From NCBI RefSeq assembly GCF_014844135.1, contig NZ_CP041403.1, positions 744,001 through 808,000 of the forward strand: DNA of 64,000 nt. The letters are read 5' to 3'. This DNA is from Arcobacter sp. FWKO B. Lineage in GTDB: Bacteria > Campylobacterota > Campylobacteria > Campylobacterales > Arcobacteraceae. The notes below the pieces were generated by a model. It saw only the letters and a program-made list of their open reading frames with translations, ran no database searches and was not told the DNA's origin. Position numbers and translations under genes: made by a program. Every line of letters starts with the position of its first letter. Positions within the stretch are counted from its first letter, which is position 1. Positions 1 through 64,000 of the stretch are shown one piece after another.

Positions 1-191
1 TTTTCATCTGACTTGACAAGAGCAAAAATATCTTCTATGAACTTTGGCTCATCTTTGATAACAAAAGAGGCTTTGTGTTCAAACCCTCTTTTTAAAAGCT
101 CACTATTTACAAACTCAAAATGGGCATCTTTTCGTCTGCCGTTAAGCAGTTCAGTACCTATTATGACCGTATAAAAATTTGGCTTTTTCAT
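1..191 (-). CDS. CinA/MoaB-like molybdopterin-binding-domain protein (partial, 3' end outside window)
   Basis: The first 63 residues are visible; the gene continues past the left edge. It begins MKKPNFYTVIIGTELLNGR, and the segment IIGTELLNGR followed by a helix ending in ELLKRG is the typical opening of the MoCF_biosynth fold shared by CinA, MoaB and MogA, which binds molybdopterin or, in CinA, nucleotide substrates. The ATG at 189-191 is the only candidate start in this frame and follows a GAGG-like ribosome site (gaggtatata). Transcribed in the same direction as adk, 80 bases downstream of it. The truncated C-terminus prevents deciding between a competence-damage-like protein and a cofactor-biosynthesis protein. 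Confidence 0.6.
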   Translation of the reverse strand, partial: MKKPNFYTVIIGTELLNGRRKDAHFEFVNSELLKRGFEHKASFVIKDEPKFIEDIFALVKSDE

Positions 192-222
192 ATATACCTC
201 GTTATTTGGTGTATTGAAGAAT

Positions 223-243
223 ACCAGTTAAAACTGGCGTTCC
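223..243. repeat. Palindromic intergenic repeat, copy 1 (CCAGTT..AACTGG + GTTCC)
   Basis: The stretch CCAGTTAAAACTGGCGTTCC is a perfect 6-bp inverted repeat followed by GTTCC. Related elements sit at 20605-20626 and repeatedly in 25926-26224, always outside genes. Next to this copy is a pyrimidine-rich AACCTACCAAC segment whose complement resembles sequence beside the 20.6 kb copy. No T-run follows, so a simple terminator is not obvious. Confidence 0.6.
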
Positions 244-271
244 TATCTACAACCTACCAACTAAATTAGCC

Positions 272-850
272 TTAGCTAATTTTAATCCTATTTTGAATAA
301 AGTTATCCATATCATCAACTATCTCTTCAATAGTTCTTTCACCATTGATTTTGTGTAATAGTTGTTTTGCAGTATAAAACGCTTGAATTTCAGCTAAAGG
401 CTCTGTATAAACTTTCATTCTGTTGTTAAATACTTCATTATTATCATCAGCACCTCTTGCACGACCAAGAACTCTATCTCTTGCAACCTCTTCACTTACA
501 ACAACTTCGATAACATTTACAAGTTTTACCTCTTTTTCATTAGCTAAATACTTGTCAAGTTCAGTCATTTGCTCACCGCTTCTTGGGTAACCGTCTATTA
601 CTACCACTGGAGTTGGGGCTTTTTTGATAGCACCTACGATTGTCTCGATAACTATATCGATAGGTACAAGATTTCCTGCACTAACATATGAATCTATTAG
701 TTTACCTCTTTCGCTTCCACTTGCAACCTCAGCTCTAAACATATCACCAGTACTATAGTGTGTAATATCATCGTGTTTTTTTGCAATAAGCTCTGCATCA
801 GTAGTCTTTCCACTCCCTGGAGCACCTATTATTAAAAAAAGTTTTTTCAT
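272..850 (-). CDS. adk: Adenylate kinase
   Basis: Cytosolic enzyme that converts ATP + AMP to 2 ADP. The 192-residue product starts [17 protein letters not shown] with the P-loop GAPGSGKT at residues 8-15, then HYSTGDMFR (AMP-binding), DGYPRS (the DGFPR motif) and RARGADD in the LID region. LID zinc cysteines are absent and the LID is short, as in other Campylobacterota. The ATG at 848-850 is preferred to an upstream in-frame codon because it is preceded by AAGGA and matches the family N-terminus. In Campylobacter jejuni adk lies directly beside aspS (from memory); here aspS is 8.8 kb away. Confidence 0.95.
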
Positions 851-1022
851 ATCAGTCCTTTTTGAAATTTGGGCAATTTTAGCCAAATATCGTAGCATTA
901 AAGTAGCAATTTTATCTAAAATTGGCTTATAAGTTTATATCATGGTTTTTAATTTGAATAATAATAGAACATTGTATTGTGCTATTTCGTATATAAATTA
1001 TTCCACATAATTTTGAAAACTT

Positions 1023-1169
1023 CTAATATAATAATTCATCAATATCACTTTCACTATGGCTTTTATCCATTGTTTTTGAGCCAAAAAGTGCAAGTTGTGA
1101 GATTTGATATTTTTTTGCAAACTATTTTTTGTTAGTTTTTAGATACTGTAATATTTCTTCATTAATCAT
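1023..1169 (-). pseudogene. Broken MNT-type nucleotidyltransferase fragment
   Basis: Reading the minus strand from an ATG at 1167-1169 gives a short N-terminus, then an in-frame TAG at 1122-1124, then FAKKYQISQLALFGS followed by a SESDID segment and a stop at 1023-1025. LALFGS...SDID is the active-site signature GSx9-12DxD of minimal nucleotidyltransferases (the MNT half of MNT/HEPN pairs). The internal stop and the loss of everything after the DID motif mark it as a remnant. It lies just downstream of the S8 protease gene. The rest of 851-1205 shows nothing further that I recognise. Confidence 0.7.
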
Positions 1170-1205
1170 TGTTAAACTTATATCTTTCCACATTTGATTC
1201 AGATA

Positions 1206-3683
1206 TTAGATTTCTATTTGTACTGGTGTAGCAATTTGTACTTGTACTGGTGTGTATATATCTATATCATTAGATGGAGAATAAATACTCACAATGAGTG
1301 TATATCGAGCTACATTTTCATAAGCTTCTAAATGTTTTCTTGTTCTCCACCATCCATTTGTTGGATAAATGGCAATATAATTACAAGAAGCCAATTCTAC
1401 AGCTTTTCCTTTCCATACATCAGATATTATACTTCCTCTATCTCTTGTATTTTTACCAATTGTCCAATAACCTGAAGTACTTAATCCACTTGGTTCAAAT
1501 TCATCTTCTCTCCCATGTTTATTACATCTTGCCTTAAATTCATCTATGCTTTCATGTGGATGATTGATTTCAAATCTTAATCCATGAGATGGATAGTTAT
1601 ATCTATTAAAATTGCTTACGACCATTTCGGTTGGTGCTGGTTCTATGAAGTATGATAAAGTAACTCTCATTTCTACTTCTTGAGAGCCTAAATCTTCTAA
1701 TGCTTCTTTTGGCCAAGGAAGAGTATAAAGATTCATAACATTTGTTTTTATATCATTCCCAATTTTAATAAATGGCTGAATAGTATCTTCTGCAATCAAA
1801 GTTAAACTATTTGTGTAACAATTCACAGCTTTATCAAAATCAGGTACTCCATAACCACAAGTTCTTAATAGTTTTTTATATACATCTCTATCTGAATCTC
1901 TAGTTTCTTTAAATTGTGCAAACATCTCATCTGTCCACTTAGCTGAGTGTATAACTAATCCTCTAATTGTTTCAGGTGTTGCTTCTGGAAAAGTAGCATA
2001 TAACCTTGCTACAAAATTTGCTCCTAGTGCATTAGCTGCACTTGTTGCATAAGTCCAAGTAATTAAATCTCTATAAATATTTGAATGGGTTGTTAAAAGA
2101 GCTAAATCATCATGAGTAGTTTTATCATTTCTTATTGTATTTAATAAAAGATTTCCTCCCTCAAACACTACATCAGGCTTTATACACCATTGTCTATCCC
2201 ATAAATGAGAAGTTGTAGTAAATGGGGATATTTCATCTTTTTCTGCCATTACTACATCATAACTAGCATAAGTCCCATCTTCATCTGTGATGGTATCTTT
2301 TTGGGTAAAAGCTCCTATAGATAGTGCATTCCAAGATTGAGCTGGATTTTCTATTGGAGATTTAAGATTAGTGTTCTTATATTCAAAAGATGAGTCATCT
2401 ATATCAGTATTTCCTACTGATATACAAAAAAGTTTTTTATAATCATTATTATATAAAATACTATCAATTGCAGATGACCATGAACTTGGTGTTCCATCTA
2501 AAACATCACCATCAGTATCTTTTGCAGTAACAGACATTGAATATACATGAATTTTATTAGGTTTTTCAATTTCTCTAATAGCGACAGCTTGTTCTGTAAT
2601 ATATCCCCATAAACTTTTTTCTGTACTTCCAGTTGGAGGAAGTATTTTAAAAGATGCCAGTGTGTGATTAAGTTCAACATCTTCAATACCACTTAAATGT
2701 TCATTTAAATTCCCATATGCAGCTATTCCACTCATCTCTGTACCGTGACTATCATGGTCATTTATATCCCAAGATGGTAAAAATGTATGTTTATCTTCAT
2801 CTTTTAAGATATCTTCTAATAATGGGTGTACATTATTCACTCCTGTATCTAAAATACATATTGAAACTTTACTATCTGGATTTACAATAATTCTATCTTT
2901 TAGCTCACTTACCCAATCTTTTTGGTCATGATATTCCATACTTGTATAAGCAATATTAGGAGTTGAATATGGTCTAATTTCTGCTAAATATTGATAAGAA
3001 TCAATTAAATTCAAAATATCTTCAGCATTTAATTTTGCTAAAGTTATTATTCTCTCTGGAAATTTTATATTTGATTCTGTTCGAATTTCTATATTGTTGG
3101 TTTGAGTTACATTTATAAACTCTGAAATAACATCTTCATCATGAGTGTTTTTATTATTCATTAACCATACTTCACACCATATTTTAGTTTCACTAGGAAT
3201 TTTATCTTCTTTACCATTCCAAAATGAATTGATAGTCGCAGTTTTAAAATCTTCTATAACCGCAATTAAATCATTATGTTTTGGGTTTCCTTTTTTAGTT
3301 AATTTTTGTATATATTCTTTTATTTTTTTCTCTAAAAAATCTTTTTTTTCTAATGGTAAAAATAGTGTAGCTTTTTGTGGATTCGTATTTTTAAAATTTG
3401 ATAGTCTAATATCTTTTGATGAACTTTCAAGAGGTTCTATATTTAAGTCAATCCCTTCTACCCCTAAGACCTCTATATAAATCCCTTTATTTAAAGATTC
3501 ATTCTCAGATATAAGTTCAGTTTGAGATGTTAAAAGAGATTGTAGCTTTCCATACAGTCTATTTCCATGTTCTGGTGCATTTCTATAAGGTAAGGTTGAA
3601 TCACCTCCACCACTTTGAGGAGAGGTAAATCTTATATCAGTTTTATATTGTTCACCAATAAATAAGGGTCTTAAATCAGGCAT
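1206..3683 (-). CDS. S8 (subtilisin-like) serine protease partnered with an AAA+ ATPase
   Basis: An 825-residue protein with a subtilase domain in its middle. The triad reads Asp279 (CILDTGVN), His313 (DSHGTEMSG) and Ser548 (ATSAANA), with ISVGN as the likely oxyanion-hole Asn. Ser sits in ATSAAN rather than the usual GTSMAxP, a variation common in intracellular large subtilases. There is no signal peptide, so action in the cytosol is inferred. Roughly 230 residues precede the catalytic domain and about 250 follow it; I recognise no domain in either. The start codon is 3 bases after the stop of the ATPase gene, so the two are co-transcribed. Such ATPase-subtilase pairs recur in bacterial accessory islands, and a defence role is plausible but unproven here. 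Confidence 0.85.
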   Translation of the reverse strand: MPDLRPLFIGEQYKTDIRFTSPQSGGGDSTLPYRNAPEHGNRLYGKLQSLLTSQTELISENESLNKGIYIEVLGVEGIDLNIEPLESSSKDIRLSNFKNTNPQKATLFLPLEKKDFLEKKIKEYIQKLTKKGNPKHNDLIAVIEDFKTATINSFWNGKEDKIPSETKIWCEVWLMNNKNTHDEDVISEFINVTQTNNIEIRTESNIKFPERIITLAKLNAEDILNLIDSYQYLAEIRPYSTPNIAYTSMEYHDQKDWVSELKDRIIVNPDSKVSICILDTGVNNVHPLLEDILKDEDKHTFLPSWDINDHDSHGTEMSGIAAYGNLNEHLSGIEDVELNHTLASFKILPPTGSTEKSLWGYITEQAVAIREIEKPNKIHVYSMSVTAKDTDGDVLDGTPSSWSSAIDSILYNNDYKKLFCISVGNTDIDDSSFEYKNTNLKSPIENPAQSWNALSIGAFTQKDTITDEDGTYASYDVVMAEKDEISPFTTTSHLWDRQWCIKPDVVFEGGNLLLNTIRNDKTTHDDLALLTTHSNIYRDLITWTYATSAANALGANFVARLYATFPEATPETIRGLVIHSAKWTDEMFAQFKETRDSDRDVYKKLLRTCGYGVPDFDKAVNCYTNSLTLIAEDTIQPFIKIGNDIKTNVMNLYTLPWPKEALEDLGSQEVEMRVTLSYFIEPAPTEMVVSNFNRYNYPSHGLRFEINHPHESIDEFKARCNKHGREDEFEPSGLSTSGYWTIGKNTRDRGSIISDVWKGKAVELASCNYIAIYPTNGWWRTRKHLEAYENVARYTLIVSIYSPSNDIDIYTPVQVQIATPVQIEI

Positions 3684-3686
3684 ATA

Positions 3687-4673
3687 TTATGCCTCACTAA
3701 TTTTTTTATATGATTCTTTTATGATTTCAAAATTATTTAGTAATGATGTTCTAGAAATATATTTTTTATCGTTGATAATAGCTTCTTTAATTGCATCATT
3801 GCATGATTTTACAATATCTGCATGACTTAATCCTGATGCTTTAGCTAAAACACCATCTAAATCAAATTTAACCGTAAATGCTTGTAACCTTAGTTTTAAA
3901 AGTTTAAGTATTTCTTCTTTTGTTGGTATGTCATAGTATAAAATATCATCAAATCTTCTAAATAAAGCTCTATCTAGTAGTGCTATATTATTTGTGGCTG
4001 TGATTATTAAACTATCAGAGTTATCGTTTTCTAAAAACTGTAAAAATGAGTTTAGTACTCTTCTCATTTCACCAACTTCATTATCTTTACTTCTGTCTGT
4101 ACCTATAGAATCAAATTCATCAAAAAAATAAACACCTTTTTGCATCTCTATCATTTTGAATATTTGTCTAAGTTTTGCACCAGTTTCACCCATAAATTTT
4201 GTAATAATTTTATCTATTTGTATTACATATAAAGGCAAATGAAGCTCTGAAGCTATAATAGAAGCTGACATCGTTTTACCAGTACCAGGATGACCAGATA
4301 ATAAAATTTTTCTTCTATGTTTTAATCCATGCTTTTTTAATTTTTCTTGATTATTATATTCACTTAAAATTTTTACTATTTTATCTTGATTAGAAGTTGA
4401 AAGGATTATTTCAGACATATCTAACATAGGTCTTGAATAAATAAACAACTCATCAATTGTATTATTATACAATCTAACATTCTTCGAATTAATAGATTCG
4501 ACAGTTCTATTCTTTTTTGAGTCATCAACAAGTCTTTTGACTTCTAATGCTAAAGAGCTATGCCCTAATGTGGCTTCATGGGCAGCCAGTTGTAAAGATA
4601 AAGTATCAAATCTAGTATAATCATTGTCATAATGCGACTTTATAAGTGCTTTTATTTGTGATGCATTAGCCAT
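3687..4673 (-). CDS. AAA+ ATPase, partner of the S8 protease
   Basis: The 328-residue protein has a leading helical region and one AAA+ module: Walker A SGHPGTGKT, Walker B VYFFDEFDSIGTDR, sensor-1 ATNN and the arginine-finger segment RALFRRFDD, followed by the small C-terminal lid domain. The motif set is that of classical AAA proteins (FtsH/ClpX-like unfoldases or Vps4/spastin-like). The start at 4671-4673 is chosen because GGAG lies 7 bases upstream; an upstream in-frame ATG at 4718 lacks this. Only 3 bases separate it from the protease gene, so it probably feeds or gates that protease. Function beyond ATPase is inferred. Confidence 0.85.
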   Translation of the reverse strand: MANASQIKALIKSHYDNDYTRFDTLSLQLAAHEATLGHSSLALEVKRLVDDSKKNRTVESINSKNVRLYNNTIDELFIYSRPMLDMSEIILSTSNQDKIVKILSEYNNQEKLKKHGLKHRRKILLSGHPGTGKTMSASIIASELHLPLYVIQIDKIITKFMGETGAKLRQIFKMIEMQKGVYFFDEFDSIGTDRSKDNEVGEMRRVLNSFLQFLENDNSDSLIITATNNIALLDRALFRRFDDILYYDIPTKEEILKLLKLRLQAFTVKFDLDGVLAKASGLSHADIVKSCNDAIKEAIINDKKYISRTSLLNNFEIIKESYKKISEA

Positions 4674-4694
4674 AGACTTTCTCCATATTTGTAA

Positions 4695-4710
4695 TTCGAA
4701 TTGTATCGAA
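4695..4710 (-). promoter_or_regulatory. Candidate promoter -10 inside an inverted repeat, upstream of the AAA/S8 pair
   Basis: On the minus strand TTCGA-TACAAT-TCGAA places a good -10 hexamer (TACAAT) exactly between two inverted 5-bp arms, 22 bases before the ATPase start. A weak -35 like TTGTAA lies further upstream with suboptimal spacing. The symmetry suggests a repressor site, but this is inference from a short palindrome. Confidence 0.35.
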
Positions 4711-4878
4711 ACTAACATTAAAATCTTACAATACTTTATTATAAAAATATTTTATTAAAATTCATCATATGTCTTGTTTTAGAAACATTTAATAAATTTA
4801 TACCATTTTATTATGATACCATAGAATGATTAAGATAATATAAAAATTATCAATCACCATCAAAAATAGATTATTATA

Positions 4879-6609
4879 TTATAAGTTTATATCATAATCC
4901 CCTTTTGGCTTTTTGCTACAAACTCTTTTTTCTACTACCATATCCTTTTGCTTTTGTTTTTTGCCCATATCAGTTTCTACAAAAATAGGCTTCAAAGTCC
5001 AAGGATTAAGCCCTGTATAATACATCAAAGTAGAGTATGTACTAGGTGTTGGGGTGAAGATTTGTACTTGTTCTGGGGAGAGTCTTAGCTCTTTATTGGC
5101 AAAATCTTTTAGTTTTTTCATATCTTCTTCCGTGCATCCTGGGTGGGCTGCTATCATGTAGTATGTCAAAAATTGTTTTTTGCCAAGTTGTTTGTTGAGA
5201 TCATCAAATTTTTTCTTGAAAGCTAGCAGAGTATTTTTATCAGGTTTTCCCATAAGTGAGAGGATTTTTTCTTCGCTATGTTCTGGGGCTATTTTCATTT
5301 GACCTGATACATGATGTTCTACTATTTCTTTGAGGTAAACATCTCCATAAATTTTGTCTTGATTTATCAAATCATATCTGATACCAGAGTTTACAAAAAC
5401 TTTTTTGATTCCTTTGATACCTCTTATTTTTCTAAGAAGGTCTATTTGTCTTTTGTGATTTGGTTTGAGGGTTTTACACACACTATCACTTAGGCATCTT
5501 TTTTTATCAGCACAATCACCCTTGCTTAACTTCTTTTCACACTCAAAACCATACATATTGGCAGTTGCTCCACCCACATCGTATATGATACCTTTGAAGT
5601 TTTTGTCTTTGGTAAATTGATTGATTTCTTTTAGAATAGAATCTTCACTTCGGCTTCTTATGGTTCTACCTTGATGTACACTAATAGCACAAAAATTACA
5701 TTCTCCATAACACCCATGATGAGTAGTAACAGAAAACTTGATAGTTTCTAGGGCTTTTATATCACCTTGTTTTTTGTAAAAAGGGTGTACATCTCTTTCG
5801 TAGTTGAGATTATAAACTGCATCTATTTCTGACTCACTCATATAAAATTCTGGTGGGTTTTGTATTAGATATCTACTATCTTGTTTTTGCATAATCCCTT
5901 TTGCAGTTATTGGGTCACAGTTATTGTAGTATGTATGAAAAGCCTTAATAAACTTTAACTTATCTGCTTTTACATCATCAAATGATTCAATTTCTATATA
6001 TCCCTCTTTTGGCTCTTTTGATATATAGCAAAGTCCTCTAATATCTTTAAAGTCTTCCTTGGCATTTAGGCTATTTGCAAGTTTTACGACTGTTTTTTCT
6101 GCCATTCCATATACCAAAATATCAGCTTTTGCATCAAAAAGAAGAGATTTTCGTACATTATTCCCCCAAAAATCATAATGAGCAACCCTTCTAAGACTTG
6201 CTTCAATACCACCTAAGACTATGGGAACTGTATTTTTATAAAATTTCCTAATCAAACCAGTATATACTATACTAGCTCTATCTGGACGGCGGTTATTGAC
6301 TCCATTTGGTGTAAAATCATCATTATTTCTTCTCTTTTTGCTTGCTGTATAATTAGCTACCATACTATCCACTAGCCCTGCACTAACTCCCCAAAAAAGT
6401 CTTGGTTCACCAAGTCTTGTGATATCGTCACTATTTATATCTGGTTGAGCAATAATTCCTACTTTATAGCCCTTATCTAGCAATACTCTACCTATTACAG
6501 ATATTCCACCATATGGTGAGTCTATATAAGTATCTCCACTTACAAGAATAATATCAAGTTGGTTCCAGTCTAGTTGTTCTAATTCTTTTTTTGTTGTAGG
6601 TAAAAACAT
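4879..6609 (-). CDS. ygiQ: YgiQ family radical SAM protein (UPF0313)
   Basis: A 576-residue protein with the N-terminal B12-binding-like/UPF0313 domain (residues about 1-270; LDIILVSGDTYIDSPYGG is characteristic) followed by a radical SAM barrel with the cluster-binding motif CYGECNFCA. The C-terminal DUF3362 extension is present in short form (QVQIFTPTPSTYSTLMYYTG). Its reaction is not established. ATG at the distal end is followed by MFLPTTKKELEQLDWNQLD, the normal family start. Stands alone on the minus strand, divergent from the HDOD gene with 80 bases between them. Confidence 0.9.
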   Translation of the reverse strand: MFLPTTKKELEQLDWNQLDIILVSGDTYIDSPYGGISVIGRVLLDKGYKVGIIAQPDINSDDITRLGEPRLFWGVSAGLVDSMVANYTASKKRRNNDDFTPNGVNNRRPDRASIVYTGLIRKFYKNTVPIVLGGIEASLRRVAHYDFWGNNVRKSLLFDAKADILVYGMAEKTVVKLANSLNAKEDFKDIRGLCYISKEPKEGYIEIESFDDVKADKLKFIKAFHTYYNNCDPITAKGIMQKQDSRYLIQNPPEFYMSESEIDAVYNLNYERDVHPFYKKQGDIKALETIKFSVTTHHGCYGECNFCAISVHQGRTIRSRSEDSILKEINQFTKDKNFKGIIYDVGGATANMYGFECEKKLSKGDCADKKRCLSDSVCKTLKPNHKRQIDLLRKIRGIKGIKKVFVNSGIRYDLINQDKIYGDVYLKEIVEHHVSGQMKIAPEHSEEKILSLMGKPDKNTLLAFKKKFDDLNKQLGKKQFLTYYMIAAHPGCTEEDMKKLKDFANKELRLSPEQVQIFTPTPSTYSTLMYYTGLNPWTLKPIFVETDMGKKQKQKDMVVEKRVCSKKPKGDYDINL

Positions 6610-6689
6610 TATTTTTTGTATGCCTTAAGCTTATAATTATTGTTTGTATTATACAATTAATTAACCAAAAACCATCTTTTAGGATTTTT

Positions 6690-7517
6690 ATGACCAATCT
6701 TGATATTATGAGTCAAATAGACTCATTGCCTCCGTTGCCTCAGACTGTTATAGAGTTGGAGAGTTTTAAAAAATCTGCAAGTCATGAAGTTAGTGATTTA
6801 ATCAAAATCATAGAAAAAGATCCTCTAATAGTTTCTACACTTTTAAAGGTTTCAAATTCTGCTATGTTTGGTTTCGTAAGCAAAATAGAAACTCCTAGCC
6901 GTGCTGTGAATTTGTTGGGTATTAATTTTACTCTGTCTATTGCCCTAGCAAGTAGTATGAAAAAATCAATCAATACAGATTTGCAAGCATATGGCAAGGA
7001 TAGTGATGATTTTTTAAGGTTGGCAAATATGCAATCAAATTTAATAAATCTATGGATTGGAAAAATAGATTTAAAATTAAGAGATGAGCTTATACTTCCA
7101 GCTTTTTTACAAGAAAGTGGTAAGTTTTTAGTTAGTGATTATATAAAAAAACAAAAAAAAGAGTCTGATTTCTTACAAGCAGTGACAAATAATCCTGATA
7201 AAATAGCTCAAATAGAAAAAGACTTTACTGGGGTTTCAACCTCTCAAATAACATCTGCTATCTTTAAACATTGGGGACTTGATGGGGATTTAGTCAATGA
7301 TATTTATTATGCTGATTCTCCTTTTGAAGCACCTTTAAAATATCAAAAAAACTCTATTATTCTAGGCATATCTAAACTTGTTTGTAATATTATATCACCA
7401 TTTGATGAAGTGTGTATTCAAAAAGCAAAAAAACTAGTTGTAGACAATGGCTATACAACAAAAGAGTTTGACAATGCTATCAACAAACTTCAAGATAGGT
7501 TACTTGATGAAGAGTAA
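6690..7517 (+). CDS. HDOD domain protein
   Basis: A 275-residue protein. The first 200 residues fit the HDOD fold (LPPLPQTVIELE, IIEKDPLIVSTLLKVSNSAMFG, SRAVNLLGINF), an HD-related domain that has mostly lost catalytic metal ligands and acts in signalling or regulation. No output domain is attached. An AGGA site precedes the ATG. It converges with the CBS-PAS-GGDEF gene, whose end lies 6 bases away, so the pair may share a signalling theme (cyclic di-GMP). The specific role is unknown. Confidence 0.8.
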   Translation: MTNLDIMSQIDSLPPLPQTVIELESFKKSASHEVSDLIKIIEKDPLIVSTLLKVSNSAMFGFVSKIETPSRAVNLLGINFTLSIALASSMKKSINTDLQAYGKDSDDFLRLANMQSNLINLWIGKIDLKLRDELILPAFLQESGKFLVSDYIKKQKKESDFLQAVTNNPDKIAQIEKDFTGVSTSQITSAIFKHWGLDGDLVNDIYYADSPFEAPLKYQKNSIILGISKLVCNIISPFDEVCIQKAKKLVVDNGYTTKEFDNAINKLQDRLLDEE

Positions 7518-7523
7518 GTAGTT

Positions 7524-9560
7524 TTATTTAGTATATGAAACTACTTTGTTTCTCCCCTCTTTTTTTGCTTTATACAATGCTTCATCAGCTCTTTGTATAA
7601 GTGTTTTTTCTTCATCTAAATGTGTATACTCACTTATTCCAAAACTTGCTGTTATTGTACCTATTCCATCAAGCTTAATATCTTCTATCAAACTTCGTAA
7701 ATTTTGTGCCAATATTTCAGCTTTTTCAATAGTAGTATTTGGTAATAATATTACAAATTCTTCCCCACCCCATCTTGCAAATACATCTGTTTTTCTTATA
7801 TTTTTTTGTACAACATCAGCAACATTTATAAGTACCTCATCACCTTTTAAGTGACCATAAGTATCATTAAACCTTTTAAAATGGTCAATATCAAATATTA
7901 CAAAAGAAAATGGAGCTTTATATCTTGATGAATATGTGATTTCATCATTTAGCTTGTCGAGGAAAAATGCTCTATTATATATCTTAGTCAATACATCATG
8001 AGTAGCGTGATAATAATGTTGCTGAGATTCTAGTTTTATATCTGTTATATCAGTTAATGTAACTACATATCTATTACTATTTGGTAAAAGTTGATTTACT
8101 TGTATTGAAAAGGCTTTTGGTTCTACAGTTTTTAGATTTATAATAGATACAACCCTATCTTTTTCTTGTAATTTACCTATTTCTTCAATCCAATTTTTAG
8201 ATTTATCTTCCAAATAAAAAAATGCTGGATGAGAAACAAATGTATGACATATACAAAGATACTTATTTTCAAACTCTTCTTTATCTTTCACATCATAAAA
8301 ATCTAAAAATGTTTTATTTACCATATATATTTTACTACCATCAGTCACAATAATAATACTTGATTGCTGGTTTATCACATTTTGTAGGAGCTTTAGCTCT
8401 TTTTCTTGCTCTTGTCTTTTTTGAACTTCACAATTTACCCTATTTTCATAGTCAGTAATATCTCTCAATATTAAAAGTATAGTCTCTTTTTTCCCTATAA
8501 TATGGTATGAGCAAAGCATTTCATAAAAATATTCCTCAATCTGAATTTTCTTTTTTGTACATTGTCCATTTTCTTTAATATAAGAATACACCTCATTCCA
8601 AATATCATCACCAAGTAAAGTTTTGACTGGTTTGTCTATTATATGACTTGAAAAACGATTTATACTAGCTTCATTAATCCATTGAATAATTTGTGCATTA
8701 TTATCATTACACACTTCTATTATAAGCTCACCAATATAATTTAAAGTATTTTTTACCCCTTTAAGTCTATTTTCCAAAAACTTATTGTAATTACCTTTTA
8801 TATTATATGCAATATCTCTTGTTGTTAAAACAGAAAGTGGTTTTTTCTCTTTATCAAGAACTATTACAATTGAATTATCATTTAATGACATCATTTCAAC
8901 AACATCTTTTAAAGAATCATCACTATTTACACTTATCAAATCAAAACTACATACATCTTTTAAAGAAGTATCTAATGAAATATTTTGATTAGTTATATCA
9001 ATCACTTTTTTCTCAGTAAAAATATCAACGGCATTATTAAATTCATCTAATATTACAACGGAGCTGATATCATTGTCTGCCATGGAAGATATAGCATCAT
9101 TTATTGATTGTTTGATATTTAATGTAACTAACTCTGATTTTTGTGAGATTATATTTGATACTAAAAGATTTGTTGTAAAAGATTCTTCTTCAAGATGTGT
9201 AATGATATGTTTTTGTGAAACAATACCTAAAAATTTATTATCATCATCAACTGCAACTACTCTTCTAATACCATTGTCAATAAGGACAGAGAGTGCATAT
9301 TCTATAGTTCTATTATGATTTATTGTGATTATATTTTTTTTTGATATATTAATAACAGGAGTGTCTAAATCAATTTTATTTTTAATGATTTTTATCAAAT
9401 CTCTTTCTGTAAAGATACAAATGGGCTCATAGGTGTATTCATCAACTATAACAACAGCTTCTTCTGTAGAACTATTTAAAAACTTAATTGCATCACTTAT
9501 CGTACTATCTTTAGATATTGATAAATTCGCCGTTGCCAAAATATTTTTTACTAAAACCAT
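7524..9560 (-). CDS. CBS-pair/PAS/GGDEF diguanylate cyclase
   Basis: The 678-residue protein carries about four CBS repeats in two pairs over residues 1-260 (for example SDAIKFLNSSTEEAVVIVDE and EYALSVLIDNGIRRVVAVDD), then PAS-like sensory regions (about 265-510) and a C-terminal GGDEF domain. The catalytic signature is GGEEF at residues 598-602, a functional variant for making cyclic di-GMP from two GTP. CBS pairs generally bind adenine nucleotides, so the enzyme may couple energy state or redox state to cyclic di-GMP; that coupling is inference. No membrane segments are seen, so it is cytosolic. AAGGA precedes the ATG. Confidence 0.85.
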   Translation of the reverse strand: MVLVKNILATANLSISKDSTISDAIKFLNSSTEEAVVIVDEYTYEPICIFTERDLIKIIKNKIDLDTPVINISKKNIITINHNRTIEYALSVLIDNGIRRVVAVDDDNKFLGIVSQKHIITHLEEESFTTNLLVSNIISQKSELVTLNIKQSINDAISSMADNDISSVVILDEFNNAVDIFTEKKVIDITNQNISLDTSLKDVCSFDLISVNSDDSLKDVVEMMSLNDNSIVIVLDKEKKPLSVLTTRDIAYNIKGNYNKFLENRLKGVKNTLNYIGELIIEVCNDNNAQIIQWINEASINRFSSHIIDKPVKTLLGDDIWNEVYSYIKENGQCTKKKIQIEEYFYEMLCSYHIIGKKETILLILRDITDYENRVNCEVQKRQEQEKELKLLQNVINQQSSIIIVTDGSKIYMVNKTFLDFYDVKDKEEFENKYLCICHTFVSHPAFFYLEDKSKNWIEEIGKLQEKDRVVSIINLKTVEPKAFSIQVNQLLPNSNRYVVTLTDITDIKLESQQHYYHATHDVLTKIYNRAFFLDKLNDEITYSSRYKAPFSFVIFDIDHFKRFNDTYGHLKGDEVLINVADVVQKNIRKTDVFARWGGEEFVILLPNTTIEKAEILAQNLRSLIEDIKLDGIGTITASFGISEYTHLDEEKTLIQRADEALYKAKKEGRNKVVSYTK

Positions 9561-9633
9561 TTCTATCCTTTTTCAGGAGATATTAAATGATAAATATGAT
9601 AATGTGTGAAAATTCACACATTAATCAATTTAT

Positions 9634-11400
9634 TTATTGAGCTGCCGCTTTTCTCACTCTAATACTAAGTTCTTTTAGTTGTTCTTCTGCTACTTCACTT
9701 GGAGCCATTGTCATAATACATTGTGCTTTTTGTGTTTTTGGGAAAGCGATAACATCTCTAATAGAGTCTGTTTTTGCCATAAGCATGATAAGTCTATCAA
9801 GCCCTAATGCAAATCCACCATGAGGAGGTGCACCAAATTTAAGAGCATCTAGTAAAAATCCAAATTTCTCTCTAGCTTCATCAGCTTCTATTCCAAGAAG
9901 TGAAAATACTTCATTTTGTAGGTGTTCTTGGTGTATTCTGATACTTCCACCACCTAGTTCTGTTCCATTTAGTACTATATCATAAGCTATTGATTCTATC
10001 TCTTCAATGTTTTTAACATTCAAGTCTTTTGGCATTGTAAAAGGATGGTGAAGTGCTTTTACTCTTCCATCTTCTATCTCAAACATTGGGAAATCTACAA
10101 CCCATAAGAACTCAAATACATCTTTTGGGATTATATTCATTTCATTTGCAAGGAATATTCTAAATCTTCCCATATAATCAAGAACTGTCTTTTTGTGTCC
10201 AGCACCAAAGAATACCACATCACCCACTTCTAGCTGTGTTCTTGTAACTATCTCATTTAAAGCTTCATCATCAAAAAATTTAGCCAAAGGACCTTTAAGA
10301 CCATCTTCTTTCATTTGAAAATATCCAAGACCGCTTGCACCAAACTTTCTTACATAATCCTCAAAACCTTTCATTTGTCTTTTTGAGAAAATATTATCAC
10401 CATTTGGAACTCTTAGTGCTTTGATACGATTGTGAACTTGATCTTGAGCTATAGAGCTAAATATCTCATTTGAACATTTTGCAAATATATCTATCACATC
10501 AACCATAGCCATATCATATCTCATATCAGGCTTATCGCTTCCGTATTTTTCCATAGCATCAAAATGTGTCATTCTTTTAAATGTCGCTGGTATATCAAAT
10601 CCACAAGCTTTGAAAATATCATGGATTAGTTTTTCTGCTACTTTGATAACATCTTCTTGGTCACAAAAGCTCATCTCAACATCTATTTGAGTAAATTCTG
10701 GTTGTCTATCTGCTCTTAAGTCTTCATCTCTAAAACATTTTGCGATTTGGAAATATCTATCAAATCCACTTACCATCAAAAGTTGTTTAAATAGTTGTGG
10801 AGATTGTGGTAACGCATAAAACTCACCACCGTGAACTCTTGAAGGTACTAGATAATCTCTTGCACCTTCTGGTGTAGATTTAGTCAAAATTGGAGTCTCA
10901 ACTTCCAAAAATCCAAGCTCATCTAGTGCATTTCTTGCAGCAATTGCCGCTTTACTTCTGAGTCTAAATATATCATAACTTCTTTTTGTTCTAAGTTCTA
11001 AAAATCTATATTTTAGTCTTATCTCTTCATTTACTTTTTGGTCACCTAACTCAAAAGGCATAGGAGCTGAACGGTTTTCTATGATGATTTTGTCCGCTAC
11101 TACTTCTATCTTACCTGTAATAAGATTCGGGTTTTCAAGCCCTTCGCCTCTTGCTCTTACTTTACCTTCAACTACCAAAACATACTCATCTCTTACCATA
11201 TCAGCAACAGCCCACGCATCTTTGTTGTCTGTAGGGTCACAAACTATTTGCACCAAACCACCTTTATCTCTAAGGTCGATAAATACAACCCCACCGTGGT
11301 CTCTTCTACTGTTTACCCATCCGCATAATCTTACGCTTTGTCCAATATTATCAACATTTACTTCAGTACAATAATGTGTTCTCAAAATAATCTCCATCAT
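9634..11400 (-). CDS. aspS: Aspartyl-tRNA synthetase
   Basis: Class II aminoacyl-tRNA synthetase of 588 residues. An N-terminal OB-fold anticodon domain ([23 protein letters not shown]) is followed by the catalytic core with [23 protein letters not shown], the [20 protein letters not shown] motif 2 and GLDRLIMLM motif 3, plus the bacterial GAD insertion. As Campylobacterota commonly lack asparaginyl-tRNA synthetase, it may be non-discriminating and act on tRNA-Asn also; that is inference. Two adjacent ATG codons are possible starts at 11395-11400. It lies apart from adk, unlike the adjacency recalled in C. jejuni. Confidence 0.95.
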
Positions 11401-11492
11401 TTAAATATCCGCGATTATACCTAAAATAGACTTAAACTTTTAACCTAAAATATGATAAAATCAATTTTAATTATAGTTAACGGAGTGATAAT

Positions 11493-11780
11493 ATGACAAT
11501 AACAAAAAGAGTAACATTTATAGCAAAAGAGGGTTGTGAAGATAAAATGAAAGAGCTACTATCAGCTATGGTAATCCCAAGCAAAGCTGAAGAGGGGTGT
11601 ATATTTTATGAGATTTTTCAATATGAAAATAATAGAAGAAAATTTATGGCGGTAGAGACTTGGGCTGATGAAAAAGCACTAGATGGTCACAAAGCTTCAG
11701 CTCATTACGCCGTATATAAATCAAGCTATGAGCCTTACTGTGAAGATAAATACACAGATGAATTGGAAGTTCTTGGATGA
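11493..11780 (+). CDS. ABM-family monooxygenase-fold protein (YgiN/LsrG-like)
   Basis: A 95-residue single-domain protein of the antibiotic biosynthesis monooxygenase (dimeric ferredoxin-like) family: VTFIAKEGCEDKMKELL, then EEGCIFYEIFQ, FMAVETWADEKALDGHKASAHY. LsrG, the phospho-AI-2 isomerase, and YgiN, a quinol monooxygenase, both belong to this family and are of this size. The nearby AI-2 kinase gene makes an LsrG-like role attractive but not demonstrated; sequence alone does not decide. Preceded by CGGAG and overlaps the aldolase start by 4 bases (ATGA), so the two are translationally coupled. Confidence 0.75.
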   Translation: MTITKRVTFIAKEGCEDKMKELLSAMVIPSKAEEGCIFYEIFQYENNRRKFMAVETWADEKALDGHKASAHYAVYKSSYEPYCEDKYTDELEVLG

Positions 11781-12952
11781 GAAATCTTTGGGATGCTAAT
11801 GAGGCAAAAGAGTTTGAAGGTGATTTGGGCTTAAGAGTATATACATCCAATTTACTTGGCAAAAGTGATGAGCTTGTACTTCACGGTGGAGGAAATACAT
11901 CTGTAAAAAGTGTGGTTGATGGAGAAGATATACTTTTCGTAAAAGGAAGTGGCTGGGATTTGGTGAGTATCAAGGCGGAGGGTTTTGCACCTGTAAAACT
12001 AGACGCTTTGAAAAATATGGCGACTTTTGAGGTCTTAAGCGATAGCGATATGGTAAGACTTCAAAAAGAGGCAATGATAGATAAATCTGCTCCAAATCCA
12101 TCGGTTGAAGCGATACTTCATGCAATAATTCCTTACAAATTCGTAGATCACACCCACGCTGATGCCATGGTAACCATATCAAACAGCACAAACGGGGAAG
12201 ATTTGATAAGAGCAATCTATCCAAATTTTTTGATTATCCCTTATGTGATGCCTGGATTTATTTTGGCAAAAACTATATATGAAATGACTCAAAATTTCGA
12301 CTGGGAAAAATGTGATGGTATAGTGCTTCTAAATCACGGTATTTTTACTTTCGATGATGACGGCAAAAAGTCATATGATAAAATGATAAAAGAGGTAAAC
12401 AAAGCCGAAAAGTTTTTGGCTCAAAAAGCTCCTTTGGTAATAGAAAAATACTATCCAAGGGGTATGGTCGATATAGAGAGCCTTGTATCAATACTATCAA
12501 AAGAAAAAGGGTATGAAATAGCTATCAATGTCAACCAATCCCCACTAGCCCTTCACTATGCAAGTATGAGAAGTTTAAGAGAAAAAGCATGTAGAGGCGT
12601 CCTTACACCTGAACATATCATCAGAACAAAAAGAACTCCTATGATACTCGAAAATTCGGACATCCAAAAAGCAGTCGATGAGTATAAAACATCTTACATA
12701 GAGTATTTTAACTCATTTGCAAAAGATGAAATAATGCTAAACCCTGCTCCTAATTATGTAGTAGTCAAAGATTTTGGAGTGATAAGTATAGGCAAAACAC
12801 AAAAAGAAGCAGACATAATCAACGACATAATAACTCATACTATGGGTGCAGTTTTGAGAGCTGATATGCTCGGTGGATATGAAAGTATAAGTATGAAAGA
12901 TAGTTTTGATATGGAGTATTGGGAGTTGGAACAGGTGAAGCTTAGGAAGTAG
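11777..12952 (+). CDS. Class II aldolase/adducin family protein
   Basis: 391 residues. Motifs for the zinc class II aldolase fold are ELVLHGGGNTSVK (substrate phosphate loop), VEAILHAIIPYKFVDHTHADAM with the HTHAD metal ligands, and VLLNHGIFTFDDDG with the third histidine. Length and layout resemble the aldolase half of the long bifunctional rhamnulose-1-phosphate aldolase/dehydrogenases; no dehydrogenase domain follows. Coupled to the ABM gene upstream; lsrK lies 6 kb downstream across the defence block. A role in breaking down a phosphorylated C5 or C6 sugar derivative is inferred, and the substrate is unknown. Confidence 0.8.
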   Translation: MRNLWDANEAKEFEGDLGLRVYTSNLLGKSDELVLHGGGNTSVKSVVDGEDILFVKGSGWDLVSIKAEGFAPVKLDALKNMATFEVLSDSDMVRLQKEAMIDKSAPNPSVEAILHAIIPYKFVDHTHADAMVTISNSTNGEDLIRAIYPNFLIIPYVMPGFILAKTIYEMTQNFDWEKCDGIVLLNHGIFTFDDDGKKSYDKMIKEVNKAEKFLAQKAPLVIEKYYPRGMVDIESLVSILSKEKGYEIAINVNQSPLALHYASMRSLREKACRGVLTPEHIIRTKRTPMILENSDIQKAVDEYKTSYIEYFNSFAKDEIMLNPAPNYVVVKDFGVISIGKTQKEADIINDIITHTMGAVLRADMLGGYESISMKDSFDMEYWELEQVKLRK

Positions 12953-13021
12953 AGGATTATAGGTGACATATGTAACTTTTATATTTATATATAAATAACT
13001 TCAATAATATTATGGTACAAT

Positions 13022-13083
13022 TGAAAACTGTAAATAGGATATATAATCCAAGTCACCCAATATAATAAAGTGAAAACTGTAAA
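13022..13083. repeat. Two 13-bp direct repeats ahead of the Detocs-like operon
   Basis: TGAAAACTGTAAA occurs at 13022-13034 and again at 13071-13083, 49 bases apart start to start, in the leader of the kinase gene. The second copy ends 4 bases before the AAGG ribosome site. They could be operators or simply a short duplication; nothing else in the window shows the motif to my reading. Confidence 0.5.
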
Positions 13084-13097
13084 CATAAGGTACTCAA

Positions 13098-16000
13098 TTG
13101 GCTAAAAGAAAGAAATTAAATTCAAATTCTGAGCAAAAGAATTTTTTTTTAAACATAGCAAAACTAAAAAATCCAATTAGGATTACAAAATATTTAAAGG
13201 AAAATGCACCAAAACACTTAGTTGAGAATAATTTTTCAAAGCTTATATCACATCCATTAATGAAAAATAATATTTTAGGTTCAACATTTCCAATTAATTA
13301 TAAAGATATTGAAACTGAAGTAATAGTTTCTCAAGGAACTTTGGAACAAGAAGTATGGTGGACTTATCTTAATGTTATATATCATTATGAAAAAATAAAT
13401 TTTTTTATATATAAATCTGAACAATTCAATAATTTATTACTTTATGCTAAGTATGAAGATGCTTCAAATATATTAAATGAAATAAAATATGAGTTAGGTT
13501 TATCACATTGGTATATAGAAAATAAGCTTTTATTATTATCTAAAATGAATGGATTGAAGGAACAAAAAGAGTACGCAGAAACAATTAAAAAAGAGTTACC
13601 AGATGCTTCTGCTTTATTAGTATATCACTTTAGTCAAAAACTTGAAAATGAATTATCATATGAACAATATGATAAAAACTTTAAAAAAATGTGGAGAGAT
13701 TATCCTAATATAAAAACTTATTTTGAGTTTAAAGTCAATTCATTAAATGCTGCTCCTGAAAATCTTGTATATTTCTTATATTTTGAAAGAGAAAGTCCTA
13801 CTATTGATAAATATATTAGTTTGAAAAAAGCTTTATTTGCAATTTGCTCTAATAATAATTATTACAATCTACCAGTTGACTTTTTAAATAAATATCTAAT
13901 TAAACTAGATAATAAAATCAAAGATATTGAATTAAAACCATTATTAATAAAAAGTACAAAATTAAATTATAATGATATAAATATAGACAATAACAAATAT
14001 ATCAGAATACTAGATTTATATACAATGGGACATTACAAAGAGTCTTATGATTTGTGTTTAAAAGAACTTGAAAATTATTTAACATTCAATATTAATCTTA
14101 TTGAAATATTAATCAAATCAGAAATAAGATATGCGGTAGATGATAGTTTCATAGAATTACCAATTAATAAAAATTCTATCATATTTAACATATATGAATA
14201 TTACAAGAGTATCATTTTAAAAGATCAAAATTTAATAAACTCTATTAATAAACTCTTAAAGATAGCACTAGAACTTTCTTCTTTATCAATATCAACTATG
14301 ATAACTCAATTTATATATAAAAATGTTCCATTTTACAATATACCTGTAGCAGATTCAAGTCTTAACACAGGAGGCTTACATACATTTTTATATGATGTCC
14401 GAGAACAATCAATAATCGATGATGCTAGATATCGAATATTGATAACTGATATGCAAAAAACTTATCAAGAATCTATTACATATCAATTATTAAATAAAAA
14501 AAACTTTAATATTGATAAAAAAATTCCATCATTTCGATTACAAAAATATACTATAAAAATAAACCCTGAAACAATTCCAAAAGAACAGCAGATAGAAATT
14601 TACAAAGGCATTATTAAAAATGGAAATATTTTAGATAAATATTATGCAATCGTTGAATTATCATATTTATACTTTAAATATAAAGAAATTCAAAACTGTA
14701 TAAAAGCTATTGTGGAGGGATATTTATTTAACAAGTCTCTAATCTATAATTTACCTTTACAAGAGATAATAGAATATATAGAACAATACCATTCTACTGA
14801 CTTTGACAAAGATATTGAAACACCTATTTTGTATGAGCTGTATAGTAAATATATCTCAAATAAATTTGATTCTCAAAAAATGATCCGATATGAGGTTTTT
14901 TTAGAGGAAAATGGCTATACAAAGCCCAGTGAACTTATTAATAACTATGAAAGATTCGATAAAAATAAATTAGATTTTTTTCTCCAGTTCAACTGTAAGA
15001 GTCAAATATTGGATTCATCAATATATTTTGAAAATACTGAAGAAGTGGAGTCCGAAAGGATTAATATTTGTCAATTTCTAGTAGAACAAAAAGTAAGTTC
15101 CAGCCATATCTTATTAAAAGAAATAAAGAATATAACAGAGCAGTCTTTAATATCAAAATATATACAAGTAATTGAGCAAAATAAAATATATGTGAATGAA
15201 GAAGGCATTAAGTCTAAATTACAATCTAATTTAGCTGAATACTATTTAAGGTATATTGATTTGGTAAAAAATTCTACTACTTTAAAAAGAGATTTAAATA
15301 ATAAGGTCTTTTTTAATAATGCATTTGGAGTGAATATCCCATATCCAAAAAATGATATTATTCCCTTATTACAAAATGCTCTAAGTGATGTTAAAGAATA
15401 CTTTGTTCTTAGTAATGAATATGGATTAAATGGCTTTATAAGCACAAATATTAGACATGGGAAATTATATAATTTTTTAACAAGTTCATTGATTAAATCT
15501 AATTTATTTATAAAACCAAATGATGATTATTGGCAAAAAAACTTTCAAATAGATGTTCAAATAAGTCATATTTTGACTAACTTTTCGAATGACATTGATA
15601 AATCAATCAATGATTTCAAAGACCAATACATCCAAGTAGTCACTGAAAAAGAAAATACTAAAAATGGATTATTTAAATACAACTTAACGGATGAAATATG
15701 TATAGCGATATACAATCAATTAGATGAAGAACCATCCTATGAAGAATTTGAAAATAAATTATTTGAAGTTTTATGGCTTCAAACAGAAAAAAACCTAGAA
15801 GATATTAGAAGTAAAATATCTAACGAGCTTATCAAAAACATTAAGCTTATATTTGAAAATTTAAATATACAAATTGAAAGTATTGATAATAAATACAACT
15901 TATCAAATATTCGCGATATTATAAGACATGAATCTACGATACTACAAAGAAACTTAGAGACATTAAAACAATGGTTCACTAGACAGACAATATCTAGTAT

Positions 16001-16496
16001 AGCTGACTTTGAATTTACATTGCCAGTAAGTATTACAAAAGAAGTTATTAAAAATGTTCATGCTAACAATTTTATAAAATTAAACGCTGATATTAAGATC
16101 AAAGATAAATTTAAAGGATTATTTCTAAAAGGGTTTGTTGATATTTTGTATATATTGTTTGACAATGCAATAAAACACAGCGATAGTGAATGTGAGGAAA
16201 TCAATTTATTATTAGATAAATCGAATAAAAAACAATATGAATATAGACTTTATGTCGCTAATCAAATAAAAGAAAATTTAAATATTGAATTAAATACTCA
16301 AAAAATAGAAGAAATCAGAGATAATATACGAAATAAAATGTATGGACAAAGTGTAGGAACTGAGGGTGGTACAGGTTTTTATAAAATTGTAAAAATATTA
16401 ACCTATGATATGGTTATGGGTAATAGATTCATTGACTTTTATTATCATGGTGACAAATTTATTGTTGAAATACACTTTGGAAAGAATAAGGAATAA
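13098..16496 (+). CDS. dtcA: Large sensor histidine kinase of a Detocs-like defence operon (DtcA-like)
   Basis: An 1132-residue protein beginning at TTG 13098, chosen because AAGG lies 7 bases upstream and no ATG occurs nearby. About 900 N-terminal residues are helix-rich with no signal peptide or membrane span that I see, consistent with a cytosolic TPR-like sensor. The last 190 residues form a kinase core: a His-box-like helix with IIRHE (His944), an N-box LFDNAIKHS (Asn1023) and the G-box GTEGGTGF (residues 1087-1094). In Detocs, a large kinase of this kind detects phage infection and phosphorylates the two following receivers. Strikingly AT-rich compared with the aldolase and lsrK on either side, suggesting transfer. 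The name rests on operon architecture. Confidence 0.75.
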   Translation: MAKRKKLNSNSEQKNFFLNIAKLKNPIRITKYLKENAPKHLVENNFSKLISHPLMKNNILGSTFPINYKDIETEVIVSQGTLEQEVWWTYLNVIYHYEKINFFIYKSEQFNNLLLYAKYEDASNILNEIKYELGLSHWYIENKLLLLSKMNGLKEQKEYAETIKKELPDASALLVYHFSQKLENELSYEQYDKNFKKMWRDYPNIKTYFEFKVNSLNAAPENLVYFLYFERESPTIDKYISLKKALFAICSNNNYYNLPVDFLNKYLIKLDNKIKDIELKPLLIKSTKLNYNDINIDNNKYIRILDLYTMGHYKESYDLCLKELENYLTFNINLIEILIKSEIRYAVDDSFIELPINKNSIIFNIYEYYKSIILKDQNLINSINKLLKIALELSSLSISTMITQFIYKNVPFYNIPVADSSLNTGGLHTFLYDVREQSIIDDARYRILITDMQKTYQESITYQLLNKKNFNIDKKIPSFRLQKYTIKINPETIPKEQQIEIYKGIIKNGNILDKYYAIVELSYLYFKYKEIQNCIKAIVEGYLFNKSLIYNLPLQEIIEYIEQYHSTDFDKDIETPILYELYSKYISNKFDSQKMIRYEVFLEENGYTKPSELINNYERFDKNKLDFFLQFNCKSQILDSSIYFENTEEVESERINICQFLVEQKVSSSHILLKEIKNITEQSLISKYIQVIEQNKIYVNEEGIKSKLQSNLAEYYLRYIDLVKNSTTLKRDLNNKVFFNNAFGVNIPYPKNDIIPLLQNALSDVKEYFVLSNEYGLNGFISTNIRHGKLYNFLTSSLIKSNLFIKPNDDYWQKNFQIDVQISHILTNFSNDIDKSINDFKDQYIQVVTEKENTKNGLFKYNLTDEICIAIYNQLDEEPSYEEFENKLFEVLWLQTEKNLEDIRSKISNELIKNIKLIFENLNIQIESIDNKYNLSNIRDIIRHESTILQRNLETLKQWFTRQTISSIADFEFTLPVSITKEVIKNVHANNFIKLNADIKIKDKFKGLFLKGFVDILYILFDNAIKHSDSECEEINLLLDKSNKKQYEYRLYVANQIKENLNIELNTQKIEEIRDNIRNKMYGQSVGTEGGTGFYKIVKILTYDMVMGNRFIDFYYHGDKFIVEIHFGKNKE

Positions 16497-16498
16497 CT

Positions 16499-16957
16499 AT
16501 GCAATGTTTAATAATTGAAGATGACAACTATAAATCTGAACATTTACAAAATATTTTACAAGAATATTTTGACTTGTCTGTAGAAATAAAAACAGCATAT
16601 AAATCAGGTTTGATTGAAGCCCTAAAACCAAAGTATGACTTTATCTTACTTGATATGAGTATGCTTACATTTGATATATCCTCACAAGAAAAAGGTGGAA
16701 GACCTAGACATTTTGCAGGGAAAGAAATTATGTTACAAATGAAACGAAGAAATGTACTTACTCCAGTAATTATTATTACACAATTTGAGAACTTTGGAGA
16801 AGATACTGAAAAAATCAACCTAATTGATTTAACTAAGCAGTTAAAAGATATTGGATATCAAGGATATAAAAAAACAATATTTTACAATATGACAAAAAAT
16901 GAATGGCAAGATGAATTAATAGAAACTATTTGTTCTATACAAGGGGATAAAAAATGA
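16499..16957 (+). CDS. dtcB: Stand-alone receiver protein (DtcB-like)
   Basis: 152 residues forming one response-regulator receiver domain with no output domain. Visible elements are the acidic pair in LIIEDDN, phospho-acceptor Asp52 (FILLDMS), Thr94 (IIITQF) and the late Lys133 in MTKNEW. An insertion after Asp52 (SSQEKGGRPRHFAG) lengthens the usual loop. In Detocs the second gene is a bare receiver that drains phosphate from the kinase and prevents accidental activation; that role is assigned by analogy. Starts 2 bases after the kinase stop and overlaps the next gene by 4 bases (ATGA), so translation is coupled. Confidence 0.8.
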   Translation: MQCLIIEDDNYKSEHLQNILQEYFDLSVEIKTAYKSGLIEALKPKYDFILLDMSMLTFDISSQEKGGRPRHFAGKEIMLQMKRRNVLTPVIIITQFENFGEDTEKINLIDLTKQLKDIGYQGYKKTIFYNMTKNEWQDELIETICSIQGDKK

Positions 16958-18168
16958 AGATATTATTTATTGAAGATAATGAATTAAAAAAAGAAAAAAT
17001 TATAACAGTTTTAATAAATGCTAATGTCGCTGTTCAAAGTGATTTCACTGTATGCACTAATATAATTGATGCAAAAAAAATACTCAGAAGTACAATGTTT
17101 GATGTTCTATTATTAGATATGCGATTGCCCAATAGAGCTGATAGTCAGGAAATTCAATCTATGGCTGGTTTGGACTTTTTAAAAGAATTTCAAAATGATA
17201 GAAGATATCACCAACCAAAAGAGATTATTGGTATTACAGAATGTGAAGAGGAACTAAGTAGGGTTAAAAAAGATTTCCATGAAAATCTTTTACATATAAT
17301 TTATTATCATCCATCTAAAAATGAATGGGAAAAATTATTAATAGATAGACTTGAATATCTTATTTCTTGCGAACAAGATACAAATGATTATGATTATGAT
17401 ATTGCTATAATATGTGCACTTGAAAACCCAGAATTTAAAGCTATTAAGGACTTATCTAAAAATTGGGTTAATGTAAAAAAAGACAATACTGCATTGTCTT
17501 TTTATGAAACTTTTTTTGAGTTTGAACAAAAAAAATTAAAAGTAATTGCTATCTCTATTGATAAAATGGGAATGGTACCAACCGCAGTATTAGCCACTCA
17601 AACAATCGAAATGTTTCGACCAAGATATCTGACCATGACAGGAATAGCAGCTGGAATTAAAGGTGAAGTAGAATTAGGTGATATTCTTGTTTTTAATCCT
17701 AGTTGGGATTCTGGTTCTGGTAAATTAAAAATCGATGACAATGGTAAAGAACTTTTTGAAATTGATCCAAAACAAGAAACAATTGATGGTGATATAATTT
17801 TGAACATCAAAACACTATCAAGTGATACACAATTTCTAAATAAATTAAGAGAAGATTGGAAATACAGTAAAATCAAACATGTTTTGTCTGTCCATACTGG
17901 TCCAGTTGCATCTGGTGCGGCAGTAATAGCAAATGAAAACATTACTGGTGCAATAAAATTACAATCTAGAAAACTTATTGGTATAGAAATGGAAGCTTAC
18001 GGGCTTATATATGCTGCAAAACATGCAACAAAGCCTAAACCTGAACCTTTGGTTATAAAGTCTGTATGTGACTTTGCTGATAAAGATAAGAATGATGGAT
18101 ATCAAGAATATGCGGCATATACAAGTGCAAATTTTTTATATGAGTATGCTAAAAGATATATTAAATGA
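16954..18168 (+). CDS. dtcC: Receiver-nucleoside phosphorylase fusion, probable ATP nucleosidase effector (DtcC-like)
   Basis: 404 residues. Residues 1-135 are a receiver (LFIEDNE, phospho-acceptor Asp55 in LLLDMRLP, Thr95, Lys122). From about 150 onward is a PNP/MTAN-type domain: DIAIICALENPEF, TGIAAGIKGEVELGDILV, VHTGPVASGAAVI, IGIEMEAYG (Glu345, Met346, Glu347) and SVCDFADK (Asp373), the ribose-binding and catalytic acid positions of the family. In Detocs the third protein has this same fusion and, once phosphorylated, cleaves ATP to adenine and ribose-5'-triphosphate to stop phage growth. Nucleoside salvage would not need a receiver, so a regulated effector is the best reading. Last gene of the operon. 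Confidence 0.8.
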   Translation: MKILFIEDNELKKEKIITVLINANVAVQSDFTVCTNIIDAKKILRSTMFDVLLLDMRLPNRADSQEIQSMAGLDFLKEFQNDRRYHQPKEIIGITECEEELSRVKKDFHENLLHIIYYHPSKNEWEKLLIDRLEYLISCEQDTNDYDYDIAIICALENPEFKAIKDLSKNWVNVKKDNTALSFYETFFEFEQKKLKVIAISIDKMGMVPTAVLATQTIEMFRPRYLTMTGIAAGIKGEVELGDILVFNPSWDSGSGKLKIDDNGKELFEIDPKQETIDGDIILNIKTLSSDTQFLNKLREDWKYSKIKHVLSVHTGPVASGAAVIANENITGAIKLQSRKLIGIEMEAYGLIYAAKHATKPKPEPLVIKSVCDFADKDKNDGYQEYAAYTSANFLYEYAKRYIK

Positions 18169-18320
18169 TAAAAATACATTATGGGAAAAACTTGATAAAT
18201 GCAAAAAGAAATAAAAGATTTCATTTCTTGAGTAAATTATACATACTTTTATAACTTAATCAAAACTTTATAACACTTAAGATAAAATAGTTTTAAAGTT
18301 TAAATAGGAAGGGTAAAATC

Positions 18321-18554
18321 ATGCAAAGATTGATAGTAGATGTCGAAGATAAATATATAAATCTTGTTGTGGGTTTGTTATCTAATCTAAAACAAAATGT
18401 AGTTAAAAATATAACTATACAAAATGAACAAAGTAAAAATATATCAAAATTAGATACATTTCGTAAATTAAGAGAAAAATCAAATAATAAAAATAAATTA
18501 ACTATGGCAATAGCAACAAATACTGATGAGATGGTAAGCGATGGCATATTTTGA
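18321..18554 (+). CDS. Probable antitoxin of a PIN-domain toxin-antitoxin pair
   Basis: A 77-residue protein rich in lysine and asparagine, starting MQRLIVDVEDKYINLVVGLLSNLKQNVVKNI. Short size, a beta strand-then-helix beginning of the type used by AbrB/Phd-like or DUF-type antitoxins, and a 14-base overlap with the downstream PIN gene support the antitoxin call. The DNA-binding class is not evident. GGAAGG stands about 8 bases upstream of the ATG. A likely role is to bind and silence the toxin and repress the operon. Confidence 0.65.
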   Translation: MQRLIVDVEDKYINLVVGLLSNLKQNVVKNITIQNEQSKNISKLDTFRKLREKSNNKNKLTMAIATNTDEMVSDGIF

Positions 18555-18948
18555 TACCAATGTATTGATTTATGCTTTTACTAAAAACACTGATGATAGT
18601 AAGCAAAAAGATGTTTCAATAAAACTAATAGAAGAAGCAATCCAAAATGATACCTTGATTGTATCAGAAGTAGTGCTGTGTGAATTTGCGTTTATCTCAA
18701 ATAAAATAAATGAATACAAAAATGACATTGATAATAATCTAGAATTTTTAGCTACTTTTTTACAACCATCACATCCTCATATAACCCAACGGATGATAGA
18801 AATATTAAAAGAAACCAATTTGTACATGAGTTCATTTGATGTGTATCATTTGGCTTTTGCTGAGTATTATAATTCAAAACTCTATACATTTGATAATGGT
18901 TTTAAAAAACTCCAAAATATTTCAAAAATTGAACTTGTGATAAAATAG
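18541..18948 (+). CDS. PIN-domain ribonuclease toxin (VapC-like)
   Basis: 135 residues forming a PIN domain. The four acidic metal-binding positions are Asp5 (AYFDTNVLIY), Glu48 (LCEFAF), Asp100 (SSFDVYHLAFA) and Asp118 (TFDNGF). PIN toxins cleave RNA, often tRNA or rRNA, when freed from the antitoxin. Overlaps the upstream antitoxin gene. It sits directly after the Detocs-like operon, forming one accessory block between the aldolase and lsrK. Confidence 0.85.
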   Translation: MAYFDTNVLIYAFTKNTDDSKQKDVSIKLIEEAIQNDTLIVSEVVLCEFAFISNKINEYKNDIDNNLEFLATFLQPSHPHITQRMIEILKETNLYMSSFDVYHLAFAEYYNSKLYTFDNGFKKLQNISKIELVIK

Positions 18949-18978
18949 TATCCCACTAAAGATCAAAGGAACCAACAC

Positions 18979-20541
18979 ATGAAATACCTTTTAGCCATAG
19001 ATGCAGGAACAGGAAGTATAAGAGCTGTTCTTTTTGATACTTTGGGGAATCAAATCACATATTCTCAAAAAGAGTGGACACACAAAAGTGAAGATGGTGT
19101 GCCAAATAGTATGAGTTTTGATTGTGTTACTAACTGGGAACTTACAAAAGAGTGTATCAAAGATGTCTTAGATAGCTCAAAGGTAAATCCTGATGATATA
19201 CTCTCTCTTAGTGCTACAAGTATGCGTGAGGGGATAGTTCTTTATGATGAAAAAGGTAATGAGCTTTGGGCTGTGGCAAATGTAGATGCAAGGGCAGATA
19301 AAGAGGTAAGGTTCCTAAAAGAAAACTTTCCTACTATGGAAGAGGAATTTTATAGTATTTCTGGGCAGACTTTTGCACTTGGGGCATTGCCACGGATTCT
19401 TTGGCTCAAAAACAACCACCCAGATGTTTATGCTAAGGTTGCAAATATCTCTATGATAGGTGACTGGGTATTATACAAACTAAGCAACATAATAGCTACA
19501 GACCCAAGCAACGGCGGAACTACTGGGATATTTAGCTTGAAAGAGAGAACTTGGGATAGCTCTATGGCTTCAAAAGTGGGTATAAAAGATGATATTTTTT
19601 GCCCTTGCTATGAGGTAGGCTCTGTAATAGGTAGCGTCTCAAATGAAGCTTCAAAAGAGACAGGTCTAAGTACCAAAACAAAAGTAGTCACGGGTGGCGG
19701 TGATGTTCAGCTAGGAAGTGCTGGGCTTGGAGTGGTGGGTGATGGACAAGTGGCAGTTCTTGGTGGGAGTTTTTGGCAACAAATTGTAAATATACCATCC
19801 CTCACACCTCCACCAAAAAACATGGATATAAGAGTCAACCCTCATGTTATAGATGGACTTTCTCAAGCTGAAGGGATTACATTTTTTAGCGGTCTTGTTA
19901 TGAGATGGTTTAGGGATGCTTTTTGTGACCTTGAAAAACTAGAAGCTTCACAAAAAGGTCTGGATACATATTCAATACTTGAAGAAAAAGCCTCATCCGT
20001 CCCAGTTGGCTCATACGGAATACTCCCTATATTTAGCGATAGTATGAAATATGGCAAATGGTATCATGCAGGTCCATCTTTTATCAATCTTTCCATAGAC
20101 CCAGATATTTGCAATAAATACTCGATGTTTAAAAGTTTACAAGAAAATGCGTGTATCGTATCAAATATAAATCTCAAAAAAATAAAAGAATTTTCTGGTA
20201 TTAGCATAGAGAAAATAGTATTTGCAGGAGGGGCTAGTAAAGGAAATCTTTGGTGTCAAACTCTAAGTGATGTCACAGGATGTGTGGTAAAAGTGCCAAA
20301 GATTACAGAAGCTACAGCTTTGGGAGCTGCTATGAGTGCAGGAGTGGGAGCTGGAGTTTATAAATCTATACAAGATGCTTCATCAAAGCTTGTAAAATGG
20401 GATAAAACATACTCTCCAAATATGGATAATCATAAACTATATCAAGCCATAGAGCAAAAATGGATTGAAGTTTACGAAGAGCAATTAAAGCTTGTAGATA
20501 ACGGGCTTGTGTCATCTATGTGGAAAGCACCTGGGGTTTGA
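18979..20541 (+). CDS. lsrK: Autoinducer-2 kinase
   Basis: A 520-residue FGGY-family sugar kinase closely resembling enteric LsrK, including IDAGTGSIRAVLFD (phosphate-1 loop), SMREGIVLY, ANVDARA, TGGGDVQLG (catalytic Asp), VLGGSFWQQ, RVNPHVI, TMRWFRDAF-like VMRWFRDAF, FAGGASKGNLW and a WKAPG end. LsrK phosphorylates AI-2 (DPD) in the cytosol, producing phospho-AI-2. No lsrACDBF transporter or lsrR repressor is adjacent. AAAGGA precedes the ATG. Higher GC than the block just upstream. I regard the family call as firm; use of AI-2 in this organism is inferred. Confidence 0.92.
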   Translation: MKYLLAIDAGTGSIRAVLFDTLGNQITYSQKEWTHKSEDGVPNSMSFDCVTNWELTKECIKDVLDSSKVNPDDILSLSATSMREGIVLYDEKGNELWAVANVDARADKEVRFLKENFPTMEEEFYSISGQTFALGALPRILWLKNNHPDVYAKVANISMIGDWVLYKLSNIIATDPSNGGTTGIFSLKERTWDSSMASKVGIKDDIFCPCYEVGSVIGSVSNEASKETGLSTKTKVVTGGGDVQLGSAGLGVVGDGQVAVLGGSFWQQIVNIPSLTPPPKNMDIRVNPHVIDGLSQAEGITFFSGLVMRWFRDAFCDLEKLEASQKGLDTYSILEEKASSVPVGSYGILPIFSDSMKYGKWYHAGPSFINLSIDPDICNKYSMFKSLQENACIVSNINLKKIKEFSGISIEKIVFAGGASKGNLWCQTLSDVTGCVVKVPKITEATALGAAMSAGVGAGVYKSIQDASSKLVKWDKTYSPNMDNHKLYQAIEQKWIEVYEEQLKLVDNGLVSSMWKAPGV

Positions 20542-20604
20542 TTTAGGTTGTTGGTTTTAATGTGTAGGTGGTAGGTTTTGGTTTTCTAAATCTTTAGTTG
20601 AAGA

Positions 20605-20626
20605 ACCAGTCAAAGACTGGTGTTCC
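20605..20626. repeat. Palindromic intergenic repeat, copy 2 (CCAGTC..GACTGG + GTTCC)
   Basis: CCAGTCAAAGACTGGTGTTCC lies between the convergent ends of lsrK and the Cache histidine kinase. The 6-bp stem closes a 3-base loop. It belongs to the same family as the copies at 223-243 and 25926-26224. Confidence 0.65.
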
Positions 20627-20636
20627 AGCTTACCCC

Positions 20637-22553
20637 TCAAACCTTCTCCAAAGGTAAAGAAATCTTAAAAACTGCCCCCTTATCGCTATTGTAAGCTTCT
20701 ATATCTCCACCCATATTTTTTAATATCTGCTTAGTCATATATAGCCCTATTCCTGTACCTTTTTCACCTTTTGTGGTAAAATCTGAGTCAAAAATTCTAT
20801 TAATATACTCTTTTGGAATTCCACCTGCATTGTCTTCTATTTTTATAATAGCAAATTTATCATTACTTGATATCTCTATTTCAATTATTTTATTGTCTAT
20901 TTTTTTCTCAACAAGCACATCTTTAGCATTATTTAAAATATTTAAAATAGCTTGTATTAACTCATTTGGATAACCATCTACTTTTAGATTTTTTTGAGAT
21001 TCAAGATTTATGGATATACCATTAAATGTCCCTTCAGTAATTTTCAAACTTTTTTCTACAGTAGAAATCAAATCAAAATTTTGAAGCACTTTATCTTTTC
21101 TTAAAAACCCTCTAAAATCTTCAATTGTTTGTGATAAATGTTGAGCACTTGAAACTATCTTGTCAGCAGTTTTTTCTATATCACCATCATCTAAAACTCC
21201 AAGTTCTTTTTGTATTTTTAATCCACTAGCTAAAGATGTTATAGCACTTAGAGGTTGTCTCCATTGATGGGCTATATTATCAAGCATTTCTCCCATGGAT
21301 GCCATTTTTGACTGTTGAATGATAAGATTATCTTTATGTTTTTGTTTTTTCTCATTTGAAAGAATAATATTATTTAAATATTTTGCTACTATTATCAAAA
21401 TAATAATAAATAAAAAAAGTATCACAAAAGTAAATACAATACTATCTCTAATAATACGGCTTTTTTCCTCATTTTCGACTTTAAATAATGTTTGATATTT
21501 ATCTTCAAAATCATTTACATAAACCCCATTACCAATAATCCAATTCCATTTTTCATTGAGATAAAAGTAGCTCAATTTTTCTTCTATCTCATCTGTATTT
21601 GGTTTTTTATAGGCATATGTTACAAAAGAATCACCCTTTAACCTTATATCTTTTAAAAACTCTTTTCTAAATTCTTTGCCATTAATATCTTTATAATCAT
21701 CTGATATAAATTTTCCTTCCAAATCAACTCTGTTCATATTAACAAGCATTTTGGCAAATTTATCACCTCCGTTAATATCAAGCAATTGGTATATAAAAAC
21801 ATAATTATTATCTACATAAGCCATATTTCTAATTTGTTTTATAACTAAATTTTGTAACTCTTTTTCAACATCATCTAAATACTCCCCATACCCAATAACC
21901 CAATTGTAAGGTTCAAATACCTTGACATAAGAAGTTTTTGGGTACTGTTCTTTTATGCCATGATTTAATTTAAACCACATATACTCTACAAAGCCCTCTT
22001 TATGTTCTTGTGCAATATTATAAAACTCTTTTACATATTCTTTATTGTTTATATCAACCACATCAGCTCTATTTGTACCCTCTTTATCTGGAGTAGTAGG
22101 CAAAAGCCTTGCTATTATTTTATCTTGTGAATATAACTCTTGAATAAAATAATAAACATCTGTTGTTACATCTGCATAAGTATTGGTAAATTTAATATTT
22201 CTAAGCGTTTCAATTATAGTTTTTTGAATCTCTGCTTTACTCATAGTATCTTTATTGATTTCATAAATAGATGTAGCTATTTTATGGGCAAATTCAACCC
22301 TTTTTATTAGCCTCTCTTCAAGCGTTTTTTTAACAATCTTAGTGTTATAATCTATAATATTATTTATTGTTTTAACATTATGAGTGATAATTTCTTTTTG
22401 GGATAATATATATTTATTTCTTTCAAGCTGTTTATATTCTTCAAAATATTGTTTAGAATTTTCTACATTCAAATAAGCAAGCAAAGATGATAAAAGAATT
22501 AGAACGATGGAAAAATATATAATAATTTTTTTTAAATAAGAATATGTATTCAC
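20637..22553 (-). CDS. Double-Cache sensor histidine kinase
   Basis: 638 residues. An N-terminal membrane span (residues about 8-28) leads into a large periplasmic region with two Cache-like repeats (NWVIGYGEYLDDVEKEL and NWIIGNGVYVNDFEDKY), then a second span (about 370-395), a HisKA-type dimerisation helix with IAHQWRQPLSAI (phospho-acceptor His429) and a HATPase domain (N-box NILNNAKDVL, G-boxes DNAGGIP and GTGIGLYM). Double-Cache domains bind small ligands such as organic acids or amino acids. No response-regulator gene is adjacent, so the partner is unknown. Converges with lsrK. Confidence 0.9.
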   Translation of the reverse strand: MNTYSYLKKIIIYFSIVLILLSSLLAYLNVENSKQYFEEYKQLERNKYILSQKEIITHNVKTINNIIDYNTKIVKKTLEERLIKRVEFAHKIATSIYEINKDTMSKAEIQKTIIETLRNIKFTNTYADVTTDVYYFIQELYSQDKIIARLLPTTPDKEGTNRADVVDINNKEYVKEFYNIAQEHKEGFVEYMWFKLNHGIKEQYPKTSYVKVFEPYNWVIGYGEYLDDVEKELQNLVIKQIRNMAYVDNNYVFIYQLLDINGGDKFAKMLVNMNRVDLEGKFISDDYKDINGKEFRKEFLKDIRLKGDSFVTYAYKKPNTDEIEEKLSYFYLNEKWNWIIGNGVYVNDFEDKYQTLFKVENEEKSRIIRDSIVFTFVILFLFIIILIIVAKYLNNIILSNEKKQKHKDNLIIQQSKMASMGEMLDNIAHQWRQPLSAITSLASGLKIQKELGVLDDGDIEKTADKIVSSAQHLSQTIEDFRGFLRKDKVLQNFDLISTVEKSLKITEGTFNGISINLESQKNLKVDGYPNELIQAILNILNNAKDVLVEKKIDNKIIEIEISSNDKFAIIKIEDNAGGIPKEYINRIFDSDFTTKGEKGTGIGLYMTKQILKNMGGDIEAYNSDKGAVFKISLPLEKV

Positions 22554-22641
22554 TAGAGAAGAACCTTTTTATTTTAATAGTAATCTGGAGATATTATAAC
22601 ATAATTATTACATTTTTTATACTATTTAATACAAAAATATA

Positions 22642-23181
22642 TTATATTAATTCTATTTGTTCCTTAGTACCACTTATCTCAATTGTTACTTTTTGATCAA
22701 AAATCTTAGATACTATATTCAACCCAAGAGTATTTAATTGATATTCAACTTTAGATAAATCACTATAATCTACTTCTATAGTTTTTGTAAAAAGTTTTTT
22801 ATATTCTTTTAAATTTGCAATTTTTATCACCTCATTAGTGGCATCACTATAGGCTCTTACCAATCCACCAGTACCTAGCTTTGTCCCACCAAAATATCTT
22901 ACTATTATTACAGCACAATTAATAAGTTCATTCCCTCCAAGCACTGCTAAAGTTGGCTTACCACTTGTACCTCTTGGCTCTCCATCATCACTAGAATTTT
23001 CAATTATCTGATCAAATTCATTTAAATATCTATATGCATATACAAAATGTCTTGCTTTTGGATGAAGTGCACGAAGCCTTTGCATTAGCATTTCAAAATC
23101 TTTATATGGGCAAATATGAGCTATAAACTTTGATTTTGTAACCTCAATACTATTTGCAAATTCTTCTTCAATAAAAAACAC
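22642..23181 (-). CDS. yigZ: YigZ/IMPACT family protein
   Basis: 179 residues, starting at GTG 23179-23181 with GGGAG six bases upstream. The IMPACT N-domain is recognised by EVTKSKFIAHICPY, HPKARHFVYAYR, SDDGEPRGTSGKPTL and IVVRYFGGTKLGTGGLVRAY. The C-terminal domain is shortened compared with E. coli YigZ (about 204 residues). The family is linked to translation or ribosome-related regulation, but no reaction is established. Divergent from tlyA with a short shared promoter region. Confidence 0.9.
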   Translation of the reverse strand: MFFIEEEFANSIEVTKSKFIAHICPYKDFEMLMQRLRALHPKARHFVYAYRYLNEFDQIIENSSDDGEPRGTSGKPTLAVLGGNELINCAVIIVRYFGGTKLGTGGLVRAYSDATNEVIKIANLKEYKKLFTKTIEVDYSDLSKVEYQLNTLGLNIVSKIFDQKVTIEISGTKEQIELI

Positions 23182-23208
23182 AAAAACTCCCTATAATCAA
23201 AACTTATG

Positions 23209-23214
23209 TATAAT
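23209..23214 (+). promoter_or_regulatory. -10 element placed to give a leaderless tlyA mRNA
   Basis: TATAAT at 23209-23214 ends 6 bases before the ATG at 23221. A start about 7 bases downstream of the -10 would fall on or next to the A of the initiation codon, and no ribosome site is visible in the few bases between. The -35 region is weak, as is common in Campylobacterota. Confidence 0.4.
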
Positions 23215-23220
23215 ATCATC

Positions 23221-23928
23221 ATGAGACTAGATATATACATAACAACAAACTTTGATATTCAAAGTAGAAATAAAGCTCACGAGCTTATAAAAACAAATAA
23301 AGTAAAAGTTGATGGTAAGATTATAACAAAACCATCTTTTGAAGTTGATGAAAATGCACTTATTGAAATACTGGATAACGATATACTTGTCAGTCGTGCT
23401 GGGTATAAACTTAAATATTTCTTGACTGAGCTAGGCATAGATTTATCTCCACTTAAAGGACTTGATATTGGTAGTAGCACAGGAGGTTTTGCTCAAGTAT
23501 TGCTAAAAAATGGTTTATCACATATTACTTGTGTAGATGTTGGAACAAACCAACTTCATGACAAAGTAAAAGAATATCAAAACCTATCTTTTTTTGAAAA
23601 TACAGATATAAGAGAGTTTAATTCAAATGAAAAATATGATATTGTAACATGTGATGTATCTTTTATCAGTGTTCATAATATTTTAAAAGATATTGATAGG
23701 CTTAGTAGTAATCATATTATTGTACTTTTCAAACCACAATTTGAAGTTGGAATCAATGCTAAAAGAGATAAAAATGGTGTTGTAAGGGATGATAAAGCTA
23801 TATTAAAATCAAAAATCTTATTTGAAGATGCATGTGCAATACTTGGATGGAATCTTGTATATCAAAGTCCAAGTAAGATATTAGGTAAAGAGGGAAATTA
23901 TGAAGAGTTTTACTACTTCAAAAAATAG
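23221..23928 (+). CDS. tlyA: TlyA family rRNA 2'-O-methyltransferase / hemolysin A
   Basis: 235 residues: an N-terminal S4 RNA-binding domain (RLDIYITTNFDIQSRNKAHELIKTNKVKVDG) followed by an FtsJ-like methyltransferase with the SAM motif GLDIGSSTGGFAQVLL, CDVSFISV and FKPQFEVG. The family methylates 16S and 23S rRNA ribose at sites affecting capreomycin sensitivity. ATG 23221 is preferred over an upstream in-frame ATG at 23206 because family members begin MRLD. First gene of a tight run with ribF, cmoA and bcp; it overlaps ribF by 29 bases. Confidence 0.9.
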   Translation: MRLDIYITTNFDIQSRNKAHELIKTNKVKVDGKIITKPSFEVDENALIEILDNDILVSRAGYKLKYFLTELGIDLSPLKGLDIGSSTGGFAQVLLKNGLSHITCVDVGTNQLHDKVKEYQNLSFFENTDIREFNSNEKYDIVTCDVSFISVHNILKDIDRLSSNHIIVLFKPQFEVGINAKRDKNGVVRDDKAILKSKILFEDACAILGWNLVYQSPSKILGKEGNYEEFYYFKK

Positions 23929-24730
23929 TATTACAAGTCTTGCTATTGGTGGATTTGATGGTATGCATATAGCCCATCAAAAGCTATTTTCTTATCTTGA
24001 TAACAATGGTGCTATTGTAGCTATTGAAACTGGTTATGCAAATCTTACACCAAAAAGCAATAGACAAAAATATGTAAACTTTCCAGTTTTTTACTACCCA
24101 CTTGATGAGATAAAACACTTAAGCGGTAAAGAGTTTGTATCTTTACTTCGTGAAGAATTCCCAAATTTGAAAAAAATAGTTGTTGGGTATGATTTTTGTT
24201 TTGGCAAAAATAGAATGTACAATACAAGTAGTCTAAAAGAACTTTTTGATGGTGAAGTAATTGTAGTAGATGAAGTAACATTCGAAACTGTTGCAATACA
24301 CTCAAGAACAATAAGAGAGTTTTTAAGAGATGGAAATATAAAACAAGCAAATAAGTTTTTGGGTAAAGTTTATACAATTAGTGGATATGTTATCAAAGGT
24401 CAAGGTATAGGAAAAGAGCAATTTGTACCTACTATTAATATAGAAGTTCTAGACTTTTTGATACCAAAAGAGGGTATTTATGCCACAAAAACTTTAGTAA
24501 ACAACACCCTATACAACTCTGTATCATTTATTGGACACAGATTAAGTACAGATGGTAATTTTGCAATAGAAACTCATATAATAGACAAAGACTTAAATTT
24601 TGATGGTGGAGTAGTAGAAGTACAATTTTTTGATAAACTTAGAGATAACCAAAAATATGAAAACTTAGATGAACTAAAAAAACAGATTTTACTTGATATT
24701 GATAATGCTAGGAGCTACTTTGCAAGATAA
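23900..24730 (+). CDS. ribF: Bifunctional riboflavin kinase / FAD synthetase
   Basis: 276 residues. The N-terminal adenylyltransferase domain shows [14 protein letters not shown] (the nucleotide-binding GxFDGxHxGH motif), [12 protein letters not shown] and HSRTIREFL; the C-terminal riboflavin kinase domain shows [21 protein letters not shown] and EGIYATK. It makes FMN then FAD from riboflavin and ATP. Shorter than the usual 305-310 residues mainly in the linker regions, as in other Campylobacterota. Overlaps both tlyA and cmoA. Confidence 0.92.
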
Positions 24731-25430
24731 AGTTTTCGATAAACCTATAAAAGAGCAGTTTAGCTTCAATGAAGAAGTAGCAAATGTATTTGATGATATG
24801 TTAAGTCGTTCTGTTCCACATTATCATGATGTACTAAAACTTGTAACTACTTTTGCTCAAAATTTTCTAAAAGATAATTCTATAGTGTATGATATAGGGT
24901 GTTCAACAGGATCAACACTTATAGAACTTATCAAAAAATCTTCATATCAACTACAAGCTTATGGGATAGATACATCTTCACATATGATAGATAAAGCTAA
25001 AGTAAAAGCTCACGCTTTTGGTGTACAAAATATAGAATTTATTTGTGATGATGCTTTTAATATCAATATGAAAAATACAGATTTGATAATCTCAAACTAT
25101 ACACTACAGTTTATTAGACCTCTTATGAGAGAAAAACTTATCAAAAAAATATATGATTCTTTGAATGACGGGCAGATTTTTATTTTTAGTGAAAAAGTGA
25201 TAAGTGAAGATAAAATGCTTAACAAAATCTATATTGATGAATACTATAACTTCAAAAAAGCTATGGGATACAGTGAATATGAAATAAGTCAAAAGAGAGA
25301 AGCACTAGAAAATGTACTAGTTCCATATAGTGTTGAAGAAAATCTTAAAATGATAAAAGATAGTGGCTTTAAAAGCTGTGATATACTTTTCAAATGGTAT
25401 AATTTCGCCACATTTGTAGCTAAAAAATAA
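24720..25430 (+). CDS. cmoA: Carboxy-SAM synthase
   Basis: A 236-residue SAM-dependent-fold protein. CmoA turns SAM and prephenate into carboxy-SAM for wobble-uridine (cmo5U34) tRNA modification. Seen are the opening [33 protein letters not shown] split into FDKPI and VFDDM blocks, [20 protein letters not shown] and FSEKV. The TTG at 24720 is chosen because AGGAG lies five bases upstream and the product then starts like the family; ATG 24705 and TTG 24693 are alternatives. Overlaps the end of ribF by 11 bases. The partner cmoB is not in the window. Confidence 0.88.
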
Positions 25431-25442
25431 ATATAAAGGATT

Positions 25443-25916
25443 ATGGATATGTTAAAAATAAACGATAAAGCACCTGATTTTTGTCTTCCAAACCAAGATG
25501 AAGTAGAGATTTGCTCAAGAGATTTGGCTGGTAAATGGATAGTTTTATATTTTTATCCAAAAGATAATACTCCAGGATGTACTACTGAAGCTTGTGATTT
25601 TACTGCTGCTATGCCACATTTTGAAGATATGGGTGCAGTGATACTAGGAGTTAGCCCTGATAGCCCTAAAAAACACAGAAGTTTCATAGAAAAACAAAAT
25701 CTAGGTATCACTCTACTTGCTGATGAATCAACTCAAACTGCACAAGACTTTGGCGTATGGCAACTGAAAAAAATGTGTGGCAAAGAGTATATGGGGATAG
25801 TAAGAAGTACTTTTATAATAGACCCTGATGGAAAAATCCAAGCTATTTGGAGTAATGTCAAAGTAAAAGGTCATAGTGAAGCTGTAAAGGCTAAGTTGGC
25901 GGAGTTACAGTCGTAA
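25443..25916 (+). CDS. bcp: Thioredoxin-dependent peroxiredoxin (Bcp/PrxQ type)
   Basis: 157 residues with the AhpC/TSA fold. YFYPKDNTPGCTTEACDF holds the peroxidatic Cys in PGCT and the resolving Cys five residues later, the PrxQ arrangement. Reduces hydrogen peroxide and organic peroxides using thioredoxin. An AAAGGA site precedes two close ATG codons (25443 and 25449). Last gene of the tlyA-ribF-cmoA-bcp run. Confidence 0.95.
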   Translation: MDMLKINDKAPDFCLPNQDEVEICSRDLAGKWIVLYFYPKDNTPGCTTEACDFTAAMPHFEDMGAVILGVSPDSPKKHRSFIEKQNLGITLLADESTQTAQDFGVWQLKKMCGKEYMGIVRSTFIIDPDGKIQAIWSNVKVKGHSEAVKAKLAELQS

Positions 25917-26225
25917 GTCGTGAGTGGAACGCCAAATTTATCTGGTGAAAAGTAAAGACAGACCCAGTCATAGACTGGGGTTCCAACGCAACGCCAGATT
26001 TATCTGGTGAAAACAGTTAAGCAAATATGAACTGCTTAACATTTGTAGGTTTGAAACTTTAGGTATGTACACTTTGCGTATCAGCGAAAGCAAAATTAAG
26101 ACCAGCCCAGTCATAGACTTGGGTTCATATGAAACGCCAGATTTATCTGGTGAAAAGTAAAGACAAGCCCGACATGTAGCGAGGTGGAATCCAGCAACGC
26201 AGTGAGGACACAAGTCGGGGTTCCT
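25917..26225. repeat. Cluster of palindromic repeat units between bcp and mqnE
   Basis: This 309-base gap between two convergent genes holds no gene that I can support. A first unit, 25926-25984, starts GGAACGCC, contains the word AAATTTATCTGGTGAAAA, then CCCAGTC-ATA-GACTGGG, and ends GTTCC. A CGCCAGATTTATCTGGTG hairpin recurs at 25992-26008 and 26135-26152. A second CCCAGTCATAGACTTGGG lies at 26106-26123. A longer unit, 26131-26224, closes with CCCGAC...GTCGGGG then TTCC. The units share the ends GAAACGCC/GGAACGCC and GGGGTTCC. Confidence 0.75.
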
Positions 26226-27278
26226 TTAAATCAACTCTTTATAAAGTGAATCTCTTCTTACAGGCTCAAATCCGCTATTTTTTATAAGTTCTACAAACTC
26301 ACCCAGAGGCATTCCGTTTTTGCTATTTGCCCCTGCGGCACTTTGGATTGATTCTTTTTCTATTGTTCCATCTAGGTCATTTGCACCAAATTCTTGAGCT
26401 ATTAGAGCTAGTTTCATAGTAGAAGTTACCCAATAAGCTTTTAGGCTTGGGATATTATCAAGAACTATTCTACTTATAGCCATAGTTTTTAGTATTTCAT
26501 TAGCTGTTAGTGCTTCTTTTACATTTAAAAAATTGTTTTGTGTTTGATACACAAGAGGAATAAAAGCATTAAAGCCACCAGTTATATCTTGTAAATCTCT
26601 AAGTCTTAGCATATGATCTATCCTATTTGCCCTACTTTCTATATGTCCAAAAAGCATAGTGGCATTTGATTTTTTCCCTTTTTCGTGCCAAAGTTTGTGG
26701 ATTTGTAACCATTCATCACTTTTTACTTTACCGCCACAGATTCTTTTTCTTACACTCTCATCAAATATCTCAGCCCCGCCACCAGGCATAGAGTCCACTC
26801 CGTATTCACACATAAGGTCAATTATCTCTTCATAAGATTTGTTATACTCTGTACTTAAAAAATGAATTTCAGCAGCAGTTAGAGCTTTTATATGTAAGTG
26901 AGGAAATTTATCTTTGATTTTTCTAAAAACTTCCAAATACCACTCTAGACCTGTGTTTGGGTTGTGAGCTGAAACTATATGTACCTCATCTATACCGTTT
27001 TTGACAGATTTTTCAACCTCAGCCAAAATCTCTTCATGGGTCATAGTATATTGATTTGGGTTTTTTCTACTTGCACTATAAGCACAAAATTGACATACAT
27101 CTTTACATATATTGGTTGGGTTAATGTGTCTGTTTACATTATAATATGTTTTTTTACCAAATTTATCTTCTCTTATTTTATTTGCATATTGTCCAAGTGT
27201 TAATAAATCCATATCATATAAAGCTAATGCTTCATCAAAATTTAATCTTTGCCCTTTATCTAATTTATTTAAAATCAT
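26226..27278 (-). CDS. mqnE: Aminofutalosine synthase (menaquinone, futalosine pathway)
   Basis: 350-residue radical SAM enzyme with CKDVCQFCAYS as the iron-sulfur motif. The sequence around it (YNVNRHINPTNICKD, EVHIVSAHNPNTGLEWYLE, MLFGHIESRANRIDHMLRLRDLQD) fits MqnE, which joins a SAM-derived adenosyl radical with the chorismate-derived enolpyruvyl benzoate to give aminofutalosine. MqnC is the closest alternative, but the NPTNIC and HNPNTG segments favour MqnE. Menaquinone via futalosine is usual in Campylobacterota. Overlaps by one base with the start of the downstream-adjacent membrane gene on the same strand, so it is probably co-transcribed. Confidence 0.88.
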   Translation of the reverse strand: MILNKLDKGQRLNFDEALALYDMDLLTLGQYANKIREDKFGKKTYYNVNRHINPTNICKDVCQFCAYSASRKNPNQYTMTHEEILAEVEKSVKNGIDEVHIVSAHNPNTGLEWYLEVFRKIKDKFPHLHIKALTAAEIHFLSTEYNKSYEEIIDLMCEYGVDSMPGGGAEIFDESVRKRICGGKVKSDEWLQIHKLWHEKGKKSNATMLFGHIESRANRIDHMLRLRDLQDITGGFNAFIPLVYQTQNNFLNVKEALTANEILKTMAISRIVLDNIPSLKAYWVTSTMKLALIAQEFGANDLDGTIEKESIQSAAGANSKNGMPLGEFVELIKNSGFEPVRRDSLYKELI

Positions 27279-27598
27279 TAATCCTCTTTTTCACAAGCCA
27301 AATCTGTAATATGTCTTCCATCATTTAAAACTATTATAAAACCTTTACAAAACTCATTTGTATCTGTATTTGTAAATCTTACAGTAAATTGATATCCATT
27401 TATTCCTGATTCATCATGTTTTACTGAAGCTGATGTAAAAACTTTCAACCCTTTGTAGTTAATATTTAAGTGTTCTAAGGCTGTTTCAACTTGTGTTTGT
27501 TTAGATATCATATTAATTATAAAATACAATACCGCAAGAACTATTAAAGTAGTAATCCAAAGTACTGTTTTTCTTGGCATTTTTCTTGTCTCAATCAT
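27278..27598 (-). CDS. Small single-pass membrane protein of unknown function
   Basis: 106 residues. Begins with MIETRKMPRKTV then one hydrophobic span (residues about 13-33), followed by a mixed periplasmic part with two cysteines near the C-terminus (NEFCKGFI and DLACEKED). I do not recognise a family. Lies between carbonic anhydrase (4 bases away) and mqnE (one shared base), suggesting one transcript. Possibly M7 is the true start. Confidence 0.6.
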   Translation of the reverse strand: MIETRKMPRKTVLWITTLIVLAVLYFIINMISKQTQVETALEHLNINYKGLKVFTSASVKHDESGINGYQFTVRFTNTDTNEFCKGFIIVLNDGRHITDLACEKED

Positions 27599-27602
27599 TA
27601 AT

Positions 27603-28235
27603 TTATCCTAAAATTTCAAATTTTTGTGTTTTTTTATTATATTCTTCTATACTTCCATCTTCAATCTTATAGTACCATCCATGTATGGTAAGTAAACCCT
27701 CTTTTACCTTTCTTGATACCTCTGGATATGTCATAAGATTATCAAGTTGATACACTACAGATGTTTTTTCTGTTTTTCTATATACTTCATCTTGTGACAA
27801 TGTAGTACCAAAAGTTTTGATAACATAATCTTTTGCTTTTTGTCCAAGTTCAAGCCACTTTCTTACATGAATAAGCCCTATATTATCACCTAAATCAGCA
27901 TATAACGATTGACATGCACCACAGTATGAATGACCACAAACAATAATATGCTTAACATTAAGTACACTTACAGCATACTCAATTGCAGCGGCACTTCCAT
28001 GGAAATCATTATCTGCTTTAAATGGCGGAACAAAGTTACCAACATTTCGTAATATAAACATATCTCCAGGTTTTGAATCTACTATTAAATCAGGAACTAC
28101 TCTACTATCACTACATCCAATAAACAAGACCTTTGGAGTTTGCCCTTTTTTTACAAGCACATCAAAATCCTCTTCAAAATGCTTAAAACCCATTTGTCTA
28201 AAAGTAATATTACCCTCGATTAACTCATCGATCAT
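27603..28235 (-). CDS. Beta-class carbonic anhydrase
   Basis: 210 residues. Zinc ligands and catalytic dyad are visible in IGCSDSRVVPD (Cys, Asp-Arg) and VCGHSYCGAC (His and Cys), as in beta carbonic anhydrases. Interconverts carbon dioxide and bicarbonate in the cytosol, useful to microaerophilic autotrophs or for carboxylation reactions. First gene of a minus-strand unit with the small membrane protein and mqnE. Divergent from amtB. Confidence 0.93.
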   Translation of the reverse strand: MIDELIEGNITFRQMGFKHFEEDFDVLVKKGQTPKVLFIGCSDSRVVPDLIVDSKPGDMFILRNVGNFVPPFKADNDFHGSAAAIEYAVSVLNVKHIIVCGHSYCGACQSLYADLGDNIGLIHVRKWLELGQKAKDYVIKTFGTTLSQDEVYRKTEKTSVVYQLDNLMTYPEVSRKVKEGLLTIHGWYYKIEDGSIEEYNKKTQKFEILG

Positions 28236-28504
28236 AGTTAGTCCTATTTATAAAGTATTATAATATGATGTATTATACCAAAAATATCTTTAGATTGATT
28301 GATAGGAAATATCATTAATATATCAGTAGTTTAGAATTATATTTTACTAATTTTATATTTTTAGGTTGCCCTTTTTGTAAAATATTAAATATTCATACTA
28401 ATTGTATATTTATTATACAAATATCATTATCCTTATATGAATATAATATGGCACAATTTAAATGTACAAATTCAGAGGTAAAACTCTAAAACAAAGGAGT
28501 AAAA
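28236..28504. other. Intergenic region between carbonic anhydrase and amtB
   Basis: A 269-base very AT-rich divergent spacer. It should contain both promoters. A TATAAT at 28442-28447 is the best -10 for amtB; a -35 is not clear. I looked for a sigma-54 TGGCAC-N5-TTGC element because of the nitrogen genes and found TGGCAC without a matching second half. Confidence 0.4.
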
Positions 28505-29719
28505 ATGGAAAATTTCCAAGATGTCAAATATATTCTTGACGGATTTTTAATGGTCTTTGCGGGGATCTTAGTTATGTGGATGGCAGCAGGTTTTGCTATG
28601 CTAGAATCTGGACTTACAAGAACAAAGAACAATGTTGTTGTTCTTACAAAAAATATAAGTCTTTTTGCGTTAGCGTGCATTATGTATTATTTTGTAGGCT
28701 ATAACTTTATGTATGGTGAAGGCAATGCTTTCATAGGTAGTGGAGCAATGCTTAGTGGTTTTACAAATGAAGATATGGGTTATCCTGTAATGGCAGACTT
28801 TTTCTTCCAAGTTGTGTTTGTAGCAACAGCAGCTTCTGTAATTTCAGGAAGTGTTGCTGAGAGAATGAAGCTTTGGCCATTTTTGATATTTGTTGTAGTA
28901 TTAAGTGCTGTTATTTATCCAATCCAAGGTCACTGGAGCTGGGGTGGAAGTGAGCTAGGTGGTTTAATGGCTGGATTTAGTGACTTTGCAGGAAGTACAG
29001 TTGTACACTCAGTTGGTGGATGGGCAGCTTTAGCAGCAGTTCTTATCATAGGTGCTAGAAAAGGTAAATATGGACCAGATGGTAAAGTAAGACCAATTCC
29101 AGGATCAAACTTAACTCTTGCAACTTTAGGTACATTTATTCTTTGGATGGGATGGTTTGGATTCAACGGTGGAAGCCAACTAGCTCTTGGAAGTAAAGAA
29201 GATATAGATGGAATTGCTTCAGTAATTGCAAGTACAAATATGGGTGCAGCTGCTGGGGCAATTACTGCTGCAATATTAACACAATTGATTTACAAAAAAG
29301 TTGACTTAACTATGGTATTAAATGGTGCATTAGCAGGGCTTGTATCTGTTACAGCTGGACCTGATCTTGGTATGAATGTAGCATTTATTGAAGGTATTGT
29401 TGGTGGTCTTTTAATAGTCCTAGCTATTCCGTTCTTTGACAAATTAAGAATTGATGATCCTGTTGGTGCTTTATCTGTTCACTTAGTTGCTGGTATTTGG
29501 GGAACTTTAGCTGTTGGTATATTTAACCCTGAGGTTGCACTAATGGATCAATTAAAAGGTATAGTAATAGTTGGAGCATTTGTTTTTGTAGCTTCATATG
29601 TAGTATGGAAAATCCTTGATATGATCATGGGTCTAAGAGTTGATGAAGAAACAGAAGTAAATGGACTAGATATTGCTGAGACTGGTTTAGAGTGTTATCC
29701 AGAATTTAAAAGAGCTTAA
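28505..29719 (+). CDS. amtB: Ammonium transporter
   Basis: A 404-residue polytopic inner-membrane protein of the Amt/Rh family with about eleven helices. GWGGSELGGLMAGFSDFAGSTVVHSVGGWAAL in parts (DFAGSTVVHSVGG) carries the conserved pore-lining His, and SVHLVAGIWGTLAVG holds the second His. No signal peptide is needed as the first helix follows directly. Followed after 104 bases by glnK, the classic pairing in which the PII protein plugs the channel when nitrogen is plentiful. AAAGGAG precedes the ATG. Confidence 0.95.
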   Translation: MENFQDVKYILDGFLMVFAGILVMWMAAGFAMLESGLTRTKNNVVVLTKNISLFALACIMYYFVGYNFMYGEGNAFIGSGAMLSGFTNEDMGYPVMADFFFQVVFVATAASVISGSVAERMKLWPFLIFVVVLSAVIYPIQGHWSWGGSELGGLMAGFSDFAGSTVVHSVGGWAALAAVLIIGARKGKYGPDGKVRPIPGSNLTLATLGTFILWMGWFGFNGGSQLALGSKEDIDGIASVIASTNMGAAAGAITAAILTQLIYKKVDLTMVLNGALAGLVSVTAGPDLGMNVAFIEGIVGGLLIVLAIPFFDKLRIDDPVGALSVHLVAGIWGTLAVGIFNPEVALMDQLKGIVIVGAFVFVASYVVWKILDMIMGLRVDEETEVNGLDIAETGLECYPEFKRA

Positions 29720-29742
29720 TTAAGGATGAAGGTTTAAGGACT

Positions 29743-29782
29743 AAGGGTAAAGGAGATATATTTTAACCATTACCCTTTTTTC
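29743..29782 (+). terminator. Hairpin with T-run between amtB and glnK
   Basis: AAGGGTAA at 29743-29750 pairs with TTACCCTT at 29770-29777, followed by more T. The 19-base loop is long, so it may reduce rather than stop read-through into glnK. Confidence 0.5.
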
Positions 29783-29802
29783 TAAAATTTACAAATCATT
29801 AA

Positions 29803-30161
<359 letters not shown>

Positions 30162-30162
<1 letters not shown>

Positions 30163-30194
30163 AAAAGTGTTGGCTATTTGCCAACACTTTTTAT
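30162..30194. terminator. Strong bidirectional rho-independent terminator
   Basis: AAAAAGTGTTGGC-TATTT-GCCAACACTTTTT forms a perfect stem flanked by A and T runs on either side. It ends glnK on the plus strand and ppnP on the minus strand; the ppnP stop codon overlaps its edge. Confidence 0.9.
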
Positions 30195-30505
30195 TTAATA
30201 TAAGAACAACAATAATCAGTAATAGTTTTAACTTTTAACTTAAAACTAGAGTTTGCTGGAACTTCAAATGACGCAGGTGCTATTATGCTTTTCCACTCAT
30301 TTGAATCTGGTAATAAAACATCAAGTTCACCAGCTAATATATCCATAACTTCAGCCTCAGCTGTTCCAAATTCATAATCATCAGGCATCATAATACCCAA
30401 TGTTTTTTTACTTCCATCTGCAAATAGAACTGTTCTACTTGTTACTTTTCCATCATAATAAACATTTGCTTTTTTTACAACTGTTACATTTTCAAATCTA
30501 TCCAT
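30191..30505 (-). CDS. ppnP: Pyrimidine/purine nucleoside phosphorylase (PpnP, DUF1255)
   Basis: 104 residues starting [19 protein letters not shown], which is the family N-terminus; a near upstream ATG at 30517 would add four residues. The cupin-type motifs are [35 protein letters not shown] and [10 protein letters not shown]. PpnP splits nucleosides with phosphate to bases and ribose-1-phosphate. Converges with glnK across a shared terminator. Confidence 0.9.
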
Positions 30506-30561
30506 AAAGCACTCCATATAAAATTAAATCGTATTATAAAATCTTTTTTGTTAAATCAACC

Positions 30562-31254
30562 CTACTCTAAAGCACAATTTATATCAAAAGTATTCTTTTT
30601 AATATATTCTATTGCTTCATCTACACTATCTGTTAGTAAATATGAGCTTAAATCTACTTCTTCAATATAGTTATGTTTTAACATCACTTTAAAAAATTCA
30701 ATCAAAGGTTCAAAAAACTCTTTTCCAAATAATACTATAGGAAATTTTCCCATTCTTTTTGTTTGTACAAGCACTAATGCTTCACTAAGCTCATCTAGTG
30801 TTCCAAAACCTCCTGGCATTACAACAAATGCTATAGAGTATTTTAAAAAGCACACTTTTCTTGTAAAAAAATATTTGAAATCTATAGGTATTTGAACATA
30901 TGGATTTGTTCTTTGCTCATGAGGTAAGTCAATATTCAAACCAATGGATATATTAGCACCCTTACTTCCTGCTTCCATAATTCCACCACCACCACCTGTG
31001 ATAATAGAATACCCTTCTAGTGATAACTTTGCAGAAAGCTCAACTGTTTTTTTATAAAAATAGTCATTTTGAGGGGTTCTTGCACTTCCAAATATAGATA
31101 CAGCTGGTGGAACTTCATTTAATTCTTCAAAAGCATCTGTAAAATCTGCTAATATTTTAAACATTCTCCATACATCTTTATCTTTTGCTTTGTTACTTAA
31201 AAACTCTTTTTGTAAATCAGGTAATACGAAATTATCGCACTTGAATCTATTCAT
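30562..31254 (-). CDS. LOG family protein (TIGR00730)
   Basis: 230 residues with the Rossmann-like LOG fold: SIFGSARTPQNDYFYKKT, ITGGGGGIMEAGSKGA and VMPGGFGTLDELSEAL (the PGGxGTxxE motif). Members hydrolyse nucleotide 5'-monophosphates (AMP, or cytokinin ribotides in plants) to the base and ribose-5-phosphate. The exact substrate here is unknown. Lies 16 bases downstream of the TauE/SafE-like gene on the same strand. Confidence 0.88.
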   Translation of the reverse strand: MNRFKCDNFVLPDLQKEFLSNKAKDKDVWRMFKILADFTDAFEELNEVPPAVSIFGSARTPQNDYFYKKTVELSAKLSLEGYSIITGGGGGIMEAGSKGANISIGLNIDLPHEQRTNPYVQIPIDFKYFFTRKVCFLKYSIAFVVMPGGFGTLDELSEALVLVQTKRMGKFPIVLFGKEFFEPLIEFFKVMLKHNYIEEVDLSSYLLTDSVDEAIEYIKKNTFDINCALE

Positions 31255-31270
31255 TTGATATTTTTCCTTT

Positions 31271-31981
31271 TTATAAATGACAATCTAGTATCGTTTTATT
31301 TGGGTTTACAATATACTCATAACCACTATAAAGAGTATATATCCCAAATAATATAACTGCAATACTAGCAAATTTTATCATAATATTTCTAAAACCTGAT
31401 TGTTTAAATAATCCAACAAAAAAACCAAGCGAAAACATAGCTGGTATTGTACTTAGTCCAAATATAAGCATCACAACACCTCCCCAAAATGGATCAGCTG
31501 TACTTGCTGCTGTTATGGCAAAGAAATATACAAATCCACAAGGAAGAAGTCCATTTAACATCCCCAATAAAAAAAAGCTAAATAATGAACTACTATGTAA
31601 TAAACTTTTAAAACTTTTTTGATACCAAGAGCTTTTTGAAACACTATGTTCAATCATAGTCAAAAATTTAATTTTTCCAAATAAAGATAAACCTGCAAGA
31701 ACCATAAAAGTACCAGCTACAAGAAGCAATATTCCATTTGTCATATTTGAAAATGCGATTACACCACCTAAAAAACCAAATAATACCCCTAATAATACAT
31801 AGGTTAATACCCTACCTACAGAATAACTAAGATGAGCAAAAGTTTGTCTAAGTTTGTTGAATTCATCATCAATCTTTATACTAGAATATGCCATAACTAT
31901 TCCACCACACATACCTATACAATGACCAAAAGAACCTAAAAAAGCTATCGTAATAATAGATAATATACTAATTGTTTCCAT
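31271..31981 (-). CDS. TauE/SafE (DsbD-like) membrane protein
   Basis: 236 residues with about six membrane spans. GSFGHCIGMCGGIVMAYS near the N-terminus and LNGLLPCGFVYFF further on are the Cys-bearing motifs of the UreH/TauE-like, DsbD-related group often found near cytochrome oxidase or copper-handling genes in this phylum. Likely acts in metal or thiol transport across the inner membrane; the substrate is not known. One base from the upstream NosL-like gene, so co-transcribed with the cluster through 35.5 kb. Confidence 0.75.
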   Translation of the reverse strand: METISILSIITIAFLGSFGHCIGMCGGIVMAYSSIKIDDEFNKLRQTFAHLSYSVGRVLTYVLLGVLFGFLGGVIAFSNMTNGILLLVAGTFMVLAGLSLFGKIKFLTMIEHSVSKSSWYQKSFKSLLHSSSLFSFFLLGMLNGLLPCGFVYFFAITAASTADPFWGGVVMLIFGLSTIPAMFSLGFFVGLFKQSGFRNIMIKFASIAVILFGIYTLYSGYEYIVNPNKTILDCHL

Positions 31982-31982
31982 T

Positions 31983-32498
31983 TTACTCCTTAACAGATTC
32001 TTTTATATATTTTGCATATATTGGATTTGCCATATTTTCACCCCTTAGCATTCTGTCTCTCATTTGTACAAATGATATCAACTTCTCATTATTATTCTCA
32101 TAAGCTCCAAATCCATATAACATAGGTGTGTGTTCATCGACACTGTAAAATGCATCATACCCATCAATCCATCTGTTTGTATCTATAGCCCAGACCCATA
32201 TAACACTATCATCTCTAAAACTTTTGTCCTTAAGCCAATTTATCATTCCACCATGATCATGAAAAAACCAAGTTTTTCCATTTGGAGCAATTACTTGAGA
32301 AGCATATGTTAGTTCATCTATACTCATCCCGCAATCACTATCTTGATATTTTCCTAAAACAATTTCTAAAGGTTTTTTATCTAAATTCCCCTCAACTACA
32401 ACAACAGTTTTTGTTGCATTATGATTTGAAACAATAATAAAACCAACAACAAAAATAAAAATAGCTACAAATAAAACTTTTAAGATAATATCTTTCAT
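31983..32498 (-). CDS. NosL-like membrane-anchored protein
   Basis: 171 residues with an N-terminal hydrophobic anchor (residues 4-25). The soluble part has DCGMSIDELTYASQVI and FFHDHGGMINWLKDK, which resemble the Cys-Gly-Met site and the following block of NosL, the copper(I)-binding chaperone for nitrous oxide reductase. ATG 32496-32498 is preferred because it overlaps the stop of the upstream gene (TAATG) and is followed by a normal anchor; an ORF start 51 bases earlier is not credible. No nosZ is in the window. Confidence 0.65.
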   Translation of the reverse strand: MKDIILKVLFVAIFIFVVGFIIVSNHNATKTVVVVEGNLDKKPLEIVLGKYQDSDCGMSIDELTYASQVIAPNGKTWFFHDHGGMINWLKDKSFRDDSVIWVWAIDTNRWIDGYDAFYSVDEHTPMLYGFGAYENNNEKLISFVQMRDRMLRGENMANPIYAKYIKESVKE

Positions 32499-33466
32499 TA
32501 TAATAACACTCCATTGATTAGATAATACACTACAACATAAGAAGTACAAATTATTACAAAAACTGTATTAAAAAGTGTACTAAATAAAAAATACCTATTT
32601 ATTGCAACATTAATCAAAGATTTTAAAAGCAAATTTACCATAGAAAAAAAGCTCCCTAAAAATAAACTACCCCATATGGCATAACCAATAAAATTGTACT
32701 CTTTTTTAAGCATACAAAAAGGGCATATATGAGTAGGAAGCTGATATACATAAGTACCAAAAAAATATGTAACTCCATAATATCCAAAATATAAGAATAA
32801 CCCTCCAGAGATAAAACTAAAAAGTGCATTTTTTTGTATATTTGCTACAATTACAAGTAAAAAAGATGAATAAAATACTATTAAAAGTGTTAGCATATCC
32901 ATACCAAAAGGGAGTGGATCACTATTTCCTGTTACACCATAAATTACACTACAACACTGAACAGGTATATCAGTAGAAATATGTGTAAAATACAAAATCT
33001 CAATAATAAACTCAAATAAAACAAATAAAAAAATTACACTTGCAAAAATAAGTTTTGTTTTCATATAAGGATAATTGATAGCTAATATATCAAGCTTATT
33101 AATTATAAGCCATGCACCAACTATAAATATAATAAAAAGTTTTAGACTAAGTAAAAAATAGCCAAATTCGTTTGCATTAACAACTCCAGCAGCACACATA
33201 GCACCATGAACTATTTCAGATAAACTATCAATTGTAAATGCAAAATACGGCAAAAGAATTATCTTTGCTAATAGTGAAAAAAAGAGTATCAATACAATCA
33301 AATATGCTTTTTTTTCTAAAGAATATTGAAAGGAACTAGTAGAACTAAAATCCCACTTTTTATAAATATACAATCCAAAAACACTAGCTAGAGCTTGCAT
33401 TACAAGTACTAAAAAACCAACACTTTGTAATATTATTACCTCATTTGATAATAACACATTATTCAT
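32498..33466 (-). CDS. Polytopic membrane protein with CPFC motif, unknown function
   Basis: 322 residues with about eight predicted membrane helices. Two cysteine sites stand out: VPVQCCSVIYG and PTHICPFCMLKKE. A CxxC at a membrane edge suggests redox or metal chemistry. I do not recognise the family. It is within a tight operon with a LolD-like ATPase (8-base overlap) and the NosL-like gene (TAATG overlap). An accessory role in metal-centre or heme assembly is inferred from neighbours only. Confidence 0.6.
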   Translation of the reverse strand: MNNVLLSNEVIILQSVGFLVLVMQALASVFGLYIYKKWDFSSTSSFQYSLEKKAYLIVLILFFSLLAKIILLPYFAFTIDSLSEIVHGAMCAAGVVNANEFGYFLLSLKLFIIFIVGAWLIINKLDILAINYPYMKTKLIFASVIFLFVLFEFIIEILYFTHISTDIPVQCCSVIYGVTGNSDPLPFGMDMLTLLIVFYSSFLLVIVANIQKNALFSFISGGLFLYFGYYGVTYFFGTYVYQLPTHICPFCMLKKEYNFIGYAIWGSLFLGSFFSMVNLLLKSLINVAINRYFLFSTLFNTVFVIICTSYVVVYYLINGVLL

Positions 33467-34130
33467 TTATAGTCCCATCTTGTATATAAATCATCCTATC
33501 TACAAATAAAGCATCATCAAAAATAGTATCATGTGTAGCTACAACTATAGTCTTACCTATATTTTTCAAATCTTGCAATATACATAAAAGATTTTTTGAA
33601 TTTGCAATATCAAGATTTGCAGTTGGCTCATCAAGTAATACTATGTTTGGATTATTTACAATAGCTCTTGCTATTGCTACTCTTTGTTTTTCACCACCAG
33701 ATAGTGTACTTGCTATTTGCTCACTTTTATGTGATATTTTTAGAATCTCAAGAGCATATTTAACTTTTTGATTAATCTCACTTTGTTTCAATCCAAAAGG
33801 TATCAATGGAACACTTACATTATCAAATACACTAAGTCCATCTATTAGATGGAACGCTTGAAAAACAAAACCTATACTTTTTGCACGAAAATTAGATAGG
33901 TGAAGATCAGGAAGTTTTGCAATATGTTTACTTTCAACAATGACATCACCATTTGTTGGTTTATTCATCCCCCCTATTATTGATAGTAGTGTACTTTTAC
34001 CACTCCCACTTATTCCTTTTAAAATAACACATTCATTATTATTTATATGCAAACCAATATTTTTTAGTGCTTTAAACTCATTTTTTTCACCTAGATTATA
34101 GATCTTATCCAAAGCTTTAATACTAATCAT
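33459..34130 (-). CDS. ABC transporter ATP-binding protein (LolD/MacB type)
   Basis: 223 residues: Walker A LKGISGSGKSTLLSIIGG, Q-loop FVFQAFHLIDGLSVFDNV, signature LSGGEKQRVAIARA, Walker B IVLLDEPTANLD and the switch His in VATHD. The sequence is closest in style to LolD/FtsE/MacB ATPases that work with FtsX-like permeases by mechanotransmission rather than classic import. Overlaps the permease gene by 4 bases. Position in a NosL-type cluster makes it comparable to NosF-like ATPases, though the partner is FtsX-like. Confidence 0.88.
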   Translation of the reverse strand: MISIKALDKIYNLGEKNEFKALKNIGLHINNNECVILKGISGSGKSTLLSIIGGMNKPTNGDVIVESKHIAKLPDLHLSNFRAKSIGFVFQAFHLIDGLSVFDNVSVPLIPFGLKQSEINQKVKYALEILKISHKSEQIASTLSGGEKQRVAIARAIVNNPNIVLLDEPTANLDIANSKNLLCILQDLKNIGKTIVVATHDTIFDDALFVDRMIYIQDGTINE

Positions 34131-35302
34131 CTAAGACTCCCATCTATATCTTTTGTAGCTATTTTCCACGATGGTATCAATACAGAAGCTATAAAAAAAG
34201 TAATAAAAAATAAAAAAATACTCAAAATTAAAGAAAATTCAACAAAAGGTACAAAAGATATATTATTGGATATATTTTGAGAGCCCAAAAATATATCTCT
34301 TAAGATAGGAGCACCAAATATAAACACATAACAATATGCAATACTTAAAGCACTTAAAAAACTCAAAATCCCAACAACAGAACTTTCAAATACTTTAAGC
34401 ATTACTACAGATTTAATACTCCATCCACAAAATCTAAGTATTGCTATCTCTTTTTTGTCACTTGAGTTAATCATAGAATATCTTTGATATAAAACCAAAC
34501 AAAATGTAAGAAGTAGTATAATAAAAAGTATTAAAAAAAATCCACTTTTGTAATTATATAAATTTATATAACTTTTTTGCAAATCTTCTTTGGTTATTAT
34601 TTGTATATTATGGTGTTTATCTAAGAGCTTCATTTTAATATTTTGCCATTCTGTATCATTTGGTATATTGAGTATTATATCAGTAGAGTTATCATATTCT
34701 ACACCCAATATATCACGAGCTAAGTTTATATCCATAATTATCATATCATTTGAAATCAAGCCACTTTTTTCAGGCAAAATATCAAATATATCTACCTTTT
34801 TTATTTCTAATTGTGGTGTTAAAAAGTTATAGTATTCACTATAATAATTTTTATCAAAAAATTCTTTCACCCCTGCTCCAATAAGCATATAATCACCACT
34901 AATGAATTTTTCTATATCAATACCATCAAAAATATTTTGTATCTCATTGGTAGTAAACTCATCAAAAACATCTACTCCTACTATCGTAAAATAATATTCG
35001 CTACCTAAATGATAATACCTTCCATATACACGACTTTGGATATGTGAAATACCTCTAATATCTTGAAAATCATTTATCCATTGATTAGGGATATCTGTTC
35101 TTTGTCCTGATTGGAGTTTTTGTACTACAAAATCTGGTTGAGCATTACTAAAAACAAAAAGCTGATGTTTTATTGATGATGATATAAACATAACTGAACT
35201 GAGCAAAAAAACTATCATAAATGATATTATGAAAATGGCAATATGTTTACTTCTATGCTGATAAATCAGTATAAATAAAAAGTTAAAAAAACTTTTACTC
35301 AT
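34127..35302 (-). CDS. FtsX-like ABC transporter permease
   Basis: 391 residues with a hydrophobic helix after the first 20 residues, a large extracytoplasmic domain (about 45-260) and three C-terminal helices ending in IPSWKIATKDIDGSLR, the MacB/LolC/FtsX layout. The start at ATG 35300-35302 (MSKSFFNFLF) is favoured over a longer frame to 35395 because it follows AGAG and overlaps the stop of the small upstream gene. Works with the ATPase next to it; what it moves is unknown. Confidence 0.8.
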   Translation of the reverse strand: MSKSFFNFLFILIYQHRSKHIAIFIISFMIVFLLSSVMFISSSIKHQLFVFSNAQPDFVVQKLQSGQRTDIPNQWINDFQDIRGISHIQSRVYGRYYHLGSEYYFTIVGVDVFDEFTTNEIQNIFDGIDIEKFISGDYMLIGAGVKEFFDKNYYSEYYNFLTPQLEIKKVDIFDILPEKSGLISNDMIIMDINLARDILGVEYDNSTDIILNIPNDTEWQNIKMKLLDKHHNIQIITKEDLQKSYINLYNYKSGFFLILFIILLLTFCLVLYQRYSMINSSDKKEIAILRFCGWSIKSVVMLKVFESSVVGILSFLSALSIAYCYVFIFGAPILRDIFLGSQNISNNISFVPFVEFSLILSIFLFFITFFIASVLIPSWKIATKDIDGSLR

Positions 35303-35504
35303 AAATAAATCTCTTGTATTGGATTGGTGGCATTTGTGGGTGGAACTCTCTTGGAGTTTCAAAATCAAATCTAGATTCAAAAATCGTAAAGCCATAAGAT
35401 AAATATGGCAAAGTTGTTAGTTTTGCCATATTTGCGTCTTTTGACTTTAAAAAAGTATTTTTAGTATAAACAGAGTGAATTACTAAACTAAAGCATATAA
35501 ACAA
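35295..35504 (-). CDS. Small anchored protein, translationally coupled to the permease
   Basis: 69 residues from a TTG at 35502-35504, with no ATG available in the open frame. Its stop overlaps the permease start by 8 bases, which argues for a real gene. The C-terminal half is polar and proline-rich (FETPREFHPQMPPIQYKRF). The frame stays open for about 24 codons upstream and there encodes NFILSFIGLLFICFSLV, a full membrane span, so the true start may be a non-ATG codon further upstream. I do not recognise the family. Confidence 0.45.
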   Translation of the reverse strand: MFICFSLVIHSVYTKNTFLKSKDANMAKLTTLPYLSYGFTIFESRFDFETPREFHPQMPPIQYKRFIYE

Positions 35505-35586
35505 TAATCCAATAAATGATAAAATAAAATTCCTGTATATACTATATCCTTTGTTATTGGTATCTTAATAACTTCTAATGAGTATT

Positions 35587-36972
35587 TTACTTATCTAATC
35601 CAAAAACTAGTTCTGGAGTAACTTCATCAAATGTCAAAATCTGTTTACCATTATAATTTTTGCTAAATGCTACTGCATCTTCTTTTGTTTTAAAAGGTAT
35701 TAATTCTCTACCCATTGGTCCATATACACTTGCACCTACAACAAAAAATGCTTTTTTTGCTTCAATTTTATCTAATGTATAATAATCTGTAACGAATATT
35801 ATAGCAAAATCATCTTTAGTATATTGGTGGTGATAACTTTTTGCATCAAAAATGAATTTGAACATATCTTTTGAACCATCATAATAAAACTCTTTTCCAT
35901 CATTTAGTTTAGTATATGCTGCCCATTTTGGATATTTAGCAACAAACATACCACAAACTGGACATTTTGCATCTGTTGGTACTATTATTGGATCAGCTTT
36001 TGTAGCTTTTATTCCACCTTTTTGTCCCCACATATAACCCATAAGTGCATCTTTATCATCATCTTTTAGTTTTGGACATTTTGAATCAATAGCTTTTTTT
36101 AAATCTTGTAATGTAGTAAAATCATCAGTTTTTAATGATTTACATACTCTTTGATGAATATTTTCACCTCTTTTTAGAAAATTTGCATCTTTTCGTGATT
36201 TAATATACAATTGTATTTCATCATTTTTACCATACATTTTCTCAAAATTATCAAGTTTAACATCCCAAACATAAAGCATGATAGCTTGAAGTTGTCCATC
36301 ATTTAAATCATCCCCACAAAGCTTTTGCTGCTCTATTATAGCTTTCATCTCACCCATGGTATGTGCATCAATTTTTTCAATTGCATTCTTATCACACTTT
36401 GTATTAAATAGTTTTTCACCATTTTTATACATCATTGTACTTCTATTATCATATACAAGTGCCGTATCTTTAGCGAAATCTAAAAGTGCAATTTTATAAG
36501 CCTCATCAAAACTTTTTACTTCACCGCCATAAGTTTGTTCAAACGCTATAGCATCTTCAATCTTCTCAAAAGCGTATTTACTAGTCATTGTCATAGTACC
36601 CTTTACACTACTTCCAACTACATAATAGGCTTTCTTAGCATCAATAAATTTAAGACTTGTTACATCTACAACTAAAATATTTTCTATAGTATCGTGCTTA
36701 CCCTTTAGGACTGTGAGTTCCATCTCTTCAACTAAACAATATATACTACAATATTGTCTATAAGAGCCATCTTTTAACTTAACTGCATGGTTAGTTTTGT
36801 AAAATTTAGGTAAATTCATACCACAATTTGGACAATACATTTTATCGTCACTCTCTTGTAAAAGTGTTGCTTCTTTTACACTAACTGATTGAAACATTTT
36901 GTTCTGATTTGCATGTGCAAATGTTACTGCTGTTAATAATAACATTAACAATATTGCTAACTTTTTAAACAT
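35587..36972 (-). CDS. Tandem NosL-domain protein with degenerate cytochrome-c-like middle
   Basis: 461 residues with a signal peptide (KKLAILLMLLLTAVTFAHA). A NosL domain with CPNCGM (Cys47, Cys50, Met52) and YCSIYC (Cys75, Cys79) is followed by two helical modules that look like cytochrome c (NGEKLFNTKC...GQLQAIMLYVW and RGENIHQRVCK...DALMGYMW) but lack CxxCH, then a second NosL domain with CPVCGM (Cys337, Cys340, Met342). NosL binds copper(I) for nitrous oxide reductase, so a periplasmic copper chaperone or sensor is likely. Upstream of the FtsX/LolD-type cluster on the same strand. Confidence 0.75.
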   Translation of the reverse strand: MFKKLAILLMLLLTAVTFAHANQNKMFQSVSVKEATLLQESDDKMYCPNCGMNLPKFYKTNHAVKLKDGSYRQYCSIYCLVEEMELTVLKGKHDTIENILVVDVTSLKFIDAKKAYYVVGSSVKGTMTMTSKYAFEKIEDAIAFEQTYGGEVKSFDEAYKIALLDFAKDTALVYDNRSTMMYKNGEKLFNTKCDKNAIEKIDAHTMGEMKAIIEQQKLCGDDLNDGQLQAIMLYVWDVKLDNFEKMYGKNDEIQLYIKSRKDANFLKRGENIHQRVCKSLKTDDFTTLQDLKKAIDSKCPKLKDDDKDALMGYMWGQKGGIKATKADPIIVPTDAKCPVCGMFVAKYPKWAAYTKLNDGKEFYYDGSKDMFKFIFDAKSYHHQYTKDDFAIIFVTDYYTLDKIEAKKAFFVVGASVYGPMGRELIPFKTKEDAVAFSKNYNGKQILTFDEVTPELVFGLDK

Positions 36973-37059
36973 AACTTTCCTTTTGAATTTATTTATCCAA
37001 TATTATAGTAAGGATTTGTTAATTTTTTGTTAAATATTGTTAAAAGATTATGAAAAATA

Positions 37060-37089
37060 AAGAAAAAGAGTCATAAAAACTTATGACTC
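37060..37089 (-). terminator. Rho-independent terminator after the outer-membrane remnant
   Basis: On the minus strand GAGTCATAA-GTTT-TTATGACTC forms a 9-bp stem followed by TTTTTCTTT. It follows the barrel remnant and would close transcription coming from infA. Confidence 0.8.
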
Positions 37090-37102
37090 TTATAAGTTTA
37101 AC

Positions 37103-37276
37103 TTAAAATTTGTAGTTTATACCAAATGAAAAAGTCTGGAAATCTTTAATTTTTCCAGTTGAAACTGATCCAGGTACATATGTTAAAGAAGTTATATATG
37201 TATATTTGTATCCAAGTTCTAATGAAATTTCATTTGTAAGATCTTTTAAAATACCAAAATTTAATCCATAATCAAC
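37103..37276 (-). pseudogene. C-terminal remnant of an outer-membrane beta-barrel protein
   Basis: The minus strand encodes VDYGLNFGILKDLTNEISLE, then GYKYTYI, SVSTGKIKDFQTFSFGINYKF and a stop. Alternating hydrophobic residues and the terminal Phe preceded by aromatic residues are the hallmark of an outer-membrane barrel C-terminus. An in-frame TAA stands directly before it (37277-37279) and no start is available, so it is a gene relic. The rest of 36973-37374 contains a terminator, promoter-like AT-rich sequence for the NosL gene and nothing else that I recognise. Confidence 0.7.
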
Positions 37277-37374
37277 TTATGATTTATCTTTTAAGATTGA
37301 AAGTTTACCCAAGTAAATGAGTAAACTTTAGATTAAATTCCAACACTAAGAAGATTTAAAAAAGAATTATTCTA

Positions 37375-37593
37375 CTATTTATAACGGTGAGTAATTCTAC
37401 CTTTATCTAATGAGTACGGAGTAATCTCAACTTTAACCTTATCACCTGGTAGAATTTTGATATAATTCATTCTCATTTTACCAGATATATGACACAGAAC
37501 CACATGTGTATTTGGAAGTTCTACTCTAAACATAGCATTTGGAAGAGCTTCTTTTACAACTCCATCAATTACTATTACATCATCTTTTGCCAT
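37375..37593 (-). CDS. infA: Translation initiation factor IF-1
   Basis: 72 residues, the standard length, forming one OB-fold: [61 protein letters not shown]. Binds the A site of the 30S subunit during initiation. Last intact gene of the spc operon here, 14 bases after map. In many relatives rpmJ-rpsM-rpsK-rpsD-rpoA-rplQ follow; here they do not. Confidence 0.97.
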
Positions 37594-37607
37594 CTATTTA
37601 ATCCCTT

Positions 37608-38366
37608 TTATATTTGTGTTAATATTTTTGCTTTACCATTTACGATTGCAACTGTATGCTCATAGTGACTTGTTTTTAATCCATCACGAGAAACTACAGA
37701 CCAATTATCTTCTAAGATTACAGGTTCACCATCTTTTTGACAGATCATAGGCTCTATACAAAAAACCATACCATTTTTGATTTTTGGACCTTGTTTTGGA
37801 TTTGGACTATCCAAATAATTTGGAACTTCAGGGTCACAATGTGGTTCTCTTCCTATTCCATGTCCACAAAATCTAACTAATGGAACATATCCTTTTGAGT
37901 GGATATATTTTTCTATCAAAAATGACAACTCTTTAAACCTCATACCCTCTTTTATAATTCCAATAGCATACATCAATGTATCATATGAACAATCTATAAG
38001 CTTTTGGTCTTCAGAAGATATTTTACCAATAGGCATAGTAATAGCTGCATCACCATACCAGCCATCTATTTCACTTCCTATATCTATTCCTAAAATATCT
38101 CCGTCCTTTAATACGGTGTTATTTGGAATACCATGAATAACAACTTCATTTAGTGATGTACAGATTGCGTTTGGGAAGCCATAAAGACCTTTGAAAGCTG
38201 GTTTTGCACCAAGGCTTAATAAATAATCTTCACCCATTTTATCAACATCAAGAAGAGTCATACCAGATTTTACATTTGATTTTAAGTAGTCTAAAGTCTT
38301 CGCCACTGCAAGACCTGCAGTGTGAAGCTTTTGAATTTCATTAGGTTTTCTAAGTGGAATAGCCAA
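37608..38366 (-). CDS. map: Methionine aminopeptidase
   Basis: 252 residues of type I MAP. Metal ligands are visible in DIGSEIDGWYGDAAITMPIG (two Asp), CGHGIGREPHCDPEVPNY (His), CIEPMI (Glu) and YEHTVAI (Glu). Removes the initiator Met from nascent proteins. TTG 38364-38366 is chosen as the start: AAGG lies 7 bases upstream and the product begins with AIPLRKPNEI like relatives. This start is one base after the secY stop. Confidence 0.93.
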   Translation of the reverse strand: MAIPLRKPNEIQKLHTAGLAVAKTLDYLKSNVKSGMTLLDVDKMGEDYLLSLGAKPAFKGLYGFPNAICTSLNEVVIHGIPNNTVLKDGDILGIDIGSEIDGWYGDAAITMPIGKISSEDQKLIDCSYDTLMYAIGIIKEGMRFKELSFLIEKYIHSKGYVPLVRFCGHGIGREPHCDPEVPNYLDSPNPKQGPKIKNGMVFCIEPMICQKDGEPVILEDNWSVVSRDGLKTSHYEHTVAIVNGKAKILTQI

Positions 38367-38367
38367 A

Positions 38368-39630
38368 TTATAACCTTGTAGCACTTAGTGTATCATATTT
38401 ATTCATATATTGCTGTGCTTCTATTTTTCTCATAGTGTCTATTGCTACTTGTACAACAATTAGTACAGCAACACCACCAAAGTAAAAAGGAACACCCATA
38501 GCTTTAACTATAAGATACGGAACTGTAGATACAAGTCCTAGATAGATAGAACCAGTAAAAGTAAGTCTACTTGCTACTTCATTCAAAAATGAAGCTGTAG
38601 AATCACCTGGTCTAACACCTGGGATAAAACCACCTTGTCTTTTCAGGTTTTCAGAAATATCTTTAGCATTAAAAGTAATCGATGCATAAAAGAATGCAAA
38701 AAATACAACAAATAAAAACATTAATACATTGAAAAAATAACCATTTGGGTTAAGTAAATCAGAAATCATCATTATATATTCGTTCTGACTACTTTGCAAT
38801 ACAGTCGCAGGAAACATAAGTATTGCACTTGCAAAAATTGGTGGAATAACACCACTTAAATTTACTTTTATAGGAATGTAATTCATAATTCTTTTGCTTT
38901 GATTTTGCATCACAACTTTTCTAGAATATGAAACTGGTACTCTTCTCTCACCTAATTCAACATAGATAATAACACCTACAGTTGCAAGGATAATTAATAG
39001 AATTCCTATTACTACAAAGAAGCTCATTTGTCCATTATTTACAAGTTCAACAGTACCACCTATTGCACTTGGAATTGCTGATACGATACCTGCAAAGATA
39101 ATTAAACTAATACCATTACCTATACCTTTTTGAGTGATTTGTTCTCCAATCCACATCAAAAGCATAGTACCACTTAACATTGATATTGCAGCTACCCATA
39201 CAAAAGTACCCATATCAATTGAAATTGCACTTGCTCCATTGCTTCCTGTTAGAGAATTTAATCCCATAGAAACACCAACAGCTTGTACAAGTGTGATAAC
39301 AATAGTCGTATATCTTATGATTTGCATATATTTTTGCATTCCATCTCGTTCTTTTTTAAGTTTTCCAAGAGCGGGGAATGTTGCAGCAAGAAGTTCCATA
39401 ATAATTGATGCAGTAATATAAGGCATAATACCTAGTGAAATAATACTTAATCTTTCAACAGCATTTCCACTAAACATATTTATTAGTCCTAATGCATTTT
39501 GTGCATTAGAGTCAAAAAATTCTTTTACTACATCAATATTAACGCCAGGCACTGGCACATATGCCAACAGCCTGTATAACAAAATAAAACCCAGTGTTAT
39601 GAGAATTTTATTTACTAAAGTATTACTCAT
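38368..39630 (-). CDS. secY: Preprotein translocase subunit SecY
   Basis: 420 residues with ten membrane helices. Typical blocks are FILLYRLLAYVPVPGVN, MFSGNAVERLSIISLGIMPYI, GIGNGISLIIFAGI and the cytosolic loop GERRVPVSYSRK involved in SecA and ribosome contact. Forms the inner-membrane protein channel with SecE and SecG. Located between rplO and map as usual. Confidence 0.97.
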   Translation of the reverse strand: MSNTLVNKILITLGFILLYRLLAYVPVPGVNIDVVKEFFDSNAQNALGLINMFSGNAVERLSIISLGIMPYITASIIMELLAATFPALGKLKKERDGMQKYMQIIRYTTIVITLVQAVGVSMGLNSLTGSNGASAISIDMGTFVWVAAISMLSGTMLLMWIGEQITQKGIGNGISLIIFAGIVSAIPSAIGGTVELVNNGQMSFFVVIGILLIILATVGVIIYVELGERRVPVSYSRKVVMQNQSKRIMNYIPIKVNLSGVIPPIFASAILMFPATVLQSSQNEYIMMISDLLNPNGYFFNVLMFLFVVFFAFFYASITFNAKDISENLKRQGGFIPGVRPGDSTASFLNEVASRLTFTGSIYLGLVSTVPYLIVKAMGVPFYFGGVAVLIVVQVAIDTMRKIEAQQYMNKYDTLSATRL

Positions 39631-39632
39631 AA

Positions 39633-40028
39633 TTATTTTCCAGAAGTTGTTATATTTTCGTCTTTTATTTTACTCACTAAATTTTTTGCGTTTTTACCGA
39701 TTAACTTAATTTTAGTTGTAGAACTAGATAACTTATAAACAGTAGCAATATTAGCTATTGTAATTTCTTCTAAGTTAGCAATTGATGTAATCTTATCTAC
39801 ATTTAGACTAAGTGGTTTTTCTACTCTTGAAGTAAATCCAACTTTAGGAAGTCTTCTATGAAGTGGTTGTTGTCCACCTTCAAAACCTCTTTTTTCATTG
39901 TATCCACCTCTAGCTCTTTGACCTTTGTGACCTTTACCAGCAGTTTTTCCGTTACCACTACCTTGACCACGACCTATTCTTTTTCTATCTTTTGTGCTTC
40001 CAACAGCTGGTTGTAAATTTTCTAACAT
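39633..40028 (-). CDS. rplO: 50S ribosomal protein L15
   Basis: 131 residues. Glycine- and basic-rich N-terminus ([25 protein letters not shown] in pieces: [18 protein letters not shown]) followed by [17 protein letters not shown], the universal L15 signature. Binds 23S rRNA late in 50S assembly. Two bases from secY. Confidence 0.97.
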
Positions 40029-40031
40029 TAC

Positions 40032-40475
40032 TTACCCCTTTATCTTAGCTAAAGCTTCAACAGTTGCTTGAACTAGATTGTTTGGATTATTTGAACCAAG
40101 TGATTTTGCAATAATATCTTTTACACCCGCAAGCTCAAGAACTGGTCTTGCCGCACCACCTGCGATAAGTCCTGTACCTTCTGATGCTGGTTTTAAAAGA
40201 ATTTTACTTGCATTATATTTATGTTCAATATCATGAGCAATAGTAGTACCTTTGATAGAAACTTTTACTAAGCTTTTGAATGCGTCATCTAATGCTTTTT
40301 TAATAGCATCTGGAACCTCTTTAGCTTTTCCTGTACCATATCCAACTGTACCATTTTTGTCACCAACTACAACTAAAGCTGTAAATCTGAATCTTCTTCC
40401 ACCTTTTACAACTTTTGTTACTCTTCCAATCTTTACGATTGCTTCTTGAAAATCTTCTCTATTTACTACTGCCAT
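40032..40475 (-). CDS. rpsE: 30S ribosomal protein S5
   Basis: 147 residues. Shows the S5 double-stranded RNA-binding opening [46 protein letters not shown] and the C-terminal ribosomal fold 2 segment [17 protein letters not shown]. Involved in decoding fidelity and helicase function at the mRNA entry site. Confidence 0.97.
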
Positions 40476-40484
40476 CGCTTAACC

Positions 40485-40844
40485 TTATAGTTTGATTCCG
40501 TTATCTCTTAGTGCATCAGCAAATGCTGCAACTACACCATGATAAACATAGCCATTTCTATCAAATACAACTTCAGTTATATTTTTCTCTTTTAGCATTT
40601 GGGCAAATTTGCCAGCTAAGCCTATTGCACCCTCTTTATTAGCAGTTAAATCTAGTGTTTTGCTATTTAAACCAGCTAATGTCACACCTGCAACATCATC
40701 AATTGCTTGAACGCTTAAGAATCTATTTGATTTAAAAATAGATACTCTTGGCTTTTGTGCTGTACCACTGATTTTCGATCTAACTTTTAATTTTCTTTTT
40801 GTTCTTAGCAAATTTTTCTTTGCCATTACTTTTGCTCTACTCAT
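40485..40844 (-). CDS. rplR: 50S ribosomal protein L18
   Basis: 119 residues. The 5S rRNA-binding signature is seen in [31 protein letters not shown] and [25 protein letters not shown] split across the C-terminal half. ATG 40844 is used because AAGG stands 8 bases upstream; a GTG one codon earlier is less likely. Confidence 0.96.
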
Positions 40845-40854
40845 CACTTACACC

Positions 40855-41391
40855 TTATTTCTTAGAAGTTTTTCCAGCTTTTCTGATGATAGTCTCATCA
40901 ACATATTTCACACCTTTACCTTTGTATGGTTCTGGTGGTCTATAACCTCTAACGATAGCTGAAATTTGCCCTACTTGACCTTTATCACTTCCAGTAATAG
41001 TAAGAACATTTTTTTCAACGCTCATACTGATACCTTTTGGAATTTCGAAATTGATCGGATGTGAGAATCCAAGAGCTAATTCTAATACATTTCCATTTAC
41101 TGCAGCTTTATAACCAACACCGTTAATTTCTAGTTTTTTTGTAAAACCAGTACTTAAACCTAATATTGCGTTATTTGCTAATGCTCTATATGTACCCCAG
41201 AATGCTTTATCTTCTGCTTCAGTTCCGATAGCTTCAAATACAAGACTTCCGTCTTTTACTTCAGCTTTTACTCTGTTTTGAGTATTAATTTCTTTTGTAT
41301 CGTTACCTTTTTTAATAGTAATTATACCATTATTAACTACTACTTCTATACCACTTGGTATTGCTATAGGTTGTTTTCCAATTCTTGACAT
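40855..41391 (-). CDS. rplF: 50S ribosomal protein L6
   Basis: 178 residues with two L6 repeats. The start [17 protein letters not shown] and the C-terminal [16 protein letters not shown] motif are diagnostic. Contacts the sarcin-ricin loop region of 23S rRNA. Confidence 0.97.
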
Positions 41392-41401
41392 ATTTCACCT
41401 C

Positions 41402-41800
41402 TTACCAAATAGTACAAAGTACTTCACCACCAACTTTAGCTGCATAAGCTTCATCATTGCTTATAACACCTTTGTTTGTGCTTACTACTATTGTACCATA
41501 TCCGTTTTTAAAGCTCTTAAGTTCTGTAAAACCTTTGTAAACTCTTCTACCAGGCTTAGATACTCTAACAACTTCATTGATAACTGTTTTACCGCTATCA
41601 TCATACTTTAAAACTACACTAATTGTTTTTTTATTGTTTTGACCTTCTACTACTTTAAAACTGTCAATGTATCCTTTTGCTTGTAATACATTAAGTACAG
41701 CTTCAACTGTGTTAGAATGAAGAAGTGTAGTTACATCTAATCTTCTTAAAGACGCATTTCTGATTCTTGTTAATGCATCTGCAATCATATCGTTTATCAT
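41402..41800 (-). CDS. rpsH: 30S ribosomal protein S8
   Basis: 132 residues. [16 protein letters not shown] at the start and the C-terminal [20 protein letters not shown]-like block ([12 protein letters not shown]) identify S8, a primary 16S rRNA binder that also represses spc-operon translation in E. coli. Whether that feedback holds here is not visible. Confidence 0.97.
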
Positions 41801-41809
41801 AACTATCTC

Positions 41810-41995
41810 CTACCAGCTTGCTTTTCTAACACCAGGAAGTAATCCCTCGTTAGCCATTTTTCTTAAACATACTCTACAAAGTCCAAAATCTTGATATACA
41901 GATTTTGGTCTTCCACACACAGAACATCTTGTATATGCTCTTACTGCAAACTTAGGCTTTCTTTGAGCCTTTGCTATCATAGACTTTTTAGCCAT
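41810..41995 (-). CDS. rpsN: 30S ribosomal protein S14 type Z
   Basis: 61 residues of the short zinc-binding S14 form. The zinc ribbon is [20 protein letters not shown] (C-x2-C-x13-C-x2-C). It shares its first base with the stop of rplE. No zinc-free long paralogue is present in the window. Confidence 0.97.
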
Positions 41996-42543
41996 TATTC
42001 TCTTCCTTTAGTAAATGGAATACCCATAAGCTCTAATAATCTAAAAGCCTCTGAGTCATTTTGTGCTGTAGTAGCTACTGAAATGTTCATACCATGTGTT
42101 TTGATAATGTCATCATATACAACTTCTGGGAACATTAATTGCTCATTTAGACCAAAGTTATAGTTACCTCTACCATCAAAACCATTTCTATTAAGACCTC
42201 TAAAGTCCTTAACTCTTGGTAATGCTACAGAGATTAATTTGTCTAAGAATACATACATTTGTTCACTTCTTAAAGTAACTTTGATACCTACTGGCATACC
42301 TTCTCTTACTTTAAATCCAGCTACAGATTTTTTAGCTATTACAATTTGAGCTTTTTGACCAGCTATCAAAGAGATAGTGTCAGCCATATTTTGCATCAAT
42401 TTGTTATCTTTCATAGCTTCACCAGCACCAACAGAAATTACTACTTTTTCTATTCTAGGTGTAAGCATTTTGTTTTTTGGGAACTCAGCCTCAAGAGCAG
42501 GTTTTACAACACTATTATATTTTTCAAAAAGTCTTGCTGCCAT
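41995..42543 (-). CDS. rplE: 50S ribosomal protein L5
   Basis: 182 residues. Signature elements are [43 protein letters not shown] and [14 protein letters not shown]. Binds 5S rRNA and contacts the P-site tRNA and bridge B1b. Confidence 0.97.
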
Positions 42544-42545
42544 AA

Positions 42546-42785
42546 TTATGCTCCTTCAACTTTTGCTACATTTGAGATATCAATTGGCATCTCTTTATTT
42601 ATAAATCCACCATCTGGATTTTTTTCTTGATCAGGTTTTACAGCTTTTTTAGCTATTTTACAACCTTTTACAAGTACTTTCATCTCTTTTGGCATAACTT
42701 TGATAACTTCACCAGTTTTACCTTTGTCATCTCCAGCGATAATTTTAACAGTATCGCCTTTTTTAATCTTTAATTTAACAGCCAT
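42546..42785 (-). CDS. rplX: 50S ribosomal protein L24
   Basis: 79 residues, shorter than the about 104 of E. coli but usual for the phylum. KOW motif [19 protein letters not shown] is clear, followed by [18 protein letters not shown]. An assembly-initiating protein of the 50S subunit. Confidence 0.96.
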
Positions 42786-43153
42786 TATAATACCTCCGGA
42801 GCAAGTGATACGATTTTCATAAAGTTTGCATATCTAACTTCTCTTGCTACTGGTCCAAATATACGAGTTCCGATAGGCTCTCTTTTGTTGTCTAAGATTA
42901 CTGCTGCATTATCATCGAATCTGATTAAAGAACCATTTTCTCTTTGAACTTCTTTATGAGTTCTTACAACAACAGCTTTAACAACTTGTCCTTTTTTTAC
43001 TTTACCATTTGGGATAGCTTTTTTTACTGATGCAACAATTACATCACCAACACTTGCATATCTTCTTTTACTTCCACCTAATACTTTGATGCACATAATT
43101 TCTTTAGCACCGCTGTTATCAGCTACATTTAATCTTGTAAAACTTTGTATCAT
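42785..43153 (-). CDS. rplN: 50S ribosomal protein L14
   Basis: 122 residues, the universal length. [19 protein letters not shown], the [20 protein letters not shown] block and [20 protein letters not shown] are diagnostic. Shares a base with the neighbours on both sides, showing tight packing. Confidence 0.97.
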
Positions 43154-43407
43154 TATTCAACTCCTCTTGCAAGGATAGTATTTAGTCTATAAGACTTAGT
43201 TTTAGATAAAGGTCTACATTCTAAAGCTGAAATTGTATCTCCAACATTTACTTCGTTTCTCTCATCATGTACTAAATATTTTTTAAATTTTTTAACAGTT
43301 TTGTGATATTTAGGGTGTAGAACGCTTCTTGTAACTAAAACTGAAACTGTTTTATCACCACTTCTTTTTACCACTACACCTTGAATCTCTCTTTTATGTG
43401 TATTCAT
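43153..43407 (-). CDS. rpsQ: 30S ribosomal protein S17
   Basis: 84 residues. OB-fold with [39 protein letters not shown] and [13 protein letters not shown], the normal S17 pattern. Primary binder of the 16S 5' domain. Confidence 0.97.
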
Positions 43408-43418
43408 GAGCCTGATCC

Positions 43419-43607
43419 TTATGCGTTAACTGCAGTGATAGCAGTTTGAATTCTAGCGATATCTTTTTTAACTGTTCTAAGTTCACTAGTATTAGTTAGT
43501 TGCATAGTTTTTAACTTAGCTTTAAGTTCGAACAACAACACCTTTTTCTCTTTTAACATAGCTTGTAATTCTTCTAAGCTTTTATCTTTAATATCAATAT
43601 ATTTCAT
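43419..43607 (-). CDS. rpmC: 50S ribosomal protein L29
   Basis: 62 residues of two antiparallel helices ([21 protein letters not shown] and then [15 protein letters not shown]). ATG 43607 is preferred over a GTG at 43613 because GGAT-AG lies at normal spacing. It overlaps the end of rplP by about 14 bases. Located at the nascent-chain exit. Confidence 0.94.
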
Positions 43608-44013
43608 TTTCACTATCCACTGTTACGATTTTTGTTTTAAATGGTAATTTATGCATAGCTAAAGTTAAAGCTTCTCTTGCTAATTCTTCATCTACACCCG
43701 CCATCTCAAAGCAAATTCTACCAGGCTTGATATTCATAACCCATTTATCTACACTTCCTTTACCTTTACCCATCCTAGTTTCTAGTGGTTTAGCAGTAAG
43801 TGGTTTGTCTGGGAATACCATAATCCATACTTTACCTTGTCTCTTAACTCTTCTAGTCATTGCAATCCTTGCAGCTTCGATTTGTCTTGAGTCAATTCTA
43901 CCGTGTTCAACAGCTTTGATACCAATAGTTCCGAATGCTAAAGAGTTACCTCTTGAAGCTTCGCCTCTATTTCTACCTTTCATCTGTTTTCTATATTTAG
44001 TTCTTTTTGGCAT
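43594..44013 (-). CDS. rplP: 50S ribosomal protein L16
   Basis: 139 residues. [17 protein letters not shown] is the standard opening, so the second of two close ATG codons (44013) is used. [31 protein letters not shown] and [12 protein letters not shown] follow in pieces. L16 contacts the A-site tRNA elbow. Confidence 0.96.
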
Positions 44014-44021
44014 TAACATGA

Positions 44022-44732
44022 TTATTTACCTCTTTTCTTTGTAGTAGGTTTTCTCTTTTTAGCCGTATTATTTGCAGGAGTTTCTCTTTCTGGTTGGATA
44101 CCTTTTGCAAGTACTTCACCTTTGAAAATCCAAACTTTTATACCAATACATCCATATGTAGTATGTGCTTCAGCAAAACCATAATCAATCTTAGCTCTTA
44201 GTGTATGAAGAGGAACTCTACCTTCAAGATACCACTCAGTTCTAGCCATTTCAGCACCACCAAGTCTACCTGATACTGAAACTTTTATACCTTTAGCACC
44301 AGATTTTAGAGCATTTTGCATAACTCTTTTCATAGCTCTTCTAAAAGCTACCCTTCTTTCTAATTGTTGAGCAACATTTTCAGCAGCAAGTTGAGCAGAA
44401 ATTTGTGGTTTTCTCTCTTCTTTGATGTTTACAGTAATTTCTTTTCCTAAAAGTTTAGATAAAGAATCTTTAAGTTTTTCAACATCTGCACCTTTTTTAC
44501 CAATAATGATACCAGGTCTTGCAGCAACTACTGTAACTCTAACTTTTTTAGCTGTTCTTTCAATCAATGTTTGAGAAACACCAGCATAGTAAAGTTCTTT
44601 TTTAACGAACTTTCTTATTTTATGGTCTTCAGCAATGTTTTCTGGCATTTTGCTGAAAGTTGGGAACCATCTTGACTCCCAGTTTCTATTGATTCCAAGT
44701 CTTATTCCTATTGGACTAACTTTTTGACCCAT
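44022..44732 (-). CDS. rpsC: 30S ribosomal protein S3
   Basis: 236 residues. [14 protein letters not shown] opens the protein, the KH domain carries [17 protein letters not shown], and the C-terminal domain has [19 protein letters not shown]. Forms the mRNA entry tunnel with S4 and S5. A basic tail ([13 protein letters not shown]) ends it. Confidence 0.97.
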
Positions 44733-45061
44733 TACTTCTCTCCTTTAACTGGTGCTACTTCAACAATAATGTGAGAAGTAGGTTTTAGTTTTGGTGTTGC
44801 TCTTCCTCTAGCTCTTGGCATAAATCTTTTTAACATAGCTGCTTTGTCTACTCTACAACTTGTTATTTCTGCCTCATTAGCTTCTAGACCTGCATTTGCA
44901 ACAGCAGAAGCTATTACTTTAGAGATTATCTTTGCAGCTTTGTTTGGAGTAAACTCTAAACTAGCAATTGCAAGCTCTGCATTCATACCTTGAACTTCTC
45001 TAGCAACAAGTCTAGCTTTAATAGGAGAAAGTCTTATAAATTTTAATACTGCTCTACTCAT
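44732..45061 (-). CDS. rplV: 50S ribosomal protein L22
   Basis: 109 residues. [18 protein letters not shown] and the C-terminal beta-hairpin segment [17 protein letters not shown] define L22, whose hairpin lines the exit tunnel (macrolide resistance site). Shares a base with rpsC. Confidence 0.97.
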
Positions 45062-45062
45062 A

Positions 45063-45341
45063 TCATCCTACCTTTTTTTGCACAGTACCTTTGTGCCCTT
45101 TAAATAGTCTTGTTGGAGCAAACTCACCAAGCTTATAACCAACATGATTTTCTGTAACATTTACAGGTACGAATACTTTACCATTGTGAACATTGAAAGT
45201 AAGACCTATCATATCTGGTAAAATTGTACTTCTTCTTGACCAAGTTTTAATTGGTTTTTTGTCACCACTAGCTTGTGCAGCTAGAACTTTTTTCATTAGA
45301 TGCCCATCAACAAATGGACCTTTTTTTACTGATCTTGCCAT
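45063..45341 (-). CDS. rpsS: 30S ribosomal protein S19
   Basis: 92 residues. [39 protein letters not shown] and [12 protein letters not shown] are fully typical. Interacts with S13 near the A-site tRNA. Confidence 0.97.
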
Positions 45342-45350
45342 ATAATTACC

Positions 45351-46178
45351 CTACTTCTTTCTTCTTGAGATGATAAGTTTATCACTAGCTTTTTTCTTTC
45401 TAGTTTTATAACCTTTTGTAGGCATACCCCATGGAGTTACAGGATGTCCAGAAGAACCTGTTTTACCTTCACCACCACCGTGTGGGTGATCTACTGGGTT
45501 CATCGCAGAACCTCTTGTTTGAGGTCTAATACCCATATGTCTTGCACGACCTGCTTTTCCGATAACCATATTTGCATAGTCTTCATTTCCAACTACACCA
45601 ATAGTTGCCATATTAACACCAAGAACTTTTCTCATTTCGCCACTTGGAAGTCTTAATATAACATATTTATCTTCTCTACCCATAACTTGAGCATAACTTC
45701 CTGCACTTCTTGCAAGTTGTCCACCTTTACCAGGTTTTAACTCAATATTGTGTACCATTGTACCAACTGGTATGTTCATTAGTTGCATTGCATTACCTGG
45801 CTTAATGTCAAGTCCGCTTACAGCTGAAGATATAACATCACCAACATTCATACCTTTTGGTTGGATAACATATCTTTTTTCACCATCAACATAGTTAACT
45901 AAACAAATTCTACAATTTCTGTATGGATCGTACTCAACAGTTGCAACTGTTCCTGGGATTCCAAATTTGTTTCTTTTAAAATCTATAATTCTATATAGTT
46001 TTTTAGCACCTGCTTCTTTATGTCTGCTTGTAATTCTACCGTAACTATTTCTACCAGCTGCTGCTTTTACTCTTACAAGAAGAGATCTAACTGTTGGTTT
46101 AGAAGTAATATCAGAAGTATCTAATACACTCATAAATCTTCTAGCTGGTGTAATTGGTCTAAATTTTTTAATAGCCAT
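45351..46178 (-). CDS. rplB: 50S ribosomal protein L2
   Basis: 275 residues. [11 protein letters not shown], then [14 protein letters not shown], and the peptidyl-transferase-associated tail [16 protein letters not shown]-like ([17 protein letters not shown]) identify L2. Of two adjacent ATG codons the second (46178) sits six bases after AAGGGG and is preferred. Confidence 0.97.
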
Positions 46179-46188
46179 CATTTACCCC

Positions 46189-46470
46189 TTAAGCTGATAG
46201 GTTCGCGATTGCCGCGCCCTCTGGAAGTGTAACATAGAACTTTTTGAAATCAGCTCTTTTACCAACTCTTCCTCTGAATTTTTTAACTTTACCGTCTTGT
46301 CTTAAAGAATTAACTTTTGATGGAGTTACACCAAAATACTCTTTAAATACTTCTTTTAAACCATTTTTTGTCATTTTAGGTGAAGTTTGAACAACTATTA
46401 CACCATTTTCTTGAAGCTCTATAGTTTTTTCTGTATAGAGGATTGATTTGATATCTGTAATATCTGCCAT
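46189..46470 (-). CDS. rplW: 50S ribosomal protein L23
   Basis: 93 residues. [40 protein letters not shown] and [16 protein letters not shown] match L23, the docking site at the tunnel exit for trigger factor and SRP. Confidence 0.96.
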
Positions 46471-46471
46471 A

Positions 46472-47083
46472 TTATTTCTCCCCTGTTAAACTATCAAATA
46501 CTGCTTTTTCCATCAATACAGAGTGGAATACAGACATCCAATAAGCGTTTAATTCTTGTTTTTCTATTATGTAACAATTTGGTACATTTCTAAATGCTAA
46601 GTAAGTTTTTTCATCTAATAAATCAACAACTACTAGTGTACTTCTCTGGTTTAATTTTTTAACCATTGCAATAGCGTCTTTTGTTTTACCTGATTCAACA
46701 GCAATCGAATCAACTACAAATAAACTACCTTTTTGTGCTTGTGCATTAAGAGCAAATTTTAAAGCTAAAACTTTTTGTTTTTTATTAACTTTTTGCTCAT
46801 AGTTTCTTTTAGTTGGTCCAAATATTGTACCCCCACCTACGAATAAAGGAGATCTCATTGAACCCCATCTAGCACCACCGCTACCTTTTTGAGCTTTTGG
46901 TTTTTTACCACCACCACTCACTTCTGCTCTTGTTTTAGCTCTTGCAGTATTTGATCTTAAAGATGCAAGATAAGACTTAACATACAAATATAAGTTATGA
47001 GAATTAATTGTCTCATAAGTTGATGGAAGTTCTACATTTCCACTTGTTTCAAATTTTTCGTTTAATACTACTGCTTTACTCAT
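46472..47083 (-). CDS. rplD: 50S ribosomal protein L4
   Basis: 203 residues. [34 protein letters not shown] holds the basic tunnel loop of L4 ([13 protein letters not shown]) with the RNA-binding residues. In E. coli free L4 represses its own S10 operon through the leader RNA; see the leader element upstream of rpsJ. Overlaps rplC by 4 bases. Confidence 0.97.
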
Positions 47084-47658
47084 TTAGCAATCCTTACTCT
47101 ACCTAATGCACCGTTAGGGCCACTTACTGAACCTTTAAGTACTAATACACCACTTGCTGGATCAAAAGAAACAACTTCATTAGAAACTGTTACAGTTTCA
47201 AATCCATATTGACCTGGCATTTTTTTACCTGGTTGAACTCTTCCTGGCCATTCGCAGTTACCAATAGAACCTACTCTTCTATGAAATCTTGAACCGTGAC
47301 CACCTGGACCACCAGCAAAGTTCCATCTTTTCATAACACCAGTAAAACCTCTACCTTTTGTTTTGAAAGTAGCTTTTACCTTAACACCTTCAGCTAGAGC
47401 TGATGTATCAACATCACCTGCTTCAGTATTTGATGTTTTAACAGTAGCAAATCTATTAAATTCTTTGCTTAAGTTATATTTTTTTTGTTGACCAGCTACT
47501 GGCTTATTGATTTTTTTACCGTTACTATATGCAACTAAAGCTTTTCCATTTTCTAATACTTCACATACTTTAGTATCTATAAGCTTTAAAAGTGTAACAG
47601 GAACACTTGGAACAGAAATTGTTCTGCTCATACCGATTTTTTCAACTATGAATTCCAT
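47080..47658 (-). CDS. rplC: 50S ribosomal protein L3
   Basis: 192 residues. [33 protein letters not shown] in parts ([15 protein letters not shown]) is the L3 central extension that reaches the peptidyl transferase centre, and [10 protein letters not shown] follows. An early assembly protein of 23S rRNA domain VI. Confidence 0.97.
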
Positions 47659-47671
47659 TAATTACCCCTTA

Positions 47672-47986
47672 TTATGCTTGACCCATTGATCTAACTTCTA
47701 CATCAACTTCTGGAGCAAGATCAAGTTTCATTAAAGAATCAACAGTATCTGGAGTAGCCGAAACAATATCAATCATTCTAGAGTGAACTCTTATTTCGAA
47801 CTGCTCTCTACTATCTTTGTTTATATGTGGAGATCTAAGAACTGTATATCTTCTGATCTTCGTTGGCAATGGTATTGGACCTACCAACTCTGCACCTGTT
47901 CTTTTAACAGCTTCTACGATAGAAGCAACTGAACGATCAAGAACTCTATGATCGTATGCCTTCAATTTTAATCTAATTTTTTCCAT
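47672..47986 (-). CDS. rpsJ: 30S ribosomal protein S10
   Basis: 104 residues from [20 protein letters not shown], with [31 protein letters not shown] in parts, the standard S10. An in-frame upstream ATG would add 21 residues not found in the family; ATG 47986 is preceded by GAGAGG. First gene of the S10 operon and, as NusE, also a transcription antitermination factor. Confidence 0.97.
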
Positions 47987-48060
47987 TTTTTTCCTCTCAA
48001 AGAACTCATCAAGTCCATAATTTTTGTCTTCAAAAACTACACTTGACATAAAATATGGAC
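47987..48060 (-). promoter_or_regulatory. S10-operon mRNA leader with two alternative hairpins
   Basis: From the predicted start near 48058-48060 the leader reads GTCCATA..., with TATGGAC 40 bases further on. A second pair, TCAAGT and ACTTGA, overlaps the TATGGAC arm by two bases, so the two stems exclude each other. The ribosome site GAGAGG follows directly. Mutually exclusive stems next to a ribosome site fit attenuation or L4-style autoregulation; this is inference. Confidence 0.45.
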
Positions 48061-48064
48061 GCGG

Positions 48065-48093
48065 ATTATAGCTAAAATATTTTAAAAAGTCAA
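48065..48093 (-). promoter_or_regulatory. Near-consensus sigma-70 promoter of the S10/spc operon
   Basis: Minus strand TTGACT (48088-48093), a 17-base spacer, then TATAAT (48065-48070). Transcription should start around 48058-48060. It is one of the strongest promoters visible in the window and fits the demand for about 22 ribosomal genes downstream. Confidence 0.85.
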
Positions 48094-48130
48094 TAGATTG
48101 GGGGTTAGCAAAGAGAAAAAAAGAATTTTG

Positions 48131-48149
48131 TTTCCTTTTATAAAGGAAA
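48131..48149 (-). terminator. Hairpin after the ankyrin-repeat gene
   Basis: TTTCCTT-TTATA-AAGGAAA begins one base after the ankyrin gene stop; on the minus strand a T-rich stretch (TTCTTTTTTTCTC) follows about 8 bases later. Probably a terminator, moderately supported because the T-run is not immediate. Confidence 0.55.
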
Positions 48150-48150
48150 A

Positions 48151-50067
48151 CTAGCTTTTAACTTCAAATTCTTTTTTCATATTATATATAAGTTGTGTTA
48201 CTTTATCTCTATCAGGTTTATGTGCAGTTTGCTCGGCTACTTTATCAAGATTTTGATGGAATTTTTCCAAAAATTGTATTATATAGTGACTTTTTTTATA
48301 TGGATTATTAATTTGTGAACCATGATCTAACAACACCAATACAAACTCACTATATCCTAAAAATGCTGCATAGTTAATAGGCAATACACCAAATTTATCT
48401 GGTATATTTAAAAGCTTTTTATTATATGAATATATCATTTTAAATACTTTTATACGATTTTTCCAGATTGTATTATGTATATGGTTTCTACCACGATTAT
48501 CAATTGCGTTTAAATCTGCTTTTGCGTTGATTATGATTTTAATTGTTTGGTCGTCATTATCTAAAATTGCTTTATGTAATACAACTCCACCATAATTATC
48601 CCTAGCATTTATATCAACCCCAAGGCTTATAATATTTTTAAGTGTATTAAAATATGCTTTTTTTTCTGATTCTCTCATTGGGTCTTTATGTGACGCTAGA
48701 AATTTATAAATTACATTTAATCCATCGTTGCTAAGTTGATTTATATCTGCACCATATTTAATAAGCAATCTTACAAGTTCAACATTATCAAGCATCAATG
48801 GCTCAAAAAAGTATGGATCATTTTTGGAATTTAATTTACGCAGATTTACTTCAGAGTTATATAGTATTTCTTTTAATACATTATGATACTCACCATCTTC
48901 TATAATCTCTTTTCTTTCATCTCTACTTAAATGTATTTTGTTTTTAATATATAAATCTGCATTTATTAGTTTTTCTATTATAGTTTGGTTGTTTATATCT
49001 TCTAAATTTGCATTTGCACCAAAATCAAGTAAAATAATAATTTGTGCTATATAATCTTTACCTAACATAGCCATTATAAATAGAGCTGTTTTTTTATCTT
49101 CATTTTGTAAATTTGGGTCTATATCATTTCTTAACAAGAATTTTAAAAGTTCATCATTTTTACTTTTTGCAGTAATTGTCAAAAGACTATCACCTTTTAA
49201 GTTCCATAAATTTGTTTCAACTTTTTTATCAAGTAAGATATCTAACACTTCATAAAGCATATCAATCTTGCTTTGTTCTTTTTTATCTTTTGTAAGTTTA
49301 TTTATATGACTAACTACTTTAAAAATTAATGTATTTTTTTTGTTGTCTCTTTGATTTAAATCAAAGCCTAGTTCCACTAAATATTCAAAATACTCAACAT
49401 TTAAGTATTTTGACTTAATATAGTAAAAAAGTACATTTTTGTTATTTAAATCAAGAGCTTTTAAATCAAGCCCTTTTGATACTAACATCTGTAATAACTC
49501 TTTATTACTGTAAACCTCTTCTGTAAATAAAAGTGTTTTACCATCAATATCTTTTTTATTGATATCAATATCTTTGAGTTCTAGAAGTTCATTTATAATT
49601 CTTAAATTTCCATTTGCAGCAGCATAAAATAAGAGGTTTTGCCCTTTTGTATCTAAAATATTCAAATCTTTTGTGATATCTTTTAGTATCATAAAAGCTT
49701 CTTCTTTATTGTTTAATACAGATTCTGCAAGAGCATTTCTACCTTGATTGTTTATGATATTAACATTTGCTTTTAAATCTATTAGTTGTTTTATACTCTC
49801 AACACTTCCACTACTTATAGCATACATTAAAGCAGTAAATCCATTATTATCAACGATATTAATGTTTACACCTTTTTTTACAAGCCAGACCATAGCTTCT
49901 AATTTATTTAATGGTGCGATTTGGTGAAGAAGAGTTTTCCCATCTTGAGTTTTTTGCTTGATATCTACACTTTGCAATAGTGTATTAACTTTAGCTTCAT
50001 CAAATATCTCTTTTTTGAGCTCAACTAATAAATCTTGCAGCGTAGCCTTTTTGAATATACCAAGCAT
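48151..50067 (-). CDS. Ankyrin-repeat protein
   Basis: 638 residues made of about 14 to 16 ankyrin repeats, for example [58 protein letters not shown] and [29 protein letters not shown] (shown as repeat blocks beginning DG/NG/YG). No signal peptide or membrane span is seen, so it is cytosolic. Ankyrin arrays bind partner proteins; the partner is unknown. Divergent from the P-loop gene at 50255 and just upstream of the S10 promoter region. Confidence 0.85.
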
Positions 50068-50254
50068 TACGGTTAACCCTTTGTAGATTTTAATGATAAA
50101 TTTTTCAATAAATTTTATAATTTCTCCAATTTTATCATAAATCTACTTAATTAGTATATTTTGTGTTAGTTTTAATTTAAAATAATTCTAATTGAGTAAC
50201 TAGTTTGAACATAACTAATTAAAACTCAAAAGTTTATTAGATACAATACTTCCT

Positions 50255-51325
50255 ATGGAAATGCTATATAAAATATACGAAAACGATATACCAAAAGTTG
50301 ATTTTATTGATCGAAAGTTTAATATTGTAAATCAAAAAACTTTTATTTATGGACCACCAAGAAGTGGTAAGACTTTTATTGCTTATGATTTTTTACAAAA
50401 CTTTAATCCAAAAGAGAGATTATATGTAGACTTTAGTGATATGAGAATAGAAACACATAAAATTGAAGAGGGTTTAGAAGAGTTTATAAATTTGAATAAT
50501 ATTAAAGCAGTAGTATTAGATAACTTTGAATTTGATTTACAAATCCCTGAGTGTGAAAATATAATCATAATATCTTCACAATACAATAAACTTGAAAATT
50601 TTAGCTCACTTTTTGTTTTGCCACTTGATTTTGAAGAGTATCTAGCACAAGATACTAAACATCAAAATATTACTGCAAGTTTTAATAACTTCTTGAAGTT
50701 TGGAAATCTTCCTGAGACTTTACAACTACTTGAACATAAAAAAATAAAAAACCAACAGGTTACATTAAAACTTCTTGCATCAGATAAAATTGAACTTTTT
50801 GCAATAAAAATTATTGTAAATTCACTTGGTGAAAAAACATCAGTTTATAATCTATTCAACCAATTAAAAAGAGTTACCAAAATATCTAAAGATAGATTTT
50901 ATGAGCTATGCCATACTTATGAAGCAAAAGGAATTATATTTTTTGTTTCAAAGTATAATCAACCTAAAGCACTAAAAAAACTTTTTTTATATAATCACTC
51001 AATAAAAAATGCATTATCATTTTCAAAAAACTTTAAAGCAGAGTTTTCTAATATGGTATTTTTAGAACTAATAAGAAATCATAAAGATATTTTTTATCTT
51101 GATGGAATAGATTTTTATTTACACGAATCTGGATCAATAATAATGTGTGTCCCTTTTTATAGTGATTTTATGATTAGTACACTTAGTAGTAAAATTTTTC
51201 CACTCATAGATGAGTATAATATACAATCTATAAGTATAATTTGCGTAAATGATATGCAAAAAAGCTTTTTTATCGGTGAAATTGAGTGTACTGTAGTACC
51301 ATTTTTAGTTTGGGCATTGTTGTAG
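50255..51325 (+). CDS. P-loop ATPase (AAA-type with winged-helix-like C-terminus)
   Basis: 356 residues. Walker A GPPRSGKT at residues 33-40 and a Walker-B-like segment AVVLDNFEFD around residue 90. The order (ATPase core, a DFEEYL loop near residue 125, then a helix-turn-helix-like region and a restriction-endonuclease-like tail) resembles the DUF4143-type AAA group, but the tail is too diverged to be sure. Function unknown. Monocistronic, with 187 bases separating it from the divergent ankyrin gene. Confidence 0.7.
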   Translation: MEMLYKIYENDIPKVDFIDRKFNIVNQKTFIYGPPRSGKTFIAYDFLQNFNPKERLYVDFSDMRIETHKIEEGLEEFINLNNIKAVVLDNFEFDLQIPECENIIIISSQYNKLENFSSLFVLPLDFEEYLAQDTKHQNITASFNNFLKFGNLPETLQLLEHKKIKNQQVTLKLLASDKIELFAIKIIVNSLGEKTSVYNLFNQLKRVTKISKDRFYELCHTYEAKGIIFFVSKYNQPKALKKLFLYNHSIKNALSFSKNFKAEFSNMVFLELIRNHKDIFYLDGIDFYLHESGSIIMCVPFYSDFMISTLSSKIFPLIDEYNIQSISIICVNDMQKSFFIGEIECTVVPFLVWALL

Positions 51326-51401
51326 GGTTTTCAATTTTGTTGACATTTTATAGTATTTTTTATATAATATTGTAAAACAATTTTATATACTAGGATATAT
51401 C

Positions 51402-51674
51402 ATGTATGCCCTTGAAGATTTACAAAAACAACAAGTTGGACTTAGACTTCCGAAATATCTTATAGATGAAATAGATGAATTTACAAAAGAGTATTCACTA
51501 AATCGTAGTGAAATAATCACCGAATCAATCAAAGCTTTTATAACAGAGCAAAAACAAAGAAAAATTTACGAGAGTTTTGATAAATCATGCAAAGAGTTAA
51601 AAGGTGTTTTAAATACCAAAGATGATACAAAACTCAAATCACTTGATGGTCTGATAAATGAACTTACAAATTAA
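51402..51674 (+). CDS. Ribbon-helix-helix antitoxin
   Basis: 90 residues. The N-terminal QQVGLRLPKYLIDEIDEFTKEYSLNRSEIITES (read as RLPKYLIDEID then NRSEII) is a typical RHH DNA-binding fold; the remainder is a charged helical arm for toxin binding. Overlaps the downstream RelE/ParE-like gene by 17 bases. Likely represses its own promoter. Confidence 0.82.
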   Translation: MYALEDLQKQQVGLRLPKYLIDEIDEFTKEYSLNRSEIITESIKAFITEQKQRKIYESFDKSCKELKGVLNTKDDTKLKSLDGLINELTN

Positions 51675-51987
51675 AGTACTTGAAAATTTTGCCAAAGAGG
51701 TGAAAAAACTCTCCAAAAAATACAAAAACATATCACAAGATTTAAAAACACTGCAAATAGAACTTATACAAAATCCAACTTGTGGCATAAGTCTTGGCAA
51801 TAACTGCTATAAACTAAGAGTTGCAAATTCATCTATACCCACAGGAAAAAGCGGTGGATTTAGAGTGATATATTATTATATTGATTCAAACGGAATAATC
51901 TATCTTATGAGTATATATTCCAAAAGTGATTTTGATAATATAAGTGATGAGAGGATTTTGGAGATATTCAGAGATAATGAGTTGTGA
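51658..51987 (+). CDS. RelE/ParE superfamily toxin
   Basis: 109 residues. FAKEVKKLSKKYKNISQDLKTL, CYKLRVANSSIPTGKSGGFRVIYYYID and IYLMSIYSKSDF in parts follow the RelE/YoeB/HigB-type fold of about 85-110 residues. GFRVIYYY carries the conserved Arg. RelE-type members cleave mRNA in the ribosome and ParE-type ones poison gyrase; the sequence does not decide. Paired with the RHH antitoxin. Confidence 0.82.
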   Translation: MNLQIKVLENFAKEVKKLSKKYKNISQDLKTLQIELIQNPTCGISLGNNCYKLRVANSSIPTGKSGGFRVIYYYIDSNGIIYLMSIYSKSDFDNISDERILEIFRDNEL

Positions 51988-52064
51988 TGTTTTCTCTATT
52001 ATTAACATCAAAATTACATTAAATTTGATATAATCAACATTATAAAAAATTAAAAGGATTTTAA

Positions 52065-52361
52065 TTGAGACTTACTCAATCTGAAATTGAAGCTATCAAA
52101 AAGAGTTATTTAGATGTATTTCAAGGTGGTAGTATTTATCTCTTTGGTAGCAGAGTTGATGACAACCAAAAGGGTGGAGACATAGATTTGTATATAGTGC
52201 CTAATACGGAATTGCCTTCATCAGCTTTACTTGAAAAAAAACTGAATTTTTTAGTACAGGTAAAAAATGCTATCGGTGAACAAAAAATAGATGTAGTCAT
52301 AGCAAGAGACAAAAAAAGACTTATCGAGCAAGAAGCTTTACAAAAAGGTATTAAATTATGA
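52065..52361 (+). CDS. MNT-type nucleotidyltransferase (antitoxin of an MNT/HEPN pair)
   Basis: 98 residues from TTG 52065, preceded by AAAAGGA. LFGSRVDDNQKGGDIDLYI holds the GSx9DxD catalytic motif of minimal nucleotidyltransferases. In MNT/HEPN toxin-antitoxin pairs this enzyme adenylylates the HEPN toxin and so inactivates it. Overlaps the HEPN gene by 4 bases. A broken relative lies at 1023-1169. Confidence 0.85.
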   Translation: MRLTQSEIEAIKKSYLDVFQGGSIYLFGSRVDDNQKGGDIDLYIVPNTELPSSALLEKKLNFLVQVKNAIGEQKIDVVIARDKKRLIEQEALQKGIKL

Positions 52362-52837
52362 GTAGTGAAAATAGAGAGAATACTTTTAAAGAAAAGATTT
52401 ATGAGTGTAACAAACATATTGAAAAAATCAATATATCAAAAAAACACTTATTACCATTTATACCGTTAAACACACAAACATATTTGAAAATGGATGAAGT
52501 AAGTTTAAGTTTTATAGACAGCTTAATATTCCGATTTTCAAAGCTTCAAGATACCATGGGTGAGAAAATATTTCCATCTATTTTGATACTATCAAAAGAA
52601 GATGTTAAGAAAAAAACATTTTTAGATATTTTAAATCGTCTTGAAGAACTTGAAATAGTTAATAAAAATGAATGGTTAAACCTAAGAGAAGCTAGAAATG
52701 AAATAGCTCACGAATACTCTTTTAACACAACTGAAGTAGTAGATAGTATCAATATTATTTATGAAAAATCAGAGAATTTAATCAACATATATCAAAAAGT
52801 TTATAGCTTTTGTAAAACACGATTTGAAATATCATGA
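52358..52837 (+). CDS. HEPN-domain ribonuclease toxin
   Basis: 159 residues, all helical. The HEPN active motif is R-x4-H: REARNEIAHEY with Arg113 and His118. Such proteins are RNases, in known pairs attacking tRNA, checked by AMP transfer from the MNT partner. Upstream overlap with the MNT gene and a 4-base overlap with rnhB downstream couple all three. Confidence 0.82.
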   Translation: MSSENRENTFKEKIYECNKHIEKINISKKHLLPFIPLNTQTYLKMDEVSLSFIDSLIFRFSKLQDTMGEKIFPSILILSKEDVKKKTFLDILNRLEELEIVNKNEWLNLREARNEIAHEYSFNTTEVVDSINIIYEKSENLINIYQKVYSFCKTRFEIS

Positions 52838-53409
52838 AAAAACCTCAGTACCTCTCCCTCTGCGGTATCGATGAAGCAGGTCGTGGGCCTCTTGCTGGGC
52901 CTATGGTATTTGCTGGGGTAATACTCACAAAAGAGATAAAAGGGCTAAATGATAGTAAGCAATTGAGCGAGAAAAAACGAGAAGGGCTTTTTGATGAGAT
53001 TTTGGAAAACTCTATACACAAAATAGTCTTTAGTTCAAGCCAAGAGATAGATGAGTTTGGTATAAGCTACTGCATCAAAAACTCTCTAAGAATCATCACA
53101 GAATCACTAGAAGCTTCGCAATATATCTTTGATGGTAATAGCTCTTACGGGTTTAGCATAATAGAACATATGATAAAAGCTGATACAAAAGTACCAAGTG
53201 TAAGTGCAGCTTCAATCCTTGCAAAGGTAAGTCGTGATAGATATATGTGTGAAATAGCGAAACTCTATCCGCAATATCTTTTCGAGAAACACAAAGGTTA
53301 CGGTACAAAAGAGCATACCGACTTGATGGAACAATATGGGCTAAGTCCTATACATAGAGTTAGCTTCAAACTCAAAAAAAAGGTAGTTGAAAAAAGTTTA
53401 TTTGACTAA
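52834..53409 (+). CDS. rnhB: Ribonuclease HII
   Basis: 191 residues. CGIDEAGRGPLAGPMVFAGV carries the Asp-Glu pair, FDGNSS the third Asp and KVPSVSAASILAKVSRD the RNase HII-specific block. Removes ribonucleotides and RNA primers from RNA-DNA hybrids. Unusually, its start overlaps a HEPN toxin gene, and its end overlaps the convergent DUF134 gene by 4 bases. Confidence 0.95.
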   Translation: MKKPQYLSLCGIDEAGRGPLAGPMVFAGVILTKEIKGLNDSKQLSEKKREGLFDEILENSIHKIVFSSSQEIDEFGISYCIKNSLRIITESLEASQYIFDGNSSYGFSIIEHMIKADTKVPSVSAASILAKVSRDRYMCEIAKLYPQYLFEKHKGYGTKEHTDLMEQYGLSPIHRVSFKLKKKVVEKSLFD

Positions 53410-53984
53410 AGTGTCACTACCTCATATAAGGTGATAGAATCTTTTTTGACTATTGTTATACCTTTTGAAATCAACGAGTTTTTAAACCCCTCCCCTATTG
53501 TTGAAGTTATATAAAAATTCACACCATATTTGATAAAAATCTCAGGTAATGCAATAGCTGGTTTCGCTTTTTGGGTGTTTACTGGGTTTTGTAAGAAAGT
53601 CTTATTTACTATTTCTTTGTTTTTTATTTCAAATATACAAATATATTGATTTTGTGGTTCTAAGTTTTCATAAATCTCTTTTGAATTTGAACAAAATGCC
53701 ACCACATATCCACTTTCACTACTTTGTAAATGAAGATTTTGCCCATTTAATACTGCCATTGCAAGCTTTTGTCTTGCACTTTTTATAATCCTTGCAAATG
53801 TAGGGCGAGATACTTCCATTTTAAAAGCTGCATCTTCTTGATAAAGACCAAGTAAATCCATAAGATATATAGCTTCTACCTCTTCAGGAAGTAAACTAAC
53901 CTTTTCACTACTCCCACCAATAGGGGAAAAATCTGTAATTCTTGGCTTAAAGCTTATTATTCTTTCATTTTTATGTCTAGGCAT
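53406..53984 (-). CDS. DUF134 DNA-binding protein with NifX-like C-terminal domain
   Basis: 192 residues. Residues 1-90 are DUF134, a sigma-region-4-like helix-turn-helix: PRHKNERIISFKPRITDFSPIGG, VEAIYLMDLLGLYQEDAAFKMEVSRPTFARIIKSARQKLA in pieces. The rest (ALPEIFIKYGVNFYITSTIGEGF) resembles the NifX/dinitrogenase iron-molybdenum cofactor fold also seen in the gene at 57092. Probably a metal- or redox-responsive regulator. Divergent from the DUF4492-cydAB operon with 126 bases between them, so it may bind the repeats there; that is inference. Confidence 0.8.
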   Translation of the reverse strand: MPRHKNERIISFKPRITDFSPIGGSSEKVSLLPEEVEAIYLMDLLGLYQEDAAFKMEVSRPTFARIIKSARQKLAMAVLNGQNLHLQSSESGYVVAFCSNSKEIYENLEPQNQYICIFEIKNKEIVNKTFLQNPVNTQKAKPAIALPEIFIKYGVNFYITSTIGEGFKNSLISKGITIVKKDSITLYEVVTL

Positions 53985-54053
53985 TTGTACTCTTGTATTA
54001 TAAATTAATTGTTACATTATATCACACTTTTTTAGAATTTACATTAAAAATAC

Positions 54054-54082
54054 TTGACATATGTTCAAAATAGTTATATAAT
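54054..54082 (+). promoter_or_regulatory. Consensus promoter of the cydAB operon
   Basis: TTGACA (54054-54059), 17-base spacer, TATAAT (54077-54082): a full consensus sigma-70 promoter. The start should lie near 54089, about 22 bases before the DUF4492 ATG. So strong a promoter usually needs a repressor; see the overlapping repeats. Confidence 0.85.
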
Positions 54083-54100
54083 TCGGACATATGTTCAAAA
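54056..54100 (+). promoter_or_regulatory. Pair of 15-bp direct repeats overlapping the cydAB promoter (operator candidate)
   Basis: GACATATGTTCAAAA is present at 54056-54070 and 54086-54100, exactly 30 bases apart. The first overlaps the -35, the second the transcription start. The core GACATATGTTC is near-palindromic (GAACATATGTTC). This geometry is typical of repressor binding to one DNA face or to block the polymerase. The binding protein is not proven; DUF134 next door is the best candidate. Confidence 0.7.
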
Positions 54101-54110
54101 AGGATAGCTT

Positions 54111-54320
54111 ATGAATATCATTACACAAACTTATAGAATGTACATAGATGGTTTTAAAAATATGACTGTTGGTAAGACTTTATGGAAAATAGTTTTTATA
54201 AAGCTTTTAGTGATACTAGTGTTTTTGAAATTTTTTGTACATGATAAGACATTTAAAACTGAATATCAAACTTTTGAAGCAAAATCAGAGTTTGTATCAA
54301 ATAATTTACAAGGGAGGTAA
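54111..54320 (+). CDS. DUF4492 small membrane protein
   Basis: 69 residues with one membrane span (residues about 27-45, WKIVFIKLLVILVFLKFFV). The opening IITQTYRMYIDGFKNMTVGKTLW is what I recall as DUF4492, found before cydA in this phylum. AAAGGA precedes the ATG. Role in bd-oxidase assembly or stability is inferred from position. Five bases before cydA. Confidence 0.75.
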   Translation: MNIITQTYRMYIDGFKNMTVGKTLWKIVFIKLLVILVFLKFFVHDKTFKTEYQTFEAKSEFVSNNLQGR

Positions 54321-54325
54321 TTACT

Positions 54326-55852
54326 ATGGAAGAGGTGTTAGTAAACTGGAGTAGAGCACAATTTGCTCTAACAGCGATTTATCACTTTTTATTTGTACCA
54401 CTAACTCTAGGACTTGGGTTTATAGTGGCTATTATGGAGAGTATTTATGTAAAAACTGGTGATTTGATGTGGAAAAAAATCACAAAGTTTTGGATGACAC
54501 TTTTTGCTATCAATTTTGCAATAGGTGTGGCAACTGGGATTATAATGGAGTTTGAATTTGGTACAAACTGGGCAAATTATAGTTGGTTTGTAGGGGATAT
54601 TTTTGGAGCACCACTTGCAGTTGAAGGGATACTCGCTTTTTTTATGGAGAGTACTTTTTTTGCGGTGATGTTTTTTGGTTGGGATAGAGTAAGTAAAGGT
54701 TTTCACTTACTTTCTACTTGGCTTGTAGCTATTGGTTCTAACCTTTCAGCTCTTTGGATACTCGTAGCAAATGGATGGATGCAATACCCTGTGGGGATGG
54801 TGTTCAATCCAGATACTGCAAGAAATGAGATGAGTAACTTTTGGGATGTGATACTTTCACCTGTAGCAATAAGTAAATTTTTGCATACTATTGGAAGTGG
54901 CTATGTCATCTCTGCACTTTTTGTAATAGGTATTAGTGCTTGGCTTATCTTAAAAGGTAAAGATACACTTATGGCAAAAAAATCTATGATTATCGGGGCT
55001 ACTTTCGGACTTATTACCTCACTTTTCCTTATCTTAAGTGGTGATGAGTCGGCTCACCAAGTAGCCCTGACACAACCAGTCAAACTAGCTGCCATGGAAG
55101 GTATGTATGATGGCAAAAGAGAAGCTGGCATAGTAGCAATTGGAGCATTAAATCCAAACAAAACGCTACATAATGATGAGCCAACATATTTATTTGAATT
55201 AGAGATTCCTTACGCTCTATCACTTCTAGGATACCATGATACAAACGCTTATGTAGCAGGTCTAAACGACCTTGTATGGGGAAATGAAGAGATGGGGATA
55301 ATGAGTGCTGAAGAAAAAATTGCAAAAGGTAAAGTTGCACTAGAAGCTTTTAAAGCATACAAAGATGCAAAAGCTATTAAAGATGAAGAAAGTGCAATAC
55401 TAGCTAAAGCTACACTAGAAGAAAATATGGCATATTTTGGGTATGGATACCTCAAAAAACCTGAAGATATAGTACCACCTGTTGGGCTTACATTTTATAG
55501 CTTTCATATAATGGTAGCTCTTGGTAGCTGGTTTTTGGTTCTTTTTGCTCTTGTTTTATTTCTTGCAACAAAAAGAGAAATTTCTAACTATAAACTAGTA
55601 CTTAAATCAGCTCTTTGGTCTATTCCTTTAGGATATATTGCAGCTGAAGCTGGATGGATAGTAGCTGAAGTGGGAAGACAACCTTGGGCTATACAAGATT
55701 TGATGCCTGTAGGTGTAGCGGTGACAAATATATCAAGTACAAATGTAATGATAACTTTTTGGATGTTTGCAGTACTTTTTACAGCACTGTTAATAGCTGA
55801 AATAAAAATTATGACAAAACAAATAAGCCTTGGAATAGAAGGGGGACATTAA
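54326..55852 (+). CDS. cydA: Cytochrome bd ubiquinol oxidase subunit I
   Basis: 508 residues with nine helices. The heme ligands are His in AIYHFLFVPLT (b595), and His/Met in the ranges of FLHTIGSGYVI and GWIVAEVGRQPWAI; GRQPW is the canonical quinol-site signature. Works as a high-affinity oxygen reductase with menaquinol in this phylum. GGGAGGT precedes the ATG. Charge- and alanine-rich loop (AEEKIAKGKVALEAFKAYKDA) corresponds to the Q-loop. Confidence 0.95.
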   Translation: MEEVLVNWSRAQFALTAIYHFLFVPLTLGLGFIVAIMESIYVKTGDLMWKKITKFWMTLFAINFAIGVATGIIMEFEFGTNWANYSWFVGDIFGAPLAVEGILAFFMESTFFAVMFFGWDRVSKGFHLLSTWLVAIGSNLSALWILVANGWMQYPVGMVFNPDTARNEMSNFWDVILSPVAISKFLHTIGSGYVISALFVIGISAWLILKGKDTLMAKKSMIIGATFGLITSLFLILSGDESAHQVALTQPVKLAAMEGMYDGKREAGIVAIGALNPNKTLHNDEPTYLFELEIPYALSLLGYHDTNAYVAGLNDLVWGNEEMGIMSAEEKIAKGKVALEAFKAYKDAKAIKDEESAILAKATLEENMAYFGYGYLKKPEDIVPPVGLTFYSFHIMVALGSWFLVLFALVLFLATKREISNYKLVLKSALWSIPLGYIAAEAGWIVAEVGRQPWAIQDLMPVGVAVTNISSTNVMITFWMFAVLFTALLIAEIKIMTKQISLGIEGGH

Positions 55853-55853
55853 G

Positions 55854-56984
55854 ATGTTTGAAGAATTAACACTTTTACAGTTGCAACAATACTGGTGGAT
55901 TATTATCTCACTTCTTGGTGGGTTGTTTGTATTTATGATGTTTGTTCAAGGGGGACAAACACTTCTAAATACTCTCTCATCTAATGAAACAGAAAAAACT
56001 ATGCTTGTAAATAGTATAGGGAGAAAATGGGAACTTGGATTTACAACGCTGGTACTTTTTGGTGGGGCATTATTTGCTGCATTTCCACTTTTTTATAGTA
56101 CTAGTTTTGGTGGGGCTTATTGGGTATGGATGGCAATACTTTTTTGCTTTATTATACAAGCGGTAAGTTATGAATATAGAACAAAACCAAACAACTTTTT
56201 AGGGCAAAAAACTTATGAGACATTTTTGTATATCAATGGAAGCCTTGGGGTATTTTTGCTCGGAGCTGCGATAAGCACTTTTTTTAGTGGTAGTGAGTTT
56301 TTGATAGATTATAGAAATTTTTCATATTGGCAAAATGACCTAAGAGGACTGGAAGCACTTTTTAATCCATCAAACTATTTACTTGGTTTTGCATTAGTGT
56401 ATTTAGCAAAGATTATGGGTGCTATGTATTTTATTAATAATATTGACCATAAAGAGATAAGACAAAGAGCTATTAAAAGTATCAAAACAAATATGGTTAT
56501 ATTTTTACTATTTTTCTTGAGCTTTCTTACTTGGATACTTACTAAAAATGGCTTTGCGGTAGATATCAATGGTTTTGTGTATATGCAGTCTTTTAAATAT
56601 CTATTCAATTTTTTAGATATGCCAATAGTGCTTGGGATGTTCGGACTTGGTGTAGTTATGGTCATCATATCTGTATTTAGAACAATACATTTTGATAAAA
56701 CTTGCTGTATCAAAACAGGTGGTGTTGGTGTAGTTCTTACTGTAATGGCACTACTACTTAATGTTGGGTTTAATGGAACTTCTTATTACCCATCAACTTA
56801 TGATTTGCAAAGTAGTTTGACTATTATGAATAGTTCTGGAAGTCACTACACTTTGATGGTAATGGGTTATGTATCTTTGATGGTTCCTTTTGTTTTAGCT
56901 TATATTGCTTATGCGTGGCAAGCAATGGATAAAACAAAAATTACAAAAGAAGAGATAGAAGCACCAGATGCTCACAACTACTAG
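55854..56984 (+). CDS. cydB: Cytochrome bd ubiquinol oxidase subunit II
   Basis: 376 residues and eight helices. LLGGLFVFMMFVQGGQTLLNT, GRKWELGFTTLVLFGGALFAAFP and the C-terminal helix pair MVMGYVSLMVPFVLAYIAYAWQ mark CydB, which supports the heme subunit without binding heme itself. Starts one base after the cydA stop and ends 9 bases before a tiny third subunit gene. Confidence 0.94.
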   Translation: MFEELTLLQLQQYWWIIISLLGGLFVFMMFVQGGQTLLNTLSSNETEKTMLVNSIGRKWELGFTTLVLFGGALFAAFPLFYSTSFGGAYWVWMAILFCFIIQAVSYEYRTKPNNFLGQKTYETFLYINGSLGVFLLGAAISTFFSGSEFLIDYRNFSYWQNDLRGLEALFNPSNYLLGFALVYLAKIMGAMYFINNIDHKEIRQRAIKSIKTNMVIFLLFFLSFLTWILTKNGFAVDINGFVYMQSFKYLFNFLDMPIVLGMFGLGVVMVIISVFRTIHFDKTCCIKTGGVGVVLTVMALLLNVGFNGTSYYPSTYDLQSSLTIMNSSGSHYTLMVMGYVSLMVPFVLAYIAYAWQAMDKTKITKEEIEAPDAHNY

Positions 56985-56993
56985 GAGGAAAAT

Positions 56994-57089
56994 ATGGATT
57001 ATACAGCTTCACTAATTTGGCTAAGTCTTTGGCCAGTAGTATTGTATATAGGATACAAACTTTCAATCAAAAATGCTACAAAGGAGTAA
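56994..57089 (+). CDS. cydX: CydX-like small subunit of cytochrome bd oxidase
   Basis: 31 residues, MDYTASLIWLSLWPVVLYIG followed by YKLSIKNATKE: one membrane helix and a basic tail. A strong AGGAGGAAAAT ribosome site lies 4-10 bases upstream. The size, position after cydB and single helix are those of CydX/CydH-type stabilising subunits. It was too short for routine calling, so the annotation rests on layout, ribosome site and hydrophobic pattern. Confidence 0.75.
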   Translation: MDYTASLIWLSLWPVVLYIGYKLSIKNATKE

Positions 57090-57091
57090 AA

Positions 57092-57571
57092 ATGATAGCA
57101 ATACCTATAAAAACAAACAAAGAAAATAGTGCTGTTTCACCACTATTTGGAAAAGCAAAATATTTTGCATTGGCAAATAATGGAGATATAACAATCGTAA
57201 AAAATGAAGTAAGTGGCGGAAGGGCTGTTGTATCGTGGCTAAAAAGTCTTGGTGTAAACAAACTTATCACTTCACATATGGGACAAAATCCTTTTAATAT
57301 GCTAGTAAATAGTGATATGAAAGTATATTTTGCTGGCAATGAAAGAGTAGAACTTAATGATATTTTATTAAAATATGCTGATGGAGACTTAATACAATTG
57401 AATCATAAAAACTTTGATTTGTATATCAAAGAAGATGGACATGAACATTCTCATTCGCATGGAGATAGTGGAAAATCATGCTGTGGTAAAAAAAACAATA
57501 AACACATCAACAACCTAGTACACAACCATATCCAAAGCAATATGGGAAAAACTTTTCACTTTAAAGGATAA
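57092..57571 (+). CDS. NifX-like dinitrogenase iron-molybdenum cofactor domain protein with histidine-rich tail
   Basis: 159 residues. MIAIPIKTNKENSAVSPLFGKAKYFALA, VVSWLKSLGVNKLITSHMGQNPFNML in parts show the NifX/NifB-type domain; a tail with HEHSHSHGDSGKSCCGKK binds metal (His and Cys-Cys). ATG 57092 is used because GGAG stands just upstream; an ORF from 57017 overlaps the cydX-like gene and is not credible. A small metal- or cluster-carrying protein linked to bd-oxidase is plausible; function unknown. Confidence 0.75.
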   Translation: MIAIPIKTNKENSAVSPLFGKAKYFALANNGDITIVKNEVSGGRAVVSWLKSLGVNKLITSHMGQNPFNMLVNSDMKVYFAGNERVELNDILLKYADGDLIQLNHKNFDLYIKEDGHEHSHSHGDSGKSCCGKKNNKHINNLVHNHIQSNMGKTFHFKG

Positions 57572-57574
57572 CTT

Positions 57575-58102
57575 ATGAAAAAATCTATTTTAGCACTTTT
57601 TATTATTGGTTTAGTAGTTATTGTCGCCCAATCCATATACCAACAACTAAATAAAAAAGTTGCTAAAAGTAGTAGAATTGAGTGTCATAAAAATGTGACT
57701 GTTTTTGAAAGAGTATACAATAATGAAAAAATCAATGCTATACAAGAATTTATAAAAGATGGAACATTTGAAATCTCTTTAAAAGCAGAGCCTTCTAAAT
57801 ATATGAAATCTCAACTATTTAATTATGTTGATTCACAAGCAGTAAAAGAATATATCCAAAATTCTTTTGGACTTACAACTTTAGATAATGCACTAAAAAT
57901 AAATGTATTACTTTATGAAAATGACAAAGAAGACCCAGGCAAAAAAAGTGCAGAAGCTAAAATGTATGCTGGTTATTTAATGTTTGATTTTTATTTGGAA
58001 AATGAAATGATTTACAAAGTCCAAATAGATTTTATGGATATGCAAGGTAACGATATAAACAAAACAATAGATTGTATTAAGCAGTCAATATTATCAATTT
58101 AA
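57575..58102 (+). CDS. Hypothetical membrane-anchored protein
   Basis: 175 residues with an N-terminal anchor (SILALFIIGLVVIVAQSIY). No family recognised. A single Cys in RIECHKNVT and another in TIDCIKQ may form a disulfide. Continues the cydAB run only 3 bases after the NifX-like gene, so it is likely co-transcribed. Confidence 0.6.
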   Translation: MKKSILALFIIGLVVIVAQSIYQQLNKKVAKSSRIECHKNVTVFERVYNNEKINAIQEFIKDGTFEISLKAEPSKYMKSQLFNYVDSQAVKEYIQNSFGLTTLDNALKINVLLYENDKEDPGKKSAEAKMYAGYLMFDFYLENEMIYKVQIDFMDMQGNDINKTIDCIKQSILSI

Positions 58103-58120
58103 ATTAAAGGAAAATAAAAA

Positions 58121-58519
58121 ATGAAGCAAATGTTATTTAAAGAAAAATATCCAGTATTTACACTTGAAGTATCAAAAAGTGAGACTACATACAAAAATAT
58201 AGATGAGATTTTTGTCTTTTTAAAACAAAAAATAGACTCTCACCCAGTAGCTAAATTTATAGCTATTTTTGACCATATGAGTCACACAAAATCTTTTGAA
58301 GATAATGTAATTGCTGAGGGTATAATAGATGCTAAAAATTTAGTTTTTTGTTTTGGAAAAGAGATTCCTACAAGCAAAATCCTTGCAGTTCGCCCAAGAA
58401 GTATAGGGATTTGTGAGTTTAAAGACCATTTTGATATCTCTATACTTGAAGTTCCAAATGAAAACTTACATAAAGTATTAGAAAACTGGATCAAAGAGAT
58501 TGGAAATAAAAACTCTTAA
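58121..58519 (+). CDS. Conserved hypothetical protein (DUF6858-like)
   Basis: 132 residues without signal or span. Begins MKQMLFKEKYPVFTLEVSKSE and has VAKFIAIFDHMSHTKSF and RPRSIGICEFKDHFDIS. I believe this is a Campylobacterota-specific family of unknown function. AAAGGA precedes the ATG. End of the cyd run, convergent with the antiporter gene. Confidence 0.6.
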   Translation: MKQMLFKEKYPVFTLEVSKSETTYKNIDEIFVFLKQKIDSHPVAKFIAIFDHMSHTKSFEDNVIAEGIIDAKNLVFCFGKEIPTSKILAVRPRSIGICEFKDHFDISILEVPNENLHKVLENWIKEIGNKNS

Positions 58520-58526
58520 TACCTCT

Positions 58527-59690
58527 TTACTTCTGTATTGATGGCTTTATATTAGCCATAATAACTTTTATTAAAATCATAATAAAGATAGCTTCAATCA
58601 TTGCTGCAAGGATAAATGCATAATATTCGTTTAAATCTATTGCATTATTGTTAACTGCAATGGTTGCAATTGCTATCAAAAATGTCAAAGGCATAGAATC
58701 CCCAAAACTAAACAAAATAGTATCTCTTGTCCCTAAATATTTGCGATAAGCTAAAAATGAACTTGCCATACGAGCTAACACCATAGCAATTACTATCAAA
58801 CTAGCAGTATAAATAATTTCTTGGGTAAATAATACATCCAAATCAAGAGTAGTTCCTACATAAATAAAAAATAATGGAACTAAAAACCCAAACCCTACAC
58901 GGTGAAGTGTATGAGGAAGTTCAACTTTGTGTTCAAAGAAGTTCGCTATAAAAACACCAGCTATAAATGCACCTAAAACCATATCAATATGAAGATACTG
59001 CATAATCGCTATAAGGATAAAAAACACTGCAATAGATACTCTAATATCTTGACTCATATTATCATTATCTGGCATAATTACTCTTTTAAGCCTAGGGAAC
59101 CACCAAAAAAGTACATTTAATCCTTTAAATGCATAAAATGTTACAATTAGGATAACTACAAGAATAATGATACTTTTGTATAACTCTTCACCTATACCAT
59201 GAGCTACGGTAGCATCAAATATAACTAAGGCTGCAATACTAATAAGCTCACCTATTACACCTATTATTAGTGAAAGTTCAAGCCATTTATGTTTTTTGCC
59301 ATGTTCATTTATAAGTGCCATAATCATACCAAGTGAAACTATTGGAATAGCAACTATATAAACTGGATTTAGTTCAAAAACAAAATATAAAAGGAAAGAA
59401 ATACCATAAAGGCAACTAAAATATATCAAAACATTTTTTATAAATTTGTCTTTAAAGCTAATAAATTTTTTGATATTAATCTCAATACCAGCTAAAAACA
59501 TAAGATAAAAGAATCCTATTTTTGCTATATCTTTAAAAAGTTCATTTCCACTTTCTATAAAACCAACCCAAACTACTAAAGCACCTAATACTATCTCTAC
59601 TACAGCAATAGAAACTTTTAGATACCTTGCAAAAATGGGTGCGATAAGAATCAATAATACTATTTGTGATAAAAATGCTAAGTTTTCCAT
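58527..59690 (-). CDS. CPA2-type cation:proton antiporter
   Basis: 387 residues with about 12 helices. IVEIVLGALVVWVGF at the start and MDMVLGAFIAGVFIANFFEHKVELPHTLHRVGFGFLVPLFFIYVG in parts (GAFIAGVF, FGFLVPLFFIYVGT) match KefB/NapA-like antiporters. No C-terminal RCK (TrkA-N) domain, so it is not glutathione-gated KefC. Exchange of Na+ or K+ for protons is inferred. Convergent with the DUF6858-like gene. Confidence 0.85.
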   Translation of the reverse strand: MENLAFLSQIVLLILIAPIFARYLKVSIAVVEIVLGALVVWVGFIESGNELFKDIAKIGFFYLMFLAGIEINIKKFISFKDKFIKNVLIYFSCLYGISFLLYFVFELNPVYIVAIPIVSLGMIMALINEHGKKHKWLELSLIIGVIGELISIAALVIFDATVAHGIGEELYKSIIILVVILIVTFYAFKGLNVLFWWFPRLKRVIMPDNDNMSQDIRVSIAVFFILIAIMQYLHIDMVLGAFIAGVFIANFFEHKVELPHTLHRVGFGFLVPLFFIYVGTTLDLDVLFTQEIIYTASLIVIAMVLARMASSFLAYRKYLGTRDTILFSFGDSMPLTFLIAIATIAVNNNAIDLNEYYAFILAAMIEAIFIMILIKVIMANIKPSIQK

Positions 59691-59813
59691 ATAAACCTTT
59701 TGTATTTAAAGGATGATATTCTAGCTAAAATCCTCTTAAATGGCAATTTTAAGGTAAAAGTAAAATGAATTAGTCAAATTTTCTAGCTACTATGAAAGGA
59801 TTTATTTTTAAAT

Positions 59814-62141
59814 TTAATCCAGTTTATTGATTTTTGGTATGGTGATTATAAATAAAGCACCTTTACCATCTTCATCTTCAATATTAGAAACTGTAAGTGT
59901 TCCATTAAAATGGTTTTGTACAATTTGATTACTCATATAAAGTCCAAGTCCTGTACCTTGACTTTGATGTTTAGTCGTAAAATATGGGTCAAAAATTTTA
60001 TCTTTTATATTATCTAAGACTCCACCAGCATTGTCTTTTATGCTAATATAAATATTTAAATTGTCTTCATATAAAGAGATAGTAACTATCTTTGTAGTGA
60101 TATTATTTTGTAATAAAGCATCTTTTGCATTGGATAAAAGATTTAATAACACTTGTGATAAAAGGCTGTCACTTCCAAAATAAGAAACTTTTTCATCCAT
60201 ATCAAACTTAACATTGATAAAATGATTTTCATAAGAAGCTTTTACAATACTAAGAGTATCATTTATAGCTTCAGAAACTAAAAATTCTCTTTTTGAAATA
60301 TCTTTTTTGAAAAAATTTCTAAAATTCTCTATAGTTGTTGATAAAAACTGTGCATTCTTCATTATAGAGTCATTGGCTTCTTTGATATCTGTTTCACCAA
60401 GTATTTTATACTCTTCTTTTAATTTAAGCCCACTTATTACAGCTGTTATAGCACTTAATGGTTGTCTCCATTGGTGTGCTATATTCCCAATCATTTCTCC
60501 TATTGCTGCAAGTCTTGTTTGTTGTTGAAGTAAAATATCCTTTTGTCTATTTTTTTCCACCTCTTCAAGTACCCTATTTTCAAGATTTAAATTTAGCTCA
60601 TTTAACTCTTTTGTCTTAAGTGCCACTTCTTGTTCTAAAGATTTTTCATACTCTTTTATAGAAGTGATATCCATATGAGTTCCTACCATTTTAAGCGAGT
60701 TTCCTTGTTCATCACTTAATACAGTTTTACCTCTACTTTCAATCCAAATCCAAGAGCCATCAACTTTTTTGAGTCTAAATTCTATCGTATAATGATTTCC
60801 ACTTTTTAGCTGTGATTGTATACTTGCATGAGACTTTTCTACATCATCAGGGTATTGTAAAGATTTCCAAACATCATAAGTAACTTCAAATGCATTATGC
60901 TTATATCCTAATAATTCATAACAGTTTTTATCCCAAATAGCTTTGCCAGATAAAATATCCCATTCCCAAATTCCTATATTTACAGCTTCTAAAGTAATTT
61001 CAAGTTTTTCTTTCGCTTCAAGTATAGCTTGTTCTTGTAGTTTTTTGGTAGTTATATCTACTACATAACACCCTAATCCTAACTCTTTTTCATTTATTTT
61101 TACTGGAAACTTATGAGTTTCAAATATCTTATCGCCTATTTGCTCTTGAGAAACTGCTAGACGATGATGTCGTATCACCATTTCATCACTAGTAGCACAA
61201 CTCTTAGCACTCTCCTCATCCATCAAATCATAATCATTTTTACCCAATAATTGTTCTTTACTTAATCCAAAAAAATCTTCTAATGCTTTATTGGTCATAA
61301 TATATTTTAATTTAGAATCTTTTATAAATACCAATTCTTGCATAGCATCCAGTAAAGAACTGTATCGTTGTTCACTCTCTTCAAGTTCAATTCGTTCATG
61401 TTTTATAGTTTGTATCATATTATTCATAGTAGATACAAGTACTTGTATCTCTTTTGAACCATACTTTGGTATCTCTTTTTTTGGAATACCATCATTATCT
61501 ACATCTTGAATAACATTAATAATGTTTGATAATGGCTTTATAACTAAAAAATCAATAGTTAAAATAAGTATTACAATAAGTACTAATGAAATTACAATTG
61601 AATTAATAATATTAGATATAATGATATTTTCTAGCTCTTTTTTCATATAATAATCTGTATTATAAATTGTTATTTTACCTATTAAATCACCAGATAATGA
61701 ATAAATCATAGAACTATTTGTATAAAAACATTCTTCTAAACTCTTATTATATATTATGTTGTTTAAATCATAATCAACAACACTCTTTGTATTATTATCT
61801 CTTATTTTGCCTGTTATGTATGCACTCTCACCCAAAATCTTACCCATATTATAATCTTCTATAACTATTGATAAAATATCTTTACGATCCATTTCATTTA
61901 CAATTAAAATCTCATAAGAACTTGGGGAATAAGACTCTATATAGTTTACTACATTTTTTTTGAGTGATGTCATAGTAAGTGCTGATGAATATTTCATCTC
62001 ATCAAATATCTTATTTTTTGTTTGAGTATATGAATAAGAAGCATATGCAGATATAATTATAGCAACTACAACAACTATATTTACAGCGATTATTGTATAT
62101 ATTGTATATAAAGAGTATTTATTTTTCAATACCAAGTACAT
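59814..62141 (-). CDS. PAS-containing sensor histidine kinase
   Basis: 775 residues. Two membrane spans (about 15-38 and 180-203) enclose a short periplasmic domain, followed by HAMP, two PAS domains (SLLDAMQELVFIKDSKL; EAVNIGIWEWDILSGKAIWD), a coiled coil, HisKA with IAHQWRQPLSAI (His556) and HATPase (LLNLLSNAKDALLQNN, KDNAGGVLDNI, GTGLGLYMS). The gene for a periplasmic binding protein overlaps its start by 23 bases, so the binding protein probably delivers the signal. The second PAS has a WIESRGK-type PAC motif. Confidence 0.9.
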   Translation of the reverse strand: MYLVLKNKYSLYTIYTIIAVNIVVVVAIIISAYASYSYTQTKNKIFDEMKYSSALTMTSLKKNVVNYIESYSPSSYEILIVNEMDRKDILSIVIEDYNMGKILGESAYITGKIRDNNTKSVVDYDLNNIIYNKSLEECFYTNSSMIYSLSGDLIGKITIYNTDYYMKKELENIIISNIINSIVISLVLIVILILTIDFLVIKPLSNIINVIQDVDNDGIPKKEIPKYGSKEIQVLVSTMNNMIQTIKHERIELEESEQRYSSLLDAMQELVFIKDSKLKYIMTNKALEDFFGLSKEQLLGKNDYDLMDEESAKSCATSDEMVIRHHRLAVSQEQIGDKIFETHKFPVKINEKELGLGCYVVDITTKKLQEQAILEAKEKLEITLEAVNIGIWEWDILSGKAIWDKNCYELLGYKHNAFEVTYDVWKSLQYPDDVEKSHASIQSQLKSGNHYTIEFRLKKVDGSWIWIESRGKTVLSDEQGNSLKMVGTHMDITSIKEYEKSLEQEVALKTKELNELNLNLENRVLEEVEKNRQKDILLQQQTRLAAIGEMIGNIAHQWRQPLSAITAVISGLKLKEEYKILGETDIKEANDSIMKNAQFLSTTIENFRNFFKKDISKREFLVSEAINDTLSIVKASYENHFINVKFDMDEKVSYFGSDSLLSQVLLNLLSNAKDALLQNNITTKIVTISLYEDNLNIYISIKDNAGGVLDNIKDKIFDPYFTTKHQSQGTGLGLYMSNQIVQNHFNGTLTVSNIEDEDGKGALFIITIPKINKLD

Positions 62142-63078
62142 TTTTCCTTATTATTGGTAACATTTCTTCAATATTTTCACTAGAGACTGCAAGAATTGGA
62201 AGCTGGATATTTTTTTGTACTTCTTTTCCATTAAGATGTAAATCCATCACTTTAACTGATTCTTGACCCATTAAATAAGGTTGTTGCATAGCTGATCCTA
62301 CAAGTATGCCTTTTGGAATCAAGTCCAAAAACTCTAGTTCCGCATCAAATGTAATAAGTAGTATTTCATTCTTTTTACCACTATCTTTTATAGCATCCAA
62401 TGCACCTTTGTATTTGTCAGAACCTTGTAACCATATTGCTTTTAAATCTGGATAATTATTTATTAACTCTTTGGAGTATTCATAAGTCTCTTCATATGAA
62501 AATGTAACTTGTTGTTTTATATCAGCACTTTTAATACCAGCTTCATCTAAAGCTTTCATAAATCCAGCAGTTCTAGCTTTGCCATTTGCTCTTTGTTGAG
62601 GAATTGCAATAATACCTACTTTTCCATCTTGCAAGTTTTTATTTATCATAGCTTTAGTAAGAACTTTGCCTATATCATAAGCTCCTTCTAGGTTATTGGA
62701 TGAAATATAAGATACATATTCCCCACCATCTGTTCCAATATCAGAGATGACAACAGGGATACTTGCATTTTTAGCAAGTCTTAAAATAGTAACACAAGCT
62801 AATGAGTTAGTTGGCGATACTATAATCCCATCTACTTTATTTTTAAGTGCCTTTACAGTATTTTCAATCTCTGTTTTTGAATCATTATTTGAGCTATATA
62901 TTGCTACTTCATACCCCAATGACTCTGCACTACTTTTAACACCACTTGACATAATCTGCCAAAATGGAATACTCATATCAGAAACTATGTAGGCAAGCTG
63001 TTTTTTATTTAAATTTTCATTTGACAATAATGCAGTCATAAGTAATAACAGACCAAACAACACTCTTAAGAACTTCAT
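62119..63078 (-). CDS. Periplasmic sugar-binding-type protein paired with the kinase
   Basis: 319 residues with a signal peptide (KFLRVLFGLLLLMTALLS) and the Peripla_BP_4 fold of the ribose/LsrB/LuxP group: LAYIVSDMSIPFWQIMSSGVKS, VDGIIVSPTNSLACVTIL, ISDIGTDGG and DALKDSGKKNE-like spacing. No ABC permease or ATPase follows; instead it overlaps a sensor kinase. That is the layout of LuxP/LuxQ. The ligand is unknown; AI-2 or a sugar are possibilities. Followed by AT-rich promoter sequence 63079-63195. Confidence 0.8.
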   Translation of the reverse strand: MKFLRVLFGLLLLMTALLSNENLNKKQLAYIVSDMSIPFWQIMSSGVKSSAESLGYEVAIYSSNNDSKTEIENTVKALKNKVDGIIVSPTNSLACVTILRLAKNASIPVVISDIGTDGGEYVSYISSNNLEGAYDIGKVLTKAMINKNLQDGKVGIIAIPQQRANGKARTAGFMKALDEAGIKSADIKQQVTFSYEETYEYSKELINNYPDLKAIWLQGSDKYKGALDAIKDSGKKNEILLITFDAELEFLDLIPKGILVGSAMQQPYLMGQESVKVMDLHLNGKEVQKNIQLPILAVSSENIEEMLPIIRKNVLGIEK

Positions 63079-63195
63079 TTCAATTCCTTAAAGTTATAAC
63101 TTTATTAAACTATTTTGTTACAACATTGTAACATTTTAATTCAAATAAAACCTTAAGATTTTAAAAATAAACTTTACTTATATAAATTATGTACA

Positions 63196-63666
63196 TTATT
63201 GTAACTCAACATACTCTTCAAAAGGGATATATTTCACTACTCTTATCATATCTTTATTTTTAAGTTTCATTTCATCATATTTTCTTTGCATTTTGGTTAC
63301 AGTTTCTTTTGGAACAGGTGTTCTCATAGACTTATACTCTACTAACTCATCATCTTTGTATACCCCAGAAACCTCGGCAAATACCCAGTAGTATCCACCA
63401 TCTTTTCTCATATTTTTTACATAGCCTTGCCACATTTTTCCACTTTTAAGTGTTTGCCACATATGTTCAAAAGCTGCTCTTGGCATATCTGGATGTCTTA
63501 GTATATTATGAGATTTTCCAATAAGTTCATCCACACTATACCCAGATATATCTGCAAATGTTTCATTTGCATAAGTAATAACACCTTTTAAGTCTGTTCT
63601 AGATATTATCACCTCACCTTCTGGTACAATTGTTTCTATTAAGAAGTTACTATCATTATAAGTCAT
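63196..63666 (-). CDS. Single-PAS Aer-like protein
   Basis: 156 residues with a PAS domain of the Aer type (VIISRTDLKGVITYANETFADISGYSVDELIGKSHNILRHPDMPRAAF in pieces; YYWVFAEVSGVYKDD). FAD-binding Aer PAS domains normally attach to a methyl-accepting domain, which is absent here. A cytosolic redox or oxygen sensor is likely; no output domain means it works through partners. It lies 12 bases from napD on the same strand. Confidence 0.82.
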   Translation of the reverse strand: MTYNDSNFLIETIVPEGEVIISRTDLKGVITYANETFADISGYSVDELIGKSHNILRHPDMPRAAFEHMWQTLKSGKMWQGYVKNMRKDGGYYWVFAEVSGVYKDDELVEYKSMRTPVPKETVTKMQRKYDEMKLKNKDMIRVVKYIPFEEYVELQ

Positions 63667-63677
63667 TTTATACCCTT

Positions 63678-64000
63678 TTATCCAAGATGTTTTGCAAATT
63701 CTTCTAAATCTTTTTTCTTCAAATCTCCATTATATACAATCTGAGTTGGATCCATATTCTCATCATTTAGTACAGCTGGAACCGCATCAGCATTTTCTAA
63801 AACTTTAATATTTTCTGACAACTCATCTTCACTATAAGACATTTGCATATCAGCAGTTACTACATGTGGTAATGTTTGGATTACTTTAAGTTTAGCTAAC
63901 TCTTCTTTGACTCCATCACCTTCTATTGTAACTATAATTCTCCCCTTTTCATCATGCATATGATAATCACATAAACCACAATCTTTTAAACTTTGTACAA
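63678..64000 (-). CDS. napD: NapD chaperone of periplasmic nitrate reductase (partial, start outside window)
   Basis: The frame reaches the window edge. The visible residues include CDYHMHDEKGRIIVTIEGDG and IQTLPHVVTADMQMSYSEDE, the two typical NapD segments. NapD binds the Tat signal of NapA before its export. The ATG at 63957-63959 is internal; the family residues continue upstream (LKDCGLCDYH), so the true start lies beyond 64000. The C-terminal extension after the SEDE motif is longer than E. coli NapD. Confidence 0.88.
   Translation of the reverse strand, partial: VQSLKDCGLCDYHMHDEKGRIIVTIEGDGVKEELAKLKVIQTLPHVVTADMQMSYSEDELSENIKVLENADAVPAVLNDENMDPTQIVYNGDLKKKDLEEFAKHLG

What the first reader, a model, noticed from the sequence alone, without database searches (positions are those of the whole stretch)
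1206..4673. AAA+ ATPase plus S8 protease unit, candidate conflict system
A cytosolic 825-residue subtilase with an intact triad (Asp279, His313, Ser548) and 230- and 250-residue unclassified flanks is coupled (3-base gap) to an AAA+ ATPase. It is flanked by a broken MNT gene and sits between two otherwise conserved housekeeping genes. The layout suggests regulated proteolysis of a cellular or phage target. I know of no assigned function.
Basis: partly seen in the sequence, partly recalled or inferred. Interest (0 to 1): 0.6.

Follow-up and report, generated by a model that had tools for sequence, protein, structure and literature searches.

The report
Known IetAS protease defence pair, recently inserted
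This is a divergent copy of an already described two-gene bacterial system, in which a protein-cutting enzyme is held in check by a partner ATPase and which protects cells against viruses; here it sits as a clean, recent insertion between two ordinary genes, so it is mostly ordinary.

Summary
An 825-aa subtilase (3683-1206, minus strand; Asp279/His313/Ser548) lies 3 bases downstream of a 328-aa AAA+ ATPase (4673-3687), between adenylate kinase and a YgiQ-type radical-SAM gene, next to a broken MNT gene. The claim of no assigned function is wrong. PADLOC models name both proteins: IetS (1.4e-41) and IetA (7.9e-70), the IetAS toxin-antitoxin and anti-phage pair. Both score far below NCBIfam's cut-offs for the tested orthologues, so this is a divergent member. 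IetA directly precedes IetS in all 52 viral contigs where it could be seen. Triad and oxyanion residues are invariant in 45 homologues. An AlphaFold model (pLDDT 86) shows a KP-43-like catalytic plus C-terminal domain (Z 26.5) and a propeptide-like topology in the N-terminal flank. New here: the unit is a 3.95-kb insertion. Two same-genus genomes keep the empty adk-ygiQ junction, and the insert is bordered by an exact 17-bp direct repeat found nowhere else in the genome. The best relative sits beside Tn7-like transposase and restriction-modification genes. Most likely an IetA-restrained protease that stops growth when released during phage attack; trigger and substrates are unknown. Low novelty.

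The parts
3687..4673 (-). ietA-like gene: AAA+ ATPase, 328 aa; restraining partner (antitoxin role in characterised homologues)
   Evidence: PADLOC IetA 7.9e-70; Pfam AAA 5.5e-29; NCBIfam IteA_antiphage 195.6 bits, cut-off 510 not met; conserved start and motifs
1206..3683 (-). ietS-like gene: S8 subtilase, 825 aa; effector (toxin role in characterised homologues)
   Evidence: PADLOC IetS 1.4e-41; Pfam Peptidase_S8 8e-54; triad and oxyanion Asn invariant in 45 homologues; AlphaFold model pLDDT 86.4
2847..2849 (-). codon of catalytic Asp279
   Evidence: computed from the start codon at 3683; invariant in 45 of 45
2745..2747 (-). codon of catalytic His313
   Evidence: computed from the start codon at 3683; invariant in 45 of 45
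2040..2042 (-). codon of catalytic Ser548
   Evidence: computed from the start codon at 3683; invariant in 45 of 45
1022..1168 (-). remnant of an MNT nucleotidyltransferase gene (N-terminal fragment with an internal TAG), inside the insertion
   Evidence: Pfam Polbeta 9e-5; no second copy in the genome
927..943 (.). left copy of the 17-bp direct repeat TTATAAGTTTATATCAT bordering the insertion
4879..4895 (.). right copy of the 17-bp direct repeat; also the last codons and stop of the ygiQ-type gene
   Evidence: present once in the empty site of G299

Best explanation
The pair is a divergent IetAS system that arrived by horizontal transfer as a 3.95-kb insertion between adk and ygiQ. IetS is a cytosolic subtilase that would harm the cell if free. 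IetA, a single-ring AAA+ ATPase made from the same operon, keeps it inactive. When a phage interferes with the cell (a replication-linked cue is the best lead from work on homologues), IetA lets go or actively remodels IetS, and the protease cuts host and/or phage proteins, stopping growth before the phage finishes. The domain with propeptide-like topology next to the catalytic domain may be the part IetA acts on. Shown here: intact genes, active-site conservation, obligate pairing, family assignment, insertion. Shown elsewhere for homologues: toxicity of S neutralised by A, and links to phage resistance. Inferred: trigger, release mechanism, substrates, and that this copy is functional.
For: PADLOC IetS and IetA hits. 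IetA is immediately upstream in 52 of 56 viral loci, and the other four IetS ORFs begin within about 360 bases of the locus edge. The same order is annotated on plasmids. Active residues are invariant. Occurrence is patchy: 4 of 298 class genomes and 4 of 397 phylum genomes (samples that overlap), own genome included. The empty site and 17-bp repeat show mobility. Homologue contexts are Tn7-like plus R-M genes and Type I R-M genes. Literature: SgiT toxic and SgiA neutralising (PMC5006074); T133/A132 likewise in E. coli (PMC8562856); activation by phage replication machinery (PMC10732053); association with phage resistance in a Pf-phage study (PMC11878078).
Against: No experiment on this copy or a close relative is known to me. 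Scores are far below the NCBIfam cut-offs for tested orthologues. The same two genes were first described as stabilising plasmids and islands, so anti-phage action may not be the main selected role. The comparison of defence neighbours was small and not decisive.
Confidence: 0.8

Rival explanations
1. The pair is mainly an addiction module: it keeps the mobile DNA that carries it in the cell by post-segregational killing (short-lived IetA, lasting IetS), with phage defence at most a by-product.
For: Homologues were first described this way and SgiAT promotes SGI1 maintenance (PMC5006074); 341 of 488 plasmid records with a homologue are predicted conjugative.
Against: This copy is chromosomal with no recognisable mobility gene inside the insert, and its MNT neighbour has decayed while both ietAS genes stay open. 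SgiAT did not give post-segregational killing under its own promoter (PMC5006074). Pf-phage-borne IetAS is associated with phage resistance (PMC11878078).
Confidence: 0.13
2. An ordinary protein quality-control or processing unit: the ATPase unfolds and the subtilase degrades, FtsH- or proteasome-like, with no conflict role.
For: IetA scores against CDC48/PAN/FtsH-type AAA domains; the AAA+ plus protease pairing resembles such machines.
Against: Patchy presence and insertion at a site that is empty in congeners; carriage on plasmids and viruses; toxicity of homologues.
Confidence: 0.04
3. A degenerate or silent copy left by an old insertion, like the MNT fragment beside it.
For: The adjacent MNT gene is broken.
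Against: Both ORFs are full length with every invariant catalytic residue. IetA is 92% identical to that of G127, and the 17-bp border repeat is still perfect, so the insertion is recent or maintained.
Confidence: 0.03

Closest known systems
IetAS (pTiC58 toxin-antitoxin pair; PADLOC IetA/IetS; NCBIfam IteA/IteS anti-phage)
   Same: Two adjacent genes, ATPase first, AAA+ plus full-length S8 subtilase of about 800 aa; both proteins match PADLOC models of this family.
   Different: Divergent: 64.8 and 195.6 bits against NCBIfam cut-offs of 900 and 510. Chromosomal insertion between adk and ygiQ with a 17-bp direct repeat.
SgiAT of Salmonella Genomic Island 1 (PMC5006074)
   Same: Same two-gene design; shown in E. 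coli to be toxin (S8) and antitoxin (AAA+). Its own identity to IetS is only 36%, so functional members differ about as much as this copy does from its plasmid homologues.
   Different: Carried by an integrative mobilisable island; not compared residue by residue here.
Mycoplasma TA132/3 (A132/T133, PMC8562856)
   Same: Chromosomal AAA-ATPase/subtilase pair, toxin neutralised by the ATPase; also reported to have flanking direct repeats.
   Different: From a different phylum; repeat sequence and length not compared.
KP-43/SubHal subtilases (PDB 1wmd, 5fax)
   Same: Catalytic plus C-terminal domain superposes: Z 26.5, rmsd 2.9 over 375 residues, model 271-800.
   Different: Secreted alkaline proteases without an AAA+ partner.

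Membership tests
IetAS (broad family as in PADLOC) | AAA+ ATPase gene directly followed by an S8 subtilase gene on the same strand | tested here: met
   Window 4673-3687 and 3683-1206 with a 3-base gap; same order in 52 viral loci and on plasmids.
IetAS (broad family as in PADLOC) | Both proteins match the family's profile models | tested here: met
   IetS PDLC02198 1.4e-41; IetA PDLC02196 7.9e-70.
IetAS (broad family as in PADLOC) | Intact subtilase triad and intact AAA+ motifs | tested here: met
   D279, H313, N425, S548 invariant in 45; Walker A/B, N228, R239/R240 invariant in 32.
IetAS (broad family as in PADLOC) | S toxic alone and neutralised by A | not testable with these tools
   Shown for homologues only (PMC5006074, PMC8562856).
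IetAS (broad family as in PADLOC) | Protection against phage | not testable with these tools
   Reported for homologues.
NCBIfam equivalogs IteS_antiphage / IteA_antiphage (orthologues of the tested system) | Score above the curated cut-offs (900 and 510 bits) | tested here: not met
   64.8 and 195.6 bits; so it is filed in the broad family, not as an orthologue of the tested system.
MNT-HEPN toxin-antitoxin | Intact MNT gene with a HEPN partner | tested here: not met
   Only a 48-codon MNT fragment with an internal stop, no partner gene in the insert.
FtsH/proteasome-like quality-control machine | Conserved across relatives in a fixed housekeeping context | tested here: not met
   4 of 397 phylum genomes; empty site in congeners.

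The most novel reading that the evidence does not exclude
IetAS pairs move as small stand-alone cassettes by a site-specific process that leaves a perfect direct repeat (17 bp here, at the 3' end of ygiQ), driven by a recombinase supplied in trans, so that defence genes can hop without a recognisable mobile element.
Probability: 0.12. Interest if true: 0.45.

Novelty: new member of a known kind. Interest (0 to 1): 0.2.

Why it matters
IetAS is known, but its trigger, substrates and mechanism are still open (PMC11878078 calls the mechanism unknown). This copy adds a clear insertion with both the filled and the empty site, and the alignment and model give testable points: the catalytic triad, a domain of propeptide-like topology in the N-terminal flank, and the most diverged stretch of the protease between two otherwise similar copies. 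It also shows that a pair which looks like an unassigned conflict unit can be placed by profile search.

Tried and rejected
A 3-sequence AlphaFold run failed (pLDDT 35.6) and was replaced by a 45-sequence one. PDB sequence search with IetS alone found nothing; a family profile found only generic subtilases. Pfam on the N-terminal slice (residues 160-246) found no inhibitor-I9 family, so the propeptide-like reading rests on topology and on Foldseek hits to pro-form subtilases (3afg, 9ues, 3qfh, 3whi), several of them with large global rmsd. No close fold was listed for the first part of the N-terminal flank, but that part was barely tested. The 3-row family search of genome contigs returned one locus because its peptide patterns were narrow; this is a limit of sensitivity, not of occurrence. 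PADLOC on neighbours gave restriction-modification hits near IetAS and mostly UvrD-type (GajB) and mad2/mad3 hits, probably housekeeping, in control regions, but the sample is too small for an enrichment claim. The idea of a recombined IetS was looked at: identity to G127 falls to about 64-76% in residues 301-450 while silent sites there are not uniformly lower, so selection and recombination could not be told apart. Ti-plasmid DNA was not fetched; family models and papers were used instead.

Full report
What is there. The window holds two intact minus-strand genes: an AAA+ ATPase (3687-4673, 328 aa; the tool's longer start at 4718 is not shared by homologues) and, 3 bases downstream, an S8 subtilase (1206-3683, 825 aa). 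The MNT gene beside them is a short fragment with an internal stop. The genes outside are adenylate kinase and a YgiQ-type radical-SAM protein.

Identity. PADLOC profiles call the subtilase IetS (1.4e-41) and the ATPase IetA (7.9e-70). NCBIfam's best specific models are the anti-phage peptidase and ATPase of the same system, at 64.8 and 195.6 bits, far below their cut-offs of 900 and 510. It is therefore a divergent family member, not an orthologue of the tested pair. Divergence is normal here: SGI1's SgiT, a working toxin, is 36% identical to IetS (PMC5006074), and the window protein is 29-42% identical to its homologues other than G127's.

The pair is obligate. A scan of viral contigs with a 9-row family alignment found 56 loci. 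In 52 of them an IetA gene directly precedes IetS, usually within about 25 bases or overlapping; in the other four the IetS ORF begins 3-363 bases from the edge of the fetched DNA, too near to show a full IetA gene. Plasmids carry 488 records with a match, and the four read in detail have the same order. The catalytic Asp, His, Ser and the oxyanion Asn are invariant in 45 proteins; Walker motifs, sensor 1 and two arginines are invariant in 32 IetA proteins.

Structure. With 45 sequences AlphaFold gave pLDDT 86.4 and pTM 0.76. Residues 271-800 superpose on the subtilase KP-43 with its C-terminal domain (Z 26.5, rmsd 2.9, 375 residues). Just before the catalytic domain the model shows strand 168-175, helix 182-195, strands 199-207 and 211-218, helix 220-229 and strand 233-238. 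This is the beta-alpha-beta-beta-alpha-beta order of subtilase propeptides, and several of Foldseek's top hits are pro-form subtilases. No sequence match to the I9 inhibitor family was found, so this is a topology-based suggestion. The first ~160 residues remain unassigned.

It is an insertion. In two genomes of the same genus, adk and ygiQ are adjacent: window 943 joins window 4879 within 16 bases in G299, and G300 has the same short junction. Several other genomes of the family also keep adk next to ygiQ. The 3.95-kb insert in the window is bordered by an exact 17-bp direct repeat, TTATAAGTTTATATCAT (927-943 and 4879-4895). It occurs nowhere else in the 2.24-Mb genome without mismatch and is present once in the G299 empty site. 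In about 3000 random pairs of 40-base stretches from this window the longest shared run was 13 bases. The right copy is the end of the ygiQ gene. The most economical reading is a target duplication or recombination-site duplication; no recombinase lies in the insert. The MNT fragment came with the insert or entered it later.

Surroundings of relatives. G127, in the same family but another genus, has the closest pair (IetA 92%, IetS 83%). There it lies directly after TnsA, TnsB-like, TniB and TniQ genes, with a cytosine methyltransferase upstream and a type IIG restriction enzyme and a tyrosine recombinase downstream. Nucleotide similarity to the window begins and ends at the two genes themselves (window 1209-4674). 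In G119 the pair follows Type I restriction-modification genes, and in G263 an hsdM-like fragment follows it (read from the translations). In viral contig L036 it lies between a tail-assembly-like and a tape-measure-like gene. In the phylum sample it is rare: 4 of 397 genomes, own included. These contexts fit mobile defence or addiction cargo and not housekeeping. A small PADLOC comparison of neighbours against control regions was in the same direction but too small to count as enrichment.

How it most likely works. For homologues, S alone kills E. coli and A neutralises it (PMC5006074; PMC8562856), phage replication components are reported as triggers (PMC10732053), and a Pf-phage-borne pair is associated with phage resistance (PMC11878078). 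The best-supported model is a latent protease restrained by its ATPase and released during infection to stop growth. The release step, the substrates and the activity of this copy are inferred. Gao et al. 2020, where the anti-phage role was reported, is recalled from memory; it is not held in the library.

Verdict. What is added is the family assignment, the clean filled and empty site with a 17-bp repeat, and domain readings for the flanks.

Noticed in passing
window 13098-18168 (+): A second, separate candidate defence unit: a 1132-aa protein, a 152-aa response-regulator-like protein and a 404-aa protein with a phosphorylase-superfamily domain (PF01048). PADLOC PDC-M60 models hit the window (PDC-M60C at 1.3e-119 on the last gene). 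From memory this is the layout of Detocs. G300 lacks the stretch 11437-22730 that contains it.
   Followed up: partly
L029:3226-7824: TnsA, TnsB-like, TniB and TniQ genes directly upstream of the closest IetAS relative, suggesting IetAS can be cargo of a Tn7-like transposon.
   Followed up: partly
L036:6102-9626: IetAS between a tail-assembly-like gene and a tape-measure-like gene of a viral contig, a moron-like position.
   Followed up: no
window 1206-3683, residues about 301-450: The two closest IetS proteins (window and G127) are most different in part of the catalytic domain (64-76% identity against about 90% or more over most of the N-terminal half), a possible sign of changing specificity.
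   Followed up: partly
window 48151-50067 (-): A 638-aa protein rich in ankyrin repeats; its PADLOC hits (PDC-M72A, Ankyrin) probably reflect the repeats only.
   Followed up: no

Follow-up and report, generated by a model that had tools for sequence, protein, structure and literature searches.

A REPIN family with the tag GGAAC in Arcobacter sp. FWKO B and the RAYT that probably disperses it

Here, we present an analysis of a family of palindromic repeats in Arcobacter sp. FWKO B, based on a stretch of 64,000 nucleotides (contig NZ_CP041403.1, positions 744,001 to 808,000; the window) and extended to the whole genome, to three congeners (G001, G002 and G003) and to relatives of the transposase. 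The repeats are very likely a family of REPINs (BIME-type REP doublets) dispersed in trans by the only RAYT (TnpA-REP, HuH/Tyr) of the genome, with GGAAC as the tag. Most likely, a single domesticated transposase spread the elements, and this transposase seems to read an unusual start signal: most RAYT-linked REPs described so far carry GT[AG]G, whereas the tag here is GGAAC, a point that the earlier note on this DNA had missed. What is new here is a REPIN/RAYT family in which a GGAN tag replaces GT[AG]G; the identity of the family as REPIN/RAYT is itself assigned with high confidence.

RESULTS

Repeat units in the window

The core CCAGTCNNNGACTGG had three matches in the window with at most one mismatch, whereas 0.04 were expected; the repeats are far above chance and genuine. 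The earlier note had placed an exact core followed by GTTCC at four positions. On inspection of the sequence, the exact core with (N)GTTCC was confirmed at 20606 and 25964 only; the copy near 223 has the stem CCAGTT/AACTGG and a short A-rich loop, and the copy at 26107 has one mismatch in the stem and terminates in GTTCA. To describe the copies, we used a covariance model (R1) that was built from 28 full units (alignment A1). The following features were found in the window:

223..243, minus strand: single REP hairpin, left type, read from the sequence as GGAACG-CCAGTTTTAACTGG-T on the minus strand.
20605..20626, minus strand: single REP hairpin, left type, read as GGAACA-CCAGTCTTTGACTGG-T on the minus strand.
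25926..25984, plus strand: REPIN unit 1, 59 nt, with left hairpin, spacer and right hairpin; ends GGAAC..GTTCC; R1 E 1.3e-15.
25988..26127, plus strand: REPIN unit 2, 140 nt, a long, degenerate form with the tag GCAAC and an extra internal hairpin at 26016-26040.
26131..26224, plus strand: REPIN unit 3, 94 nt, with left hairpin and a right hairpin with a long loop; ends GAAAC..GTTCC; R1 E 1.9e-11.

Three of these units make up a block (25926-26224) that occupies the gap between two convergent stop codons, in agreement with the gene-end location originally proposed; the flanking genes encode an AhpC/TSA-type peroxiredoxin and a radical SAM protein with a CofH/MqnC C-terminal region. The lengths of 59 nt (25926-25984) and 94 nt (26131-26224) that had been given for two units were correct, while the 94-nt unit starts with GAAACGCC rather than GGAACGCC. 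The degenerate 140-nt unit (25988-26127) sits between these two, and R1 picks up both of its halves weakly (E about 0.001 each). R1 also matched 201-243 (E 4e-4 in a search of 12 sources and 0.006 in the genome-wide search). Its match at 20605..20626 was weak (E 0.003 and 0.05, respectively), and this hairpin is hence outside the 82 places described below. Folded as DNA, the window units were better than their shuffles to a varying extent (z from -1.7 to -5.3), with z of -2.26 for REPIN unit 1 and -5.26 for REPIN unit 3. A first Rfam search matched no families. Long REPINs with comparable additional internal hairpins were observed in two species (window 25988-26127 and genome position C1:889274-889414 in FWKO B; L214:6780-6957 in G001); for this form, Rfam gave matches only below the gathering score.

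Anatomy and covariation of the unit

A full short unit is 56-64 nt long and has two hairpins and GGAAC / GTTCC ends. Its parts follow in the order GGAAC[G/A]-CCAG..CTGG-T, an A-rich spacer, AAGACAAG, CCCAG..CTGGG and GTTCC. Because the two halves are unlike, the element has a direction. Among the variants are left hairpins with a long loop, units of about 140 nt or longer, and left-type hairpins that stand singly. By pattern, we found 38 full units, i.e. two REPs in inverted orientation. A1 consists of 27 of these 38 together with unit 1 of the window, 11 longer units being omitted; all 28 rows carry the tag GGAAC, in an alignment picked for complete short units and therefore biased toward conserved ends.

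When A1 was read as two separate hairpins, 98.3% of the cells were paired, and both sides had changed at 8 of the 13 pairs; the observed covariation was reached by none of 500 shuffles. These compensatory changes bear out the earlier observation that the stems vary while pairing is kept. One long hairpin over the whole unit was also considered and gave no clear excess, with shuffles scoring as high in 41 of 500 cases for covariation and in 63 of 500 for double-change cells. Because the hairpins covary separately, while the single long hairpin does not, each hairpin is conserved as a unit of its own, which is what binding of single REPs by a RAYT would predict.

Number and placement in the genome

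The genome is a single contig of 2,243,170 bases. Using BLAST, the block had 66 matches in it, and the core CCAGTCNNNGACTGG with at most two mismatches was found at 59 places compared with 4 for a reversed control. R1 gave 127 rows on both strands; after merging, these correspond to 82 places at 65 loci (E<0.01). The genome-wide check for copies that had been suggested therefore returned many by each approach (66, 59 and 82, respectively), and with 82 places in 65 loci and covarying stems, the repeats are neither few nor without conserved structure.

Based on simple ORF calls, 75 of the 82 places are outside ORFs of at least 100 amino acids (a place being counted as inside if more than 60% of its length lies in an ORF), and some of the remaining seven may be start-codon artefacts. 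The orientation was clear for 64 clusters: 10 are flanked by two ORFs on the plus strand, 31 by two on the minus strand, 17 by convergent and 5 by divergent ORFs, and for one the left neighbor is unknown; the place at 301878 has no clear orientation and was omitted from these counts. The repeats, whose distance to genes the earlier note had wanted checked, are thus mostly intergenic, with more convergent than divergent sites (17 versus 5). The same preference is described for other REP families in PMC3733652.

Seven-base tandem repeats in the REPIN flanks were suggested by eye and were dropped after a count (5 of 130 flanks versus 3 of 123 control gaps). Two further loci are recorded here in their own right. 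At C1:491989-493626 on the minus strand (L231:3990-5627), a 545-aa ORF fuses an HPPK (FolK) domain (residues 31-155) to a tRNA 2-thiouridylase (MnmA-type) domain set (residues 208-542), and the linker of about 45 residues is translated in frame from REPIN sequence. At C1:2125573-2129225 (L047), three near-identical REPINs follow AAGCGATATTTTAA; they are 1.2-2.4 kb apart, surround accessory genes and enclose a fourth unit that differs from them.

The RAYT gene

A search of the genome for the Pfam family Y1_Tnp found one gene, a 177-aa ORF at C1:1660636-1661169 on the minus strand. In NCBIfam, it matches REP_Tyr_transpos best (E 2.8e-22; NF047646, 79.2 bits, just under the cut-off of 80). The gene is bordered by repeats, with the left hairpin ending at the stop codon and the right hairpin upstream of the start. 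Thus, a REP-associated tyrosine transposase, which the earlier note had proposed to look for, is present once and is situated among the repeats. Of 397 genomes of the phylum, 75 had some match (FWKO B included), and near full-length relatives were present in 13 other genomes (41-51% identity; one with an internal stop). In an alignment of 13 of the 14 clade proteins (A2; L177 was left out), the HuH histidines and the motif tyrosine do not vary. The A2 profile matched the solved TnpArep structure 4er8 with E 1.9e-5, ranked after several IS200-type transposases.

GGAN in place of GT[AG]G

At their 5' foot, the hairpins of these repeats lack the canonical GT[AG]G, and, judging from the ends in A1, the units also lack the CGTC that marks one end of CGTC-tagged REPs. 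RAYT-linked REPs are tagged GTAG or GTGG in Table 1 of PMC2817692, and the REP tetranucleotide is "most often GTAG" in a passage of PMC8266576. A tag other than GTAG has precedent, because PMC6006769, in the portion available, notes subclasses without GT[AG]G.

Within 450 bases of 14 Campylobacterota RAYTs, GGAN tagged 93 of 336 hairpins; in 16 control loci from the same phylum, it tagged 35 of 631. In 20 block shuffles, the count averaged 8 and never exceeded 15. GT[AG]G was not enriched near the same 14 genes (9 of 336 versus 40 of 631). The reverse was seen in 35 relatives from other phyla, where GT[AG]G was enriched (118 of 846 versus 35 of 634 a few kb off) and GGAN was not (54 of 846 versus 56 of 634 a few kb off). 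All of these counts include overlapping hairpins, which makes P values optimistic. By locus, the GGAN share was above the control in 11 of 14; L168, L174 and L176 had no excess under this rule, which counts against our interpretation. Under a laxer rule allowing one stem mismatch, which chance matches also pass, one or more GGA-tagged hairpins lay within 500 bases at all 14 loci, and at L174 the one resembling the others is on one side only.

Of 13 RAYT-bearing genomes, 6 had 17-86 places that matched a pattern for one GGA-tagged consensus and the other 7 had 1-10, compared with 1-7 places in nine genomes with only short Y1 matches and 0-4 for reversed-pattern controls. The tags of the outside relatives L087 (Kamptonema) and L109 (Cloacimonadota) are GTAA, and those of L094 (Salinivirgaceae) are GGAC, GGAT and GTAC; tag variation extends beyond GT[AG]G and GGAN. 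Altogether, the tag class probably belongs to this RAYT clade, although PMC3733652, in the part available, lists GTAG repeats in Sulfurovum NBC37-1, which counts against it. In a literature search of texts outside supplementary tables, no paper stood out on such Arcobacter repeats or on epsilonproteobacterial RAYTs.

Guide-contact residues

In the tree, a branch with 100/100 support separates the 14 Campylobacterota proteins from the rest. For comparison, 77 relative loci were returned, of which 35 were used for flanks; 32 of these were submitted for residues (L105, L123 and L126 were not included), and 30 gave sequence (L091 and L122 yielded none). In E. coli, the W94-R104 stretch is tied to GTAG contacts according to passages of PMC6006769 and PMC8266576, and we set the equivalent residues by the motif spacing in these papers, without aligning the E. 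coli sequence. In the stretch thus equated, Asp and Arg are retained. The H101-equivalent is Lys in all 14 clade proteins versus Arg in 15 and His in 15 of the 30 outside relatives, and the Q95-equivalent is Gln in 3 of 14 versus 29 of 30.

The guide-contact loop of the clade has thus changed, and the tag class of the clade is unlike that of most relatives; we infer that the loop changes accompany the tag. Because the Lys arose with the clade, Lys versus tag is a comparison of one change against one change. Lys at the H101-equivalent as the sole cause of the tag was considered and is weakened by L094, which has Arg at this position with GGA-type tags and which the tree places, weakly supported, beside the clade. 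Lys alone cannot account for the tag, because L094 with Arg is of the GGA type and L087 and L109 have GTAA. We only tentatively suggest the change to Lys as a main cause of the tag, which we consider possible rather than probable.

Orientation relative to replication

dnaA is located at 1,215,171-1,216,460. In the stretches examined, the GC skew is mostly negative to the left of dnaA and mostly positive far to the right, with exceptions. With places at coordinates under 250 kb or within 10 kb of 1.216 Mb omitted, REPINs pointed with the fork at 60 of 77 places and in 46 of 60 clusters; after the toxin-antitoxin island (see below) and one repeated block were collapsed, this was the case for 34 of 48 loci (P = 0.0055). 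Of 32 same-strand sites, 26 have the REPINs oriented like the genes. When modelled jointly, both the arm (P = 0.009) and the direction of the genes (P = 0.005) have an effect, and at convergent and divergent sites alone 13 of 18 point with the fork (P about 0.1). Passages of PMC6006769 and PMC3116915 describe insertion into single-stranded DNA at forks for IS200/IS605 relatives. The orientation of the REPINs fits such insertion but does not prove it.

A toxin-antitoxin island around the RAYT gene

Eighteen of the 82 places lie within 8.5 kb (C1:1659.0-1667.5 kb; L046:9000-17500) among small ORFs and in one orientation, with the fork and against the genes. The RAYT gene is in this island, between the left and right hairpins. 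Several of the ORFs match DUF2442, DUF4160, Unstab_antitox, HigB/ParE-like, ParE and MntA-like families, some of them below curated cut-offs, and the island also holds a gene for a major outer membrane protein. Its counterpart in G001 (L214, G001:C61) has a different collection of small ORFs, and its five REPIN places are on the plus strand as well. A second palindromic repeat family (attccgtgtcaagcacggaatgac) was observed between cassettes at L214:1330-5290.

Because the RAYT lies between hairpins, the 18 REPINs are co-oriented and the cassette set of the congener differs, the island can be read as a cassette array in which the RAYT and the left and right hairpins drive the gain, loss and reordering of toxin-antitoxin cassettes without an integrase. 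We consider this very unlikely. If true, single-strand transposition between REP hairpins would do what integrons do with attC. REPINs as cassette borders were rejected: a duplicated cassette in G001 adjoins another palindromic repeat and has a REPIN at one copy only, which partly contradicts cassette exchange driven by REPINs.

Presence in congeners

R1 gave 19 rows in G001, 7 in G002 and none in G003, counting both strands. In 12 other genomes of the family, 10 had none and two had one borderline row each, and three genomes of other families had none. The repeat at window 20605-20626 is absent from G001 and G002 together with some flanking bases. In G002, no unit follows the peroxiredoxin gene, and the sequence beyond is dissimilar. 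The repeat at C1:617568 is missing in G002 and G003, that at C1:619849 in G003, and that at C1:614625 in G002, in a short readable stretch. Exact insertion borders could not be drawn from the congeners because their flanks are too diverged, so that these absences may also reflect deletion in the congeners. No close RAYT was found in G001-G003; G001 has one partial match (32%) and a weaker, broken one. That G001 and G002 carry REPINs with no close RAYT found counts against our interpretation; both assemblies are 86% complete.

DISCUSSION

The number of copies, the intergenic sites, the compensatory stems and a RAYT gene among the repeats support the guess in the earlier note that the repeats are REP/BIME-like. 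We infer that this RAYT binds and cleaves the repeats and that they are mobile at present. If the element became single-stranded, for example at a replication fork, the two hairpins would fold independently; the RAYT would bind a hairpin with its 5' tag and would cut and rejoin the DNA there; and units would spread to other intergenic sites, mostly past gene ends, where they would be least harmful.

The conserved stems and the excess of convergent over divergent sites (17 versus 5) would also be expected if the hairpins were selected as RNA elements, i.e. as terminators or mRNA-stabilising structures at gene ends, with the proximity of the RAYT being incidental, and three terminator-like sites, all on the minus strand, were found in window 25700-26500 versus 0.7 expected. 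However, a T run is mostly absent after the right-hand GTTCC ends, and Rfam gives nothing above the gathering score. Moreover, tagged hairpins cluster near RAYT genes in other genomes, and the occurrence of single, double and triple units, with 18 places in one island, fits dispersal better. We therefore regard an origin as RNA elements as very unlikely. Short terminal inverted repeats and asymmetric halves are also features of a MITE of a DDE-type insertion sequence, in which GGAAC..GTTCC would be cut by an ordinary transposase with no involvement of the RAYT. For such a MITE, to which we give a lower probability still, no target-site duplication was seen by eye in the flanks; in addition, left-type hairpins also stand alone, the hairpins covary individually, and the repeats are linked to RAYTs.

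It could also be argued, from the 18 co-oriented places between small genes in 8.5 kb and from the differing cassette set in G001, that the repeats are integron-type, attC-like sites separating the cassettes of the toxin-antitoxin island. But 64 of the 82 places are outside the island, and the GGAAC/GTTCC ends appear unlike the attC core consensus. Near the island, we noted only one recombinase-like ORF (205 aa), whose matches to integron/Xer models are weak and far below the cut-off, and the duplicated cassette of G001, with a REPIN next to one copy only, ends in other repeats. Sites of this kind are therefore extremely unlikely, and we favor REPINs dispersed by the RAYT.

REPINs of this kind resemble the REPIN/BIME and RAYT systems of Pseudomonas fluorescens SBW25 and Escherichia coli, which, as described in parts of PMC3116915, PMC8266576 and PMC2817692, consist of short intergenic palindromes in inverted pairs, in tens to hundreds of copies, with one cognate HuH/Tyr RAYT gene bordered by repeats; PMC3116915, in the part available, also mentions that tandem arrays in SBW25 are oriented oppositely on the two sides of the genome. 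Unlike those REPINs, which have GTAG or GTGG in the same sources, the family here has GGAAC (GGAN in the clade), a Campylobacterota host and only 82 places. In having REP-like structures without GT[AG]G beside the tnpAREP gene and copies elsewhere, it is similar to the non-GTAG subclass 2.6 and class 3 of tnpAREP (passages of PMC6006769). Subclass 2.6 is described there as mostly from Bacteroidetes, with atypical, weaker structures, whereas the stems here are clean and the tag is regular. The CGTC-tagged REPs and TIRtrons of PMC3733652 are likewise hairpin repeats that occupy intergenic sites where the genes converge or run in the same direction, and both GTAG and CGTC repeats are listed for Sulfurovum NBC37-1. 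In the sections available of that source, the CGTC repeats are without a linked transposase and some TIRs share GGGGWSAS, neither of which equals GGAN with a hairpin.

A RAYT clade in one phylum with GGAN hairpins provides natural and probably non-interchangeable RAYT/REP pairs. Co-evolution of RAYTs with their REPs is generally assumed, and GTAG is regarded as the standard guide. With natural pairs for GTAG, GTAA and GGAN, the rule by which the tag is read becomes testable by swaps between relatives. Finally, if the arm-dependent orientation is upheld in more genomes, it would be genomic evidence of single-strand, fork-linked mobility of REPINs.
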